Assembly: GCF_900142365.1 (NCBI RefSeq)
Contig: NZ_FRAP01000011.1
Span: 1-64,000 of the forward strand
Reading direction: 5' to 3'
DNA length: 64,000 bases
From: Pseudonocardia thermophila
Lineage (GTDB): Bacteria > Actinomycetota > Actinomycetes > Mycobacteriales > Pseudonocardiaceae
Shown here one piece after another: positions 1-64,000 of the stretch (positions are counted from its first letter, which is position 1; the number at the start of each line of letters is the position of its first letter). The position numbers and the translations under genes are program-made. The notes under the pieces are model-generated. The model was not told where the DNA came from, ran no database searches, and worked only from the letters and a program-made list of their open reading frames with translations.

Positions 1-99
1 ATCGAGGGCGTCAAGCCCATCCACCCGCTCGACGTGCTCGACGCCACCCTCACCGCCCGCCGTGAGGGTGCGCTGGTGATGCAGACCTGGACCGTGTGA
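1..99 (+). CDS. C-terminal fragment of an unidentified protein
   Basis: An open frame enters from the left edge and ends at a TGA at 97-99. Only 32 residues are visible, ending in ALVMQTWTV. I do not recognise a family from so little. It lies upstream of the FdrA-like gene in the same orientation with an 85-nt gap, so it may belong to the same transcription unit. FdrA genes usually sit with carbamoyl-transfer or nitrogen-salvage genes, but nothing visible here confirms that. Confidence 0.5.
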   Translation: MEGVKPIHPLDVLDATLTARREGALVMQTWTV

Positions 100-184
100 G
101 CAGGGCGAACCGGGCCGGGGCCGCTACGGCGGGTCCGGCCTGAGCACGTTCCTCGTCGGTACTCCGGGCCTGGAGGTGGCCTCG

Positions 185-1717
185 TTGATCCACGCGCTGT
201 TCGTCCACCGCGAGACCTACGTCGACTCCGTCGTGCAGCTGTCCGGCACGCGCGCGATGCTCGGCGTCGAGGGCGTGGACTGGGCCAGTGCCGCCATGGC
301 GACCCCGCACAACGTCGCCACCCTGCAGAGCGAGGGGTTCGCCGTCGACGAGCTGGCCGGTGCCGGGGCGAACGACCTGTTCCTCGCCGTGCGGGCCGCG
401 ACGCAAGCGATCGTCGACGCGGCCCGGGAGGCGGGGGAGGCCGCGCTCTTCGGGACCGAGCGCGAGCGGGGCCCGGTCGAGGAGACGCCGGCGCGGACGC
501 TCGAGGAGGCGCTGCGCCGGCAGCCGGACACGAACGTCGCGGTGATCTCGGTGCCCGGCGACTACGCCGCCCTGGAAGCCCACAAGGCGCTCACCGCGGG
601 TCTGCACGTGCTGCTGTTCAGCGACAACGTGAGCGTCGACGACGAGATCGCGCTGAAGGACCGCGCGAGCGAGCTCGGCCTGCTCGTGATGGGCCCCGGC
701 GCCGGCACCGCGATGCTCGGCGGTGCCTGCCTCGGGTTCGCCAACGTCGTGCACCCCGGCCGGGTCGCCGTCGTCGCCGCCGCGGGCACCGGCGCGCAGG
801 AGGCCGCCACGCTGCTCGACCGCTGGGGCGTCGGCGTCTCGCAGGTCGTCGGGCTCGGCGGGCGCGACCTGTCCGCCCGCGTCGGCGGCCGCATGGCCCT
901 CGCTGCGATCCGCGGCCTCGCCGCCGACCGGGACACCGACGCCGTCCTGCTCGTCTCCAAGCCCCCCGACGTCGGCGTGGCCCGTGAGGTGCTGGCCGCT
1001 GCTGGCGACACCCCGCTCGTCGCGGCGCTCATCGGCGTGCCGCCGGGCTTCGCCGCGCCCGCCGGCGCCACGGTCACCCGCACCCTGGAGGCCGGTGCGC
1101 TCGCCACCGTCCGCGCGGTCGGCGGCGCCTGGCCGGACGTCGCCACCGGTCTGACCGAGCAGGTGCAGGAACGGATCGCCGACCTGGCCGACCGGCGCAC
1201 CCTCGTGCGCGGGCTCTACTCGGGCGGCACGCTCTGCTACGAGTCGCTCGTCCTGCTCTCCGAGGTGCTCGGCGACGTCCACTCCAACACCCCGCTGCGC
1301 CCCGAGCTCGGCCTCCCCGGGCCGCGGAACGCGCACATCTGCCTGGACCTGGGTGAGGAGGAGTACACGAGGGGCCGTCCCCACCCCATGATCGATCCGC
1401 AGGCGCGGATCGAGCTGCTGCGCGAGGTCGGCGCGGACCCGGAGGTCGCGGCGATCGTCCTCGACGTGGTGCTCGGCCACGGCGCGCACCCCGACCCGGC
1501 CGCCGAGCTCGCGCCGGAGTGCGCACGGATCACCGCGGGAGGGGGACCGGTGATCGTCGTGTACGTGCTCGGCACGGACGCCGACCCGCAGAACCGGGAA
1601 CGTCAGCGCGCCGCCTTCACCGACGCCGGCTGCCTGGTCACCCCGACCGCGGCCAGGGCAGCCCTCGCCGCCGCGGCCGTCGCCCGGCGGGAGCCGGCGC
1701 TGGCGGAACGGGAGTGA
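185..1717 (+). CDS. fdrA: FdrA/AllF-like protein (succinyl-CoA synthetase-related)
   Basis: The product is 510 aa. The N-terminus (MIHALF, then a YVDSV segment and a MATPHN segment) and the following GANDLFLAVRA stretch match the FdrA family, which is built from succinyl-CoA-synthetase-like modules. A Gly-rich CoA/nucleotide-binding segment (GPGAGTAMLGG, then AAAGTGAQE) lies about a third of the way in. FdrA proteins (AllF) are reported as one component of an oxamate carbamoyltransferase in the allantoin pathway, with AllG and AllH partners. Neither partner is visible here. I chose TTG at 185 because it gives the family-like start MIHA and lies 8 nt after GGAGG (172-176). A GTG at 176 overlaps that ribosome site. 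Exact role unknown. Confidence 0.8.
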   Translation: MIHALFVHRETYVDSVVQLSGTRAMLGVEGVDWASAAMATPHNVATLQSEGFAVDELAGAGANDLFLAVRAATQAIVDAAREAGEAALFGTERERGPVEETPARTLEEALRRQPDTNVAVISVPGDYAALEAHKALTAGLHVLLFSDNVSVDDEIALKDRASELGLLVMGPGAGTAMLGGACLGFANVVHPGRVAVVAAAGTGAQEAATLLDRWGVGVSQVVGLGGRDLSARVGGRMALAAIRGLAADRDTDAVLLVSKPPDVGVAREVLAAAGDTPLVAALIGVPPGFAAPAGATVTRTLEAGALATVRAVGGAWPDVATGLTEQVQERIADLADRRTLVRGLYSGGTLCYESLVLLSEVLGDVHSNTPLRPELGLPGPRNAHICLDLGEEEYTRGRPHPMIDPQARIELLREVGADPEVAAIVLDVVLGHGAHPDPAAELAPECARITAGGGPVIVVYVLGTDADPQNRERQRAAFTDAGCLVTPTAARAALAAAAVARREPALAERE

Positions 1718-1808
1718 ACAGATCCCGGTCGAGGACGACGTCGCCGTGATCGAAAAGCCTGCTTGATCACGCCGGGCGCGCTGGCGCTGCGGGTCCGGGA
1801 CGGGTGCG

Positions 1809-2047
1809 TACGCCGCGGAGGTCACCGCCCGCGCGCTCTACACCGTCGGTCAGCCCGACCGCGGCGTCGGCTACATCTCTCCGCTGCTGGCCCCCGATCT
1901 GCGCGGGCTGCCGACCGCCGTCATCTCCGCCGGGGCGGTTCGATCCGCTGCGCGACGACGCCCGCCGCTACGCCGAGCGGCTCAGCGACGCCGGGGGGCC
2001 GGTCGTGCTGCGCCTCTACCCGATGACGCACACCGTCGGGCTGCCGC
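1809..2047 (+). pseudogene. Alpha/beta hydrolase (esterase/lipase type) remnant
   Basis: Two frames read in series give the C-terminal part of an alpha/beta hydrolase. Frame 3 has VGYISPLLAPDLRGLPTAV followed by ISAG. After about 1935 frame 1 continues with FDPLRDDARRYAERLSDAG and a YPMTHTVG ending. In intact relatives these run as ISAGFDPLRD, so about four extra bases (one net frame) separate them. The catalytic-Asp region is thus broken and the N-terminal half, with the nucleophile, is absent. The remnant runs directly into the serine-hydrolase remnant. Confidence 0.7.
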
Positions 2048-3100
2048 ACACCCTGCGGCAGTGGCAGCGCGACCTCGACGGCACGCTCGTCGTCGACCTG
2101 TGGGCCGGGCGCGCGGGGGATCGGCCGTGGCAGCCGGACACCCGGGCCGTGCTCATGTCGGTGACCAAGGGGGTCGCGGCAGCTGGGGCTGCTGGACGTC
2201 GAGGCTCCGGTCGCGGCGTACTGGCCGGAATTCGCCGCCGCGGGCAAGGCCGGCATCACGGTCGCGCACGTGCTGAGCCACACCGCGGGACTGCCGGCCC
2301 TGCCCGGGCACGGCCGGCTGCTCGCCCCGGACGGGCCGGGCTGGACGGACCCCGCGCGGGTCCGGCGGCTGCTGGAGCGGGCGGCCCCGGAGTGGCCGCC
2401 GGGCACCCGCGTCGGTTACCACGGCCTGACCTGGGGCCGGCTCGTCGCCGAGATCGTCGAGCGAGCGACGGGCACGACGATCGGGCGGATCGTGCGCGAT
2501 GACGTCGCCGGTCCGCTCGGTGCCGACCTGGACCTCGGCACTCCGCCGTCGACGCACGCCCTCGTCGCGACCCCGATCCCCGGATCCCGCGGCCCGCTCC
2601 CAGTCCACGTGGGTCCCGCGCGGGTGGCGCAGGTGCTGCTCGCCGTCGACGGGGCGGGCCTCCTGTCCCGGGCCGACGCGTTCTCCACCGGCCCACGGCT
2701 GACCGCCGAGCTGCCCGCGGTCAACGGCACAGGCACGGCCCGCGCGGTCGCGACGCTCTACGGTGCGCTCGCCGCCGGCACCCATCCCCGGCTGCGGCCG
2801 GACACGGTCGCGCGGATGCGCACCGAGCGCGCCCACGGCACCGACCAGGTGGGCGGCGGCCCGGTGCGGTGGGGACTGGGTGTGCAGCTCAACCCGCAGC
2901 GGCCGGGCGCGGGCGGGTTGCAGTGGGGCCCGAACCTGGACGCGTTCGGCACCACCGGGGCCGGCGGCCAGATCGGGTTCGCCGACCCGCAGCGCCGGCT
3001 CGGGGTGGCGTTCGTGCGCAGCCACCTGTGCGAGACGTCGGCGCTGGGGCAGCGGCTGGTGGCGGCCGTGTACGGCTGCCTGGCGGTGCTCAGCTCGTGA
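2048..3100 (+). pseudogene. Beta-lactamase-fold serine hydrolase, frameshifted
   Basis: Frame 1 reads LDGTLVVDLWAGRAGDRPW and then MSVTKGVAA, the SxxK active-site segment of class-C beta-lactamase-like esterases. At about 2180 the reading jumps to frame 2, which continues LGLLDVEAPVAAYWPEF, LSHTAGLPALPG (2270 onward), a YHGLTWG segment and a complete C-terminus ending at 3100. About 6-8 residues after SxxK are missing and the frame shifts, so the ORF is disrupted. The first residues are also lost at the junction with the hydrolase remnant. An alternative is that the part from 2270 is expressed alone, but it would lack the catalytic Ser and Lys. Confidence 0.75.
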
Positions 3101-4898
3101 CCAGCCGCTCCACCGCCCGCACCGCGTCCCGCGTCGGCGTGATCACCAGCCCCTTGGCCAGCGGCGTCACGGCGGCGACGAGCTCCGCCGCGAGCTCCAG
3201 GCCCACCTCCGCCGCCGCGGGGCCCGCCTTCTCCAGCGCGGTCAGCACCCGCTCGGGGATGTGCGTGTCGGGGACCTCGTGGGCCAGGTACTCGGCCTCG
3301 GCGAAGTCGGTCAGCGGGCGCACGGCGACCAGCAGCGGGGGCAGGTCGCCGCCGATGGCCTCCAGCAGCCGTTCCAGGTCCGCGGCGTCGTAGACCGGCC
3401 GCGTGATGAGGAACTGCGCCCCGGCGGCGATCTTGTCGCGGGCTCGGGCGGCAGCGCGGGCGAGGTCGCGGCTGCCCGGGTTGATCCGGGCCCCGATCTC
3501 GAACGCGGTGCGGGACGGCAGCGGGAAACCGTGGATGTCGGTGCCCTCGTTGAGCCGGGCCACCAGCTCGACCAGCCCGATCGAGTCGACGTCCCACACC
3601 CCGTCGACGTGCGGGTAGTCGCCGAGCAGCGGCGGGCTGCCGGTCTCGCAGACGATGCGGCGCAGGCCCAGCGCGTGCGCGCCGAGCAGATCCGCCTGCA
3701 GAGCCATGATCGTGCGGTCCCACGTGGTGACCGTCGCCGTGACCTCCACGCCGAGCCGCTGGTGCAGGTTCAGTGCCAGGTCCGCCGGGCTGATCCGGGC
3801 GCGCAGCCCGTCGCCGGCCCCGATGCAGATCATCGCCGCGCCCGCCCGGGTCAGCTCGGCCGCGAGCCGCGCGGCCTGCTCGACGTCGGCGGCGGTGTCG
3901 GTGGTCAGCTCGACGGCGACGAGCCGATCCGGCCCGGCGAAGGCGGGGGCGGTGTCGGCGGCCGCGGGTTCCGGCTCGGTCCGCGGCGCCGCTGCGACGG
4001 CGGTGCGTGCCCGGTGCTCGGCCGCCATCTCGACGACCGCGGCGAGCTGGGTCGGGGTGGTGCCGCAGCAGCCACCGACGAGGCTCGTGCCCGCGTCGAG
4101 GAGCTGGCGGACGTAGCGGACGAAGTACTCGGAGTCGATGTCGTACTCGAACCGGGCCCGGCCGGTCCGCCGCGGCAGGCCCGCGTTGGGCTGCGCGGTG
4201 AGCGGGAGATCGGTGTGCTCGCGCAGCTCCCGCACCACGGCGAGCACCCGCTGCGGGCCGATCGTGCAGTTGGTGCCGATCGCGGCCACGGGCATCCCGG
4301 TGAGCGCCTCGGCGACCTCGCGCGGGGTGTGCCCGCTGAGCGTGTGGGCGTCGTGGCTGAACGTGGCCTGCGCGATCACCGGCACGTCGACCGCGGCGAC
4401 GGCTACCTCGACGGCCTCCAGGAGCTCGTCGAGGTAGCCGAACGTCTCCAGGAAGATCAGGTCGACGCCGGCGTCGGCGAGCACGGACAGCTGCTCGGTG
4501 AGCGCGTCGATGCGGGCCTGCGGAGGGGTCCGCCGCCGCTGGTGCACGCTCACCGCGGGGGCCACCGACCCGGCGACGAGGATGCCGTGGCGGGCCTGCG
4601 CGGCATCGCGGGCGATCCGCACGGCGGCCCGGTTGATCTGCTCGACCTGGTCGCCGAGGCCGTACTCGGACAGCCGCAGCCGGCTGGCGCCGAACGTGTT
4701 GGTCTGGATGACGTCCACCCCGGCGTCCACGTAGCTGTCGTGCACGGCGCGGACCAGCTGCGGATCGGTCAGCGAGAGCGCGGGCAGCGACTGGTCGAGC
4801 GAGTTCCCCGCGGCGTGGAGCATCGTGCCGGTGGCCCCGTCGCAGATCAGGGGGCGTTCGGCGAAGCGGGCCCGCAGAGCGGCGGCGCTGGTGCTCAT
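3090..4898 (-). CDS. Bifunctional homocysteine S-methyltransferase / methylenetetrahydrofolate reductase
   Basis: The product is 602 aa with two domains. Residues 1-300 are a homocysteine S-methyltransferase of the Pfam S-methyl_trans type: an ICDGATGTML start, the zinc Cys in GTNCTIGP (C211) and the pair in GGCCGT (275-280). Residues about 320-602 are an MTHFR barrel. The layout matches YitJ-type fusions. The enzyme would reduce 5,10-methylene-THF and move methyl groups to homocysteine. Its start lies 10 nt after the stop of the PucR regulator, so the two probably share a transcript. Its 3' end overlaps the serine-hydrolase remnant tail-to-tail by 11 bp. Confidence 0.88.
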   Translation of the reverse strand: MSTSAAALRARFAERPLICDGATGTMLHAAGNSLDQSLPALSLTDPQLVRAVHDSYVDAGVDVIQTNTFGASRLRLSEYGLGDQVEQINRAAVRIARDAAQARHGILVAGSVAPAVSVHQRRRTPPQARIDALTEQLSVLADAGVDLIFLETFGYLDELLEAVEVAVAAVDVPVIAQATFSHDAHTLSGHTPREVAEALTGMPVAAIGTNCTIGPQRVLAVVRELREHTDLPLTAQPNAGLPRRTGRARFEYDIDSEYFVRYVRQLLDAGTSLVGGCCGTTPTQLAAVVEMAAEHRARTAVAAAPRTEPEPAAADTAPAFAGPDRLVAVELTTDTAADVEQAARLAAELTRAGAAMICIGAGDGLRARISPADLALNLHQRLGVEVTATVTTWDRTIMALQADLLGAHALGLRRIVCETGSPPLLGDYPHVDGVWDVDSIGLVELVARLNEGTDIHGFPLPSRTAFEIGARINPGSRDLARAAARARDKIAAGAQFLITRPVYDAADLERLLEAIGGDLPPLLVAVRPLTDFAEAEYLAHEVPDTHIPERVLTALEKAGPAAAEVGLELAAELVAAVTPLAKGLVITPTRDAVRAVERLVTS

Positions 4899-4908
4899 CG
4901 GCTGGTGC

Positions 4909-6228
4909 TCATCGGGCGCTCGTCCCCTCCAGGATCTCCACGGCCATCTCCATCATGAGCCGGTCGCGCTGCAGGTCCAGCCGCAGCCCGGTGATCTCCT
5001 CGATGCGGCGCAGCCGGTAGACGACCGTGTTCGGGTGGACGTGCAGCTCCTTCGCCGCGCGGGTGGGGCTGCACAGGCCCTTGAAGTACACCGACAGGGT
5101 GGTCAGGTACTCGGTGCCGGCGGTCTCGTCCTCGCGCACCAGCCGGCCGAGCACGTCGTCGGCGAACGCGCGCAGCTCGGTGGGATCGGGGAACCGCAGC
5201 AGCAGCCGGTGGATGCCCAGCTCGGCGAACAGTGTGATCCGGCCGGGACCCATCCGCTTCGCGGCGGCGACGGCGCGGCGGGCCTCCGAGTAGGACACCG
5301 AGATCTCGGACGCGGCCTTGTAGGCGTTGCCGATGCCCACGGCGGTGACCGACAGGCCGTGTTCGTCCAGCTCCCGCACGCAGCTGGTCGCGATCCGCCG
5401 CGCCCGCTCGACGGCGTCCCCGGTCGCGGTGGGCGCGGGCACGATCGCCACCACCTCGTCGCTGCGGGCGGACAGGATCGCGTCGCCGGCGAGCCGGGTG
5501 AGCAGCCCCTCCACGGCCGGCTGCGAGGCCGCCCGGTCCCCGGTGCTCAGTGCGACCGCCAGCACGGCGTGCGGGCGGTTCTCGTCGTAGCCGAGGTGCT
5601 TGGCCCACTGCGCCGCCTCGCCGTCGTCCTGCCCGCGGTGGCGCAGCAACCCCTCGATGAGCTCGCGGCGGGCCCGTCCGGCGGCCGCGGCGACCACGAT
5701 CTCCCGACCGAGCATCACCCCGCAGACCAGCGCCGTGTGCTCGGCCGCCAACAGGATCAGGTCCGGGTCGATGCCGGCGGGATCGTCGTCGGGGCGCGCG
5801 ACGGACACCAGGTAGCCCGCGATCTCGTCGCCGACCGAGACGGGCGCGATGACGACCGACCCGTCGCGTTCGTGCCCGGGTAGCCGCAGCGCCCGCCGGT
5901 TGCGCGCCACGGCCGCCAGCACGCCCTTCAGCCCGGTCGTGCCGGCCTGGGCGCGGGTGCGGGCGACGATCTCCTCCGCGCCGGTCTCGCCGGCCGCGGC
6001 GAGCACCTCCAGCCCGCGGTCCAGGACGGCCGCCGACGAGCGGGTGTTCGCGGCGAAGAACCGCAGAATCGGTTCCAGCTCGGTCTGCTGCGCGGCCGTG
6101 GCGGAAAGGTGGCTGCACATCGCCACGAATCGTCGGAGGCCGACCAGTTCGCGGGTCTCGTGTGCGCGCATACCGTGCTGGATGTACGCCGCGGCGGACC
6201 CGTCGACGGGCACTCCGGACGTCGTCAT
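4909..6228 (-). CDS. PucR-family transcriptional regulator
   Basis: The product is 439 aa. The N-terminal part looks like a GAF-type sensory region. The middle (about residues 240-340) resembles the degenerate GGDEF-like domain seen in PucR/CdaR proteins. The C-terminus is the PucR helix-turn-helix (LHVHPNTVVYRLRRIEEITG). The family regulates purine, amino-acid and other nitrogen or one-carbon pathways in response to metabolites. It is transcribed divergently from the methyltransferase operon and upstream of the HMT-MTHFR fusion, so it is the obvious regulator of both. The ATG at 6228 gives a typical N-terminus. Confidence 0.85.
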   Translation of the reverse strand: MTTSGVPVDGSAAAYIQHGMRAHETRELVGLRRFVAMCSHLSATAAQQTELEPILRFFAANTRSSAAVLDRGLEVLAAAGETGAEEIVARTRAQAGTTGLKGVLAAVARNRRALRLPGHERDGSVVIAPVSVGDEIAGYLVSVARPDDDPAGIDPDLILLAAEHTALVCGVMLGREIVVAAAAGRARRELIEGLLRHRGQDDGEAAQWAKHLGYDENRPHAVLAVALSTGDRAASQPAVEGLLTRLAGDAILSARSDEVVAIVPAPTATGDAVERARRIATSCVRELDEHGLSVTAVGIGNAYKAASEISVSYSEARRAVAAAKRMGPGRITLFAELGIHRLLLRFPDPTELRAFADDVLGRLVREDETAGTEYLTTLSVYFKGLCSPTRAAKELHVHPNTVVYRLRRIEEITGLRLDLQRDRLMMEMAVEILEGTSAR

Positions 6229-6280
6229 GCGAGCAACCTACGGCCGCCGTCCGGGCCGGGCAACGCCGCCCGCGGTGCTC

Positions 6281-6296
6281 CTGTGGAACACCACAA
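6281..6296. promoter_or_regulatory. Candidate PucR operator, site 1
   Basis: The plus strand reads CTGTGGAACACCACAA. Read on the minus strand it matches the second site (6392-6407) at 12 of 16 positions, with identical outer arms TTGTGG and CCACAG around a 4-nt centre. Assignment to PucR is inferred from location. Confidence 0.55.
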
Positions 6297-6391
6297 CGCA
6301 GCCGCGCCCGGTGTTGCGGTGAGCGCACAACGATCTCGGGTCGGGGCAGGACGGCGGCGATCACCCAGGTCCCGGGGATCGCGTGCCGCCG

Positions 6392-6407
6392 TTGTGGGAA
6401 CCCACAG
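6392..6407. promoter_or_regulatory. Candidate PucR operator, site 2
   Basis: The sequence is TTGTGGGAACCCACAG. It contains the inverted repeat TGTGGG-AA-CCCACA at 6393-6406. It lies 111 bp from site 1 and shares its arms, as expected for a dimeric regulator controlling a divergent promoter. Confidence 0.55.
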
Positions 6408-6591
6408 CCGGGACCCGTCCACCTCTGATGCGCCGACCGAAGACCCGCGGGCCCCGCGGATGCCACCCTGGATCGGGACCGGCGGCACGGACCGCGCCGA
6501 GCAGCACCCGGGAAATGGCGCGGAAACCGGCCGAGCCGCGGCGGAAAGACGATTTCCCGCCGCCCACGCACAATGCGAAGGACGTTCACCG

Positions 6592-8094
6592 ATGCTCGTT
6601 GACTTCCGGCCGCACACCCGCCTTCGCGGGGACGGGCGCGTGGACCTGGCGACGTCGCTCCTGCCGGTCGTCGAGGCGCTCGCCGAGGCGGACGTGGACC
6701 TCGCGAAGGTGCGCGTGGTGTCGGACTGGGTGCAGTACCGGGAGAACTTCCGCGAGGTCGTCGACCTGCGGCCCATCCTGCACTCGGTCCCGGCGGCCGC
6801 GGGCGTCCCGGTGAGCCTCGGGGTGCGCGAGGACGACCTCGAGGTGGCCGTCGACGTGCGGCGCAGCCAGGACGCCCCGCTCAAGGAGCTGACCGCTGCG
6901 CTGCTGCGGGGCGCGCCGGAACGGATCGTGCTGGAGGACTGGGGCCGCGGCAGCCGGAGCTGCATCTGGGACTTCAACGCCCTGTACTGGTCGGCGCTGG
7001 AGCTGTGGGAGAAGGCGACCGGCCGCGGCTACGAACAGGCGCTGCCCGGCGGGGAGAGCGATGCCCGCAACATCGACGCCGCCCGCGAACTGATCCTCGG
7101 CCTGTTCTCGGTGTGGGACCGGCTGGCCGAGTCGAACGCGCTGCCCGACGAGCTGTACGTCGTCGAGCTCGGGGTGGGCAACGGGGGACAGGCGAAGGTG
7201 TTCCTCGACGTGTTCCGCGAGCTCGACCTCGCCCACGGCCGCGGCTACTACCGGCGGCTGCGCTACCTGATGTGCGACTACTCCCAGCACGTTCTCGACC
7301 TGGCGCGCGAGACCGTCGCCGATCACCTCGCGCACGTCAGCTCGTTCGCGCTGGACGCCACCCGCCCGGCCACCGCGCTGGGGTTCCTGCAGTACAAGGT
7401 CTTCCTCGTCTACGTCTCGAACGTCTACGACAACCTGCCCACCGACGAGGTCGCACAGCTCGGCGGGCGCACCTACTGCGTCGAGACCCGCGCGTACCTG
7501 CCGGCCGCGGCGGCCGAAGGCATCGCCGCCGCGGCCGGAGCCACCCCCGCAGAGCTGCCCGGCCTGGTGCACAAGCTGCTGCGGCTGGGCCCGGCCCTGC
7601 TGCCCGAGGCCGCGCCCGCGCACTTCCCGGACGTCGACTCGGCTGTGGACTTCTGGCGGCGGACCTGGTCGGCGCTGCGGCTGGAGGAGCGCTACGTGCC
7701 GCTGCCCGGCCTGGACGCCTACACGATCGTGCCCGCGACCGGCCGCGACGGGCTGACCACGCTGAGCGGGGAGCTGCTGCGGCCGCTGCTGGAGTCCGGC
7801 GCCGACCTGCGGATGCACGTCAACAACGGCGCGCTGGCCAGCTTCGTCGACAGCCTGATGCTGCTGCACCCGTTCGGCACGCTCGTCTGCCACGACCTGT
7901 TCGTCACCGACGTGAACGGGTACCGGACCCACTTCCGCGGCCCGGGCAAGTACGACGGCTCGGTCGTGAACTGGGTGAACGGTCCGCTGCTCGCGCACGT
8001 GGGCCGCCGGCACGGGTTCGACGTCACCTACGAGCCGTTCCGGCACCGATCCGGCGGGAACATCGTCACGATGACCGCCCAGACGCGGGACTGA
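6592..8094 (+). CDS. SAM-dependent methyltransferase-like protein, substrate unknown
   Basis: The product is 500 aa. A Rossmann methyltransferase core is visible near residues 190-260: motif I is VELGVGNGGQAKVF and a later acidic loop is YLMCDYSQHVLDLA. A C-terminal half follows with MHVNNGALASFVDSL and HPFGTLVCHDLFVTD. The size and loops recall the broad MidA/Methyltransf_28 group, but the match is loose. It is the first gene of the one-carbon operon and the only one without a core-metabolic role, so it probably defines what gets methylated or demethylated. The start at 6592 is set by GAAGGA 10 nt upstream. The frame stays open further upstream, but that stretch lies in the promoter region. 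Confidence 0.7.
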   Translation: MLVDFRPHTRLRGDGRVDLATSLLPVVEALAEADVDLAKVRVVSDWVQYRENFREVVDLRPILHSVPAAAGVPVSLGVREDDLEVAVDVRRSQDAPLKELTAALLRGAPERIVLEDWGRGSRSCIWDFNALYWSALELWEKATGRGYEQALPGGESDARNIDAARELILGLFSVWDRLAESNALPDELYVVELGVGNGGQAKVFLDVFRELDLAHGRGYYRRLRYLMCDYSQHVLDLARETVADHLAHVSSFALDATRPATALGFLQYKVFLVYVSNVYDNLPTDEVAQLGGRTYCVETRAYLPAAAAEGIAAAAGATPAELPGLVHKLLRLGPALLPEAAPAHFPDVDSAVDFWRRTWSALRLEERYVPLPGLDAYTIVPATGRDGLTTLSGELLRPLLESGADLRMHVNNGALASFVDSLMLLHPFGTLVCHDLFVTDVNGYRTHFRGPGKYDGSVVNWVNGPLLAHVGRRHGFDVTYEPFRHRSGGNIVTMTAQTRD

Positions 8095-8104
8095 GGGCAC
8101 GCGC

Positions 8105-9211
8105 ATGGACGACCGAGCCGATCTGGCCGACCTGCCCCTCCTGCCGACCACCGTCGTCGGGTCCTACCCGGTGCCCGAGTGGATGGAGCGGCTCAAGACC
8201 GAGTACTTCCGCGGGCGGATGAGCGCGGTCCAGCTGCAGGACGTGCACGAGATGGCGATCAAGGCCGCGCTGCGCGACCAGGAGCTGGCCGGGATCGACA
8301 TCGTCTCGGACGGGGAACTGCGCCGCGACAACGACCTCGACTACTTCCTGGCCCGCATCCCGGGCATCGAGATCCCGCACACCGCCAAGGACTTCTACTT
8401 CGACTACTACGACACCCGTGTGCGCGCCCCGCTCCCGGAACCGGGGGACGCCGCACCGCTGGGCCTGGCCGACGATTTCGCGTTCACCGCCACCCAGACC
8501 GACCGGCCGATCAAGTTCTCGTTCACCGGCCCGTTCTCGCTGGCCCGCCGCGTGCGCAACGAGGCCTACCCGGACCGCCGCGACCTGGTGCTCGCGATCG
8601 CGCGGATCCTCAACGCCGAGGCGCGGGCGCTGGCTGCGCGCGGGGCGCGGATGCTGCAGATCGACGAGCCGTTCCTCGCCGGCTACCCGCAGGAGGTGGA
8701 GACGGCGGTCGAGGCGATCAACATCGTCACCGCCGGCGTCGACGTCACGTGGGGGCTGCACGTCTGCTACGGCAACCGCTACGCCCGTCCCTCCTGGGAG
8801 GGCCACTACGACTTCCTCTTCCCCGCCGTGCTCGAAACGACCGTCGACCAGCTGGTGCTGGAGTTCGCCCGCACCGGGTACGGGGACCTGGAGGTGGTGG
8901 CGAAGCACGGCTGGGACCGCCGGCTCGGCGTCGGCGTCGTCGACGTCAAGAGCGGGCGGGTCGAGACGCCCGAGGAGGTGGCGGCGCGCATCCGCGGCGC
9001 GCTCGACCTGCTCGCCCCCGATCAGCTGGTGATCAACCCCGACTGCGGCCTGCGCAACCTGACCGGTGAGGTGGCGCGGGCGAAGCTCGCCGCGATGGTC
9101 GCGGGCACCGCGCAGGTGCGCCGCGAGCTCACCGGACGCCCCATGGACGATCCCGGGCCCGACGATCTGGCCCGGCTCACCCCCGGCCTGCCCGAAGGAG
9201 CAGCACGATGA
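8105..9211 (+). CDS. Core-type cobalamin-independent methionine synthase family protein
   Basis: The product is 368 aa, about the size of the catalytic C-terminal half of MetE. It begins with the family signature [13 protein letters not shown] and contains the zinc ligands His and Cys in WGLHVCYGN plus a downstream Cys in NPDCGL. Family members either move methyl from a folate or corrinoid donor to homocysteine or act on other thiols; epoxyalkane:CoM transferase is a relative. With no N-terminal MetE domain, polyglutamyl-folate binding is unlikely to be classical. It lies 10 nt after the methyltransferase gene and its stop overlaps metK by 4 bp. Confidence 0.82.
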
Positions 9212-10419
9212 CCCAGTCCGAGCCGGACGAGTACCTGTTCACCTCCGAGTCGGTGACCGAGGGGCACCCCGACAAGATCGCCGACGCGATCTCCGACGCG
9301 GTGCTGGACGCGGCGCTCGCGAACGACCCGCACTCGCGCGTGGCCTGCGAGACCCTGGTCACCACCGGCATGGTGGTGCTCGCGGGGGAGATCACCACAC
9401 CGCAGCAGCTGGACTACACCCGCATCGTCCGCGACACCGTCACCCGCATCGGCTACGACGACGGCCGCTACGGCTTCGACGGGCACACCTGCGCCGTCCT
9501 CGTCGCGCTCGACAAGCAGTCCCCGGACATCGCGCAGGGCGTCGACGAGGCCGCCGAGCACCGCGGCAAGCTCTCCGACGACGAGCTGGACCGCGCGGGC
9601 GCCGGGGACCAGGGCATGATGTTCGGCTACGCCACCGACGAGACACCCGAGCTCATGCCGATGCCGATCGCGCTGGCGCACCGGCTGTCGCGGCGACTGG
9701 CGGAGGTGCGCAAGGACGGCACGCTCGACTACCTGCGCCCCGACGGCAAGACCCAGGTCACCGTCCGCTACGTCGACGGCGCGCCGGTCAGGGTCGAGCG
9801 CGTGCTGATCTCCACCCAGCACGCCGAGGAGGCGACGAACGAGCAGATCCGCGAGGACCTGTGGAACCAGGTCGTCACCGCGGTGCTGCCGCCCGAGCTG
9901 TACGACGCCGCCGCGCTGAAGGCCGAGCTGCTGGTCAACCCGACCGGCCGGTTCGTGATCGGCGGCCCGGTCGGCGACGCCGGGCTCACCGGCCGAAAGA
10001 TCATCGTCGACACCTACGGCGGGTTCGCCCGCCACGGCGGCGGCGCGTTCTCCGGCAAGGACCCGTCGAAGGTCGACCGCTCCGCGGCCTACGCCGCCCG
10101 CCACGTCGCGAAGAACGTCGTCGCGGCGGGGCTGGCCCGCCGGGCCGAGGTGCAGGTGGCGTACGCGATCGGGGTGGCGCGGCCGGTCTCGATGATGATC
10201 GACACGTTCGGCACCGAGCGGGTGGACCGGCGACTGATCGAGAAGCTCGTGCACGAGCACTTCGACCTGCGCCCCGCCGCGTTCTGCAGCTACCTCGACC
10301 TGCACCGGCCCATCTACTCACCCACCTCGGCGTACGGGCACTTCGGCCGCACCGACGTCGACCTGCCCTGGGAGCGCACCGACCGGGCCGCGGCGCTGCG
10401 CGCGGCCGCCGGCCTCTGA
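9208..10419 (+). CDS. metK: S-adenosylmethionine synthetase
   Basis: The product is 403 aa, full length for MetK. It makes S-adenosylmethionine from ATP and methionine. Signature segments are present: [20 protein letters not shown] near the N-terminus (ATP/metal site), [12 protein letters not shown] (hexapeptide loop region) and [19 protein letters not shown] (P-loop-like signature 2). The ATG overlaps the preceding stop as ATGA, implying translational coupling to the MetE-like gene. As it sits in a dedicated operon it may be a second copy beside a housekeeping metK elsewhere; that cannot be seen here. Confidence 0.95.
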
Positions 10420-10430
10420 CCGGGGGGATC

Positions 10431-13220
<2,790 letters not shown>

Positions 13221-13224
<4 letters not shown>

Positions 13225-13544
13225 CGGAGCAAGATCATCACGCTGTCGTCCCCACCAACGCGGACCAGGTCGATCCTGGTGCTCCGTACATGTTCCCGGA
13301 AGGGCCCCGCTTTCTACGATCGGTCGAGGGTTCGTGCGGGGGAGAGGTGGTTGCCGTGGCCCTGGATGCAGTGGTCTCGCCGGACGGGACCCGCGATCTC
13401 GATCCGCGGGCGGAGCTGGAGGAGCTGCGCAAGGAGGTCGCGCTGCTGCGGGTCGCGCTCGTCCACGCGCGCACATCGGACGAGCCGCTGCCGCCCGCGC
13501 TGCGGCCGGCGCTCGCGAGGGCACTGCTGGCGCTGCGCGGCTGA
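13221..13544 (+). CDS. Small hypothetical protein with a Leu-rich helix
   Basis: The product is 107 aa of unknown function. The start ATG overlaps the metF-like stop (ATGA), the pattern used throughout this operon. The C-terminal half is a probable amphipathic helix (AELEELRKEVALLRVALVHA) with heptad-like Leu spacing, then a Pro-bearing turn and a second helix. No membrane segment is seen. Alternatively translation starts at the GTG near 13347, just after GGGGGAGAG, giving only the helical part. It could be an oligomerising partner of the operon enzymes, but that is speculation. Confidence 0.5.
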
Positions 13545-13623
13545 CCGCGCTACGCCGGATGCCGGATTCCTTCGGCCTTCTTACCTGCGAGACTCGGCTT
13601 CCCCGGAGCGAGGGGAGGCGGAC

Positions 13624-15051
13624 ATGACCCAGGCGCAGGCCCCGGATCGGCCGGTGGTGCACGAGACCCGGTCGATGGTCTTCCGGCAGTACTACCTCGG
13701 GTGCCTCTCGCAGGCGTCCTACCTGATCGGTGACCGCACCAGCGGGCGAGCGGTCGTCGTCGATCCGCAGCGGGACATCGGCCATTACCTCGCCGACGCC
13801 GAGGAGGCCGGGCTGCGGATCGAGCGCGTCGTGGAGACTCACGTCCACGCCGACTTCCTCTCCGGGCACCTGGAGCTGGCCGCGGCGACCGGCGCCGTCA
13901 TCTCCTACGGTTCCGCGGCCCGGGTCGAGTACCCGGTCGAGCTGCTGGCGCACGGGCAGGTGCTCTCCCTCGGCACGGTCACCCTGGAGGTCCGGCACAC
14001 CCCGGGGCACACCCCGGAGTCGATCTGCCTGCTGGTCCGGCCCCAGCCCGGCGGCCCGCCGTGGGCGGTGCTGACCGGGGACACGCTGTTCATCGGCGAC
14101 GTCGGCCGCCCCGACCTGCTCGGCTCTGCGGGCTGGTCGGCCGAGGACCTCGCTCGGGCGCTCTACCGCTCCACCCGCGACGAGCTGCTGACCCTGCCCG
14201 ACGCCGCCCTCGTCTTCCCCGCGCACGGCGCGGGTTCGGCGTGCGGGAAGAACCTGTCCACCGAGACGTCCAGCACGATCGGGGAGCAGCGGCGCACCAA
14301 CTACGCGCTCGCGCCCATGTCGGAGGACGCGTTCGTCGCCGCGGTCACCGAGGGCCTGACCGCGCCGCCGCGGTACTTCGAGTACGCCGCCCACCGCAAC
14401 CGGGAGCTGCGGCCCGTCCTCCACGAGGACGCGCCGCTGCCGCTGCTCACCCTGGCCGAGGTCGACGCGGCCCTCGCCGCCGGCGCGGTGCTCCTCGACA
14501 CCCGTGACCCGCAGGACTTCGCCGCGGGCCACCTCGTCGGTTCGATCAACGTCGGGCTCGGCGGCCGCTTCGCCGAGCAGGTCGGCCAGCTCGTCGGCCC
14601 CGACGTCGACCTGGTCCTCGTCGGTGAGGAGGACACCGCCGTCGAGGCCCGCAACCGGCTCGCCCGCATCGGCTACGACCGCGTGCTCGGCGCGCTCGCC
14701 GGTGGCCTCGGCGCCGTCGGCAGCGACCGCCTCACCGCCGCCGGCCGCGTCTCCGCCGCCGAGCTGGCGGACCTCCTCGGCCAGGTCACCGTGGTCGATG
14801 TCCGCGGCCCCGGGGAGATCGCCGCGTCCGGCACCGTGCCGGGCGCTCTCCGCATCCCGCTCCCGACGCTCATCACCCGCCTGGACGAGCTCGACCCGGC
14901 CGTCCCCACGGTCGTGCTCTGCGCGAGCGGCTTCCGCTCGTCCATCGCGGCGTCGGTGCTGCGCGCCCGCGGCTTCACCCACGTCGACGACCTCCTCGGC
15001 GGCTTCACCGCCTGGAACGACGGCCGCCGCCCGGTCGAGCACCCCAGCTGA
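13624..15051 (+). CDS. Persulfide dioxygenase-like metallo-beta-lactamase fused to two rhodanese domains
   Basis: The product is 475 aa. Residues 1-260 are a metallo-beta-lactamase fold with the THVHADFLSG metal motif, HTPGHTPES and GDTLFIGDVGRPDL, as in ETHE1/CstB-type persulfide dioxygenases. Two rhodanese domains follow. The first (about 280-365) carries VGEEDT where the active Cys should be and so looks inactive. The second (about 375-470) keeps a Cys in VLCASGFRSS. The protein would oxidise glutathione- or other low-molecular-weight persulfides to sulfite. GGGGAGG at 13613-13619 sets the start. The sulfite exporter downstream fits this role. Confidence 0.87.
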   Translation: MTQAQAPDRPVVHETRSMVFRQYYLGCLSQASYLIGDRTSGRAVVVDPQRDIGHYLADAEEAGLRIERVVETHVHADFLSGHLELAAATGAVISYGSAARVEYPVELLAHGQVLSLGTVTLEVRHTPGHTPESICLLVRPQPGGPPWAVLTGDTLFIGDVGRPDLLGSAGWSAEDLARALYRSTRDELLTLPDAALVFPAHGAGSACGKNLSTETSSTIGEQRRTNYALAPMSEDAFVAAVTEGLTAPPRYFEYAAHRNRELRPVLHEDAPLPLLTLAEVDAALAAGAVLLDTRDPQDFAAGHLVGSINVGLGGRFAEQVGQLVGPDVDLVLVGEEDTAVEARNRLARIGYDRVLGALAGGLGAVGSDRLTAAGRVSAAELADLLGQVTVVDVRGPGEIAASGTVPGALRIPLPTLITRLDELDPAVPTVVLCASGFRSSIAASVLRARGFTHVDDLLGGFTAWNDGRRPVEHPS

Positions 15052-15056
15052 CGCAG

Positions 15057-15074
15057 CGCGGCGGTTGCGCCGCG
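15057..15074 (+). terminator. GC hairpin after the persulfide dioxygenase gene
   Basis: CGCGGCG and CGCCGCG form a perfect 7-bp stem around a GTTG loop, starting 6 nt after the stop codon. No T-run follows. It could be a terminator or part of the leader of the next unit. Confidence 0.4.
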
Positions 15075-15101
15075 GCCCGTCGAAGTGGTCCACTGGACGA
15101 C

Positions 15102-15203
15102 GTGCTTGCCCGGTCCTCGCTCTTGCGGCGCACGTTCTGCGTGTGCCTGCTCGCGATGGACCAGCTCTCGGTCGACGACCGCTGCTGTCGCGCCTGCCGG
15201 TAG
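15102..15203 (+). CDS. Cysteine-rich leader peptide (candidate Cys-responsive attenuator)
   Basis: A 33-codon ORF starts at GTG 15102; a shorter 15-codon version starts at ATG 15156. It encodes Cys at codons 13, 15, 28, 29 and 32 and ends RCCRACR before TAG. Most neighbours contain very few Cys codons, so the cluster of TGC/TGT just before the stop is striking. Actinobacteria are known to carry short Cys-rich upstream ORFs in which ribosome stalling at low cysteine controls sulfur genes. This one precedes a small ORF and a TauE/SafE exporter. Ribosome sites are weak for both starts. Confidence 0.5.
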   Translation: MLARSSLLRRTFCVCLLAMDQLSVDDRCCRACR

Positions 15204-15266
15204 CGGCCCTGTCCTGCGGGACGGGTCCGCGCAGCGCGCCCTGCCGTCCCCACCGAGAGGCCAGCC

Positions 15267-15422
15267 ATGCCGTCCCGCACCGCGTCGACGTCCACGACCA
15301 CCGCTGCGAAGCCCCAGATCCAGCCGAAGCCCCCGCAGGCCACCGGCTCGCGGCTGCGTCGCCTGCTCCAGCGCACCGGTTCCGCCGTGCGCGCCGCCCA
15401 CACGAGCGTGGTTCCCTTCTGA
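15267..15422 (+). CDS. Small basic protein, 51 aa, unknown
   Basis: An ATG at 15267 follows GAGAGG (15255-15260) with a 6-nt spacer. The product starts MPSRTASTSTTTAAKPQIQ, is Ser/Thr/Pro-rich at the N-terminus and has a basic helix (SRLRRLLQRTGSAVRAAH) at the C-terminus. No family is recognised. It lies between the Cys leader and the sulfite exporter on the same strand. It may be a real small protein or a second upstream ORF. Confidence 0.4.
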   Translation: MPSRTASTSTTTAAKPQIQPKPPQATGSRLRRLLQRTGSAVRAAHTSVVPF

Positions 15423-15541
15423 GCTCCCCTTCTGAGCTCCCTGAGCATCGCCGCACCCGCCCGTTCGGCCGCGAGACCGATTGCCGCGTGCCGCGAATGA
15501 CCGTACGTTCCCGGGGTGCGTTCGCGATGTGAGAGACGCTG

Positions 15542-16360
15542 ATGGTCGCCTCGGCGCTCCTCGCCGCCGCACTCGGTGTCGCGATCGGCGCGGTCATCGG
15601 CGGCCTCGGCGGCGGCGGTGGCGTGCTCGCCGTCCCCGCGCTCGTCTACCTCCTCCACCAGGACGCCCAGGACGCCACCACCAGCAGCGTCGTGATCGTC
15701 GGCATCACCGCCCTCGTCGGGGTGCTCTCCCGCATCCGCGCCCGCCTCGTCGACTGGCGCACGGGCGCCGTCTTCGCGGTCATCGGCATCCCGGTGACCT
15801 TCCTCGGCACCGCGCTGAACCACGCCGTCAGCCAGCCCGTGCTGCTCCTGTCCTTCGCCGCCGTCACCCTCCTCGCCGCGATCGCGATGATCGTCGACGT
15901 CCGCGCCCCCACCGACCCGGACCCGCCCGCCGGCGCCGAGGGCACCCGCCCGCTCGCCACGGTCCACCCGCCCACCCAGCGCCTCGCCGGCGTCGCCGTG
16001 AAGACCGTCCTCGGCGCCGCGGCGGTCGGCTTCCTCACCGGCTTCCTCGGGGTCGGCGGCGGCTTCCTCGTCGTCCCGGTCCTCGTCGTCGGCCTGCGCA
16101 TGCCGATGAAGCTCGCCGTCGGCACCTCCCTCCTCGTCATCACCCTCAACGCGATCGCCTCCTTCGCCGCCCGCGTCCCGCAGATGGACCTCGACTGGAC
16201 CGTCGTCGCCCCCTTCACCGCGGCCGCCGTGATCGGCAGCCTCGTCGGCCGCATGGTCGCCGGCCGCCTCTCCGGCACGACGCTCACCCGCGCCTTCGCG
16301 GTGCTGCTCGTCGTGGTCGGCGTGGTGGTGGGGATCGAGAGCGTGCTCGACCTGCTCTGA
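15542..16360 (+). CDS. TauE/SafE-family sulfite/anion exporter
   Basis: The product is 272 aa and almost wholly hydrophobic, with about 8 predicted membrane helices in two halves. The family's repeated Gly-rich signature occurs twice: IGGLGGGGGVLAVPALVY near residue 20 and FLTGFLGVGGGFLVVPVLV near residue 165. TauE/SafE proteins export sulfite, sulfonates or related anions. Its place after the persulfide dioxygenase and Cys leader suggests removal of sulfite made by persulfide oxidation. GAGAG lies a few nt before the ATG. Confidence 0.88.
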   Translation: MVASALLAAALGVAIGAVIGGLGGGGGVLAVPALVYLLHQDAQDATTSSVVIVGITALVGVLSRIRARLVDWRTGAVFAVIGIPVTFLGTALNHAVSQPVLLLSFAAVTLLAAIAMIVDVRAPTDPDPPAGAEGTRPLATVHPPTQRLAGVAVKTVLGAAAVGFLTGFLGVGGGFLVVPVLVVGLRMPMKLAVGTSLLVITLNAIASFAARVPQMDLDWTVVAPFTAAAVIGSLVGRMVAGRLSGTTLTRAFAVLLVVVGVVVGIESVLDLL

Positions 16361-16433
16361 GCGTGCCGCCGGGCCGCCCCGCCCGGTGCGCTCGGGATGT
16401 GGGTGTAGGCCCGGCTGGACCCGTGCTCAATCT

Positions 16434-16485
16434 CCACGAACGGCACTGTCGTGAGCACCACTGCTTGCGGAAGTGCCGTTCGTGG
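16434..16485. repeat. Perfect 14-bp inverted repeat
   Basis: CCACGAACGGCACT (16434-16447) and AGTGCCGTTCGTGG (16472-16485) are exact inverse complements around a 24-nt loop. It lies 74 nt after the exporter stop, beside decayed genes. It could be a mobile intergenic repeat or a strong transcript hairpin. Confidence 0.6.
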
Positions 16486-16499
16486 GGTTTCGGGCTGGG

Positions 16500-16785
16500 C
16501 AGGGTCCGGCCAGCACCTCCGCAAGGCCCGCGGCGAGGTGCTGATCTTCTCCGGCTCGATGGCCGAGCACGCGGAGCAGCTGCGCGACCAGGTCCCGACC
16601 GTCCGGGAGCTGATCTGCCTCGACGCACCGCACGAGCTGGCGAAGACGACGCTCGGCGACCTCCAGCTCTGCGACGCCCGCCCGCTCCCGAACCGGACGA
16701 CGATCCGGACTCCCGCGCGATCGTGCTGGCCACCGGCGGGACGACCGGGGCCTCGAAGGCCGCCGAGTGGCCGAACTGTCTCTAC
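16500..16785 (+). pseudogene. AMP-forming acyl-CoA synthetase remnant
   Basis: Frame 2 reads KARGEVLIFSGSMAEHAEQL and then VPTVRELICLDAPHELAKTT, as in the N-terminal domain of acyl-CoA ligases. After about 16690 frame 1 takes over with DDDPDSRAIVLATGGTTGAS and KAAEWP, the phosphate-binding motif. Nothing of the C-terminal ligase domain follows. A frameshift plus loss of both ends makes this a decayed fragment. Confidence 0.65.
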
Positions 16786-16819
16786 TCGGCCGCCGTCCGC
16801 ACGCTGCAGGCTGCCTGCC

Positions 16820-16925
16820 GTCGATGGAGGCGCCGGTGCACCTGGCGGTCCAGCGGGGCACCGCGCACGCGTGGAGCAACCGGTCCGACGAACCGGCCAC
16901 GACCATGGCGACCTTGTGCACCGCG
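16820..16925 (+). pseudogene. Cupin-domain fragment
   Basis: In frame 3 the stretch VQRGTAHAWSNRSDEPATTM is typical of the second cupin motif. The first motif and the rest of a cupin are not found in any frame nearby. Taken with the adjacent ligase remnant, the 16.5-17.0 kb interval looks like genetic debris upstream of the flavoprotein gene. Confidence 0.5.
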
Positions 16926-17044
16926 AGCCGGTGGCGGACCTCCGGCGGTGGCGGTGCCGAGGCCTCCCCCTGCTCGGGCGGATCGCCGCAGCCCCGGATC
17001 CCGGTTACGATCCAGGAACATAGTTATCAGGATCGGGAGGTCTC

Positions 17045-18673
17045 ATGACTGACGCCGACGTGGTCGTCGTCGGGGCCGGCATGGGCGGCATGGCCGCCGC
17101 CGTCACCGCCGCTGAACGTGGGCTGCGCGTGGTGCTGCTGGAGAAGGGCGCCAAGGTGGGCGGCGCGGCCGCGTACTCCGGCGGGCAGGTGTGGGTGGGC
17201 AACAACCACGTCGCGGCGCGGGACGGCATCGCCGACTCGGCCGCCGACACGCTCGCCTACGTGACCGCCGCAGCCTCGCGGGACGCGTCGTCGCTGGACC
17301 GCCGACTCGCCGAGCAGTGGATCGCCGCAGCGGCCACGGCCGCTCGCTGGTTCGAGGACATCGGCGTGATCACGTGGGAGGTGATCCCCGGGTACCCGGA
17401 CTACTACTACCCGGACCTGCCGGGTTCCCGGGCCGCCGGGCGCTACCTCACGGGTGCGCCCTTCGACGGCCGCCGGCTGGGCGCCGACCGCGAGCGGCTG
17501 CTGGTGAGCCCGCACTTCCCGGTCGGGATCCAGTACGGCGAGATGTTCGCGTGGGGCGGCATGTCGTCGCGCACGGAGTGGGACTGGGACCTCGTCGCGC
17601 AGCGGCGCGCCGACGACGTCCTCACCTTCGGGACGGGGGTCGCGGCCGCGTTCTTCCGCGGCGTGCTCGACCGCGGCGTGGACGTGCGGACCGGACACGA
17701 GGTGATCGGCCTGGTCGTGCGCGACGGTGCGGTGACGGGAGTGCGCGTGCGCGGCCCCGAAGGGGAGACGACGATCTCCGGCCAGGTCGTCCTGTGCACC
17801 GGCGCGCACGACTGGTCGGCCGAGCTCTCGGCGAAGTTCACCGGCATCCCGGACGACGACGGCGGGAGCGTCGCCCCGAACACCGTGACCGGCGACGCGA
17901 TCGCGCTGGTCGAGCCCGTGGGCGCAACCCCGGCTGCGCTGCCCGCGTGGGCCGCGCCCGTCCTGCCCGGTTACCGGCTGGCCGAGCCGGCGTTCGACGG
18001 CGACACCGGCTACCGGGCCTGCTTCGAGCACTGCCTGCCGCACACGTTCCTCGTCAACGCCCGCGGCGAGCGGTTCTGCGACGACGCGTTCCACCCCCGG
18101 ATCGTCGCCGCGGCGCTGGGCGACGAGCAGGGCGGCAACCTGCCGTTCTTCATGATCTGGGACAGCCGCCACCACCGGAAGTACGGGCTGGGCGCGACGC
18201 CGCCGGGTGGGGAGTACCCGGCCGGGCTCGTCGCGTCGGCGCCGACGCTGCGGGAACTGGCCGTGCAGCTCGGCATCCCCGGCGACGCGCTGGAGACGAC
18301 CGCGGCGCGGTTCAACGAGCACGCCGTCGCGGGGGAGGACCCGCAGTTCGGCCGCGGCACGAACCTGTCGGTGCGGCTGTTCCGCGGTGACGGTCGGCAC
18401 GCGGCGAACCCGAACGTGGGACCGGTCGACGAGCCGCCGTTCTTCGGCATGCGGATGCGTCTGCTCAACACCGGCATCGCGGCGGCAGGGGTGCGCACCG
18501 GAGAGCACGGCCGGGTCCTGGACGGGGCGGGTGCGCCGATCCCGGGGCTGTTCGCGGCGGGGGAGTGCGCAACGCGGGCCGCGGCCGGCGTCGGCTACAA
18601 CAGCGGCTACTCGCTGAGTCGCGCGATGGCCTTCGGGTTCCTCGCGGCATCGGCGATCGCGGACGCGCGCTGA
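17045..18673 (+). CDS. FAD-dependent oxidoreductase of the fumarate reductase / 3-ketosteroid dehydrogenase superfamily
   Basis: The product is 542 aa. The FAD-binding start VVVVGAGMGGMAAAVTAAE is followed by GGAAAYSGGQVWVGNN. The C-terminal FAD-contact region is ECATRAAAGVGYNSGYSLS. These are hallmarks of the FAD_binding_2 group, which includes 3-ketosteroid delta1-dehydrogenases and fumarate reductases. The C-terminal motif differs from classical KstD, so the substrate is open (a steroid-like or cyclic ketone or enone). GGGAGG at 17035-17040 sets the ATG. It stands alone between decayed genes. The NTF2-like remnant downstream often accompanies such flavoproteins, by recall. Confidence 0.8.
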   Translation: MTDADVVVVGAGMGGMAAAVTAAERGLRVVLLEKGAKVGGAAAYSGGQVWVGNNHVAARDGIADSAADTLAYVTAAASRDASSLDRRLAEQWIAAAATAARWFEDIGVITWEVIPGYPDYYYPDLPGSRAAGRYLTGAPFDGRRLGADRERLLVSPHFPVGIQYGEMFAWGGMSSRTEWDWDLVAQRRADDVLTFGTGVAAAFFRGVLDRGVDVRTGHEVIGLVVRDGAVTGVRVRGPEGETTISGQVVLCTGAHDWSAELSAKFTGIPDDDGGSVAPNTVTGDAIALVEPVGATPAALPAWAAPVLPGYRLAEPAFDGDTGYRACFEHCLPHTFLVNARGERFCDDAFHPRIVAAALGDEQGGNLPFFMIWDSRHHRKYGLGATPPGGEYPAGLVASAPTLRELAVQLGIPGDALETTAARFNEHAVAGEDPQFGRGTNLSVRLFRGDGRHAANPNVGPVDEPPFFGMRMRLLNTGIAAAGVRTGEHGRVLDGAGAPIPGLFAAGECATRAAAGVGYNSGYSLSRAMAFGFLAASAIADAR

Positions 18674-18720
18674 CCGGATCGGGGTCGGCACGCCCAGCCG
18701 CGCGTGCCGACCCCGCGGTC

Positions 18721-19065
18721 TCAGGAGAACAACTCCTCGGACAGCTCGCCGTAGAGCACCTCGGACGGGTCGAGCTCGCGGACCGCGGTCGGGGCCGGGT
18801 CGAACCAGACCAGCTCCCTCTGCAGCTCCGGGTTCTCCCCCTCGGTGAACGGGAAGAACCACGCCAGCCTGACCGATGGGTCGTCGACCTCGACGACGGG
18901 GACCTTCTCGCCGGGGTAGGACTGGGCCATGTGCCGTGCGCGGTGACGCCCCGGTCGGCGACGAGGTGGTCGACGTCCAGCTGCCGCACGTTCGTGCCGT
19001 CGTCCACCATGCCCTGGTAGAAGCCGCGGATGTCACGTCGAGGATCGCCTTGTGGCGGGGGTTGA
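18721..19065 (-). pseudogene. NTF2/SnoaL-like protein remnant
   Basis: Joined minus-strand frames give NPRHKAILD, then GMVDDGTNVRQLDVDHLVAD and RGVTAHGTW, then an intact tail beginning MAQSYPGEKVPVVEVDDPSV (18930 down to 18721). The pattern and length recall small nuclear-transport-factor-2-like proteins. At least two frame changes are needed and the N-terminus is cut off where the HycE-like gene ends (19066). The last 69 codons could still be translated from ATG 18930, but would not make a whole fold. Confidence 0.6.
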
Positions 19066-20589
19066 TCAGAGGTCGTTGCCCGCGTACGAGAGGTTGAAGC
19101 TCTTGTTGACCAGCGGGAAGTCGGGGACGATCGTGTCCGCCAGCGCGACCGGCAGCGCCGGCCAGTTGAAGAAGCTCGGATCGACGATCTTCACCCGGGT
19201 CGGCCTGCCGTCCGCGCCGAGCTCGACGCGGTGCACGATCGTTCCGCGCCAGCCCTCGACGATCCCGACGCCGGACCGCGGCCCGGCCGCGGCCGGCACC
19301 TCGGCCTCGCCGGCCGCGGCCGACTTCCCACCGGTGACCAGCGCCGCGATCGTGTCGACGGAGTGGCGGAACTCGGCGGCGCGGACGGTGAACCGGGCCA
19401 GCACGTCCCCGCCGGTGGTGTGGGGGACCGGCCGCGGAAGCGGCGCCGGCAGCCATGGGTGGTCGTAGCGGGCGTCGACGGTGAGGCCGCTGGCGCGCGC
19501 GATGTAGCCGAGCACGCCGATGTCGCTCGCCTGCGCCGCGGTGAGCACGGCGGTGCCGGTGAACCGGTCGCGGACCACGCTGTGGCCGAGCGCGAGGTCG
19601 ACGATCTCGGCCACCTCGTCGGCGAGGGCGGCCAGCGCGGTCGGATCGGGCAGGACCCGCAGGCTCGTCGCGCCCGGGCGGATCACGCCGCGCAGCAGCC
19701 GGCTGCCGGTGATCTCGTCGTTGATCCGCAGCAGCTGCTCGCGCACCGTGCCGGCGTGGCTGTTGAGGATGCCGTGCGCGACGTCGTTGCAGAGCATGCC
19801 GATGTCGGCGACGTGGTTGTACAACCGCTCCAGCTCCAGCAGGACCGCGCGGTTGCGCAGCACGTCGTCGCCGACGGTGATCCCGAGGGCGTCCTCGACG
19901 GCGGCGCAGAAGGCGAGCGTGTGCCCGACGGACGTGTCGCCGCTGATCCGCTCGGCGAGCTCGACGCACCGGTCGAGCGGGCTGCCCTGGAACAGCTTCT
20001 CGATGCCGCGGTGGACGAACCACAGCCGCGCCTTGAGGTTCAGGATCGTCTCGCCGACCACCGAGAACCGGAAGTGGCCCGGCCCGATCATGCCTGCGTG
20101 CACGGGTCCTACCGGGATCTCGTACACGCCGGGGCCCTCCACGGCGCGGAACGGGTACGGTCCGTCGACGTCGCCGAACTCGGGCGGGGCGCCCGCGTCG
20201 GACAGCATCGGGTACCAGCCCTTCGGCCAGTGGAAGTGCCGGACCAGGCGGCGGGGCAGCGGGTGGTCGGCCGGGATGATGCCGAACAGGTCGTGCAGTT
20301 CCCGCTCGAAGCGTCCGGTCGGGAACGACACCGCCGCCAGACTGGGCAGCCGCGGGTGCTCGGGATCGAGCGGCACGTGCAGCTCGACCCGCCGCTGCGG
20401 CTCGGCCGCGGAGGCGGCGCGGGTGAACAGGTACACCGCGCGCAGCCCGCCACCGGCCGGGCGGTCGTCGTGCCCGGCGACGAGGGCGACGCGGTAGCCG
20501 CCGGCCAGCAGTCCGGTGGCGTGGGCGGGCAGCTCGTCGGGTCCGATCGTCGTCGCGCCCGGGGTGGGCGGGGCGGGTGTGGCGGTCAT
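19066..20589 (-). CDS. hycE: Ehr complex large subunit (HycE/NuoCD-like, no NiFe ligands)
   Basis: The product is 507 aa. The N-terminal third resembles the NuoC/HycE 30-kDa domain (FERELHDLFGII). The rest resembles the 49-kDa/hydrogenase large subunit (WFVHRGIEKLF, AERISGDTSVGHTLAF). True NiFe hydrogenases have CxxC after the AER segment and DPCxxC near the end. Here these are AERISGDTS and VDPSFFNWP, so no NiFe centre can form. Length and gene order match M. tuberculosis Rv0087 (hycE). The start overlaps the hycQ stop (20586-20589). It is the last gene of a six-gene operon read right to left. Confidence 0.87.
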   Translation of the reverse strand: MTATPAPPTPGATTIGPDELPAHATGLLAGGYRVALVAGHDDRPAGGGLRAVYLFTRAASAAEPQRRVELHVPLDPEHPRLPSLAAVSFPTGRFERELHDLFGIIPADHPLPRRLVRHFHWPKGWYPMLSDAGAPPEFGDVDGPYPFRAVEGPGVYEIPVGPVHAGMIGPGHFRFSVVGETILNLKARLWFVHRGIEKLFQGSPLDRCVELAERISGDTSVGHTLAFCAAVEDALGITVGDDVLRNRAVLLELERLYNHVADIGMLCNDVAHGILNSHAGTVREQLLRINDEITGSRLLRGVIRPGATSLRVLPDPTALAALADEVAEIVDLALGHSVVRDRFTGTAVLTAAQASDIGVLGYIARASGLTVDARYDHPWLPAPLPRPVPHTTGGDVLARFTVRAAEFRHSVDTIAALVTGGKSAAAGEAEVPAAAGPRSGVGIVEGWRGTIVHRVELGADGRPTRVKIVDPSFFNWPALPVALADTIVPDFPLVNKSFNLSYAGNDL

Positions 20590-22112
20590 GGCGTTCCCCC
20601 GGTGAGCGTGCGGGTGGCCGCGTCGAGCAGGCCGGCCAGCGGGCCCGCGGTGATGCCCAGCGCCGCCGCGAGGACCAGTCCGCCGATCAGCGCGGTCCCG
20701 GTCGAGGCGGCCAGCTGGGACGCGGTGCGGGTCAGGGTGGTCCCGCCGGACGGCTCGGGCCGGGGTCCGGGCTCGCCGAGCAGCATCCGACTGGTGTGGT
20801 TCACCATGGCCGCGGCGATCACGAGCACGAGGACGAGCGCGATCGCCGTGGCCCACGCGAGCGGCGCGGATCCGGCGGCGAACCCGGCCCGGGCGATGCC
20901 CAGCTCGCTGGCGAAGATGCTGAACGGCGGCATGCCGATCAGCGCGAGCACCCCGGCGCCGAGGCAGCCGGCGAGCACGGGCTGGTCGGCCGCCAGCCCG
21001 CGGACCTCGGCGATGCGGCTCGTGCCGCGGATCTGCAGCAGCCGCCCGGCGCCGACGAACAGCACGCTCTTGACCAGGCCGTGGCCCAGCACGTGCAGCA
21101 GCACGGCCGCGATCGCCGCGGGCCCGCCGATCGCCGCGCCGAGCGCGAGCAGCCCCATGTGCTCGATGCTGGAGTAGGCGAGCATCCGCTTATAGTCGCG
21201 CTGGGCGATCAGGAGCGACGCCGCCACCGCCAGCGACGCGAGCGCGGACGCGAGGAGCAGGGCCTGCGCGAACTCCGGCCCGACCGCGAGATCGGCGATC
21301 ACCTTGGTGCGCAGGACCGCGTAGAACGCGACCGAGAGCAGCACCCCCGACATCAGCGCGGAGACCGGAGCGGGGGCCTGGCTGTGCGCGTCGGGCAGCC
21401 AGGCGTGCAGCGGCGCGAGCCCGGCCTTGGTGCCGAAGCCGATGATCAGCAGGACGACGGCGAGCCGAGTGACGCCGGGGTCCAGCGTCGGGGCGGTGAG
21501 GACCAGCGCCGCCCAGTCGAGCCCGGCGCCGGTGCCGGCGCGGTGCGCGGCGTAGTGCAGGAGCACGAGCCCCAGCAGGGCCAGCGCGATCCCGGCCGAG
21601 CAGATCACCACGTACTTCCACGCGGCCTCGACCGCGGCCCTGCTGCGGTGCACACCGACGAGGAACGCGGTGACGATCGTGGTGCCCTCGACCGCCACCC
21701 AGAGCACGCCGAGATCGGCGGCGAGCACGGCGGCCGCCATCGACGCGACGAACAGCTGCACCAGCGCGCAGTAGCGGGCCGCGGTGCGCGTCCCCGCCCG
21801 TCCGGCAGCCCGCTCGGCCGCCAGGTGAGCGGGCGTGGCGAGCCCGCTGAGCAGGGCGACCGCGGCGATCACGACCAGCATGAACACCGAGAGCGCGTCG
21901 GCCCGCAGCAGCCCGCCGGCGGCGACCACGGGCCCGTCGGTGAGGACGAGCGCAGCGAGGACGATCGCGTCGCCCAGCAGCACGGCGGCCGAGCCGACGA
22001 GCAGCCACGGCAGCGCCGCCTTCGCGGGCCCGCGCCGGTGACCGGCTGCGAAGTGGGCCACCGCGCAGAGCGCCGGGACGAGGACGGGCAGGAGCGCGAG
22101 CAGGGTCGTCAT
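20586..22112 (-). CDS. hycQ: Ehr complex antiporter-like membrane subunit (HyfF/HycQ-like)
   Basis: The product is 508 aa with about 14 membrane helices. It is a proton_antipo_M protein related to NuoL/M/N and HyfF. Conserved segments include KYVVICSAGIALALLGL, FGTKAGLAPLHAWLPDAHSQ (helix-7 Lys region) and RDYKRMLAYSSIEHMGLLA. It would form part of an ion-translocating arm. Size and position match Rv0086 (hycQ). The ATG shares one base with the stop of the preceding hycP gene. Confidence 0.88.
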   Translation of the reverse strand: MTTLLALLPVLVPALCAVAHFAAGHRRGPAKAALPWLLVGSAAVLLGDAIVLAALVLTDGPVVAAGGLLRADALSVFMLVVIAAVALLSGLATPAHLAAERAAGRAGTRTAARYCALVQLFVASMAAAVLAADLGVLWVAVEGTTIVTAFLVGVHRSRAAVEAAWKYVVICSAGIALALLGLVLLHYAAHRAGTGAGLDWAALVLTAPTLDPGVTRLAVVLLIIGFGTKAGLAPLHAWLPDAHSQAPAPVSALMSGVLLSVAFYAVLRTKVIADLAVGPEFAQALLLASALASLAVAASLLIAQRDYKRMLAYSSIEHMGLLALGAAIGGPAAIAAVLLHVLGHGLVKSVLFVGAGRLLQIRGTSRIAEVRGLAADQPVLAGCLGAGVLALIGMPPFSIFASELGIARAGFAAGSAPLAWATAIALVLVLVIAAAMVNHTSRMLLGEPGPRPEPSGGTTLTRTASQLAASTGTALIGGLVLAAALGITAGPLAGLLDAATRTLTGGTP

Positions 22113-22783
22113 CAGTCGTGCAGCTCCCGCAGCTCGTCGAGATCGGTGTTGCCGAACGCCTCGCGCATCCGCCCGGTCAGCACCTGCAGCACCAGGAGGG
22201 CCAGCAGCACGTCGAGCGCCACCCCGACCTCGACGATCAGCCCGATCCCGGCGGTGGTGAGGAACCCGACCGCGGTGATCCCGTTGTCCATCAGCAGGAA
22301 CCCGACCAGGTGCGACACCGCGCGGCGGCGCGTGACCAGCACGAAGAACCCGATCAGCACGACCGCCATCCCGATCGGGACGGCTTGGGTCGCGGGGGAG
22401 GGGGCCAGCTCGACGATCGGCCGGGACACGGCGAACGCGAGCAGAGTGAGCAGGGCGGCGGCCAGCAGCGACGCCGCGACGTTGACGACGGGGCGGACCT
22501 CGCGGACCGGTTCGGTGCCCTCCCGGGCGGTCCCGAGCGCACGGCGCAGCACAGCGGGCAGGACCCCGGCCCGCAGCACCGCCACCCCGGCGGCCAGCAC
22601 GGCCAGCTCCGGCGAGCCCTCGTGCCAGGCCAGAACCGCGATCAGCGCGGCGAGCGCGACGCCCTGCGCCGCGAACAGCCGGATGATCACCGCCAGCTCG
22701 CGGCGCCACAGCACCAGGACCGCGCACAGCAGGACGGCGCCGGCGGTGAGGTTGAGCAGCTGCACGTACGCGGTGTCCGACAC
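22112..22783 (-). CDS. hycP: Ehr complex small membrane subunit (HyfE/HycP-like)
   Basis: The product is 223 aa with about 6 membrane helices, related to HyfE and partly to NuoK. VSHLVGFLLMDNGITAVGF is the NuoK-like stretch, carrying an acidic residue in the membrane (MDNG). The C-terminus is charged (GNTDLDELRELHD). GTG 22783 is chosen because GGAG lies just upstream and the product matches the length of Rv0085 (220 aa). Confidence 0.85.
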   Translation of the reverse strand: MSDTAYVQLLNLTAGAVLLCAVLVLWRRELAVIIRLFAAQGVALAALIAVLAWHEGSPELAVLAAGVAVLRAGVLPAVLRRALGTAREGTEPVREVRPVVNVAASLLAAALLTLLAFAVSRPIVELAPSPATQAVPIGMAVVLIGFFVLVTRRRAVSHLVGFLLMDNGITAVGFLTTAGIGLIVEVGVALDVLLALLVLQVLTGRMREAFGNTDLDELRELHD

Positions 22784-22794
22784 GACGGCTCCTC

Positions 22795-23751
22795 TCACGC
22801 CAGCACGTAGGAGGCGGTGACGGCGAGCAGGGCGAGCAGGAACGAGCCGGCGAGCAGCTCCGGCACCCGGAACAGGCGCACCTTGGCCAGGAACACCTCG
22901 GCGGCGGCGAGCGCGGCGCCCAGGACGCCGACCTTCACCACGAACGCGACGACCCCGACGAGCAGGGCGAGCACGCCGGCCTCGGTGGCGATGCCCCACG
23001 GCACGAACAGGTTGGCCAACAGGCCCAGGTAGACGGCCGAGCGCATCGCGGAGCCGAGCTCGATCAACGCGAGGTCCGGCCCGGCGTACTCCAGGACCAT
23101 CGCCTCGTGGACCATCGTCAGCTCGAGGTGGGTGGCGGGGTTGTCCACCGGCAGCCGCCCGGTCTCGGCGACGATCACCAGCACGAGCGCGGCCGCGGCC
23201 AGCAGCGCGGCGGGGGAGAGCACCGCGGACGGCTCGGCCAGGGTGGAGTCGACGATCGCCGACAGGTTCGTCGAGCCCGCGCGCACCGACAGCGCGAAGA
23301 TCGCGACGAGCGCGGTGGGCTCGACCAGCGCGAGGATCGTCGTCTCCCGGCTCGCGCCCATGCCGCCGAACGCGGTGCCGGTGTCGATCCCGGCGAGTGC
23401 GATCGCGACCGTGCCGGTCGCGAGCAGCGCCACCACCACGAACAGGTCGGCCACTCCCGGCAGCGGCGACGCCGCGGTGACGAACGGCGCGATCGCCGCG
23501 ACCACGAGCGTGATCGCCACCATGGCCACCGGCGCGGCGCGGAAGACCTCGCTCGTGCCCCGCGGGGTGATCGGCTCCTTGCGGAACTGTTTGCGCAGGT
23601 CGCGCCACGGTTGCCTGATGCCGGCGCCGACCCGGCCCTCCATGCGGGCGCGCACCTGGCGCATGAGGCCCACCAGCAGCGGGGCCCCGGCGACGATCAC
23701 CACCGCCTGCAGGAGGCCACCCACCAGCCCGAGCGTCGTCGAGTCGGTCAT
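22795..23751 (-). CDS. hycD: Ehr complex NuoH-like membrane subunit (HycD-like)
   Basis: The product is 318 aa with about 8 membrane helices, in the respiratory-chain NADHdh family (NuoH/HycD). It carries QPWRDLRKQFRKEP and the conserved ETGRLPVDNPATHLELTMVH stretch, with acidic residues near the quinone- or cluster-facing side. This subunit connects the soluble module to the antiporter-like arm. The start overlaps the preceding stop as ATGA (23748-23751). Confidence 0.9.
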   Translation of the reverse strand: MTDSTTLGLVGGLLQAVVIVAGAPLLVGLMRQVRARMEGRVGAGIRQPWRDLRKQFRKEPITPRGTSEVFRAAPVAMVAITLVVAAIAPFVTAASPLPGVADLFVVVALLATGTVAIALAGIDTGTAFGGMGASRETTILALVEPTALVAIFALSVRAGSTNLSAIVDSTLAEPSAVLSPAALLAAAALVLVIVAETGRLPVDNPATHLELTMVHEAMVLEYAGPDLALIELGSAMRSAVYLGLLANLFVPWGIATEAGVLALLVGVVAFVVKVGVLGAALAAAEVFLAKVRLFRVPELLAGSFLLALLAVTASYVLA

Positions 23752-25784
23752 GCCAGCACCAGCAGCAGCATCAGGGCGCACAGAGTGCACAGTCCGTAGC
23801 CGAGGTAGCGGTGCACGCTCCCCGTGGCCAGGGCGCGGCCGGCGCGACCCCAGCGGGTGACGAAGGAGAGCACCGGTTCGTAGAGGTGCCGCTCGATCCG
23901 GTCCGGCACGCGGCGGCGGTACTCGACGGCCGCGATGAGGTAGCGCGACTCCTGGTGGTGGGTGACGTCGACGTCCTGCACCGGCTGCAGGACCGTGTCG
24001 AACACCCGCTGGAGCGGCTCGGCGAACGACGTGGCTGTGTACTCCGTGCGCGGGGAGAGCGGACCGCCGCCGCAGTCCCACAACCGGGCTTCACGGCGGG
24101 CGCGGCGACCCGCGAGCACCCGCGGGATCGCGACGACCAGCACCGCCGCCACGACGAGCGCGACGACGACCAGCACCGGCGACAACAGCCCCGTGACGCC
24201 GACCAGCTCGACCGACACCGCGTCGGCGATCGGTGCGGGCGAGCCGACCAGCCCGGCCGCGACGCGGCCCAGCGTCGGCAGCACCAGCGTGGGGGCGACG
24301 GCCAGCACGGTGGCGGCGACCGCGGCGAGGCCCATCCCGGCGAGCATCGTCGCGGGGCTCTCGATGGCGTGCGCGGCGGCGTCGCTGCGCGGGCGGGCGA
24401 GGAAACCGACCCCGAACGCCTTCACGAACGTCACGACCGCGAGCCCGGCGGTCAGCGCGACGACGGCGACGGCGAGGGGCAGCACGACCACCGTGACGGT
24501 GGGCGCGGCGGCCGGGGCGGCGTCGGGCGCGGGCAGGCCGTGGATCAGCGACTGCAGCAGCACCCACTCGCTGACGAACGCGGTGCCCGGCGGCAGCGCG
24601 GAGGCCGCGAGCGCGCCGAGGCCGAACGCGGCCGTCGTCAGCGGCATGCCGGTGCGCAGGCCGCCGAGGGAGTCCAGGTCGCGGGTGCCGGTCGCGTGCA
24701 GGACGGAACCGGCGGCGAGGAAGAGCAGCGTCTTGAACGCGGCGTGGCCGACGACGTGCATCAGGGCTGCGGTGAGCGCCAGCGCGGCCAGCACCGGGCT
24801 GCCGATCGAGGCGAACAACCCGCTCGCGCCGACCCCGACGAGCACCAGCCCCATGTTCTCGGTGGTGGAGTGGGCGAGCAGGCGCTTGAGATCGGTCGAG
24901 ACGACCGCCTGCAGGATCCCGTACCCCGCCGAGATCGCGCCGAGGACGAGCACGAGCAGCCACCACCAGCGCTCGGCGTCGACGGCGAGCAGGTCGAACC
25001 CGACGCGCACGATCCCGTAGACGCCGAGGTTGACCATCGCCGCGGACATCAGCGCGGAGACGTGGCTGGGGGCCTCCGGGTGGGCACGGGGCAGCCAGGC
25101 GTGCAGCGGCACGATGCCGGACTTGGACCCGAACCCGGCCAGGCACAGCACGAACGCGGTGCCCGCGACGGCGGGGGACAGGTCCGCGGCGGCGGCGCGG
25201 ACCGCGGCGAACGCGTCGCCGTCGGCCGGGGCGGACAGGATGAGCAGCCCGATCAGCACGGCGACGAACCCGAGGTGGGTCATGACGGCGTACCAGCGGG
25301 CCGCGGACGCGACCTCGGCCCGGCGCCGGTGCTCCGACACGACCAGCACCAGCGAGGTGAGCGCCATCAGCTCCCAGCAGACCAGGAACGTCGTGATGCT
25401 GCCGGCTGCGGGCACGAGCAGCAGCGACAGGACGAACAGGGGGAACGTGGCCTGCACCCCGCGGCTGTCGAGGCCGTGGTGGGAGTAGCCGATCCCGTAG
25501 ATCGCCGCGGCGACGGCGACCGCGCCGCTCACGGCGAGGAACGCGGCGCCGAGCCCGTCGACGGTGAGCGCGATGCCGGACAGCGGGACGATCCAGGGCA
25601 GCTCGACCGCGAACCGCTCGCCCAGCAGCGCGGCGGCTCCGGCGACGACGCCCGCCGCCCCGGTGATCGCGGTCAAGGTGCCGACGACGGCTGGGCGTGC
25701 GCGCCGGCGCACGACGAGCGCAGCCAGGACGGCCAGGAGCGCGCTGCCGGCCGCGCACCCGAGCGCAACCTCGACCGTGTTCAT
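23748..25784 (-). CDS. Ehr complex large antiporter-like membrane subunit (HyfB-like)
   Basis: The product is 678 aa with about 16 helices, in the proton_antipo_M family. It contains GFGSKSGIVPLHAWLPRAHP, with the conserved Lys, and STDLKRLLAHSTTENMGLVL. The C-terminus has extra helices and the WDCGGGPLSPRTEYTATSF loop typical of HyfB/HycC. It is the counterpart of Rv0083. Together with the HycQ-like subunit the complex has two antiporter-type modules. Start and stop are coupled to both neighbours by 4-bp overlaps. Confidence 0.88.
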   Translation of the reverse strand: MNTVEVALGCAAGSALLAVLAALVVRRRARPAVVGTLTAITGAAGVVAGAAALLGERFAVELPWIVPLSGIALTVDGLGAAFLAVSGAVAVAAAIYGIGYSHHGLDSRGVQATFPLFVLSLLLVPAAGSITTFLVCWELMALTSLVLVVSEHRRRAEVASAARWYAVMTHLGFVAVLIGLLILSAPADGDAFAAVRAAAADLSPAVAGTAFVLCLAGFGSKSGIVPLHAWLPRAHPEAPSHVSALMSAAMVNLGVYGIVRVGFDLLAVDAERWWWLLVLVLGAISAGYGILQAVVSTDLKRLLAHSTTENMGLVLVGVGASGLFASIGSPVLAALALTAALMHVVGHAAFKTLLFLAAGSVLHATGTRDLDSLGGLRTGMPLTTAAFGLGALAASALPPGTAFVSEWVLLQSLIHGLPAPDAAPAAAPTVTVVVLPLAVAVVALTAGLAVVTFVKAFGVGFLARPRSDAAAHAIESPATMLAGMGLAAVAATVLAVAPTLVLPTLGRVAAGLVGSPAPIADAVSVELVGVTGLLSPVLVVVALVVAAVLVVAIPRVLAGRRARREARLWDCGGGPLSPRTEYTATSFAEPLQRVFDTVLQPVQDVDVTHHQESRYLIAAVEYRRRVPDRIERHLYEPVLSFVTRWGRAGRALATGSVHRYLGYGLCTLCALMLLLVLA

Positions 25785-26266
25785 CGACCGGTCAGCGTCC
25801 GCAGGGCGGCCACGATCGCCTCGGGGCGGGGCGGGCAGCCGGGTACCTCGAGATCCACCGGGACGACGGCGGAGACCGGGCCGGTCACCCCGTAGGCGCT
25901 GGCGAACACACCGCAGTTGCGCGCGCAGTCACCGACCGCGACGACCATCCGGGGCCGGGGGACGGCCTCGTAGGTGCGGCGCAGCGGCTCGGTCATGTTG
26001 CGGGTGACCGCGCCGGTGACGATCAGCGCGTCGGCGTGCCGGGGCGAGGCGACCAAGCGCGCGCCGTAGCGCTCGCCGTCGTGGACGGGGCCGAAGGCCG
26101 CGCCGATCTCGATCTCGCACCCGTTGCACGAGCCCGCGTCGACGTGGCGGATCTGGACGGATCCGCCCAGCTGCTCCGCGGCGTCGGGGCGGTCCGTCGA
26201 GGGTGGCTCGGGGGCCGGTTCGGCGATTCGTCCCAGCCGCCGGATCCTGCGCCACAGACCCAGCAC
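25781..26266 (-). CDS. Ehr complex NuoB-like iron-sulfur subunit
   Basis: The product is 161 aa, matching Rv0082 in size. Four Cys positions for the proximal 4Fe-4S cluster are present: SCNGCEIE (two), GDCARNCGVF and VPGCPPRPE. It would pass electrons to the membrane arm. I chose GTG 26266 because GGAAGG lies 8 nt upstream; an upstream start at 26317 would add a charged tail within the operator area. It is the first gene of the operon. No ferredoxin-like HyfA/HyfH partner is encoded nearby, so the electron donor is unknown. Confidence 0.83.
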   Translation of the reverse strand: MLGLWRRIRRLGRIAEPAPEPPSTDRPDAAEQLGGSVQIRHVDAGSCNGCEIEIGAAFGPVHDGERYGARLVASPRHADALIVTGAVTRNMTEPLRRTYEAVPRPRMVVAVGDCARNCGVFASAYGVTGPVSAVVPVDLEVPGCPPRPEAIVAALRTLTGR

Positions 26267-26321
26267 GACACCGTCCTTCCCCGCACGCCGCCCCGACTCG
26301 GACCGTCCGCACCGCACCTGC

Positions 26322-26361
26322 GGCCGAACATCTTTGGCCGAACATCTTTAGCTGTTCGGCC
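26322..26361. promoter_or_regulatory. Triple-site operator upstream of the Ehr operon
   Basis: GGCCGAACATCTTT occurs twice in exact tandem (26322-26335 and 26336-26349). An inverted TGTTCGGCC follows at 26353-26361, giving three copies of the 9-mer GGCCGAACA. It sits 56 nt upstream of the first Ehr gene. In M. tuberculosis the orthologous operon starts with the ArsR-type gene Rv0081. No such gene is here, so the binding regulator is unknown. The area after it (to about 26395) is relatively AT-rich and could hold the promoter. Confidence 0.65.
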
Positions 26362-26450
26362 AGTCCGCAGTTGCTAAGTTTAGAAAGTCCTAGAGCCGTC
26401 GCGCGTTCGGGTGGGCGAGCGCACGGCGGGTGCTGGTCAGCCGCCGATGA

Positions 26451-26726
26451 TCAGAGGCTGAACAGGATCGAGCGCACGATGATCGCGACCACGAACACGA
26501 GCGTGAACGCCAGGTCGATACCGATCCCGCCGGCCCGCACCGGCGGCAGGACCCGCCGCACCGGAGCGATCACCGGCTCGGTGGCGCGGTGCGTCAGCTC
26601 GCGGGTGCGCGTGGCCCAGTCGGGACTCCGCCCGGCCAGCGCCACCCAGTCCAGCACCAGCCGGACCAGCATCACCAGGATGAACAGCGTCACCACGTAA
26701 CCGAGCAGCGTCCCGATCAGCCCCAT
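26451..26726 (-). CDS. YggT/YlmG-family membrane protein
   Basis: The product is 91 aa with two hydrophobic segments: GYVVTLFILVMLVRLVLDWV at the N-terminus and FTLVFVVAIIVRSILF at the C-terminus. Between them is TEPVIAPVRRVLPPVRAGGI, the family signature. Actinobacterial YggT proteins are usually found beside sepF and divIVA, but here it stands alone beside the Ehr operator. It may be a second copy. GTG 26741 is an alternative start. Function in this context is unknown. Confidence 0.82.
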   Translation of the reverse strand: MGLIGTLLGYVVTLFILVMLVRLVLDWVALAGRSPDWATRTRELTHRATEPVIAPVRRVLPPVRAGGIGIDLAFTLVFVVAIIVRSILFSL

Positions 26727-26793
26727 GCCGGTCCAACGCACGAGCGCCGCCGGAAGTGTCCGGTTGGCCCGGAGGTGCGTCCCTCGCCCGGCG

Positions 26794-26914
26794 GCGAGTC
26801 GTGGATCCCGTGGCGCCGAGTCGCCCCGAGCGGCAGCGCGAGTTGCCCCGTCCGGGAGGGCGAGTTGCCCGGAGCGGCAGCGCGCGTTGCCCCGCACCGT
26901 ACGGCGAGTTGCCC
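26794..26914 (+). repeat. Six-unit array, 22-bp period, core GCGAGTTGCCC
   Basis: Units begin at 26794, 26816, 26838, 26860, 26882 and 26904, each 22 bp apart. The best copies are GCGAGTTGCCC (26838, 26860, 26904). Others vary by a few bases: GCGCGTTGCCC at 26882, CCGAGTCGCCC at 26816 and GCGAGTCGTGG at 26794. The period is not a multiple of three and the spacers differ, so it is not a coding repeat. Confidence 0.65.
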
Positions 26915-27109
26915 GGACGAGGACCGGTGCAGGACGTGGGGCCGGGCCGTGCGTGTCCAACTCCGGTCCCGTCGTACTCGAACCCCGAACTCGACGAGCC
27001 CGAAATGCGGACTCGCGTGGTGTCACGGCTCCGGGCCAGGTCGGCGCGTGGCCTGGGGTCGAAACCGCAGGACTCGACGGTGCCGTACGCGAGCCTCGCC
27101 TCGCGGATC

Positions 27110-27162
27110 GCGGGACTCGGTGAGCGAAACGCGTGACTCGCCGGGCAGAGCGCGCGACTCGC
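27110..27162 (+). repeat. Three-unit array, 21-bp period, core GCGNGACTCGC
   Basis: Units start at 27110 (GCGGGACTCGG), 27131 (GCGTGACTCGC) and 27152 (GCGCGACTCGC). The core's complement, GCGAGTCNCGC, shares GCGAGT with the array at 26794-26914. The same array recurs at 39851-39902. Confidence 0.65.
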
Positions 27163-27248
27163 GAGGCCGGTCGCTGGGAGCTGCCGGGCGGCCGGGTGGA
27201 GGCCCGGGGAGGAGGGAGAGTCCGAGCCAGCGCTCGCCCGCGCGTCGG

Positions 27249-28016
27249 TCAGCACATGGTCAGGCCGCCGCTGACGCTGATCGCCTGCCCCGTCACGTAC
27301 GACGCCTGCTCGCTCGCCAGGAACACCGCCATCGCCGCCACCTCGGCCGGCCTGCCCGGCCGCCGCTTCGGTACGGCCCGAACCATGGCCTTCATCAGCT
27401 TCCCGGACATGCCTCCATCGGCCAGCATCTCCTGCAGCAGGCCGGTGTCGGTCGGCCCGGGGCAGACGACGTTGACGCAGATGTCGGTATCGGCCACCTC
27501 GCGGGCCAGCGCCTTCGAGAACGAGATCACGCCGCCGCGCGCCGCCGCTGAGGCCGCCTCGGCCTTCGATCCGACCTTCCCGCTGTCCGAACCCACCGTG
27601 ACGATCCGGCCGTAACCCGCCGCGCGCATGTGCGGCAGGACCGCCTTGGCCAGGTGGATGACGCCGTAGAGCTCGATGTCGATCGTGCGGCGTACGACCT
27701 CCATGTCGACGTCCTCGAACAGCGTCAGGTGGTTCAGGTGCCCGACTGTGTTGACGAGGGCGTCGATGCGACCCATCGCCGCGTGCGCCGCCTCGACGGT
27801 GGCCCGCACTGCGCCGAGGTCGCTCACGTCCAGAGCGCCGTACCCGGCCACGGACCCCGCCGGCAGCTCGTCGGCGAGGCTCTTGGCCGCCTCCTCCCGG
27901 CTGTTGTAGGTGAACCAGACCCGGCCGCCGCGTTCGGCGACCTGCCGGCACACGTCGGCGCCGATCCCACCGCTGCCGCCGGTCACCAGCACCGCCCTGC
28001 CGTCGAAGTCGCCCAC
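27249..28016 (-). CDS. SDR-family protein with substituted catalytic Tyr and Lys
   Basis: The product is 255 aa. The cofactor motif TGGSGGIG and the NxxG-like region (LVNTVGH) are intact. The normal YxxxK of the SDR active site aligns with SAAAR in KAEAASAAARGGVISFSKAL. The catalytic Tyr is therefore Ser and the Lys is Arg, though the surrounding sequence is well conserved. It may bind NAD(P) without classical dehydrogenase chemistry, or use another mechanism. GTG 28016 lies after AGGAGGGG. It is read toward the repeat region, downstream of the acyl-CoA ligase, and is the last gene of the catabolic unit. Confidence 0.82.
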   Translation of the reverse strand: MGDFDGRAVLVTGGSGGIGADVCRQVAERGGRVWFTYNSREEAAKSLADELPAGSVAGYGALDVSDLGAVRATVEAAHAAMGRIDALVNTVGHLNHLTLFEDVDMEVVRRTIDIELYGVIHLAKAVLPHMRAAGYGRIVTVGSDSGKVGSKAEAASAAARGGVISFSKALAREVADTDICVNVVCPGPTDTGLLQEMLADGGMSGKLMKAMVRAVPKRRPGRPAEVAAMAVFLASEQASYVTGQAISVSGGLTMC

Positions 28017-28060
28017 CGTCTTCCCCTCCTGAGCGTTCCGTGCGTCGTTCTCGCTGTCGA

Positions 28061-29674
28061 TCACCGGGTTCGCGCCGTCTCCGCGTCCCACTGCCCGTTC
28101 GGGGACCGGTCGAGCCGGTACTTCGCGATCTTCCCGGTAGCGGTCCGCGGGATCTCCGGGATCGAGTCGACGAAGCGGGGGAGCTTGTACTCGGCCAGCC
28201 GCTCGCGCAGCCAGGCGATCAGCCCCTCGACGTCCGGTTCGGCGTCGGGCTTCCACTCGACGTACAGCTTGACCTCCTCCTCGGTGAGCGGCGACGGGAC
28301 TGCCACCACCGCGGACTTCGCGACACTCGGGTGGCGGTCACAGGTGTCCTCGATCTCGATCGCCGAGATGTTCTCACCGCGCCGGCGCACCCAGTCCAGG
28401 CCGCGGCCCCGGAACGCCAGCCAGCCGCCCTCGTCGAGCACCCCGAAGTCGTCGAGCCGCAGCCAGCCGTCGCGCGTCGCCTTCGCCGTCGCCTCGGGCT
28501 TGCCGTGGTACTCCAGCATCCAGATGTGGTCGCGCTTGGGCCGCATGATGATCCGCCCGACCTCGCCCGTCGGGACGTCGTTGTCCTCCTCGTCGACGAC
28601 GCGCACCTCGGCGTACGGGAGTGCACGGCCCGCATAGCCCCAGCGACGCTCGCTCGGCGTGCTGAAGACGAACCCGCAGCCGGTCTCCGTGGCGCCGTAG
28701 CCCTCCAGGAGGGTGACACCGAACCGCTGCTCGAACTCCCGGCCCAGGTCCGGCGGGACGGGGATGCCGAACGCGCGGGTCGCTGGATTGTCCGCGTCGT
28801 CGGCCCGGACGGGCTGCTTGTACAGCGCGACCAGCATCATCCCGATGAAGTTGAAGACCGTGGCGCCGTAGTGCCGGAGCTGGTCGAGGAACCGCGACGC
28901 CGAGAAGTTCTCCACCATCGCCACCGACGCCCCTTGCATGAGCGCGGTGGCGGTGGTGAAGATCTGCGCGTTGCAGTGGTGCAGCGGAAGGCACGTGAAG
29001 AACACGTCGTCCGGCCCCGCTCCCAGCACGTGCTGGCCGTACCAGCGGGCGGTGTTCGGGTAGGCGCCGTGGGGGAGCACCACACCCTTCGGTGGGCCCG
29101 TCGTCCCGCTCGTGTAGATGATGCTCGCGGGCGTGCCCGGGCCGATCCCCGGATCCGGCGGCAGCTGCGCGGATCCGCTCAGCAGCTCGTCGTAAGGTCG
29201 CAACCCGTTGGCCGCCGCCAGCTCATGGGCGGTGGTGTCCCCGCGGGCGCCCGTGACGAACTCCGGCGGCGGGTCGCTGAGCTGGGCCCGGATCGTGGCG
29301 AACGCGTCGGCCACTTCCGGGCCGAGGACGATCGCCTTGGCCTGCGAGTCCTCGAGCAGGTAGCGGCCGTCCACGGCCCGCGCGGCGGGGTTCAGCGTGA
29401 CCGCGACCAGGCCCGCCTTCGCGGCCGCGAACAGGCACGCCAAGTACTCGGGTCGGTTGCGCATCCAGATCGCCAACCGGTCGCCCGGCCGTAGCCCTCT
29501 CTCCAGCAGGGCGTTCGCGATGCGGTTGCTGGTGCTCGCGAGCTCCGCGTAGGTGTAGGCGCGGTCCTCGAACCGCAGGAACGTCGCGTCACGGTAGGTC
29601 GTCTCGCGGTCGACGAGGAGCTTGCGCAGTGTGGTGATGTCGGCGTGGTCGGGCTCGGGCAAGGGCTCGGGCAT
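28061..29674 (-). CDS. AMP-forming acyl-CoA ligase (CaiC/FadD-like)
   Basis: The product is 537 aa and a full-length ANL enzyme. Motifs in order: IIYTSGTTGPPKGVVLPHG (phosphate loop), EGYGATETG, the DGWLRLDDFG hinge region with FRGRGLDWVRRRGENIS, and the catalytic Lys region PRTATGKIAKYRL. It would activate a carboxylic acid to its CoA thioester. Its position beside ketone-carboxylase genes suggests it activates the beta-keto acid made by carboxylation. A large hairpin lies upstream at 29694-29734, so it may have partly separate expression from the carboxylase genes. Confidence 0.9.
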   Translation of the reverse strand: MPEPLPEPDHADITTLRKLLVDRETTYRDATFLRFEDRAYTYAELASTSNRIANALLERGLRPGDRLAIWMRNRPEYLACLFAAAKAGLVAVTLNPAARAVDGRYLLEDSQAKAIVLGPEVADAFATIRAQLSDPPPEFVTGARGDTTAHELAAANGLRPYDELLSGSAQLPPDPGIGPGTPASIIYTSGTTGPPKGVVLPHGAYPNTARWYGQHVLGAGPDDVFFTCLPLHHCNAQIFTTATALMQGASVAMVENFSASRFLDQLRHYGATVFNFIGMMLVALYKQPVRADDADNPATRAFGIPVPPDLGREFEQRFGVTLLEGYGATETGCGFVFSTPSERRWGYAGRALPYAEVRVVDEEDNDVPTGEVGRIIMRPKRDHIWMLEYHGKPEATAKATRDGWLRLDDFGVLDEGGWLAFRGRGLDWVRRRGENISAIEIEDTCDRHPSVAKSAVVAVPSPLTEEEVKLYVEWKPDAEPDVEGLIAWLRERLAEYKLPRFVDSIPEIPRTATGKIAKYRLDRSPNGQWDAETARTR

Positions 29675-29693
29675 CTTCGCTCCTCCAACCCCG

Positions 29694-29734
29694 GTGGAGG
29701 GCCGGCGGTCTTGCCGGATCGCCGGCCCTCCACC
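29694..29734. terminator. Long GC hairpin between carboxylase and ligase genes
   Basis: The left arm GGTGGAGGCCGGCG (29694-29707) pairs with the right arm at 29720-29734, whose complement is GGTGGAGGGCCGGCG. All 14 left-arm bases pair and the right arm has a single bulge. The loop is 12 nt. It lies in the 78-nt gap between the beta-subunit stop and the ligase start. No T-run is seen, so it may tune rather than end transcription. Confidence 0.55.
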
Positions 29735-29752
29735 GCAGCGCGGTAACCGGGA

Positions 29753-31921
29753 TCAGCCCGCGGCGGCGCGGTACTCGATGAACCGGTGCTCGTCGAACCG
29801 CGCCTCGGCGCCCGGCGGCACGACGAGCGTCGTCATCGGGTGCTCGATGATCGCGGGCCCGCGCACCACGTTGCCCGCGACGAGCCCGTCCATGTCGTAG
29901 ACCTGGGTGGTCTGCCACGTGCCGGCGAAGTACGCCTGCCGCTCGCCCTTGCGGGCCGATTCGGCGGGCCGCGGGTCGGCGAGTTCGTAGCGCACGAACC
30001 TCGGCTTCGGCTTGTCCGCCACGACGTGCACGAACAGCTCGTTGACGAAGAACCCGGACTCCGGCAGCGCCGCGCCCTTGCCGTAGATCTTCGCGTAGTT
30101 CTCCTCGAACTCGGCGATCGCGCGGTCGAGGTCCTCCGGGGTCATGACGGCGCCGAAGGTGAAGGTCACGTCCAGCACCTCCAGCACGCCGACGTAGCGC
30201 ATCGACGCCCCGTAGAGGACCTCCTTCGTCGCCAGCTGTCCCTCGCTGTTCAGCTCGCGGACGCCCTGGTCGCGCAGCGCGCTGTAGGCGTCGCCCATCG
30301 CCTTCGCGATCGACGCCTTCACGTCGCGGTCCGCGCCCGGCGGGATGATGTAGGACGCACCCTGGTGGAACCGCTTCGCGTACTCCGCGCAGGCCACACC
30401 GAACGCGGAGAACGCCGCCGCGAACGGGAAGGTGTACACCTTCTGGAACGGCACGTCGATGCCGTACAGGTGCAGAGGACCCGCCCCGCCGAACATGAAC
30501 ATCGTCCACTCGGTCGGGTTCGCCCCGCGTGCCTTGAGCATCGTCAGCAGGTGGTGGTTGAGGTTCGCGTTGAGCACCTCCAGCACACCCTGCGCAGCCT
30601 CTTCGACGCCCAGGCCGAGCGGCTCGGCGATGTCCTCGCGCACCGCCCGGATCGCTGCTTCGCGGTCGAGCGTGACGTCGCCGCCCAGGAAGTTGTCCGG
30701 GTCGAGGAAGCCGAGCACGACGTTGCAGTCCGACACCGTCACCCGAGGGTGGCGCAGGCACTTGCCCACGTCCGAGCCGGCGGACTCGGGGCCGAGGGTG
30801 ATGTGCTTGAACTTCGGGTCGACGCGCACCTCGCTGCCGGCACCGGCACCGATCGAGTCCAGCGCCACCATCTGCAGGGCTAGCCGGTGCCCGGCGAAGT
30901 CGGGCTCCTTGCGCAGCGAGATGTGGTGGTCCTGGATCATCCCGACGTCGAAGCTGGTGCCACCGATGTCGGCCGTGAGGATGTTGCGCTCGCCGAGGAT
31001 CTCGCCGATCGTCTTCGCGCCGATCAAACCACCGGTCGGGCCGGACAGGATGGTCTCGTACATGCGCGGGTGACGGATGTTGACGATGCTGCCGTAGCTG
31101 GCCATCGTGGCGAGCTCGCCGCGGTAGGCGCGCTCGTTCGCCGCCTGCTCCACCTTGCGGAGCATCTCGCGGACGATCGGCCCACCTGCAGCTTCCATGA
31201 GCACGCTCTTCATCCGCTGGACTTCCTTCATCACCGGCGCGATCTCGCTGGAGAGGATCACCGGCACGGTGACGCCCCGCTCCCGCATCACGTCCTGGGC
31301 GATCTCGCGGACGCGGCGCTCGTGGGCGGGGTTGAGGTAGGAGAACAGCAGCACGACGGCGATCGCGGCGACGCCCTCGTCGAGGAGCGCGTTGACCGCA
31401 TCGCGGGTCTCGGCCTCGTTGAGCGGCGCCTTGACCTGGCCGGGCTCGGTGAGCATGAAGTAGCCACCGCTGGCGACCCGCTCGGCGACACCGCGGACGA
31501 GTGCGGCGCGCAGCCGGAACATGTCGCCGCCGGTGTGGTGGTGCAGCTTGTGGTGCAGCACCTCCTCCCACTCCAGGCCCAGCCACGAGTGGCCGCGCTC
31601 GTGGATGTACATGCTCTCCTGGCCCTTGGTCGTGATGAGCCCGACCGAGAGGCCCTTCCGCTCGAGCAGCGTGTTGAGGAAGAGCGTGCCCGTGTAGATG
31701 TTCGCGATCGACTTCGCGTGCAGCTCCTCCAGGGACATGCCCCAGTTGGCTGCCGCGTTCTCGTAGCCGTTCGCGTAGCTGATCGCCTCGTTGACCTTGT
31801 TGGTCAGCGCCTTGCCGATGCTGAACGAACCGTCCTGGGACACCGCGAACGCGTCGGTCATCGTCCCGCCGGCGTCGGTCGCCAGGATGATCTGCGAGTG
31901 CTCGGACTGTGCGGTCGTCAT
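29753..31921 (-). CDS. Acetone carboxylase-like beta subunit (hydantoinase/oxoprolinase A fold)
   Basis: The product is 722 aa, the size of acetone carboxylase AcxA (beta). The N-terminal ATP-fold start is LATDAGGTMTDAF. The central TADIGGTSFDVGMI and SGPTGGLIGAKTIGE are the hydantoinase-A signatures. FGGAGPLHLYGI lies in the third quarter. In acetone carboxylase this subunit phosphorylates substrate and bicarbonate. The gene order beta-gamma-alpha on one strand and the presence of a gamma subunit separate it from hydantoinase and 5-oxoprolinase. The actual ketone is not shown by sequence. Confidence 0.87.
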   Translation of the reverse strand: MTTAQSEHSQIILATDAGGTMTDAFAVSQDGSFSIGKALTNKVNEAISYANGYENAAANWGMSLEELHAKSIANIYTGTLFLNTLLERKGLSVGLITTKGQESMYIHERGHSWLGLEWEEVLHHKLHHHTGGDMFRLRAALVRGVAERVASGGYFMLTEPGQVKAPLNEAETRDAVNALLDEGVAAIAVVLLFSYLNPAHERRVREIAQDVMRERGVTVPVILSSEIAPVMKEVQRMKSVLMEAAGGPIVREMLRKVEQAANERAYRGELATMASYGSIVNIRHPRMYETILSGPTGGLIGAKTIGEILGERNILTADIGGTSFDVGMIQDHHISLRKEPDFAGHRLALQMVALDSIGAGAGSEVRVDPKFKHITLGPESAGSDVGKCLRHPRVTVSDCNVVLGFLDPDNFLGGDVTLDREAAIRAVREDIAEPLGLGVEEAAQGVLEVLNANLNHHLLTMLKARGANPTEWTMFMFGGAGPLHLYGIDVPFQKVYTFPFAAAFSAFGVACAEYAKRFHQGASYIIPPGADRDVKASIAKAMGDAYSALRDQGVRELNSEGQLATKEVLYGASMRYVGVLEVLDVTFTFGAVMTPEDLDRAIAEFEENYAKIYGKGAALPESGFFVNELFVHVVADKPKPRFVRYELADPRPAESARKGERQAYFAGTWQTTQVYDMDGLVAGNVVRGPAIIEHPMTTLVVPPGAEARFDEHRFIEYRAAAG

Positions 31922-31965
31922 CGTCTACGCTCCCTGCCGGCCGTCTCGGGATCGGTCGTGGTTGC

Positions 31966-32535
31966 TCATGCGGTGCCCCACTTCTGCACCGCTTGCAGCG
32001 TTCGGTCCTCGAACACCCACTTCCCGTCCTCATCGGCCGGAGCGGACTGGCCGAGGATGTCCTCGTAGACCGACGCCAGATCGGGCAGGAACTCGAAGAC
32101 CGGCGGGTAGCCGATCGGCACGCACTCGACGCTCAGCAGCGTGAAGCATCCGGGGCAGAGGTACTCCCGGACCTCGGCGATCCCGGGCTCCGGGCAGACC
32201 TCCTCGTAGTGGTAGATCTCCATGAACTCCTCGAGCGTGCGGCGGATCCGCACCCGGGCGGAGAGCTTCCAGTTCACCCGGGGGTCGCCGAACGCGTGGC
32301 TGCACTCGCCGCAGCGCACCGTGTGCGTCCCGTCCGCCTCGCGCACGACGTAGAGGTACTCGCCGAGCCGCAGGAGCACGTCGTCGCCGAAGGGCGTCGC
32401 CTCGGCCAGCGCGGCGTGGTACTCGGCGAACCGGTCAGGGGTCTTCTCCTGCCGCAGGATCTCGCGGACCTCGCCCCAGCTCATGCGGGATGTCTCGAGA
32501 TCGCGCAGCACATCGCGGGAAGCCCGCTCGCTCAT
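31966..32535 (-). CDS. Acetone carboxylase-like gamma subunit
   Basis: The product is 189 aa. Two CxxC pairs (VRCGECSHAF and YLCPGCFTLL) suggest a bound metal. A conserved FLPDLASVYEDILG helix lies near the C-terminus. Gamma subunits of this type occur in acetone carboxylases and are missing from hydantoinases, so this gene is the best marker for the enzyme class. The ATG at 32535 overlaps the alpha-subunit stop by 4 bp, so the subunits are probably made in fixed ratio. Confidence 0.85.
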   Translation of the reverse strand: MSERASRDVLRDLETSRMSWGEVREILRQEKTPDRFAEYHAALAEATPFGDDVLLRLGEYLYVVREADGTHTVRCGECSHAFGDPRVNWKLSARVRIRRTLEEFMEIYHYEEVCPEPGIAEVREYLCPGCFTLLSVECVPIGYPPVFEFLPDLASVYEDILGQSAPADEDGKWVFEDRTLQAVQKWGTA

Positions 32536-34742
32536 GACTGTGCCTCCTCCTCGGCGTCCAGCTGCCAGAACCGCGCGAACTCCTCGCGGAAGCTCGGGGA
32601 GAAGCCGTTGAGCTCCGCGTAGGCATCGGTGAGGAACTGTGGGAGCTCGCCGCTCCTGACCACTTCGCGCTCGGTGCGCCAGAACTCCTCGAACGACACG
32701 GAGGATGCCTCGCGGTCGCGGCGGATCTCCGCGCGACGGGCCTCTGCGGCGGCCTCCAGCGACTCGGTCGCCGATCCGGTCTCGTCGACCGGGACCCCGT
32801 AGACACGGTCGGCGACGGAGGCGGGGATGAAGCCCTCCTTGACGTCCAGGGCGACGGCGTCGACCGCGCGGTGCAGCGGGTCGCCCCAGCCGCCGGTGGC
32901 GTTGCCCGCGACGATGTAGATGTCCCCGGGCTTGACGAAGAGCGCCCCGACCTCCTCCTTGTGCAGCTCGCGGTCGGTGTAGGTGAGCTTGCCGGACTCG
33001 ATCCACTCCGCGAGCTCGGCCATGCCGCCGGGGTACTCGCCCTGCCGCAGCAGCTCGAGGATGTTCGTCTGGCGGTACACGATGAGGGTCGACGTCGGCG
33101 CGGGGTAGCCGCCGCCTGGGATCGAGGCCTGCCCGGTGAAGTAGTTGCCGGTGCTCGCGCCGATCTTGCCGATGATCGCTTCCTGGACCTCGTCGGAGAC
33201 CGCGAACGCCAGCTGCATGCCCAGCCCACCGCGGAACCGGCCATGCCCGCAGTAGCTGGGCAGGACGTTCTTGGACAGGTAGTAGATGCCGGGCAGGACG
33301 TACTCCCACTCCTCGACGGAACCGGTGTCGGAGGAGGGGTTCCACCACGCCGTGCCGAGCGGCTCACCGTCCATGTAGGGCCGCGCCGGAGTCGCCGACG
33401 CACCCAGCAGGTCCATCTGGCAGAACCCGAAGCTGAACCCGTTCTTGAGCGTGATCTCACCCTGGATGCCGGTCCAGCACAGATCGGAGTTCCAGGCCTC
33501 CTCAACGAACCCCCGGGCGCGCTTGGAAACCTCCAGCCCGCCGCCGAAGCAGTTGAACAGCGCAACGCTCGACGCCCACGGGTTGCCGGCGGAGTGCCGG
33601 TCGTTCGGCGGGTTGAACAGGCCGCCCTCGGGCATGTCGTAGGTGACGGCGAGGTTCATCCCCGAGTTCGGCTTGAGCCCGAGGCCGATCGTGTCCATCA
33701 CGTTCAGCCACAGGTTCGACTCGATGATGCCCTTGTAGCCGCCCTGTGCGTGCCAGTTCGCCGGGGAGATCTTGTCCCAGTTGACGTGCACCTGGCCCTC
33801 GCGGGTGTCGATCTGCACCTCGGAGTGGAGGTGCAGCAACCAGTTCTTGGCTGACTGCGGCCACACGCCGTCGACGACGCCCGCATAGGGGACGGTGCGG
33901 AAGGCGACGAACCGGCTGCGGCCTGGGACGGTCAGCAGCTTGACGTTGTCAGAGCAGATCCGCCGGGTCTCCTCGATGATCTCCCGGGTGGCATCCTTGA
34001 AGTAGTCGAGGCCGAACTTGTCGATCGCCTCGGTGACCGAGTCCACGACCATCCGGCAGCCGGCCACCCGCATCTTCTGGTCGAGGATGTTGAACATCGG
34101 CGCTCGGGTGCGGCGCTCGAAGTGCTTGTAGAGCCAGGTGTAGTCCTCGTAGTCCTCGCCCACTTTCGTCGGCGGCAGCAGATATCCGTCGGTGAAGGTG
34201 TTGGGCGACCACGGCGGCCACGCGCCGGGCACGGCACCGCCTGCCTCCATGGTGTGGTTCATCCCGGCCGCCCAACCGATGAACTCGTCCTTGTAGAACA
34301 GCGGGACGAACGTGTAGACGTCGCCGGGGTGTGGCGTGCCCGTGGTCGCCGGGTCGCACGCGGTGAAGATGTCGCCAGGGCGGATCTGCGGGTTGCGGTC
34401 GTAGCCGTTCTCGGCCATGTACCGGATCGCGATGCGGAACGCGCCCTGGTGACCGACCAGACCCGACGACACCGCGACCGCGTGACCCTCCGGAGTCAGC
34501 AGCGCGAACAACAGCTCGCCCAGCTCACGTGCTCCGGGAGAGGCGGCGACGTTCTTCGACGTCTCGCGGGCGCCCATGACGGCGCTGTGGACCGCGTCGT
34601 AGAAGCGTTCGTAGGTGATCGGATCCTGCTCCTTGCGGGGCAGCGAGCGGAGTCCGTAGTAGTAGCCCGACGAGGTCAGCTCGTCCGTGTACTCGATCTG
34701 CTCGAGCAACGTGCGTTGCCCGAGGAGCTTGTCGCCTGCCAA
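32532..34742 (-). CDS. Acetone carboxylase-like alpha subunit (hydantoinase B fold)
   Basis: The product is about 736 aa, near the size of AcxB. Hydantoinase-B-type segments are HQGAFRIAIRYMAENGYDRN, FTACDPATTGTPHPGD and YCGHGRFRGGLGMQLAF. It would carry the site where the enolate is carboxylated. The start is uncertain. TTG 34742 lies 9 nt after AGGAAG, GTG 34751 directly abuts that site, and GTG 34814 would add 24 residues but has a poor ribosome site. It follows a crotonase gene by about 80 nt and overlaps the gamma gene by 4 bp. Confidence 0.85.
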   Translation of the reverse strand: MAGDKLLGQRTLLEQIEYTDELTSSGYYYGLRSLPRKEQDPITYERFYDAVHSAVMGARETSKNVAASPGARELGELLFALLTPEGHAVAVSSGLVGHQGAFRIAIRYMAENGYDRNPQIRPGDIFTACDPATTGTPHPGDVYTFVPLFYKDEFIGWAAGMNHTMEAGGAVPGAWPPWSPNTFTDGYLLPPTKVGEDYEDYTWLYKHFERRTRAPMFNILDQKMRVAGCRMVVDSVTEAIDKFGLDYFKDATREIIEETRRICSDNVKLLTVPGRSRFVAFRTVPYAGVVDGVWPQSAKNWLLHLHSEVQIDTREGQVHVNWDKISPANWHAQGGYKGIIESNLWLNVMDTIGLGLKPNSGMNLAVTYDMPEGGLFNPPNDRHSAGNPWASSVALFNCFGGGLEVSKRARGFVEEAWNSDLCWTGIQGEITLKNGFSFGFCQMDLLGASATPARPYMDGEPLGTAWWNPSSDTGSVEEWEYVLPGIYYLSKNVLPSYCGHGRFRGGLGMQLAFAVSDEVQEAIIGKIGASTGNYFTGQASIPGGGYPAPTSTLIVYRQTNILELLRQGEYPGGMAELAEWIESGKLTYTDRELHKEEVGALFVKPGDIYIVAGNATGGWGDPLHRAVDAVALDVKEGFIPASVADRVYGVPVDETGSATESLEAAAEARRAEIRRDREASSVSFEEFWRTEREVVRSGELPQFLTDAYAELNGFSPSFREEFARFWQLDAEEEAQS

Positions 34743-34826
34743 TCCTGTCACCTTCCTCGGCGTACGGATGGGCGCCCGGACGTGGGCGCGACGGAGGGAC
34801 ACCGGGGCCGGCACCCCGGGGAACAG

Positions 34827-35642
34827 TCACGGGACTTCGGTGGTGAAGCGCGGCTCGCGCTTCTCCCGCACGGCTGTGAGTCCTTCGGCGACGTCCGGTC
34901 CGGCGAAGCCGAGGAACTCGTAGGCGAGCGAGGCGTCGAAGGTCGGCCCGGCCTGCCGCAGCCAGTTGTTGATCGTCCACTTCGTGTAGGCGATCGCCGA
35001 TGGGGAACCGGCAGCGAGCTTCGCAGCGACCGCCCGGGCCTTCGTCAGCAGCTCGGTCTCGGGCACGCACAGCGACACCAGCCCGAGCCGCTCAGCCTCC
35101 GCACCGCTGAGCGGCTCGCAGGTCATCAGGTAGTACTTGGCTTTGGCCGGACCGATCAGGAGCGGCCAGACGATCGCGGCGTGGTCGCCGGCGGCTACCC
35201 CGAGCCGTGTGTGCCCGTCGATGATCCGCAGATCCGGCGTCGCGATCGACACGTCGGCGAGCAGGCCCACCGCGAGTCCAGCGCCCACTGCGACGCCGTG
35301 CATCGCGGACACGACGGGTTTCGAGCAGTTGATCAGGTTGTAGACGATGTCGCGGGCCTCGCGCAGCGCCCGGGCGCGCACCGTGTGGTCGGACGCCACG
35401 TCGGCGACGAAGTCGAGGTCGCCGCCTGCGGAGAAGGCCCGTCCTTCGCCGCGCACGATCACCACCCGCGTATGCGGGTCGCGATCGACGACCGGCCAGA
35501 TGTCGGCCAGGTCCCGGTGCCCGTCGTGGCCCACGGAGTTGAGTCGCTCCGGGTTCGACAGCACGATCTCCAGGACGCCGTCGGCAGTGCGCTCGACGCG
35601 AACGCTGCCGAACGGCGAATAGCGCTCCAGGTCACCCGACAC
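34827..35642 (-). CDS. Enoyl-CoA hydratase/isomerase family protein
   Basis: The product is 271 aa with the crotonase fold: oxyanion-hole segments [15 protein letters not shown] and [18 protein letters not shown]. The usual pair of catalytic Glu residues is not evident at the aligned sites ([19 protein letters not shown]), so it may not be a standard hydratase. It is the first gene of the minus-strand unit. AGGAGG lies 9 nt before GTG 35642 and an AT-rich promoter/operator stretch lies at 35661-35676, next to the divergent GntR gene. Confidence 0.82.
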
Positions 35643-35660
35643 TGGGCCACCTCCTTAGCG

Positions 35661-35676
35661 GATATTTGATAAAGTA
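35661..35676. promoter_or_regulatory. AT-rich promoter/operator stretch, divergent crotonase-GntR region
   Basis: GATATTTGATAAAGTA is strongly AT-rich against 73% GC surroundings and lies between the minus-strand crotonase and plus-strand GntR genes. Its complement resembles the stretch at 36531-36546 at 11 of 16 positions. It could be the promoter, a GntR site, or both. Confidence 0.45.
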
Positions 35677-35765
35677 GCACCACGGTGCGAGGGTGCCAAG
35701 AACAGGAGTCGCGGTACCGTGCCGCGCCGAGACGGGCGTAGGAGTAGCCCGACGAAGGGGGCAGC

Positions 35766-36467
35766 ATGGTCCGATCGACTCGGCAGCGGCTCCGCCGGGG
35801 CCGTCCGCGGGGGAACCTCAAGGAGGAGGCCGCCCAGTACCTTCGGGACTGCATCTACGCCGGGGAGCTGCGCCCCGGTGACCGCATCGACCAGGACGCC
35901 ATCGCCGAGCAGCTGGGGATGAGCCGGCTCCCGGTCCGCGAGGCGATCATCAGCCTCGAGGCCGACGGGCTGATCGACAACATCCCGCGGCGGGGCGCCT
36001 TCGTCGCGTCCCTGACGCCGCAGGACGTGCTCGACACCTACGAGGTGTACGGCACCCTGGCGGGCCTCGCGGCGAGCCGGGCGGCCACGGCGCTGACCGC
36101 GGCCGATCTCAACACGCTGGACGAACTCATCGAGGCGATGGAGTCCAGCACCGACAACGCCGAGCAAGAGGCGCTCAACTACGAGTTCCACCGGGTGATC
36201 AACACCGCCGGGGCTTCGCGCAGGCTGCGGTTGGCGCTGCGGGCGCTCGCGGCCGGGATGCCGAGCCGGTTCTTCGAGTTCACTGACGACTGGAACCGGC
36301 AGGCGATCATCGAGCACCGTGCGATCGTGGCGGCGTTGCGCAGCCGGGATCCCGAGGCCGCGCGGAAGGCGGCGTCGGACCACCTCCGCTCGGGAGCGGA
36401 GCAGGCGGTAGCGATGCTGCGGGCGTCGGGGTTCTGGGCGGAGCGGGACACCACCCCGTCCGGTTAG
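35766..36467 (+). CDS. GntR-family regulator with FCD domain
   Basis: The product is 233 aa. An N-terminal winged helix (residues about 20-85; DQDAIAEQLGMSRLPVREAI) is followed by an FCD ligand domain with the metal-binding NYEFHRVIN, EHRAIVAAL and ASDHLRSG motifs. FadR/FCD regulators usually bind organic acids or CoA-related ligands and repress catabolic genes. It sits at the divide between the minus-strand carboxylase unit and the plus-strand acyl-CoA dehydrogenase unit, so it probably controls both. Confidence 0.88.
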   Translation: MVRSTRQRLRRGRPRGNLKEEAAQYLRDCIYAGELRPGDRIDQDAIAEQLGMSRLPVREAIISLEADGLIDNIPRRGAFVASLTPQDVLDTYEVYGTLAGLAASRAATALTAADLNTLDELIEAMESSTDNAEQEALNYEFHRVINTAGASRRLRLALRALAAGMPSRFFEFTDDWNRQAIIEHRAIVAALRSRDPEAARKAASDHLRSGAEQAVAMLRASGFWAERDTTPSG

Positions 36468-36530
36468 TCGGTCGGATCGATCACATCCGCCGGTCGGGCG
36501 CCCCGCGCCGCGGTGGATCCAGCGACTTGA

Positions 36531-36546
36531 TTCTTTATATCTGATC
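36531..36546. promoter_or_regulatory. AT-rich stretch upstream of the acyl-CoA dehydrogenase operon
   Basis: TTCTTTATATCTGATC lies 25 nt before the ATG of the first acyl-CoA dehydrogenase gene. It partly matches the reverse of 35661-35676 (11 of 16). It is a probable promoter core and possible GntR operator. Confidence 0.45.
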
Positions 36547-36570
36547 TCGCGACCTGCGGAGGGAGACACC

Positions 36571-37713
36571 ATGGACCCCGACGACGTCTCACTGATCGTC
36601 GGCCAGGTCGGGCGATTCGTGCGCGACGAGGTGCTGCCGCTCGAGGAAACGATCGAGGCCACCGGACGGGTGCCCGACGACCTCCGGCGCAAGGCCGCCG
36701 AGATGGGGCTGTTCGGCTTCTCCATACCGGAGCAGTACGGCGGGCTGGGCATGGCCATGTCCGAGGAGGTCCGCCTGGCGTTCGAACTCGGATACGCCAG
36801 CCCGGCGTTCCGTTCCATGCTCGGCACCAACAACGGCATCGCGGGCCAGGTCATCCTCCAGTTCGGCAGCGAGGAACAGCGGCAGCGCTACCTGCCCCGC
36901 ATCGCCTCCGGGGAGTCGGTGGTCTCCTTCGCGCTCACCGAGGCCGAGGCCGGCTCCGATCCGGCGTCGTTGCGCACCACCGCCCGCCGGGTCGGCGATC
37001 ACTACGTGATCAACGGTGCGAAGCGGTTCATCACGAATGCGCCCGACGCCGACCTGTTCGTCGTCTTCGCCCGGACCGGCGGGAACCGGGGCGAATCGAA
37101 GGGCATCTCGGCGTTCGTCGTGGACCGGAGCTCGGACGGGCTGGTCGTCGGCCCGCCCGACGAGAAGATGGGCCAGCGCGGGGCGCTGTCCGCCGAGGTC
37201 TTCTTCACCGACGTCGCCGTCCCCGCGGACGGCCTCATCGGCGAGGAGGGGGAGGGGTACCGGGCAGCGATGCGGGTGCTCTCACGCGGCCGGTTGCACA
37301 TCGCCGCGATCTGCGTCGGGCTCGCCGACCGGCTGCTCGACGAGAGCATCGCCTACGCGCGGTCGCGTGCCCAGTTCGGCCGCCCCATCGGTGAGTTCCA
37401 GCTCGTCCAGGGGATGCTCGCCGATTCGAAGGCCGAGTGCTTCGCCGGGCGCAGCATGGTCCTGCAGGCGGCCCAGGCCTACGACGCCGGGCAGGACGAC
37501 CGCATGCACAACGCCTGCTGCAAGTACTTCTGCAGCGAGATGCTCTCCCGGGTCGCCGACCGGGCCGTGCAGATCCACGGCGGTGCGGGCTACATGCGCG
37601 GCGTCGCCGTCGAGCGGCTGTACCGCGACGCACGGCTGTTCCGCATCTACGAGGGAACGAGCCAGATCCAGCAGGTGATCATCGCCCGGGCGCTGCTCTC
37701 CGACGCGGCGTGA
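36571..37713 (+). CDS. Acyl-CoA dehydrogenase
   Basis: The product is 380 aa and a complete medium-size acyl-CoA dehydrogenase. Motifs: SFALTEAEAGSDPASLRTTA (FAD/substrate), VINGAKRFITNA, SRAQFGRPIGEFQLVQGMLA, IHGGAGYMRG and the catalytic-Glu segment FRIYEGTSQIQ near the C-terminus. It introduces a double bond alpha-beta to a CoA ester and passes electrons to ETF. It starts after GGAGGGAG and is followed 29 nt later by a second dehydrogenase gene. Confidence 0.92.
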   Translation: MDPDDVSLIVGQVGRFVRDEVLPLEETIEATGRVPDDLRRKAAEMGLFGFSIPEQYGGLGMAMSEEVRLAFELGYASPAFRSMLGTNNGIAGQVILQFGSEEQRQRYLPRIASGESVVSFALTEAEAGSDPASLRTTARRVGDHYVINGAKRFITNAPDADLFVVFARTGGNRGESKGISAFVVDRSSDGLVVGPPDEKMGQRGALSAEVFFTDVAVPADGLIGEEGEGYRAAMRVLSRGRLHIAAICVGLADRLLDESIAYARSRAQFGRPIGEFQLVQGMLADSKAECFAGRSMVLQAAQAYDAGQDDRMHNACCKYFCSEMLSRVADRAVQIHGGAGYMRGVAVERLYRDARLFRIYEGTSQIQQVIIARALLSDAA

Positions 37714-37742
37714 CCCGGGCACCGCTAGCGGAGGGAGCGGGC

Positions 37743-38954
37743 GTGGACACCGACATCCAGGACCTGCTGAACGGACTGTCCGACTTCGTCGACGCCGTGG
37801 TGGTGCCGCTGGAGAACGGCAATGCGCACCTGTTCGACCACGGCCGCAACTTCTACGCGCCGAACGGCGCCTACTCCGAGCCGGTGCGGAAGCTGCTGCG
37901 GGAGGTGCGGGAGCGTTCCGCCGAGGCCGGCTACTACACGATGTTCGCGCCGCAGGACATCGGCGGCGGCGGCCTCGGACCGATGGCCCTCTACGAGGTG
38001 TGGCGGCATCTGCACGCCAGGTACGGTCCCGGCCGGATCCTGCCGTACGCGTCGGTCGCGCACTGGAGCTACGCACCGAGCGTCCTCTGCTCGTACCTGA
38101 CGCCGACGGCGAAGGAGCGCATGCTGCCCGCCTACCTGGCCGGTACGACGACGAGCTGCTTCGGGATGTCAGAGCCCGACGCCGGCACGGACGCGTGGGC
38201 GATGACCACGACCGCGCGCCGCACCGACGAGGGCTGGGTCATCAACGGGACCAAGCAGTGGATCACCAACGCCCCCGAGGCGGACTGGGTCTTCGTCTGG
38301 GCGGTGACCGACGACGAGCTGCGCCGCGCCCGCAAGGGTGGGATCAGCTGCTTCCTCGTGCCGACGTCGGCCCCGGGATTCGCCGTCGACAGCGTGATCA
38401 AGCTGTTCGGACAGGCCGGTGGGCACGAGGGGATCATCAGCTTCACAGACGTGCACGTCCCGGAGGACGCACTCGTCGGCGAGCTGCACAAGGGCTTCCC
38501 GCTGGCGATGGCCGGCGTGTCGACCGGCAGACTCTACAACGCCGCACGGTGCGTCGGCATGGCGATGTGGGCGCTGGACCGGGCGGCGGCCTACGCCGCC
38601 GAGCGCTCGACGTTCGGCCGGCCGATCGCGCAGTACCAGGGCGTGTCGTTCCAGATCGCGGACTGCGCGGTGGAGATCTACGCCGGGGACGCGATGTCTC
38701 GCGACTGCGCTGCCCGCCTCGAGGCCGGTGAACCCGCTCACACTGAGGTGGCGATGGCGAAGGTGTTCACGACCGAGATGTGCTCGCGGGTGTACGAGCG
38801 CTGCATGCAGGTACACGGAGGCATGGGGCTGACGAACGAGATGCGCCTCTACGACGGCTGGCACACCGCACGCATCGTGCGGATCGCGGACGGGAGTGCC
38901 GAGATCCTGCGTCGCAACATCGCGAAGGCGACGATCGGAGGCCACCGGCCGTGA
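37743..38954 (+). CDS. Acyl-CoA dehydrogenase, variant active site
   Basis: The product is 403 aa. The family segments are present: FGMSEPDAGTDAWAMTTTAR, VINGTKQWITNAPEADWVF, ERSTFGRPIAQYQ and VHGGMGLTNEMRLYDGWH. At the C-terminus the usual EGTSE catalytic region reads RIADGSAEILRR, so Glu is replaced by Asp or absent, as in ACAD10/11-like members. This may mean another substrate class or a heteromeric partner of the preceding dehydrogenase. GTG 37743 follows GGAGGGAG. The 3' end overlaps the next gene by 4 bp. Confidence 0.87.
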   Translation: MDTDIQDLLNGLSDFVDAVVVPLENGNAHLFDHGRNFYAPNGAYSEPVRKLLREVRERSAEAGYYTMFAPQDIGGGGLGPMALYEVWRHLHARYGPGRILPYASVAHWSYAPSVLCSYLTPTAKERMLPAYLAGTTTSCFGMSEPDAGTDAWAMTTTARRTDEGWVINGTKQWITNAPEADWVFVWAVTDDELRRARKGGISCFLVPTSAPGFAVDSVIKLFGQAGGHEGIISFTDVHVPEDALVGELHKGFPLAMAGVSTGRLYNAARCVGMAMWALDRAAAYAAERSTFGRPIAQYQGVSFQIADCAVEIYAGDAMSRDCAARLEAGEPAHTEVAMAKVFTTEMCSRVYERCMQVHGGMGLTNEMRLYDGWHTARIVRIADGSAEILRRNIAKATIGGHRP

Positions 38955-39748
38955 CGGAGGAAGCTCACCACATCGGCTACACCGTCGACGGCGCGCTGGC
39001 GCGGATCGAGCTGCGCCGCCCCGACGCGCTCAACGCGCTGATCCCCGACATGGGCCGGGAGCTGCTCGCCGCCGTCCGCCGGGCCGCGGCCGACGACGCG
39101 GTCCGCGCCGTGCTGCTCACCGGCGCGGGGCGTGCGTTCTGCGCCGGTGCGGACGTCAAGGACGAGCGGGAGCTCACGCCGGAGGGCCACCCCGACCTGA
39201 CCACGCGACTGCGTGAGATCTACGGCCCGGCCGTGCTGGCCATCCGGGCCGCACCGAAGCCCGTGGTCGCCGCGGTGCAGGGGGCGTGCGCCGGGCTCGG
39301 GGTCTCGTTCGCGCTGGCTTGCGACATCACACTGGCCGCCGACGACGCGTACTTCCTGTTCGCGTTCGTGCGGGTCGGGCTCATCCCGGACGGCGGGCTC
39401 ACCGCGTTCCTCACCGAACGCATCGGCATCGCCCGAGCCACGCGGCTGTGCATGCTGGGGGAGAAGCTCTCTGCCCAGCAGGCCTACGACTGGGGGCTCA
39501 TCGCCGGCGTTCATCCCGCCGCCGAGCTGCGGTCGGCCGCCGAGGAGGTGGCGCAGCGGCTGGCGGCGGGCCCGACCGTCGCGCTGGGGAGCATGAAGCA
39601 GGCGTTCGACGCCGCTGCCCATCGGCACCTCGCCGCGCAGATCGAGCTCGAGGCGACCCTGCAGCAGAAGCAGGCACCCACCCGCGACTACGCCGAGGCT
39701 CGCGCCGCGTTCGCGGAGAAGCGCGCGCCGGTGTTCGAGGGCCGCTGA
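38951..39748 (+). CDS. Enoyl-CoA hydratase/isomerase (PaaG/ECI-like)
   Basis: The product is 265 aa with the crotonase fold: GRAFCAGADVKDE (oxyanion hole), GACAGLGVSFALACDI and FVRVGLIPDGGLTAFL. The IPDGG motif with Asp in place of the second Glu is typical of isomerases such as PaaG. It would shift or hydrate the double bond made by the dehydrogenases. The GTG start overlaps the preceding stop (GTGA). It is the last gene of the plus-strand unit. Confidence 0.87.
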   Translation: MTEEAHHIGYTVDGALARIELRRPDALNALIPDMGRELLAAVRRAAADDAVRAVLLTGAGRAFCAGADVKDERELTPEGHPDLTTRLREIYGPAVLAIRAAPKPVVAAVQGACAGLGVSFALACDITLAADDAYFLFAFVRVGLIPDGGLTAFLTERIGIARATRLCMLGEKLSAQQAYDWGLIAGVHPAAELRSAAEEVAQRLAAGPTVALGSMKQAFDAAAHRHLAAQIELEATLQQKQAPTRDYAEARAAFAEKRAPVFEGR

Positions 39749-40048
39749 GTTCGCCGGGGCCGGCGGCGCGGCCCCTGCGCTCCGGCTGTCCGCCGTGCCT
39801 CGGCGGAGCCGCCGCACCTGCGGCGGAACGCAGCACACAACGGGCGGCGTGCGCGACTCGCCCCGCGGTTCGCGGGACTCGCCGGGCGAACGCGGGACTC
39901 GCGGCGTGGTCGCGACCGCGCCCCTCCCGACCGCGCCGCCCTCCCGGCCGCACCGGCTGGCACCGCCCGGTTTCGCCGATGACCTACCGGGCTACCCGTC
40001 GAGCATCGCTCTCCTGCTCGACCTCTCCTGCTCGACGAGGAACCACAC
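39749..40048. other. Intergenic region with phased repeat
   Basis: These 300 nt lie between the isomerase and glgX genes. Apart from the array at 39851-39902 and a GAGGAA ribosome site for glgX I see no gene or clear hairpin. Confidence 0.6.
39851..39902 (+). repeat. Three-unit array, 20-21-bp period, core GCGNGACTCGC
   Basis: Units start at 39851 (GCGCGACTCGC), 39872 and 39892 (both GCGGGACTCGC). The linker GCCGGGC also matches the array at 27110-27162. Two copies of such a specific layout 12.7 kb apart show a dispersed family. Confidence 0.65.
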
Positions 40049-42160
40049 ATGCACATCTGGCCGGGTTCGCAACATCCCCTGGGCGCCACGTTCGACGGCG
40101 GCGGCACGAACTTCGCGATCTTCTCCGAGGTCGCCGAGCGGATCGAGCTGTGCCTGTTCGACGAGGACGGCACCGAGTCACGGGTCGATCTCCCCGAGCG
40201 CAACGGCCTGGTCTGGCACGGCTACCTGCCCCGGGTCGGGCCCGGCCAGCACTACGGCTACCGCGTCCACGGCCCGTACGACCCGGCGGCCGGCCTGCGC
40301 TGCAACCCGGCCAAGCTGCTGCTCGATCCGTACGCCCGCGCGATCGACGGCTCGATCACCTGGGGCGAGGAGCTGTTCGCCTACCGCTTCGGCGACCCCG
40401 AGTCCACCAACGACGCCGACTCCGCGCCGAAGATGATGACCTCGGTCGTGGTCAACCCCTACTTCGACTGGGACGGTGACCGGCCGCTGCGGGTTCCGTA
40501 CAACGAGTCGATCATCTACGAGGCGCACGTCAAGGGCATGACGATGACTCATCCCGGCATCCCCGACGACGTCCGCGGCACCTACGCCGGCCTCGCCCAC
40601 CCCGTCATGATCGAGCACCTGAAGTCACTCGGGGTCACGGCGGTCGAGCTGATGCCGGTGCACCAGTTCGTCCACGACTCGACGCTCGTCGAGCGCGGGC
40701 TGAAGAACTACTGGGGCTACAACAGCATCGGCTTCTTCGCCCCGCACAACGGCTACGCGTCCTTCGGCACCGCCGGCGAGCAGGTGCTGGAGTTCAAGAC
40801 GATGGTCCGCGCGCTGCACCGGGCGGGCATCGAGGTGATCCTCGACGTCGTCTACAACCACACCGCCGAGGGCAACCACCTCGGGCCCACGCTGTCGTTC
40901 CGTGGCATCGACAACCGCGCCTACTACCGCCTCGTCGACGACGACCCGCGCTACTACTACGACACCACCGGCACCGGGAACAGCCTCAACGTCCGCCACC
41001 ACGAGTCGCTGCGGCTGATCATGGACTCGCTGCGGTACTGGGTCACCGAGATGCACGTCGACGGCTTCCGCTTCGACCTCGCTTCCAGCCTCGCCCGCGA
41101 GTTCCACGAGGTCGACCGGCTGGCGGCGTTCTTCGACCTGGTCAACCAGGACCCCGTGGTGAGCCGGGTCAAGCTGATCGCCGAGCCGTGGGACGTCGGC
41201 GAGGGCGGCTACCAGGTCGGCGGATTCCCACCGCTGTGGACGGAGTGGAACGGCCGCTACCGCGACACGGTCCGCGACTTCTGGCGCGGCGAACCGGCCA
41301 GCCTCGGCGAGTTCGCCGCCCGGTTCACCGGATCGTCCGACCTGTACGAGGCCGACAACCGCCGCCCGATCGCGTCGATCAACTTCGTGACCGCGCACGA
41401 CGGGTTCACGCTGGAGGACCTCGTCGCGTATAACGAGAAGCACAACGAGGCCAACGGCGAGGACAACAACGACGGCGAGAGCCACAACCGCTCCTGGAAC
41501 CACGGCGCGGAGGGTCCGACCGACGACCCCGCGGTGCACGCGCTGCGCGAGCGGCAGAAGCGCAACATCCTCACGACGCTCCTGCTCAGCCAGGGCGTGC
41601 CGATGATCGCGCACGGCGACGAGCTGGGCCGCACCCAGCAGGGCAACAACAACGTCTACTGCCAGGACAACGAGCTGTCCTGGATCGACTGGAAGCAGGC
41701 TCGCGAGCACGACGTGCTCACCGCGTTCACGTCCCGGCTGACGGCGCTGCGCGCGGCGCACCCGATCTTCCGCCGGCAGCGGTTCTTCCAGGGCCGCGCC
41801 ATCCACGGGTCCAGCGTCGACGACATCGCCTGGCTGCGCCCCGACGGCCGGCACATGCAGGACGACGACTGGCACCGCGACCGCGCCCCGGTCGTCATGA
41901 TCTACCTCAACGGGCAGGGCATCCCGGACCGCGACCAGGTGGGGGAGCGCATCGTCGACGACTCCTTCCTGCTGCTGCTCAACGCCGGACACCACCAGCA
42001 GATGTTCACGCTGCCCGACGAGGCGTTCGGCCGAGCGTGGACGATCGAGGTGGACACGGCGGACCCGCTGCTGGCGAGCAGCCGCCGCCACCCGCAGCCG
42101 AACGGCCGGCTGCGCATCCCGCCGCGCTCGATGCTCGTCCTGCGCTGCACCGTCCGCTGA
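40049..42160 (+). CDS. glgX: Glycogen debranching enzyme
   Basis: The product is 703 aa. An N-terminal CBM48-like domain ([20 protein letters not shown]) precedes a GH13 barrel with [19 protein letters not shown], the nucleophile region [32 protein letters not shown] and [16 protein letters not shown]. GlgX removes short branch stubs from phosphorylase-limited glycogen. GAGGAA precedes the ATG. It stands outside the catabolic clusters and is probably housekeeping. Confidence 0.94.
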
Positions 42161-42196
42161 GCCCCGGACGATGAGGCCCGGACGCTGGGCCCAGGA

Positions 42197-42676
42197 ATGG
42201 CCGCAGCCGGAACGGGGTACGCGACCGCCGTGACGTCCGAAGCGGTCGACGCCGCCCACTCGCGCCCCGCCGGCGCCTCCGACGAGCTCGTCGAGGCGAA
42301 CGGCAAGTTCTCCGAGGCCCTGGAGTACCTGGAGCGCGTCCGCGGCCACCTGTACTCCTTCCACCAGCTCATCGGTCGCTGCGACCTGCTGCTCGACGAC
42401 GTCGTCGACGGCCTGCGCGCGGCGGGCCGCGACGATCTCGCCGACCGGGTCCAGGACGAGGTCCTCGGCCGCAACGTCCTGGCTGGGCGCTGGACCTTCC
42501 AGATCGTCGAGGAGTTCGACGAGGGCTACTACGCGGCCTTCCGCGACATGGAGCGCGAGGTTCGCGAGCAGACCCTCGACGGGCGCCGCCACGTGTTCGA
42601 GGCCGAGATGGAGCAGCGTCGCCGCACGAAGGGCCGCCGCGGGCACGAGGCGACGCCGGAGGACACCCGCGGCTGA
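42197..42676 (+). CDS. Conserved hypothetical actinobacterial protein
   Basis: The product is 159 aa and soluble. It is likely helical, with EYLERVRGHLYSFHQLIGRC, a GRNVLAGRWTFQIVEEFDEGY core and a charged C-terminal helix (VFEAEMEQRRRTKGRR). I recall similar uncharacterised proteins in other actinobacteria but no function. It lies 36 nt after glgX on the same strand and 42 nt before aat. Confidence 0.7.
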   Translation: MAAAGTGYATAVTSEAVDAAHSRPAGASDELVEANGKFSEALEYLERVRGHLYSFHQLIGRCDLLLDDVVDGLRAAGRDDLADRVQDEVLGRNVLAGRWTFQIVEEFDEGYYAAFRDMEREVREQTLDGRRHVFEAEMEQRRRTKGRRGHEATPEDTRG

Positions 42677-42718
42677 CCTCGCCGCGATCATCGTCGGGCC
42701 CCGGGCTACGGTCGGGGC

Positions 42719-43402
42719 GTGCCCGTGGAACCACCTCCTTCGCGCTGGCGGTTCGACGTCGACGACGTCCTGGAGCACGGGAGCGAGGACCTCGTCGCGG
42801 TCGGGGCCGACCTGGAACCGGGCACCCTGCTCGCGGCCTACCGGCGCGGGCTGTTCCCGATGCCGCTGGACCCCGGTCTGCCCGAGGGACCGATCTCGTG
42901 GTGGTCCCCGGTGCGGCGCGGGGTGCTCCCGCTGGACGCGCTGAAGGTGTCGCGGTCGCTGCGCAAGTCGTGCAAGACGTTCGAGATCCGGGTGAACACC
43001 GCGTTCGCCGAGGTCATCGACGCGTGCGCGGATCCGCGCCGCCCGCACGGCTGGATCGACGACCGCATCCGCGCCGCTTACGTGCGCCTGCACGAGCTGG
43101 GCTGGGCCCACTCGGTGGAGTCGTGGCGCGCCGGGCGGCTGGAGGGTGGGCTGTACGGGGTCGCGATCGGCGGGCTGTTCGCCGGCGAGTCGATGTTCCA
43201 CCGGGCCCGCGACGCGTCGAAGGTGGCGCTGGTCGGGCTCGTCGATCTCCTCTCCGACGAGCACGCCGAGCGCCGGCTCATCGACGTCCAGTGGCAGACC
43301 CCGCACCTGGCCTCGCTCGGGGTGCAGGAGATCCCGCGCGCCGACTACCTCGCCCGGCTGCCCGCGCTGCTCGACGTCCCGCTGCCGGCGGCGTTCACCT
43401 GA
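42719..43402 (+). CDS. aat: Leucyl/phenylalanyl-tRNA-protein transferase
   Basis: The product is 227 aa. The family signatures are YRRGLFPMP, ISWWSPVRRGVLPLD, WIDDRIRAAYVRLHELGWAHS, GGLYGVAIGGLFAGESMFHR and LIDVQWQTPHLASLG. Aat attaches Leu or Phe to N-terminal Arg/Lys of proteins for N-end-rule degradation. GTG 42719 is the start. The gene ends 36 nt from the convergent HxlR gene. Confidence 0.93.
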   Translation: MPVEPPPSRWRFDVDDVLEHGSEDLVAVGADLEPGTLLAAYRRGLFPMPLDPGLPEGPISWWSPVRRGVLPLDALKVSRSLRKSCKTFEIRVNTAFAEVIDACADPRRPHGWIDDRIRAAYVRLHELGWAHSVESWRAGRLEGGLYGVAIGGLFAGESMFHRARDASKVALVGLVDLLSDEHAERRLIDVQWQTPHLASLGVQEIPRADYLARLPALLDVPLPAAFT

Positions 43403-43438
43403 CGATCGAACGCCGCGTCCGCGGCCGGCCCAGTCCGG

Positions 43439-43948
43439 TCAGTGCGGTTCGGTGAGCGCGAACCGGCGGCGCACGTCGGGGCGCTGGGCCAGCCGCGGCG
43501 GGTAACCGGGGCCCATGCGCATCTCGGTGTCGGTGGCCTGCAGCGGCTCGCCGCAGTGCGCGCACACGACCTCGGCGTGGGTGTCGTGCCCGCAGGCGCG
43601 GTGGTGGAAGGTGACCGGGGGACCGGCCTCGTCGGCCAGCCACCGGTCGCCCCACCGGGTCATCGCCGCGATCACGCCGAAGAAGTCGCGCCCCTTCTCG
43701 GTGAGGACGTAGTCGTAGCGGACGGGATCGCGCTGGTAGGGGTGCTTCTCCAGCAGGCCTTCGTCCACCAGCCGGCGCAACCGGTCGGCGAGGGTGTTGC
43801 GGGCGATGCTCAGCGACTGGTGGATCTCGTCGAACCGCCGGATGCCGAAGAACACTTCGCGGAGCACGAGCGGGGTCCACCAGTCGCCCAGCAGGTCCAT
43901 GGTTCGCGCGACGGAGCAGGGCCAGTTCGCGAACGACGTCCTCTTCAT
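43439..43948 (-). CDS. HxlR-family transcriptional regulator
   Basis: The product is 169 aa. The winged-helix HxlR core (CSVARTMDLLGDWWTPLVLR; RFDEIHQSLSIARNTLADRL; LTEKGRDFF) occupies the first 105 residues. A C-terminal extension has RACGHD and VCAHCGEPL, a possible metal or redox site. HxlR proteins often sense aldehydes or oxidants. It is read away from the crotonase-FadH unit, and its target is not evident. Confidence 0.87.
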   Translation of the reverse strand: MKRTSFANWPCSVARTMDLLGDWWTPLVLREVFFGIRRFDEIHQSLSIARNTLADRLRRLVDEGLLEKHPYQRDPVRYDYVLTEKGRDFFGVIAAMTRWGDRWLADEAGPPVTFHHRACGHDTHAEVVCAHCGEPLQATDTEMRMGPGYPPRLAQRPDVRRRFALTEPH

Positions 43949-44017
43949 GGGCGGAGTCTAGTCGTTGCGGAAAAGGACTCAGCAGCTCAGCAAGCTGCGG
44001 CCCGATCCGCGGTTCGA

Positions 44018-44815
44018 TCAGCGGCCCGCGAAGTCCGTGTTGGCGGCGATGCTGCGGCTGCCTCCGGAGAGCAGCTTCGCCACCCCGGTCCGCATGTCAC
44101 GGGTGTCGAACAGCGGACTGCCGTGGTCGAGCACGGCGCGATCGGCGTCGCGGATGCCGTTGTCGAGGTAGCGCCGCAGCAGGGCCTTTCCCGCGGCGAG
44201 CGCCTCCGTCGGCCCGTCTGCGTAGCGCCTGGCCAGCTCGGTGGCTCGATCGAGCAGCTCGGCGTCGGCCACCACGTGGTTGACGATGTTCCAATCGGCG
44301 AACTGCTGCGCGGTGTACTGCTCGCCGTCGAAGACGATCTGCTTCGCGCGGGCCGAGCCGGCCCGCTCGGCGAGTCGGTGGATGCCGCCGAGCAGCGTCG
44401 TCGTGCCGATGTGCCGCTCGACCTGCGCGAACCGGGCCGACTCCGCGGCCACGACGATGTCGGCGCACAGCGCGAGCTCGAGACCGGCCGCCAGACACAG
44501 CCCCTGCACGGCCACGACCGTGGGGACCGGCAGGTCCTCCAGGCGCGCGAACACCGGGAGCGTCCGGCTGAACAAGGCGCGGGCGTGGCGGGCGGAGCGC
44601 TCGCGGAACACGCGGACGTCCGCGCCGGCCATGAAGTGCGGGCCCTCGGTGCGGACGAGCAGGGCGCGGATCGATCCGGCGGCGATCGCGCCCTCGACCT
44701 CGTCGACCGCCTCGGCGACGCCGGCGATCACCTCCTCGGACATCAGGTTCAGCGGCGGGTTGTCGACGACGAGGACGCCGAGCGCCCCCTCGGTCTCGTA
44801 GCGGACGGCGGACAT
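44018..44815 (-). CDS. Enoyl-CoA hydratase/isomerase family protein
   Basis: The product is 265 aa with the crotonase fold: PHFMAGADVRVF, QGLCLAAGLELALCADIVVA (Glu in the first catalytic position) and ERHIGTTTLLGGIHRL. ATG 44815 follows GGGAGGACCGCC. It lies 28 nt downstream of the FadH-like gene, so both probably serve unsaturated acyl-CoA breakdown. Confidence 0.87.
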   Translation of the reverse strand: MSAVRYETEGALGVLVVDNPPLNLMSEEVIAGVAEAVDEVEGAIAAGSIRALLVRTEGPHFMAGADVRVFRERSARHARALFSRTLPVFARLEDLPVPTVVAVQGLCLAAGLELALCADIVVAAESARFAQVERHIGTTTLLGGIHRLAERAGSARAKQIVFDGEQYTAQQFADWNIVNHVVADAELLDRATELARRYADGPTEALAAGKALLRRYLDNGIRDADRAVLDHGSPLFDTRDMRTGVAKLLSGGSRSIAANTDFAGR

Positions 44816-44843
44816 GGCGGTCCTCCCTCGGGCGGAGCACTGG

Positions 44844-49361
<4,518 letters not shown>

Positions 49362-49365
<4 letters not shown>

Positions 49366-49466
49366 GACGCGGCTCCGAGCTCGTGGATCGTGTCGATCGC
49401 CTGGGCGAGGGTGGTGAGGCACTCGTCGAGCGCCTCACTCGCGGGGTAGAGGCGGACAGTGGTCAC
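49362..49466 (-). CDS. 34-aa coupled small ORF
   Basis: GTG 49466 opens a 34-residue ORF (MTTVRLYPASEALDECLTTL, then AQAIDTIHELGAAS) whose TGA overlaps the molybdopterin oxidoreductase ATG. A single amphipathic helix is likely. It may be a translational-coupling leader, a small subunit, or a leftover from the decayed region upstream. Confidence 0.35.
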
Positions 49467-49800
49467 GCGCGCCAGACGCGCAGCCGCTCGCGGACCAGGG
49501 GTCCGGTGCTGATGAGCGTCGTGGCGAGCACCGTCTCGTCGGCGCCCGGCGCGGCGTCGTCGCGGTCGCCTGCCCCTGTGCATCCACCGCGACAGCGCGG
49601 TCCCGCTGCCGGCCGGTTCGAACCGGAACCGCCGGGCCGCGCTCGGCTCGTCGGTTCGGCCCCCCATCGAGCCGCTCGACGCGCTGCAGCTCGTCGCTCA
49701 CCTCCGGCATCAGCGTGATGTCGCTGATCAGCGGCTACGCGCGCTCGGGCGGGGCGTCCACCCAGTTCCGCACCTCGACGGTCGGCTCGCGTAGCGGGCA
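49467..49800 (-). pseudogene. SRPBCC (polyketide cyclase/dehydrase-like) protein remnant
   Basis: One minus-strand frame reads EPTVEVRNWVDAPPERA, then TAG (49737-49735), then PLISDITLMPEVSDELQRVE. SRPBCC proteins have Trp where the TAG lies (AWPLISD), so TGG to TAG is the likely change. Another frame continues with RFRFEPAGSGTALSRWMHRG, the later strand region of the same fold. One nonsense change plus a frameshift and internal loss make the gene dead. Confidence 0.72.
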
Positions 49801-49974
49801 CCCGTCCACTCCATCAGGCCGCGCCTCCTCACATCCGGCTGTGTGACCAGTAGAGTTGCTCAACAGGACTTAGTCGTCAAGAGGTACTCCTGCGCAACGG
49901 GGCGCTGACGAGCCACGACGCGCAGGCCGACCGGGTCTGTCCCGCCGGGCCCCGCCCTGCTTCAATTCGTCGAC

Positions 49975-50679
49975 GTGTCGTCCGGACCACGGTTCGTCAT
50001 CGCGGAGCCCCGGCACGGGTCGCTGCCGATGCTGTTGCTGGTCCTCACGCTGGTCACCGGCGTGATCGACGCCGTCAGCCTGCTGACGCTCGGGCGGGTG
50101 TTCGTCGCCAACATGACCGGCAACGTCGTCGTCACCGGCTTCGCCATCGCAGGCGTCCCCGACTACTCGCTGCCCACCTCCTTGGCTGCGCTCGCGTGCT
50201 TCATGATCGGCGCGGCGATCGCCGGTCGGCTCCTCGTCGACAAGATCGCCGACCGTGGTGAGCTGCTGCGCGCGTCGGTGCTGGTGGAGGCGGTGCTGAT
50301 CGCGATCTGCCTGGTGATCGTGCTGGTCCGGCCGCCGGTCGTGGACTCCCCGCCGACGATCGCGACCGCCGCGGTCGCGGCACTGGCGATGGGCGTGCAG
50401 AACACGCTGGCCCGCCGCGTCGGCGTACCCGACCTGACGACCACGCTGATCTCGATGCCGATGGTCGGACTCGCCGCCGACCACCGGCACACGAACCGCC
50501 CGGCCGTGATCCGCCGCGCGTCCGCGATCATCTGCCTGATGGCCGGCGCGTTCCTGGGGGCGCTCGCGATCCACGTGGGCGGCGCCGCGCTGGCCCTGGG
50601 CGTGATCCTCGTGCTGCTCGGCGGCGTGGCGCTCACCGCCCACGTGCTGATCCGGCGGGGGCCGGACTGGGAGAACTGA
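49975..50679 (+). CDS. DUF1275 (YoaK-family) membrane protein
   Basis: The product is 234 aa with about 6 membrane helices. TLVTGVIDAVSLLTLGRVFV and ANMTGNVVVTGFAIAG near the N-terminus and MGVQNTLARRVGVPDLTTTL in the middle are DUF1275 signatures. Function is not established. GTG 49975 is the start. It converges with the following acyl-CoA dehydrogenase gene, leaving only 6 nt between stops. Confidence 0.87.
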   Translation: MSSGPRFVIAEPRHGSLPMLLLVLTLVTGVIDAVSLLTLGRVFVANMTGNVVVTGFAIAGVPDYSLPTSLAALACFMIGAAIAGRLLVDKIADRGELLRASVLVEAVLIAICLVIVLVRPPVVDSPPTIATAAVAALAMGVQNTLARRVGVPDLTTTLISMPMVGLAADHRHTNRPAVIRRASAIICLMAGAFLGALAIHVGGAALALGVILVLLGGVALTAHVLIRRGPDWEN

Positions 50680-50685
50680 CCTCGC

Positions 50686-52491
50686 TCAGAACCAGCCCGG
50701 CTCCGCGTCGTACGTGGTGGTGTCCAGCTTCTCCAGCAGGTCCAGCTGCGGTCCCGTGCGCGGCAGCTCGTAGCGGAAGAAGTAGCGCGCCGCCTGCCGC
50801 TTGCCGCGGTGGAAGTCGTCGTCGCGGGAGCCGGTGGCGACGAACTGCTCCAGCCAGATCCACGCGACGACGATGTGCCCGGCGGCCTCCAGGTAGAGCG
50901 AGGCGTTCGCCAGCCGCACGGCGGGGGAGACGTCGGCGGAGTGGATCGCGCGGGTGACCGCGACGAGCCGGGTGAGTGCCGCGTCGAGCGCCTCGGCCAG
51001 CTCGGCGGCCTCTCCGCCCGTGGCGCGGCCCTGGTCGATCCCGCCGCGCAGCAGCGCCTCCAGCGCGGCGAGACCGGCTCCGTCGGCCATGGCGACCTTG
51101 CGGCCGAGCAGGTCGAGCGCCTGGATCCCGTGGGTGCCCTCGTGGATCGGGTTGAGCCGGTTGTCCCGGTAGTGCTGCTCGACGTCGAACTCGCGCGTGT
51201 AGCCGTAGCCGCCGTGGATCTGGATCGCGAGGTCGTTCGCCGCCAGGCACCACTGCGACGGCCAGCTCTTCGCGATCGGGGTGAGCACCTCCAGCAGCAG
51301 GTTCAGCCGGGCCCGCTCCTCCGGCGACTCCGCGGTGCGCTCCTCGTCGAGCAGCTTGCCGCAGAGCAGGATCAGCCCGAGCGCGCCCTCGACGTACGAC
51401 TTCTGCGCGAGCAGCATCCGGCGGACGTCCGCGTGCTCGATGATCGGCACGGGCGGCGACGCCGGGTCCTTGGCGCCGGGCAGCCGGCCCTGGGTGCGGG
51501 TGCGGGCGTAGTCCAGCGACTTGAGGTAGCCGGTGTAGCCCAGCGCGGTCGCGCCCGCGCCGACGCCGACCCGGGCCTCGTTCATCATGTGGAACATGTA
51601 GGACAGGCCGCGGTGCGGCTCGCCGACGAGGTAGCCGACCGCGCCCGGCTCGCCGCCCGGGGTGTGCACGCCCTCCCCGAAGTTCAGCAGGGTGTTCGTC
51701 GTGCCGCGGTAGCCCATCTTGTGGTTGAGTCCGGCGAGCACGACGTCGTTGCGCTCGCCGAGCGATCCGTCCGCGTTCACCAGGAACTTCGGCACGACGA
51801 ACAGTGAGATCCCCTTGACTCCCGCCGGTCCGCCGGGGATCTTCGCCAGCACCAGGTGGACGATGTTCTCGCCCAGCTCGTGCTCGCCCGCCGAGATCCA
51901 CATCTTGTTGCCGAAGAGGCGGTAGGTGCCGTCGGGGCGGGGCTCGGCGCGGGTGGTGATGTCCGCGAGCGACGAGCCCGCCTGCGGCTCCGACAGGCAC
52001 ATCGTGCCGTGGAAGCGGCCCTCCAGCATCGGCCGCACGAACGTGTCGATCTGCTCCTGGCTGCCGTGGGCGAGCAGCAGGTTCGCGTTGGCGACGGTGA
52101 GGAACGCGTAGGCCCAGCTGCCGATGTTCGCGGCCTGGAACCACAGGAACGCCGCGGTCTGCACGACCTGCGGCAGCTGCGCGCCGCCCACCTCTTCGTC
52201 CATCGCGGCGGACAGCAGATCCGCCTGCGCGACCGCGTCGAGCGCGTCCTTGACGTCGGCGATCATCTCCACCCGGCCGTCGACGAACCGCGGCTCGTTC
52301 AGGTCGGCCTTCCGGTTGTGCGGGGCGAACCGCTCGGCGGCGATCTCCGCGCACAGGTCGAGGATGCCGTCGAAGGTCTCCCGGGAGTGCGCGGCGAACC
52401 GCTTGCGGCGGGTCAGGCCCTCGGCGTCGAGCCAGTCGTAGAGCAGGAAGTCCAGGTCGCGCCGGGACAGCAGCAGATCGGGCGTGGACAC
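50686..52491 (-). CDS. Acyl-CoA dehydrogenase with extra C-terminal domain (FadE5-like)
   Basis: The product is 601 aa, the size of broad-range long-chain dehydrogenases such as mycobacterial FadE5. Motifs: MCLSEPQAGSSLADITTRAE, GNKMWISAGEHELG, NHKMGYRGTTNTLLNFGEG, IQIHGGYGYTREFDVEQHYR and the catalytic-Glu region NPIHEGTHGIQALDLLGRK. An additional helical domain follows residue about 450. GTG 52491 is the start. It lies 45 nt after the SDR gene, probably in one unit. Confidence 0.92.
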   Translation of the reverse strand: MSTPDLLLSRRDLDFLLYDWLDAEGLTRRKRFAAHSRETFDGILDLCAEIAAERFAPHNRKADLNEPRFVDGRVEMIADVKDALDAVAQADLLSAAMDEEVGGAQLPQVVQTAAFLWFQAANIGSWAYAFLTVANANLLLAHGSQEQIDTFVRPMLEGRFHGTMCLSEPQAGSSLADITTRAEPRPDGTYRLFGNKMWISAGEHELGENIVHLVLAKIPGGPAGVKGISLFVVPKFLVNADGSLGERNDVVLAGLNHKMGYRGTTNTLLNFGEGVHTPGGEPGAVGYLVGEPHRGLSYMFHMMNEARVGVGAGATALGYTGYLKSLDYARTRTQGRLPGAKDPASPPVPIIEHADVRRMLLAQKSYVEGALGLILLCGKLLDEERTAESPEERARLNLLLEVLTPIAKSWPSQWCLAANDLAIQIHGGYGYTREFDVEQHYRDNRLNPIHEGTHGIQALDLLGRKVAMADGAGLAALEALLRGGIDQGRATGGEAAELAEALDAALTRLVAVTRAIHSADVSPAVRLANASLYLEAAGHIVVAWIWLEQFVATGSRDDDFHRGKRQAARYFFRYELPRTGPQLDLLEKLDTTTYDAEPGWF

Positions 52492-52536
52492 GGTGCGCTC
52501 CAGGTGGTCAGGTGCGGGCGGGTCGGGACAGGATGG

Positions 52537-53274
52537 CTAGATGGACAGCCCGCCGTCGACCGGCAGGACGACCCCGGTGATGTAGCCGGCCTCGTCCGAG
52601 GCGAGGAACGCGACCGCGGCCGCCATCTCCGACGGCGCACCGAACCGGCCCATCGGGATGGTGGCGGCGATCTCCCGGCGGCGGTCCTCCGGGATGGAGG
52701 CGACCATGCGCGTCTCGGCGTTCGGGGAGATCGCGTTGACGGTGATGTTGAAGCGCGCCAGCTCCTTGGCGGCGGTCTTGGTGAAGCCGATGATCCCGGC
52801 CTTGGCGATGGCGTAGTTGGCCTGGCCGAGGTTGCCGTGCAGGCCGGTGTACGAGGTGACGTTGATGATCCGGCCGCCGCCCTGCTCGCGGAACTGCGGC
52901 ACGGCGGCGCGGGTGAACCGGTACGTCCCGCCGGCGTGGACGTCGATGACCGCGGCGTAGTCCTCGTCGGTGAGCTTCCAGAGCATCCCGTCGCGCAGGA
53001 TCCCGGCGTTGTTGACCACGACGTCGAGCCGGCCGGTGTCGGTGACGATCCGGTCGATCACGTCCTGCACCTGTTTGGTGCTGGTGACGTCCGCGGCGAT
53101 CCCGGTGGCGCCCAGCTCGCGCGCGGTCTCGGCGACCGCGTCGGCGTCGAAGTCGACGAGGAAGGTGTTCGCCCCGCTGGTGTGGAACAGCTCGGCCAGT
53201 GCCCGGCCCACGCCCCGCGCGGCGCCCGTGACGACGACCGAGCGGCCGGTGAAGTCGAATCGCACGTTCCCCAT
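52537..53274 (-). CDS. FabG-like 3-oxoacyl-(ACP/CoA) reductase, SDR family
   Basis: The product is 245 aa. The cofactor site is VVTGAARGVGRALAELF, NNAGILRDGML follows, and the catalytic Ser-Tyr-Lys lie in NVTSYTGLHGNLGQANYAIA then KAG. Unlike the SDR at 27249 all catalytic residues are intact. It is the first gene of a two-gene beta-oxidation-like unit with the FadE5-like dehydrogenase, downstream of a TetR-type palindrome at 53312-53327. Confidence 0.9.
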   Translation of the reverse strand: MGNVRFDFTGRSVVVTGAARGVGRALAELFHTSGANTFLVDFDADAVAETARELGATGIAADVTSTKQVQDVIDRIVTDTGRLDVVVNNAGILRDGMLWKLTDEDYAAVIDVHAGGTYRFTRAAVPQFREQGGGRIINVTSYTGLHGNLGQANYAIAKAGIIGFTKTAAKELARFNITVNAISPNAETRMVASIPEDRRREIAATIPMGRFGAPSEMAAAVAFLASDEAGYITGVVLPVDGGLSI

Positions 53275-53311
53275 GAGTCACCCCATCCGCATCGACAGCT
53301 GCCAGACGATC

Positions 53312-53327
53312 CTAAGCAAGCGCTTAG
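53312..53327. promoter_or_regulatory. TetR-type palindrome upstream of SDR-FadE unit
   Basis: CTAAGCAAGCGCTTAG is centred on the perfect palindrome AAGCGCTT. GCAAGCGCTTxG-type sites are typical of TetR repressors that control acyl-CoA metabolism. It lies 38 nt upstream of the SDR start, in promoter position. Confidence 0.55.
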
Positions 53328-53402
53328 TAAGTTCGCCAGGGTGGGGTGGCGCTCTTCGGCCGTCGGTATAGCCGTCGGCACGGTGGGCGGCACACTCGTC
53401 GG

Positions 53403-53469
53403 CGCGTCGAGAACGACGTTGTGGCGAATTCGAAACGATTCGAACCGCAACAACGTCGTTCTCGACGCG
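53403..53469. repeat. Perfect 20-bp inverted repeat, 27-nt loop
   Basis: CGCGTCGAGAACGACGTTGT (53403-53422) is the exact complement of 53450-53469. The loop has ATTCGAA twice. It lies between divergent promoters, about 180 nt before the alcohol dehydrogenase start. A transcript would form a strong stem-loop. No transposase or flanking duplication is seen. Confidence 0.7.
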
Positions 53470-53482
53470 GGTGCGACCGAAA

Positions 53483-53496
53483 CCGTACCGGTACGG
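53483..53496. promoter_or_regulatory. Regulon palindrome CCGTACCGGTACGG, copy 1
   Basis: This perfect 14-bp palindrome lies 156 nt upstream of the alcohol dehydrogenase start. Identical bases occur at 58511-58524, and a 12-of-14 match lies at 56172-56185. Confidence 0.6.
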
Positions 53497-53651
53497 AGGC
53501 GACCGGCGGCCCGGATTCCTACGCTCCGATCAGGGTCGTCGTCCGACCGTCGGCCGCTGCTCGTCCCAGCTGCGGAAAGGGTGCGAACGCCTCTTCCGGG
53601 TGCGGCGAGCCGTGTTCGTGCATTCGGTTGCAGAGAAGGTGTGGGTGACTC

Positions 53652-54758
53652 GTGGGCACAGGATCGGGCCAGCTCGTGAACGCGGCGTTCTTCGTCCAAT
53701 CCGGCGGGCCGCTGCTCGTCGAGAAGGTGAGCGCGCACCCGCCGGGACCGCGTGACGTCGTGGTGCGCATGCGCGCCGCCGGCATCTGCCACACCGACGC
53801 GACGGTGCTCGCAGCAGGCGCGCTGCCGACGCCGCCGGCGATCCTCGGCCACGAGGGCGCGGGCGTCGTCGAGTGGGTCGGGCCCGAGGTGAGCGAGTTC
53901 AGGGTCGGAGACCGGGTCCTCGGGTTGACGATCTCGCGCTGCGGCCGGTGCGCGAACTGCCGGCGCGGCACCCCCTACCTGTGCGAGACGGCTGGTCCGT
54001 ACGCCGAGCCGCGGGCGGTGCGCAGCGACGGCACCGAACTCGTCACCAAGAACGGCCTGGGCACCTTCGCCGAGACGATGACCGTGCCGCCGGAGCGGCT
54101 GATCGCCGTCCGCACGGACCTGCCCGACGAGCAGCTGGCGCTGGTCGGCTGCGCGATCACCACCGGGTACGGGGCCGTCGTCAACTCCGCTGCGGTGCAA
54201 CCAGGGCAGACCGTCGTCGTCATCGGGTGCGGCGGGGTCGGTCAGGCCGTCGTCCAGGCGGCTCGCATCGCCGGCGCCGAGCGGGTGATCGCGGTCGAGC
54301 CGGTGGCCGCGAAGCGGGAGCTCGCCCTGCGGCTCGGCGCGACGGACGTGATCGACCCGACGAGCGGGCAGCCGCTGGCGGAGGCCGTGCGCGCCCTCGG
54401 GGTGGCCGGCGCCGACCACGCGTTCGACACGGTCGGGCGGACCGCCACCGTGCGCGACTCCTACACCGCGCTGCGCCGCGGCGGCACCGTGGTGGTGATC
54501 GGCATCGGCGACATCCGCACCGACTACGCGCTGCCGGGCACGCTCGTCGTCGAGGCCAAGCAGGTGGCGGGCTGCGTCTTCGGCAACGCCGACGTCGACC
54601 GCGACGTGCCGCGCATCCTCGAGCTCGCCGCGGAGGGGCGGCTCGACATCGCGTCCATGATCGACAAGGTGATCGACCTGCAGTCGGCGCCCGCGGCGCT
54701 GGACGCGCTGCACCACGGGGACGGCACCGGGCTGCGCACCGTGATCGCGTTCTCGTGA
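53652..54758 (+). CDS. Zinc-dependent alcohol dehydrogenase (MDR superfamily)
   Basis: The product is 368 aa. The catalytic-zinc Cys lies in AAGICHTDATVLAAG and GHEGAGVVEWVG carries the His-Glu pair. The structural-zinc loop is SRCGRCANCRRGTPYLC with four Cys. The NAD-binding motif is VVVIGCGGVGQAVVQAARIA. The layout matches class III-like/aryl alcohol dehydrogenases. It would oxidise an alcohol made by the nearby P450, with the aldehyde then taken by the aldehyde dehydrogenase at 58675. GTG 53652 is the start. A later GTG about 8 codons in is possible. Confidence 0.88.
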   Translation: MGTGSGQLVNAAFFVQSGGPLLVEKVSAHPPGPRDVVVRMRAAGICHTDATVLAAGALPTPPAILGHEGAGVVEWVGPEVSEFRVGDRVLGLTISRCGRCANCRRGTPYLCETAGPYAEPRAVRSDGTELVTKNGLGTFAETMTVPPERLIAVRTDLPDEQLALVGCAITTGYGAVVNSAAVQPGQTVVVIGCGGVGQAVVQAARIAGAERVIAVEPVAAKRELALRLGATDVIDPTSGQPLAEAVRALGVAGADHAFDTVGRTATVRDSYTALRRGGTVVVIGIGDIRTDYALPGTLVVEAKQVAGCVFGNADVDRDVPRILELAAEGRLDIASMIDKVIDLQSAPAALDALHHGDGTGLRTVIAFS

Positions 54759-54764
54759 TCCGCG

Positions 54765-54813
54765 CGGGGGTGTCGGCCGCCGGGTGCCGCGCCCGGCGGC
54801 CCGCACCCCCGCA
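54765..54813. terminator. Bidirectional two-stage hairpin terminator
   Basis: The outer stem GCGGGGGTG/CACCCCCGC (54765-54773 with 54805-54813) encloses a 10-bp inner stem (54776-54785 with 54793-54802) with a 7-nt loop. It fills the gap between the convergent alcohol dehydrogenase and LuxR-type genes, so it can serve both strands. Confidence 0.65.
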
Positions 54814-54830
54814 ACCTCACGCTCCGAGCC

Positions 54831-55346
54831 TCACAACCCGAACTCGGCGGCGCGCTTGACCAGCTCGATCCGGGAGTTGATCCCGAGCTTGCGGTAGCCG
54901 TTGCTCACGTGCGACTCGACGGTCCGTTCGCTGATGAACAGCCGGTCACCCACCTCGCGCGCCGACAGTCCGCCCATCCACAGCGTCATGACCTGGCGCT
55001 CGCGCAGGGTCAGCGGCTGGACGTAGCAGGGGCGCGGCTGCTTCGGCGCCACCTGGTTGGCCGAGGTGGGCCGGATGACCAGGGTCTTGGCCGATCGGGT
55101 GATCAGCGCGGTCGCCTTCTGGTACAGCGTGGCCAGCAGCGGGTCGTCCGGGCGGGAGGTCGGCCGGAAGTCGCTCAGGACGATCGTCTTGACCTCGGGG
55201 TTGCCGGCGTGGTGCGCCGCGGCTTCGAGCGCCTGCCGGATGACGGCGCGCGCGTCGGCGTCGACGTGCGGGTTGGGGGTGATCCACCCGATCCCGCCCT
55301 CGACGTGGGAGGTGATCGCAGTCCATCGACCTGCCTCCGTCGTCAT
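54831..55346 (-). CDS. LuxR-type helix-turn-helix regulator
   Basis: The product is 171 aa. The C-terminal 65 residues are a LuxR/GerE domain (LTLRERQVMTLWMGGLSARE; ISERTVESHVSNGYRKLGI). The N-terminal about 100 residues (HVEGGIGWITPNPHVDADAR; TIVLSDFRPTSRPDDP) are not a recognisable receiver domain because no phospho-acceptor Asp pattern is clear. AAGGAGG precedes ATG 55346. It is divergent from the TetR gene and shares its 99-nt promoter with two tandem operators. Confidence 0.82.
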   Translation of the reverse strand: MTTEAGRWTAITSHVEGGIGWITPNPHVDADARAVIRQALEAAAHHAGNPEVKTIVLSDFRPTSRPDDPLLATLYQKATALITRSAKTLVIRPTSANQVAPKQPRPCYVQPLTLRERQVMTLWMGGLSAREVGDRLFISERTVESHVSNGYRKLGINSRIELVKRAAEFGL

Positions 55347-55356
55347 CGCCGCCTCC

Positions 55357-55382
55357 TTACACAATCTTCGTCGAGTGTGTAA
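55357..55382. promoter_or_regulatory. TetR operator candidate, site 1
   Basis: TTACACA (55357-55363) and TGTGTAA (55376-55382) form a perfect inverted repeat around a 12-nt spacer in the LuxR-TetR divergent promoter. Confidence 0.6.
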
Positions 55383-55391
55383 CGCGAGACG

Positions 55392-55417
55392 GTACACGAT
55401 TCCCCTAGAGTGTGTAA
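55392..55417. promoter_or_regulatory. TetR operator candidate, site 2
   Basis: GTACACG (55392-55398) and TGTGTAA (55411-55417) repeat the same layout with the same 12-nt spacer. The site starts 35 nt after site 1 and 54 nt before the TetR start. Confidence 0.6.
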
Positions 55418-55445
55418 GTCGTAGTCGCGAGAAGGGCGGGACACC

Positions 55446-56078
55446 GTGGTCGAGGCCGTGCGGTTCGAGCTCGACGAGCTCGAACCACCGCAGAACGACC
55501 GGGAGGCGCGCACCCGGCGGCTCATCGTCGACGCGGCCCGGCTGACGTTCGAACGGGTCGGCATCCGGCGAGCGACGATGGACGACATCGCCGGGGCCGC
55601 GGGGGTGTCCCGCAAGACCGTCTACAACTACTACGAGAACAAGCCGAGGCTGATCGGCGAGGTGATCGCGGCGGAGAGCCTGCGGGTCGCGCTGGCCGCC
55701 CAGGCGCAGATCGACCTGTCCCTGCCGGCCGAGGAGCTGCTCGTCGAGGCGAAGATGATCTGGCTCGTGACCGCGCGGGACAACCGGTGGGTGCGCCTGC
55801 TGCTCACCCCCGAGGCGCTGGAGATCTCGGCGCAGACCCTCGAGCAGTCCGACCGCGTCCGCTCGGTCATGCGCCGGTTCTGGGAGCCGATCCTGGAGCC
55901 GATCGAGGCGGCCGGGCGGTTGCGGGCCGACCTCGACGAGACCGTCGAGTGGTTGTCGCTGCAGCACTTCGTGCTGCTCTCGCGCCCGTCGTTCCTCGCC
56001 GGTGACGACGAGCGCGCCCGGCGCCTGCTGCGCACCTTCCTCGTGCCGGCGGTGCTGCGCCCGGCCGACGGTTCCTGA
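55446..56078 (+). CDS. TetR-family transcriptional regulator
   Basis: The product is 210 aa. The N-terminal HTH is typical: RTRRLIVDAARLTFERVGIR, then MDDIAGAAGVSRKTVYNYYE. The rest is a helical ligand domain of about 140 residues. GTG 55446 starts just after two inverted-repeat sites, which suggests autorepression and control of the divergent LuxR-type gene. It may also control the P450 gene that follows on the same strand. Confidence 0.88.
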   Translation: MVEAVRFELDELEPPQNDREARTRRLIVDAARLTFERVGIRRATMDDIAGAAGVSRKTVYNYYENKPRLIGEVIAAESLRVALAAQAQIDLSLPAEELLVEAKMIWLVTARDNRWVRLLLTPEALEISAQTLEQSDRVRSVMRRFWEPILEPIEAAGRLRADLDETVEWLSLQHFVLLSRPSFLAGDDERARRLLRTFLVPAVLRPADGS

Positions 56079-56171
56079 CCGCCCGCGGCCGGCGGCCCGC
56101 ATTCTCGTCGTCGCGCATTACACCGTGCGGTCAGCGGGGTGCCGATCTCCGGTGGGATTTTCGCGAGGCAT

Positions 56172-56185
56172 CCGTACTGGTACCG
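56172..56185. promoter_or_regulatory. Regulon palindrome, degenerate copy upstream of P450
   Basis: CCGTACTGGTACCG matches CCGTACCGGTACGG at 12 of 14 positions. It lies 126 nt before the chosen P450 start, a spacing similar to that of the copy before the alcohol dehydrogenase. Confidence 0.5.
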
Positions 56186-56311
56186 ACGTGCGTGCCGGGT
56201 GCCGTCGGTAGCGTACGCAGCGCCGTGCCGAGCGAAATACCACAGGTCGATGTTGATGCGGTGGCCCGCACTTCGTGGAGTGCCGTGGCCGGAATGGAGA
56301 TCGCGCGGGCG

Positions 56312-57568
56312 ATGACGACTACCGAGAACACCCGGCAGCTTGCGGCGGACGGAGCCCGTTTCCTCGGCGATCCGGCGTTCCGGGTGAATCCCGAGGACTT
56401 CTACCGGCGGCTCGTCGAGGAGGCCCCGGTCCTGCCGCTCGGGAACGGGACCTGGCTCATCGGCGGCCACGCCGAGCTGCGCGCCGCGCTGCGCGACACG
56501 CGGTTCAGCCGGGCGGCCGGAGCAGCGCACGAGTCGGAGTTCCTCAGCTCCGACCCGCGGCCCGAGGTGCAGCGGATGGGCCGGTGCCTGCGCGGGACGA
56601 TGCTCTACCTCGACCCGCCGGAGCACGCCCGCGTCCGCAAGTTCCACCGCGACCCGTTCCTGCCCCGCGCGGTGCGGGAATGGCAGGACGAGGCGGACCG
56701 GATCGCCGACGAGCTCGCCCGGAACCTGCCCAAGGACGAGGTCTTCGATCTCAAGGAGAAGTTCGCGCTGCCGATTCCGGAGCGGCTGATCTGCACGATC
56801 CTCGGTGTCCCGGTCGAGGACCACAAACTGTGGGAGGAATGGACCGGCGCGCTGCTCCGACTGGACCGCACCGGGCACGCCGAGGACGGCGGGTTCGAGG
56901 AGGCCCGGGCCGCGATGGTCGCGTTCGGGGAGTACTTCGACGCCCTCATCCGCGAGCGTCGGGAGAATCCGGGGGACGATCTGATCAGCGTGCTCGTCGC
57001 CGAGGACGAGACCGGTGACCGGCTCACCGACGACGAGCTGGTCGGCAACCTCATCCTGCTGACCAGTGCCGGGCACGAGACCACGGCGAACACCATCGCG
57101 AGCACCGTCGTCCTCCTGCTGCGCGACCGCGCCAACTGGGACCGGCTCCTCGCGGATCCGTCGCTCGCGGACAAGGCGATCGAGGAGGTCCTGCGCATCG
57201 AGGGCGCCCAGCGCTTCATGGTCCCGCGCACGACCACCGAGGACGTGGAGATCGGCGGCCACACCATCCCCGCGGGCGACCGGGTCATCTTCGTGACCCA
57301 TGCGGCCAACCGCGATCCGTCGGCCTTCCCCGACCCGCTGCGCTTCGACATCGACCGCGACCCGAAGTCGCACGTGGCCTTCGGCGGTGGTGCGCACACC
57401 TGCCTCGGTGTCCACCTGGCCCGGCTGGAGCTGGTCACCGCGCTGCGGGCACTGCTGCGCCACCACCCGAACCTGGCCCTGGCCGTGCCGGAGGAGCAGC
57501 TGGAGACGAGCCCGACGCCGACCGTGCGCGGCTGGGAGTCCCTGCCGTGCATCTCGACCACCGCGTGA
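56312..57568 (+). CDS. Cytochrome P450
   Basis: The product is 418 aa, a typical soluble bacterial P450. The I-helix is LTSAGHETTANTIAS, the ExxR lies in EEVLRIEG, and the haem loop FGGGAHTCLGVHLARLE puts the ligand Cys at about residue 364. ATG 56312 was chosen because it follows GGAG and gives a normal N-terminus (MTTTENTRQLAADGARFLGD); ATG 56294 and an upstream start at 56192 are in frame. Electron-transfer partners are not encoded next to it. With alcohol and aldehyde dehydrogenases nearby, terminal or ring hydroxylation is a reasonable guess; substrate unknown. Confidence 0.92.
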   Translation: MTTTENTRQLAADGARFLGDPAFRVNPEDFYRRLVEEAPVLPLGNGTWLIGGHAELRAALRDTRFSRAAGAAHESEFLSSDPRPEVQRMGRCLRGTMLYLDPPEHARVRKFHRDPFLPRAVREWQDEADRIADELARNLPKDEVFDLKEKFALPIPERLICTILGVPVEDHKLWEEWTGALLRLDRTGHAEDGGFEEARAAMVAFGEYFDALIRERRENPGDDLISVLVAEDETGDRLTDDELVGNLILLTSAGHETTANTIASTVVLLLRDRANWDRLLADPSLADKAIEEVLRIEGAQRFMVPRTTTEDVEIGGHTIPAGDRVIFVTHAANRDPSAFPDPLRFDIDRDPKSHVAFGGGAHTCLGVHLARLELVTALRALLRHHPNLALAVPEEQLETSPTPTVRGWESLPCISTTA

Positions 57569-57660
57569 CGCGCACCCACACGCGGTGAGCGCGGCCCGCG
57601 TGCCGCGCTGCCCGGCGGCGGGCGCGGCCCGGCAGGTCCGCGTCCGCCGCTCGGGAGCGA

Positions 57661-58473
57661 TCACGTGGTGAGCTTCAGCAACCTGGCCGCGTTGCCCCCG
57701 AGTACCGCGGCCTTCTCGGCGTCCGTCAGCGGTGCGGCCACCAGGTCGGCCAGCAGCTCCGTCAGCGCGGGTACGCCGCTCGCCGCCGAGTAGAGATCGC
57801 TGCCGTACAGCACGCGCTCGGCGCCGACGCGCTTGATCAGGTTCAGCGCGAACCCGACGCCGTGGGCGAGCGCGGTGTCGAAGTGGAGGTTGGGCCGCCG
57901 CTCGGCCACGTACGGGACGAACTGCGACTGCTCGAACGTCGAGAGCACGTCCAGCACGACGATGTCGAGGTCCGGGAAGTCGCCGGCGAGCACGTCGATC
58001 TTCCACAGCGCCTCGGACGAGGACTCTCCGATCGAGTGGATGAACGGCACGAGCCCCAGCTCGCCCATCCGCTCCAGGTACCGCCGGACCCAGACGCTGT
58101 CCACGCTGACGCCCTGCATCCGCGTGTGGAAGCTGATGCCGACGAGCCCCAGTTCGGAGCGGCAGCGCTCGAGCTCCGCCAGGCCGCGTTCGCCGTTGAG
58201 CGGTTCGACGATCCCGACGGCAGCGGGGAACAGGTCGCTGCGCCGATCCCGGACGGCCGCGATCGCGTCGTTGACGCGGCGGTTGTCGGCGATCCCGTCC
58301 GGTCGCAGGTAGTCGTGGCTCGCGATGACCACCGCTTGGTCGACGCCGCGTTCGGCGAGCACGGCCGCGCGCCGGGTCACCTCTTCGTCGAGGTCGGCCA
58401 CGGCATGTCCGTGCCCGGACGAGACCAGTGCGCCGACGTGGTTGTGGATGTCGATGACGTGGAACGGGTGCAT
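57661..58473 (-). CDS. Amidohydrolase-2 family protein
   Basis: The product is 270 aa. The metal-binding HxH lies at the start (VIDIHNHVG). Later segments are VGISFHTRMQGVSVD, VPFIHSIGESS and RVLYGSDLYSAASG, where Asp is the last metal ligand. PF04909 members are metal-dependent hydrolases or decarboxylases. It may hydrolyse a lactone or decarboxylate an intermediate of the P450 pathway. ATG 58473 gives the best N-terminus; GTG 58491 would add 6 residues. It converges with the P450 gene and diverges from the aldehyde dehydrogenase gene. Confidence 0.85.
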   Translation of the reverse strand: MHPFHVIDIHNHVGALVSSGHGHAVADLDEEVTRRAAVLAERGVDQAVVIASHDYLRPDGIADNRRVNDAIAAVRDRRSDLFPAAVGIVEPLNGERGLAELERCRSELGLVGISFHTRMQGVSVDSVWVRRYLERMGELGLVPFIHSIGESSSEALWKIDVLAGDFPDLDIVVLDVLSTFEQSQFVPYVAERRPNLHFDTALAHGVGFALNLIKRVGAERVLYGSDLYSAASGVPALTELLADLVAAPLTDAEKAAVLGGNAARLLKLTT

Positions 58474-58510
58474 GATCCTGCACTGTTGCACGGAATCGCG
58501 GGCGTCCCTT

Positions 58511-58524
58511 CCGTACCGGTACGG
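58511..58524. promoter_or_regulatory. Regulon palindrome CCGTACCGGTACGG, copy 3
   Basis: It is identical to 53483-53496 and extends to 16 bp here (58510-58525). It lies between the divergent amidohydrolase and aldehyde dehydrogenase genes, 38 nt from the former and 151 nt from the latter. Confidence 0.6.
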
Positions 58525-58674
58525 AGGAGCGCATCCGCTGCCCGGCCTACGATTCGTGAGGGTTTTCGGTCAGGCCCAGTAGTGCCGACCGGTAATACGG
58601 ATTCTCTGTCATTGCTGCCCATTCCGCAGAACGCGACGACCGCGGTTCCCTCGAACCGGCCGGAGGAGAAAGAG

Positions 58675-60129
58675 ATGCTGGACCCGACGCGCCGACCGCA
58701 GATGCTCATCGACGGCCGGTGGACCGACGCGCTCGACGGCGCCACCTACGGCACCGTGAACCCGGCGACGGAGGAGCCGCTCGGGCCCGTTCCGCACGCC
58801 TCGCCGGAGGACATGCGGCTGGCGATCGCGGCCGCCCGCCGGGCCTTCGACGAGGGGCCGTGGCCGCGGCTGCCGCTGCGCGAACGCTACCGGATCATGC
58901 ACCAGCTCGCCGACCTCATGGAGGAGCACCAGGAGGCGCTCTCCCGGGTGGTCGTCACGGAGACCGGCACGACCGCCTACCTGGCCAGCATGGCCGGCCC
59001 GATCCAGATCCTGCGGGAGACCGCCGACCTGGTGCTGTCCGAGCCGTTCGCCGAGTCGCTCGCCCCGTTCCCGTTCCAGGACCGGATGATCCAGACGCAG
59101 GTCCTGCGCCAGCCGGTCGGCGTGTGCGGGCTGCTGCCCACCTGGAACGTCCCGGTGATGATCGCGATCCGCAAGATCGCGCCCGCGCTCGCCGCCGGGT
59201 GCACCGCGGTCGTGAAGGCGCCGCCGCAGACGCCGCTGACGCTGCTGGCGCTCGCCGAGATCGTCGCGGAGTCCGACCTGCCCCCTGGCGTGCTGAACTT
59301 CGTCACGGGCGACGGCATCGAGGCCTCTCGCGAGCTGGTGCGCAGCCCCCTGGTGGACCAGATCAGCTTCACCGGCGGGCTGGAGGCCGGGCGGGCGATC
59401 CAGGCGGAGGCCGCCGGCACCGTCAAGCGGGTCGTGCTGGAGCTGGGCGGGAAGTCGCCCAACATCGTCCTGGACGACGTCGATCTCGACGTGGCCGCCC
59501 GCATCGCCGCCCCGCACGCGGGGTTCGGCGCTGGGCAGGCCTGCTCGATGCTCTCCCGCGTCCTGGTGCCCCGGCCGCTGGCCGACGGGTTCGTCGAGCG
59601 GTTGGTCCCGCTGGTCGCGGGCATGCCGGTCGGCGACCCGACCGATCCGCGGACCGTCGTCGGTCCGCTGATCCGCGAGGAGCGCCGCGCCGCCGTGGAG
59701 AAGTACGTGGCGCTGGGCCTGGAGGAGGGTGCCGAGCTGGCCACCGGGGGCCGCCGGCCCCCGCACCTGGAGCGCGGCTACTTCTACGAGCCGACGGTGT
59801 TCGTGAACGCGCGCAACGACATGCGGATCGCGCAGGAGGAGATCTTCGGTCCGGTGCTGACCGTGATCCCGTACGACACCCTCGACGAGGCGATCCGGCT
59901 CGCGGAGGACACCGTCTACGGGCTCCAGGCGAACATCACCTGCCGCAACGTGGCGACCGGCCTGGAGATCGCCCGGCGGCTGCGCAACGGCGCGGTCTCG
60001 ATCAACGGCGCGGTGGACGGGGTGCGGGCGCCGCGCGGCGGGTTCAAGCAGAGCGGGATCGGCCGCGAGGTGGGCAAGTGGGCGCTCGACGACTACCTCG
60101 AGTACCAGGCACTCACCTACCCCATCTGA
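58675..60129 (+). CDS. Aldehyde dehydrogenase
   Basis: The product is 484 aa and full length. PTWNVPVMIAIRKIAPALAA is the cofactor-entry region. The general-base Glu is in VLELGGKSPNIV, the nucleophilic Cys in FGAGQACSMLSRV, and EEIFGPVLTVIPYD lies near the C-terminus. It oxidises an aldehyde to an acid with NAD(P). GGAGGAG lies just before ATG 58675. The frame stays open upstream, but that part is shadow coding opposite the amidohydrolase. Confidence 0.93.
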   Translation: MLDPTRRPQMLIDGRWTDALDGATYGTVNPATEEPLGPVPHASPEDMRLAIAAARRAFDEGPWPRLPLRERYRIMHQLADLMEEHQEALSRVVVTETGTTAYLASMAGPIQILRETADLVLSEPFAESLAPFPFQDRMIQTQVLRQPVGVCGLLPTWNVPVMIAIRKIAPALAAGCTAVVKAPPQTPLTLLALAEIVAESDLPPGVLNFVTGDGIEASRELVRSPLVDQISFTGGLEAGRAIQAEAAGTVKRVVLELGGKSPNIVLDDVDLDVAARIAAPHAGFGAGQACSMLSRVLVPRPLADGFVERLVPLVAGMPVGDPTDPRTVVGPLIREERRAAVEKYVALGLEEGAELATGGRRPPHLERGYFYEPTVFVNARNDMRIAQEEIFGPVLTVIPYDTLDEAIRLAEDTVYGLQANITCRNVATGLEIARRLRNGAVSINGAVDGVRAPRGGFKQSGIGREVGKWALDDYLEYQALTYPI

Positions 60130-60149
60130 CCTGCGCCGCATCGTCCTCC

Positions 60150-60167
60150 GTAACGAAGCCGGTAACG
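60150..60167 (+). promoter_or_regulatory. GTAACG-N6-GTAACG direct repeat, TRAP permease promoter
   Basis: GTAACG occurs at 60150-60155 and 60162-60167, 12 bp apart, and an inverted CGTTAC lies at 60191-60196. The same direct repeat with the same spacing lies at 62398-62415. The 151-nt gap before dctQ holds no gene. Confidence 0.5.
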
Positions 60168-60280
60168 ACCGGTTCATAGCGTCCGGCGACCGTTACGCGG
60201 ACCTCCCCGGAATCCACCGAACTCCTCACAGCGCTCCGGGAACGGTCCGCCGGACGTGGCTCCTGAGCGGAGGGACATCG

Positions 60281-60838
60281 ATGTCAGGAACACAGGAGGA
60301 TTCGCCCGTCGCCGGGTCACCGGTCGTTCGATGGGTGAGCCGGCTGTCGATCGCGCTCGTCGTTCTCGCAGCGGCCGCAACCGTCGTGCTGATGGTGCAG
60401 GTCGTCGCCGACGTCGTGGCGCGCAACGTCTTCAACTCCCCGATCCCGGCCACGTTGGAACTGGCCCAGTACTACTGGATGGTGCTCGTGGTCTTCGGCG
60501 GCCTCGGGTACGCCCAGCTGCGCGGAGAGCACGTCCGGGCGACCGTGCTGACCCACCGGCTCCCCGCGTCGTGGCAGCGCGCCACTGAGGTGAGTGCCCT
60601 GGTCCTGATGGCCGGCTTCGCCGCACTCGTCGCCGCGTACGGATGGGGCGAGGCGGTCGAGAGCACCGCGATCCGCGAGACGGCCGCCGCGTCGAGCGTG
60701 CTCGTCTGGCCGATGCACTGGGCCGTTCCGGTGGGCGCTGCGGCCCTGGCGCTGCAGGCCCTCGTGTCCGTCCACCTCGTCCTGACGCGGCCGCAGGCGA
60801 GTCGCGACCGACGCCAGCAGGAGGAACCGGCTCGATGA
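60281..60838 (+). CDS. TRAP transporter small permease (DctQ-like)
   Basis: The product is 185 aa with four membrane helices. LSIALVVLAAAATVVLMVQV is the first. The DctQ signature region VARNVFNSPIPATLELAQYY and a LRGEHVRATVLTHRLP loop follow. It forms the membrane domain together with DctM, for Na+- or H+-driven uptake of an organic acid. GGAGGG precedes ATG 60281. The stop overlaps the dctM-like start by 4 bp. Confidence 0.88.
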   Translation: MSGTQEDSPVAGSPVVRWVSRLSIALVVLAAAATVVLMVQVVADVVARNVFNSPIPATLELAQYYWMVLVVFGGLGYAQLRGEHVRATVLTHRLPASWQRATEVSALVLMAGFAALVAAYGWGEAVESTAIRETAAASSVLVWPMHWAVPVGAAALALQALVSVHLVLTRPQASRDRRQQEEPAR

Positions 60839-62352
60839 CCTCCACGTCCGAGAACGTCGCCGAGTCCCGGATCGCGGTCACCGAGCCGCCCCGGCTCGCG
60901 GATCCGATCCCGCGGCGGCGCTTCACGCCGAGCTCGGCCGGGTTCCTGGTGATGGTCGCGGTCTGCATCGGCCTGACCGCCACGATCGTGTTCGCCGACA
61001 TCAGCCGGCTCACGGTCGGGGTGCTCGTGGTGCCGCTGACCATCCTCCTGCTCATCTGCGGGGTGCACGTCTCCGTCGCGATGGCGTTCGGGGGCGCGCT
61101 CGGCCTGTGGAAGCTGGGCGGGTGGTCCGGGCTGGGCAGCGCCTTGTCCACCATCCCGTACTCCTCGGCGGCGAGCTGGAGCCTCACCGTCACGCCGATG
61201 TTCGTCCTGATGGGCATCGTGCTGGGGCAGACCGGCATCACCGGCCAGCTGTTCGACGCGGCCCGGCTGTGGCTGGGCCGGATGCGGGGCGGGCTCGCGG
61301 TCGCCACCGTCGCGTCCGGGGCCGGGCTGGCCGCGGCCAGTGGCAGCACGACCGGCATCTCCTACGCGATGGGCCGCGTGGCGATCCCCGAGATGCTCCG
61401 GTCGCGGTACTCGCCGCAGCTGGCGACCGGAGTGGTCACCGCGGCCGGCACCCTCGGTCAGATCATCCCGCCCAGCGTGCTGCTGGTCATCTACGCCGGA
61501 ATCGCCCAGACCCCGGTCGGCCCGCAGCTCCTGGCGGGCGTGGTGCCCGGCGTGCTGCTCGCCGTGCTGTTCGCCGTGATGATCATGGTGCGGGCCCGGA
61601 TCGATCCCGATCTCGCCCCGGCGACGCACACCGCCGCCGTCCCCTGGGGTGTGCGGCTGCGGTCGCTGGCGTCGATCTGGCCGTTGCCCGTGCTGATCCT
61701 CGTCATCATCGGCGGGATGTACTCGGGCTTCATGACCGCGACGGAGGCCGGAGCAGTCGGCGCGCTGGTGGCGATCCTCATCGGGGTCTGGAGCAAGCGG
61801 AGGGCCGGAGCCCGCGCCGTGTTCGCCGTGCTCGGGCGCTCGCTCGCCGAGACCGCGTCCGCGGTCGCGATGATCATGTTCTTGCTCATCGGCGTGCACA
61901 TCCTCAGCCGGCTGGTCGCGCTCTCCGGCCTCGCTCAGGCGGCGTCGCGGATGGTCACGGCCCTCGACCTGACCCCGATCGCGCTGCTGCTGACCCTGGT
62001 CGTGACCTACCTCGTGCTCGGCATGTTCATGGACACCCTGGCCATGCTCATGCTGACGATCCCGGTCCTGCTCCCGGTGCTGGAGGCGCTGAGCATCGAC
62101 CTCGTCTGGTTCGGCATCTTCGCCGTCCTCATGGCCGAGATCGCGATGATCACGCCCCCGGTCGGGGTGGTGGCGTTCATCGTCCACGGGCTCGCCCAGG
62201 ACCGGGAGGTCAACCTGGGCACCGCGATCAGCCTGGCGACGGTGTTCCGCGGGTGCGTGTGGTTCGTCGCCACCGCGTTGGCGCTCGTCGTGCTGCTGAT
62301 CCTCTTCCCGGATCTCGCCCTCTGGCTTCCGAGCAGCGGATCCGCGCAATGA
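60835..62352 (+). CDS. TRAP transporter large permease (DctM-like)
   Basis: The product is 505 aa with about 13 helices. It has the DctM hallmarks: GAGLAAASGSTTGISYAMGR, IPPSVLLVIYAGIAQTPVG, GFMTATEAGAVGALVAI and MITPPVGVVAFIVHGLA. The N-terminal 35 residues are hydrophilic. ATG 60835 overlaps the small-permease stop. The substrate-binding protein gene follows after 128 nt, so it has its own promoter or leader region. Confidence 0.9.
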   Translation: MTSTSENVAESRIAVTEPPRLADPIPRRRFTPSSAGFLVMVAVCIGLTATIVFADISRLTVGVLVVPLTILLLICGVHVSVAMAFGGALGLWKLGGWSGLGSALSTIPYSSAASWSLTVTPMFVLMGIVLGQTGITGQLFDAARLWLGRMRGGLAVATVASGAGLAAASGSTTGISYAMGRVAIPEMLRSRYSPQLATGVVTAAGTLGQIIPPSVLLVIYAGIAQTPVGPQLLAGVVPGVLLAVLFAVMIMVRARIDPDLAPATHTAAVPWGVRLRSLASIWPLPVLILVIIGGMYSGFMTATEAGAVGALVAILIGVWSKRRAGARAVFAVLGRSLAETASAVAMIMFLLIGVHILSRLVALSGLAQAASRMVTALDLTPIALLLTLVVTYLVLGMFMDTLAMLMLTIPVLLPVLEALSIDLVWFGIFAVLMAEIAMITPPVGVVAFIVHGLAQDREVNLGTAISLATVFRGCVWFVATALALVVLLILFPDLALWLPSSGSAQ

Positions 62353-62397
62353 GCGGAATTCGGCATTCGGTGCCGGAAATGCGTTGGAACGGCGCTC

Positions 62398-62415
62398 GTA
62401 ACGTGCGTCGTAACG
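62398..62415 (+). promoter_or_regulatory. GTAACG-N6-GTAACG direct repeat, TRAP binding-protein promoter
   Basis: GTAACG occurs at 62398-62403 and 62410-62415, the same spacing as at 60150-60167. It lies 66 nt before the binding-protein ATG. Confidence 0.5.
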
Positions 62416-62480
62416 ACACGAAAAGAACCATTTCGGCGGTGGTTCGTGCAGCGACGTACTCAACGGAGAGTGGCAGGATC

Positions 62481-63716
62481 ATGACGAGGCCCCGGAAGGC
62501 GTTCCTCGGCGCGGCGGTGTCGGCCGCGCTGATGCTCGTGCTCAGCTCGTGCGGCGGCGGGTCGGCCGGTGGAAAGGTCGCCGACAGCATCGAGACGATG
62601 GATCCGATCACGCTGACCTACACATCGGTGAGCGCGGAGAAGAGTGCGGGCGCCCTGAACTTCGAAGTGTTCGCGAAGGAGGTCGAGGAGAAGACCGGCG
62701 GGAAGATCAGGTTCGAGCAGTACTTCAACGGATCGCTGCTGCCGGGCGACGAGACGCTCGAGGGAATCGGTTCCGGGGTGGCCGACGCGGGATTCGTGAT
62801 GCCGTCGTACTACCCGCAGAAGATGGCGCTCGGGAACTGGATCATGGATCTGGGCTCGATGCCGTCCAACGACATCCCGCACGGCATGCTCGCCGGCTCC
62901 GCCGCGATCCAGGAGCTGCAGAACGACTCGGACGTGCTGAAGGAGTGGTCCGGCCACAACATCAAGGTCCTCAACATCTCCCAGCCCGGGGTGGGCAACG
63001 CACTGCTGTGCACCAAGCCGATCGACTCGGTGGAGGCCGCGAAGGGCACGCGGGTGCGCTCCGGCGGCGGGGTCTGGAACGCCGAGATCGAGGCCATGGG
63101 GATGGTGTCGGTCCAGGTCCCCGCGCCCGAGACGTACGAGGCGCTGCAGCGCGGCGTCGTCGACTGCATCACCGCGGCGCCCTCGACGCTCATGGGTTAC
63201 GGCTGGTGGGACGTCGCCAAGCACTTCATCCCGGTGTCGATGAGCGCGTTCAACAGCTCCGCGCAGGTCATCAACCTCGAGGTCTGGAACAGCCTCCCGC
63301 CGGACGCCCAGGCCGTCATCACCGAGGCCGCGCACCGGTGGTTCGTCGGGGTCACGCAGGAGGTCCTGCAGAACTACGCCCGGTTCGCCACGGAGGGCCC
63401 GGCCAAGCACGGGATCGTCTTCCACGACCCGACGCCGCTCGACGCGCTGCTGAAGCAGCACCAGGAGAAGTTCATCGCCGCGAAGGTGGCCTCGCCACCG
63501 CCCGGGCTCGCCGATCCGCAGGGCCTCGTCGACAAGTACCGGGCACTGCTGGACAAGTGGATGGCGAAGACGACCGAGGCGCTCGGGACCCCGCCGCCCC
63601 CGCGCGATCCGGCTGCGATCACCGAGAGCTACATCAAGGGCGGCGACCTCGATCTCAGCCGGTTCCTGGAGATCACCGGGAAGGAACTGTTCCCGCTTCC
63701 GCCGAACACTCGATGA
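62481..63716 (+). CDS. TRAP transporter substrate-binding lipoprotein (DctP-like)
   Basis: The product is 411 aa. A lipoprotein signal is present (FLGAAVSAALMLVLSSC, Cys at about residue 24). The DctP fold follows: FAKEVEEKTGGKIRFEQYFN, LLPGDETLEGIGSGVADAGF and ETYEALQRGVVDCITAAPST, the conserved region preceding the ligand Trp/Arg area. Being lipid-anchored is expected in a Gram-positive with no periplasm. It likely delivers the substrate of the adjacent oxidation pathway. The spacing of its RBS (AGGATC) is short. Confidence 0.9.
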   Translation: MTRPRKAFLGAAVSAALMLVLSSCGGGSAGGKVADSIETMDPITLTYTSVSAEKSAGALNFEVFAKEVEEKTGGKIRFEQYFNGSLLPGDETLEGIGSGVADAGFVMPSYYPQKMALGNWIMDLGSMPSNDIPHGMLAGSAAIQELQNDSDVLKEWSGHNIKVLNISQPGVGNALLCTKPIDSVEAAKGTRVRSGGGVWNAEIEAMGMVSVQVPAPETYEALQRGVVDCITAAPSTLMGYGWWDVAKHFIPVSMSAFNSSAQVINLEVWNSLPPDAQAVITEAAHRWFVGVTQEVLQNYARFATEGPAKHGIVFHDPTPLDALLKQHQEKFIAAKVASPPPGLADPQGLVDKYRALLDKWMAKTTEALGTPPPPRDPAAITESYIKGGDLDLSRFLEITGKELFPLPPNTR

Positions 63717-63741
63717 ATTGACCCGCTGAGTTCTGAGCGAT

Positions 63742-63761
63742 CGCGGACGAAATCGTCCGCG
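63742..63761 (+). terminator. 8-bp hairpin between TRAP and thiolase genes
   Basis: CGCGGACG (63742-63749) pairs with CGTCCGCG (63754-63761) around an AAAT loop. It starts 26 nt after the binding-protein stop and ends directly at the AGGAG ribosome site of the next gene. It may be an attenuating stem rather than a full terminator. Confidence 0.45.
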
Positions 63762-63773
63762 TAGGAGTGCAGA

Positions 63774-64000
63774 GTGAGTACCAGAGAATTCCGCGACAAG
63801 TTCGCCATCGTCGGCGTCGGGATGACGCCGACGGCGCGCACCCACGCCCGGGGCATGAGCGCGATGCGGCTGGAGGCGTGGGCCGCCAAGCTCGCCATCG
63901 AGGACGCCGGGCTGGCCCGGGAGGACATCGACGGCGTCGTCCACGCGATGATGGCCAGCCCGCATCCGCCGCTGCAGTGGACCGACACCTACTCCCGCAT
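63774..64000 (+). CDS. Thiolase-family protein, N-terminal part
   Basis: GTG 63774 follows AGGAG (63763-63767). The 75 visible residues, starting MSTREFRDKFAIVGVGMTPT and continuing to AIEDAGLAREDIDGVVHAMM, match the N-terminus of thiolase/SCP-x-type acyltransferases. The gene is cut by the window edge before the active-site Cys, so thiolase activity cannot be checked. SCP-x-like proteins often act in side-chain or ring-derived CoA-ester cleavage and often have a DUF35/OB-fold partner gene downstream. Confidence 0.8.
   Translation, partial: MSTREFRDKFAIVGVGMTPTARTHARGMSAMRLEAWAAKLAIEDAGLAREDIDGVVHAMMASPHPPLQWTDTYSR

Follow-up and report, generated by a model that had tools for sequence, protein, structure and literature searches.

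LuxR acts at the lux box, a 20-bp element centred at -42.5, and TetR repressors can act in a divergent gap beside their own gene; a literature search on the lux box at 42.5 or LuxR class II sites found no matching report. In mycobacteria, DevR is a NarL-type activator whose start-proximal sites overlap the -35 element and some of whose targets carry two or more cooperating sites, as set out in a study of this regulator (PMC3029386). Here we analyze a 64,000-nucleotide stretch of Pseudonocardia thermophila DNA (the window), in which genes for a LuxR/GerE-type and a TetR-type regulator lie between genes for alcohol oxidation, a cytochrome P450, and an amidohydrolase/aldehyde dehydrogenase pair. 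The relevant features are the following (sites and operators without strand):

53483..53496: site 1, palindrome CCGTACCGGTACGG, at the alcohol dehydrogenase (ADH) promoter; exact, one of two exact copies in the genome
53520..53525, plus strand: -10-like TACGCT, 23 nt past site 1
53652..54758, plus strand: zinc alcohol dehydrogenase (PF08240/PF00107); start GTG at 53652 or 53676
54831..55346, minus strand: LuxR/GerE-type regulator, 171 aa, candidate activator (PF00196, 66 bits, cut-off 23.5)
55357..55382: candidate TetR operator A, TTACACAATC-N6-GAGTGTGTAA
55392..55417: candidate TetR operator B, GTACACGAT-N7-GAGTGTGTAA
55446..56078, plus strand: TetR-type regulator, 210 aa (PF00440, TetR_N HTH, 42.6 bits, cut-off 24)
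56172..56185: site 2, CCGTACTGGTACCG, at the P450 promoter; two mismatches
56209..56214, plus strand: -10-like TAGCGT, 23 nt past site 2
56294..57568, plus strand: cytochrome P450 (PF00067); start from the codon model
57661..58473, minus strand: Amidohydro_2 family protein (PF04909), divergent from the aldehyde dehydrogenase (ALDH)
58482..58487, minus strand: weak -10-like AACAGT, 23 nt past site 3; one mismatch to the composite of palindrome and -10 element
58511..58524: site 3, palindrome CCGTACCGGTACGG, at the amidohydrolase/ALDH promoters; exact
58548..58553, plus strand: -10-like TACGAT, 23 nt past site 3
58675..60129, plus strand: aldehyde dehydrogenase, 484 aa (PF00171, 481 bits)

The ALDH start at ATG 58675 was picked by eye, and the codon model puts it at 58612. 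A TRAP transporter adjoins this P450/alcohol/aldehyde oxidation cluster, and a dispersed, covarying 61-nt hairpin element adjoins site 1. Searching positions 45000-64000 against Rfam gave a single match, under the gathering score and within luxR.

Occurrence of the palindrome

The preliminary description of this locus had reported a 14-bp palindrome that is shared by the promoters of a small regulon. Our scan of the window recovered exact copies at 53483-53496 and 58511-58524 and a copy with two mismatches at 56172-56185, just as described except that the second exact copy ends at 58524 and not, one base later, at 58525. All three sites fall between predicted genes, each 5' of the ADH, P450, or amidohydrolase/ALDH genes to which they had been assigned. 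The whole genome (6,098,214 bases) has no exact copy beyond these two, which lie 5 kb apart at two promoter regions of one cluster.

Degenerate copies are a different matter. The window holds 11 matches (two exact, one with two mismatches, and eight with three) against a shuffle mean of 6.36, and 7 of 100 shuffles reach 11; at up to two mismatches, the genome holds 90 matches versus 78 in the reversed control. Such copies are thus near chance genome-wide and carry little weight by themselves, and we dropped degenerate motif scanning as evidence. The genome scan that had been proposed as a check therefore came out favorably for the exact word, which is found nowhere else, and unfavorably for the relaxed motif, which is common. 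One mismatch is seen at four places elsewhere, two inside predicted genes (C3, C7) and one between predicted genes (C29). The fourth, C12:95205, is in a gap some 37 kb from the locus, precedes a gene for a 966-aa protein by 139 nt, and has CAGATT at +23.

How surprising the exact pair is depends on the question asked. An order-3 Markov model expects 0.05 exact copies per genome for this word, though the word was picked post hoc, and a test for any repeated palindrome is fairer because it allows for that choice. By this measure, the real window contains one pair of perfect 14-bp palindromes repeated within 10 kb, and at least one such pair occurs in 6 of 60 simulated windows.

Phasing of the three sites to a -10-like element

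At each of the three sites, a TAnnnT hexamer (TACGCT, TAGCGT, and TACGAT) follows at a step of exactly 23 nt. This motif is an actinobacterial -10 element. According to a study of M. smegmatis, ANNNT is present in the -10 region of 4,833 of 6,090 promoters, and TANNNT is preferred (PMC6448022). TAnnnT occurs at 19 of 7,658 intergenic positions, and a common offset (0-59) to TAnnnT was shared in none of 200,000 triples drawn at random from intergenic positions, with draws of positions less than 70 nt apart being skipped yet kept in the denominator. It is this constant step that raises the three sites above chance.

The composite palindrome-N23-TAnnnT is found at four places of the locus with 0, 0, 1, and 2 mismatches and, at two mismatches, at one further place in the genome, while 60 simulated stretches of 64 kb gave no match at up to two. 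At up to three mismatches, the composite is not enriched, with 18 places in the genome (5 of them in the locus) versus 15 in the control and a simulated expectation of 9.5.

Since TAnnnT stands 23 nt after each site (3/3), the palindrome would be centred near -42.5, a position typical of class II activators, whose sites centre near -41.5/-42.5 and overlap the -35 region. On the minus strand, use of the AACAGT hexamer would make the amidohydrolase transcript nearly leaderless. On this promoter geometry, the proposal that the three promoters form a small regulon with a common site appears well supported. The accompanying argument that chance recurrence is unlikely is weaker than had been claimed, given the palindrome and mismatch counts above, and the 23-nt phasing is the stronger evidence. 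An origin by chance, i.e., that a GC-rich genome yields repeated palindromes of which one was picked out, is in our view extremely unlikely: the simulated windows, the near-chance degenerate copies, and the lack of enrichment of the composite at up to three mismatches speak for it, against which stand the identical phasing at three sites without a single counterpart among the random triples, the promoter-side location of all three, and the lack of any further exact copy in the genome.

Two local regulators and a proposed circuit

The preliminary description had left the choice of regulator between the TetR- and the LuxR-type protein. The evidence leans toward the latter because of the predicted class II activator position, and we consider it fairly probable that the palindrome is an activator operator, most likely that of the LuxR/GerE-type protein, with TetR acting one tier above as a repressor. 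We infer the pairing of protein and site, activation as opposed to repression, the cascade, and its ligand as follows. A dimer of the LuxR/GerE-type protein would occupy the inverted repeat (7+7, with its centre near -42.5) and recruit RNA polymerase to the ADH, P450, and ALDH promoters, and from the same site 3 on the opposite strand the amidohydrolase might be activated as well. In the promoter region between the divergent tetR and luxR genes, TetR would bind both TTACAC/GTGTAA repeats and keep the two genes repressed until it has bound a pathway substrate.

The second tier is suggested by the tetR-luxR gap, which holds two copies of an inverted repeat unlike the palindrome, TTACACrAT-N7-GAGTGTGTAA. 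As putative operators, this pair fits TetR autoregulation and suggests a cascade of TetR over luxR. The 26-bp form of the repeat has no further match at up to six mismatches in C12:1-116000, and other matches to a looser 24-bp form in this range are scattered, with four or five mismatches each.

It seems distinctly unlikely that TetR itself acts on the palindrome as a repressor of the three promoters, with the site blocking -35. TetR-type repressors do bind palindromes over promoters, and the TetR_N domain is present; however, the tetR-luxR gap holds two copies of a different repeat, which would be a natural operator for TetR autoregulation, and lacks any match to CCGTACCGGTACGG within three mismatches, and fixed spacing to the -10 element is needed by an activator but less so by a repressor. 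Less improbable, though still unlikely, is that the shared site is real and bound by a regulator encoded elsewhere while the local pair serves other roles, as the pairing of LuxR-type protein and site is itself inferred and a further candidate site exists at C12:95205. Against this, the sole exact sites flank the luxR-tetR pair, and local regulators usually control adjacent genes. Activation by the LuxR-type protein must in turn be weighed against the two mismatches of site 2 (such copies being near chance), the unenriched relaxed composite, the weak minus-strand -10 of the amidohydrolase, a palindrome over -35 that would equally suit a repressor, the absence of an orthologous locus from the genomes searched, and a protein without a recognized sensor domain.

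The LuxR-type protein has a C-terminal GerE HTH, and Foldseek aligned it to the DNA-binding domains of GerE, NarL, and DosR (TM by target 0.73-0.78, none at E ≤0.001). Structure prediction without homologues gave pLDDT 83-97 for blocks of the HTH and 28-58 for those of residues 1-110. Neither Pfam nor NCBIfam recognized a sensor domain in the protein, and Pfam gave no match to an autoinducer-binding domain. No phospho-receiver domain was found in residues 1-105 with Pfam and NCBIfam at a limit of E 10, at which HMMER filters nonetheless discard most matches above E ~0.1, and NCBIfam response regulators align mainly to the C-terminal part.

We consider it very doubtful that the N-terminus is a sensor that arose from the initial segment of a crotonase resembling hydroxycinnamoyl-CoA hydratase-lyase, in which case a pathway acyl-CoA would switch on the regulon via a borrowed enzyme fragment. 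This thin, weak lead stems from the best PDB sequence match (E 0.6, query 4-27 on chain 4-27). When compared with a profile built from 20 crotonases of this genome, the N-terminus ranked sixth in a set of 2,002 sequences that included 2,000 shuffles, with an hhalign probability of 25% in local and 2.9% in global mode, and crotonase is absent from its plasmid, Pfam, and NCBIfam matches. Searching the class with the N-terminus produced one match in 295 other genomes (8e-4); its 180-aa frame overlaps a longer ORF in antisense, and we judged it spurious. A literature search for crotonase-LuxR fusions returned only off-topic matter, as judged by the start of the abstract.

Relatives of the locus and comparison with known systems

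There is no orthologous locus among the genomes searched and hence no conservation shown. The LuxR-type protein had no match among 198 other relatives at 1e-20, the amidohydrolase none among 149 at 1e-40, and the P450 none among 119 at 1e-80, and the exact composite is absent from 396 other genomes of the order. Genome contigs yielded one LuxR locus (Thermoclostridium, 33% over residues 61-169). Among plasmids, 736 records had LuxR matches; in 18 of them the match spans 80% or more of the query, with identity under 60% throughout (29-36% for the best 15 of the 18), and the 14 records with P450 matches were all below 60%. Plasmid relatives of the amidohydrolase came from Embleya (47.9%) and Ochrobactrum (34.8%); compared with 14 proteins of our contig, the Embleya stretch matched the amidohydrolases and an SDR and the Ochrobactrum stretch the amidohydrolases and an ACAD, with no others, and the Embleya stretch scanned lacks the GTAC-N2-GTAC core. 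Within the genus, the TetR protein has its nearest relatives, at 32-36% identity, in 8 of 119 other genomes. In the 6 of these 8 that we inspected, all gene contexts are different, no LuxR-TetR pair was seen by eye, and the inverted repeats listed, at most five per side, do not include a TTACAC repeat.

If correct, our reading would give a P450/alcohol/aldehyde oxidation cluster a DNA site and a two-tier circuit in which TetR stands above LuxR, and the substrate of the cluster would become findable. The advance is modest because the principle is textbook. A literature search with the 12-base palindrome core did not turn up the particular site and gave one herpesvirus match judged unrelated from its listing.

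Like the TetR repressors of divergent gaps, the locus has paired inverted repeats in such a gap, though the inspected genus relatives of its TetR lie in other surroundings. With DevR/DosR of mycobacteria it shares a GerE-type HTH and a site overlapping the predicted -35 region, but no receiver domain was recognized in the N-terminal 105 residues, and we found one site per promoter in contrast to at least two at some DevR targets. The DevR consensus also differs from the site sequence found here. The locus departs from LuxR and the lux box in that no autoinducer-binding domain was found and its box is 14 rather than 20 bp long, and it resembles them in a palindrome predicted to be centred at about -42.5 and in a candidate activator of the LuxR type.

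A palindrome at a fixed distance from a putative -10 element

Features of the regulator and promoter region:
53403-53469, inverted repeat, copy of a dispersed hairpin element
53483-53496, site 1, exact palindrome CCGTACCGGTACGG; TACGCT 23 nt past it on the plus strand, ahead of the alcohol dehydrogenase gene (PF08240/PF00107)
54831-55346, minus strand, luxR, LuxR-type protein of 171 aa with a GerE domain (66 bits, cut-off 23.5)
55357, inverted repeat TTACACAATCTTCGTCGAGTGTGTAA in the luxR-tetR gap
55392, inverted repeat GTACACGATTCCCCTAGAGTGTGTAA in the luxR-tetR gap
55446-56078, plus strand, tetR, TetR-type protein (PF00440)
56172-56185, site 2, palindrome with two changes; TAGCGT 23 nt past it on the plus strand, ahead of the cytochrome P450 gene (PF00067)
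58511-58524, site 3, exact palindrome CCGTACCGGTACGG; TACGAT 23 nt past it on the plus strand, ahead of the aldehyde dehydrogenase gene (PF00171)

Pattern matching recovered the 14-bp palindrome at the three promoters to which the preliminary description had assigned it, exact at two and with two changes at the third, and at all three sites a hexamer of the form TAnnnT follows after exactly 23 nt. This step was first noticed by eye and tested afterwards. When the three sites are all read on the plus strand, none of the remaining offsets between 0 and 59 places TAnnnT at even two of them; when they are all read on the minus strand, no offset in that range does so. Counting both strands, TAnnnT occupies 19 of 7,658 intergenic positions, and a common TAnnnT offset of 0 to 59 was found in none of 200,000 random intergenic triples with strands mixed. 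According to a passage in PMC6448022, TANNNT is the -10 sequence preferred by the housekeeping sigma factor of M. smegmatis, and Pseudonocardia thermophila presumably uses the same element.

The palindrome had been read as the mark of a small regulon because its chance recurrence seemed unlikely, an argument that stands only in part. The exact word has no copies beyond 53483 and 58511 in the whole genome (6,098,214 bases, 47 contigs), where an order-3 Markov model expects 0.05 copies for this word picked post hoc. However, a perfect 14-bp palindrome recurring within 10 kb, of which the real window has one, also turned up at least once in 6 of 60 simulated windows, which weakens the argument. 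The rarity of the motif applies to exact copies: one-mismatch versions lie at four further places outside the locus, and with as many as two mismatches allowed the genome gives 90 matches against 78 for a control pattern, so that the two-mismatch copy alone is unremarkable whereas the exact pair is notable. A genome-wide scan for the composite of palindrome, N23 and TAnnnT found four places at this locus (0, 0, 1 and 2 mismatches) and, at up to two mismatches, only one elsewhere. At up to three mismatches the composite is not enriched, given 18 places (5 at this locus) compared with 15 in the control and 9.5 expected by simulation. The shared site is real, and the fixed step refines it.

The one outside place, position 95205 of the same contig (C12; L038:12205-12247), has a one-mismatch palindrome CCGTGCCGGTACGG, N23 and CAGATT in a gap, with the gene for a 966-aa protein lying 139 nt downstream; this protein matches no Pfam family at 0.001, and a P-loop-like motif was picked out in it by eye. 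No composite with up to two mismatches arose in 60 simulated stretches of 64 kb; by hand estimate about one is expected per genome, so this place remains a candidate, a possible further regulon member. On another contig (C8:132899; L050:2400-2413), CAGTACCGGTACAG keeps the palindrome core with different ends and one broken pair; it is intergenic by prediction, between predicted genes resembling, by eye, a TetR-type regulator and a sugar transferase.

Cluster genes and their distribution

The amidohydrolase belongs to Amidohydro_2 (PF04909), and none of the six locus proteins reached a curated NCBIfam cut-off among the best 25 matches per protein. Downstream of the locus lie TRAP transporter genes for DctQ, DctM (260 bits, slightly below the cut-off of 268) and DctP, followed by thiolase-like, OB-fold, acyl-CoA-ligase-like, second Amidohydro_2 and MarR genes. 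As no more than a plausible guess, the enzymes would form a P450-alcohol-aldehyde-acid oxidation series leading into CoA-linked breakdown. The palindrome is absent from the TRAP transporter promoter at up to three mismatches; CGTAACG/CGTTACG repeats at 60149-60198, ahead of these genes, differ from it and are maybe a candidate site for another regulator. Upstream of an SDR gene (52537-53274, minus strand), CCTAAGCAAGCGCTTAGTAAG at 53311-53331 is similar to a KstR2-type operator, and perhaps marks a separate regulon of SDR and acyl-CoA dehydrogenase genes.

At the thresholds applied, none of 198 other relatives yielded the LuxR-type protein, none of 149 the amidohydrolase and none of 119 the P450, while TetR relatives (32-36% identity) occur in 8 of 119 genomes, with neighbours that differ from this locus in all six of the eight that were viewed. 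The exact composite is absent from 396 other genomes of the order. The locus looks confined to this species or unsampled neighbours, a distribution that would also be compatible with horizontal acquisition. An Embleya stretch carries GTCGAATATTCGAC (L184:8929-8942), itself a 14-bp palindrome but of another sequence, 58 nt ahead of the amidohydrolase match.

A dispersed hairpin element beside site 1

Distinct from the regulon, the inverted repeat lying 13 nt ahead of site 1 belongs to a dispersed family of 61-nt hairpins with ends GTCGAGAACGA/TCGTTCTCGAC and variable interior arms (further copies in L114-L133 and L144-L163, and in other genomes L164-L183). A 61-nt pattern with the 11-bp ends, at up to two mismatches, was searched in 60 genomes of the genus: it matched 72 places in this genome, 195 in G054, 149 in G049, 73 in G015, 5 in G020 and 1 each in G039 and G051, with none in the remaining 53 or in any control. 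Among 42 distinct copies (the window copy, a further 21 of this genome and 20 of four other genomes), ends and length are constant by construction because copies were chosen on both, which excluded a 62-nt copy. The unselected interior covaries: pair 12-50 is AT in 23, CG in 11 and GC in 2, pair 18-44 GC in 18 and CG in 14, and pair 21-41 GC in 30 and CG in 7. Standard pairs fill 1,048 of 1,260 cells, a raw count that includes the 11 selected end pairs. Of 21 copies with flanks in this genome, 16 are intergenic by prediction (7 convergent, 7 tandem, 2 divergent) and 5 lie within predictions.

A Y1 transposase (PF01797) is present in two of the seven carriers (G015, G020) and in non-carriers G003, G008 and G022, and absent from this genome, G049, G054, G039 and G051; carriage is therefore not simply tied to a REP-type transposase, which may be lost or distant. 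Rfam left the element unmatched in window positions 45000-64000, and literature searches gave, by title among the matches listed, only off-topic papers for the 11-nt end and nothing relevant for REP elements of Pseudonocardia or Actinobacteria. The element is possibly the more novel feature of the locus.

Regulators and promoter geometry

The two inverted repeats in the 99-bp luxR-tetR gap share a 26-bp layout and are dissimilar to the palindrome. Within C12:1-116000 the 26-bp form has no additional match at up to six mismatches, and a looser 24-bp form has scattered further matches with 4 or 5 mismatches each. On the simplest reading of the sequence, TetR would bind these TTACAC repeats, regulating itself and repressing luxR, and the LuxR-type protein, whose N-terminus holds no recognised domain, would bind the palindrome and activate the three promoters. 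Three promoters with one site in fixed phasing most likely answer to a LuxR-type activator under TetR control. This kind of regulation is well known, and the three-promoter set would be a fresh instance of it.

If the first T of TAnnnT is placed at -12, the palindrome reaches from -49 to -36. Site 3 could drive both directions: on the minus strand AACAGT stands at the same 23-nt step and is followed by GCAGGATC and the amidohydrolase ATG at 58473, and the predicted transcript would be nearly leaderless. This reading is weaker because AACAGT deviates from TAnnnT at its first base. With start positions predicted from TAnnnT, the placement would match that of class II activators, over the -35 region. 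The lux box is centred at -42.5, as the palindrome here would be. The start-proximal sites of DevR, according to part of PMC3029386, overlap -35 as well.
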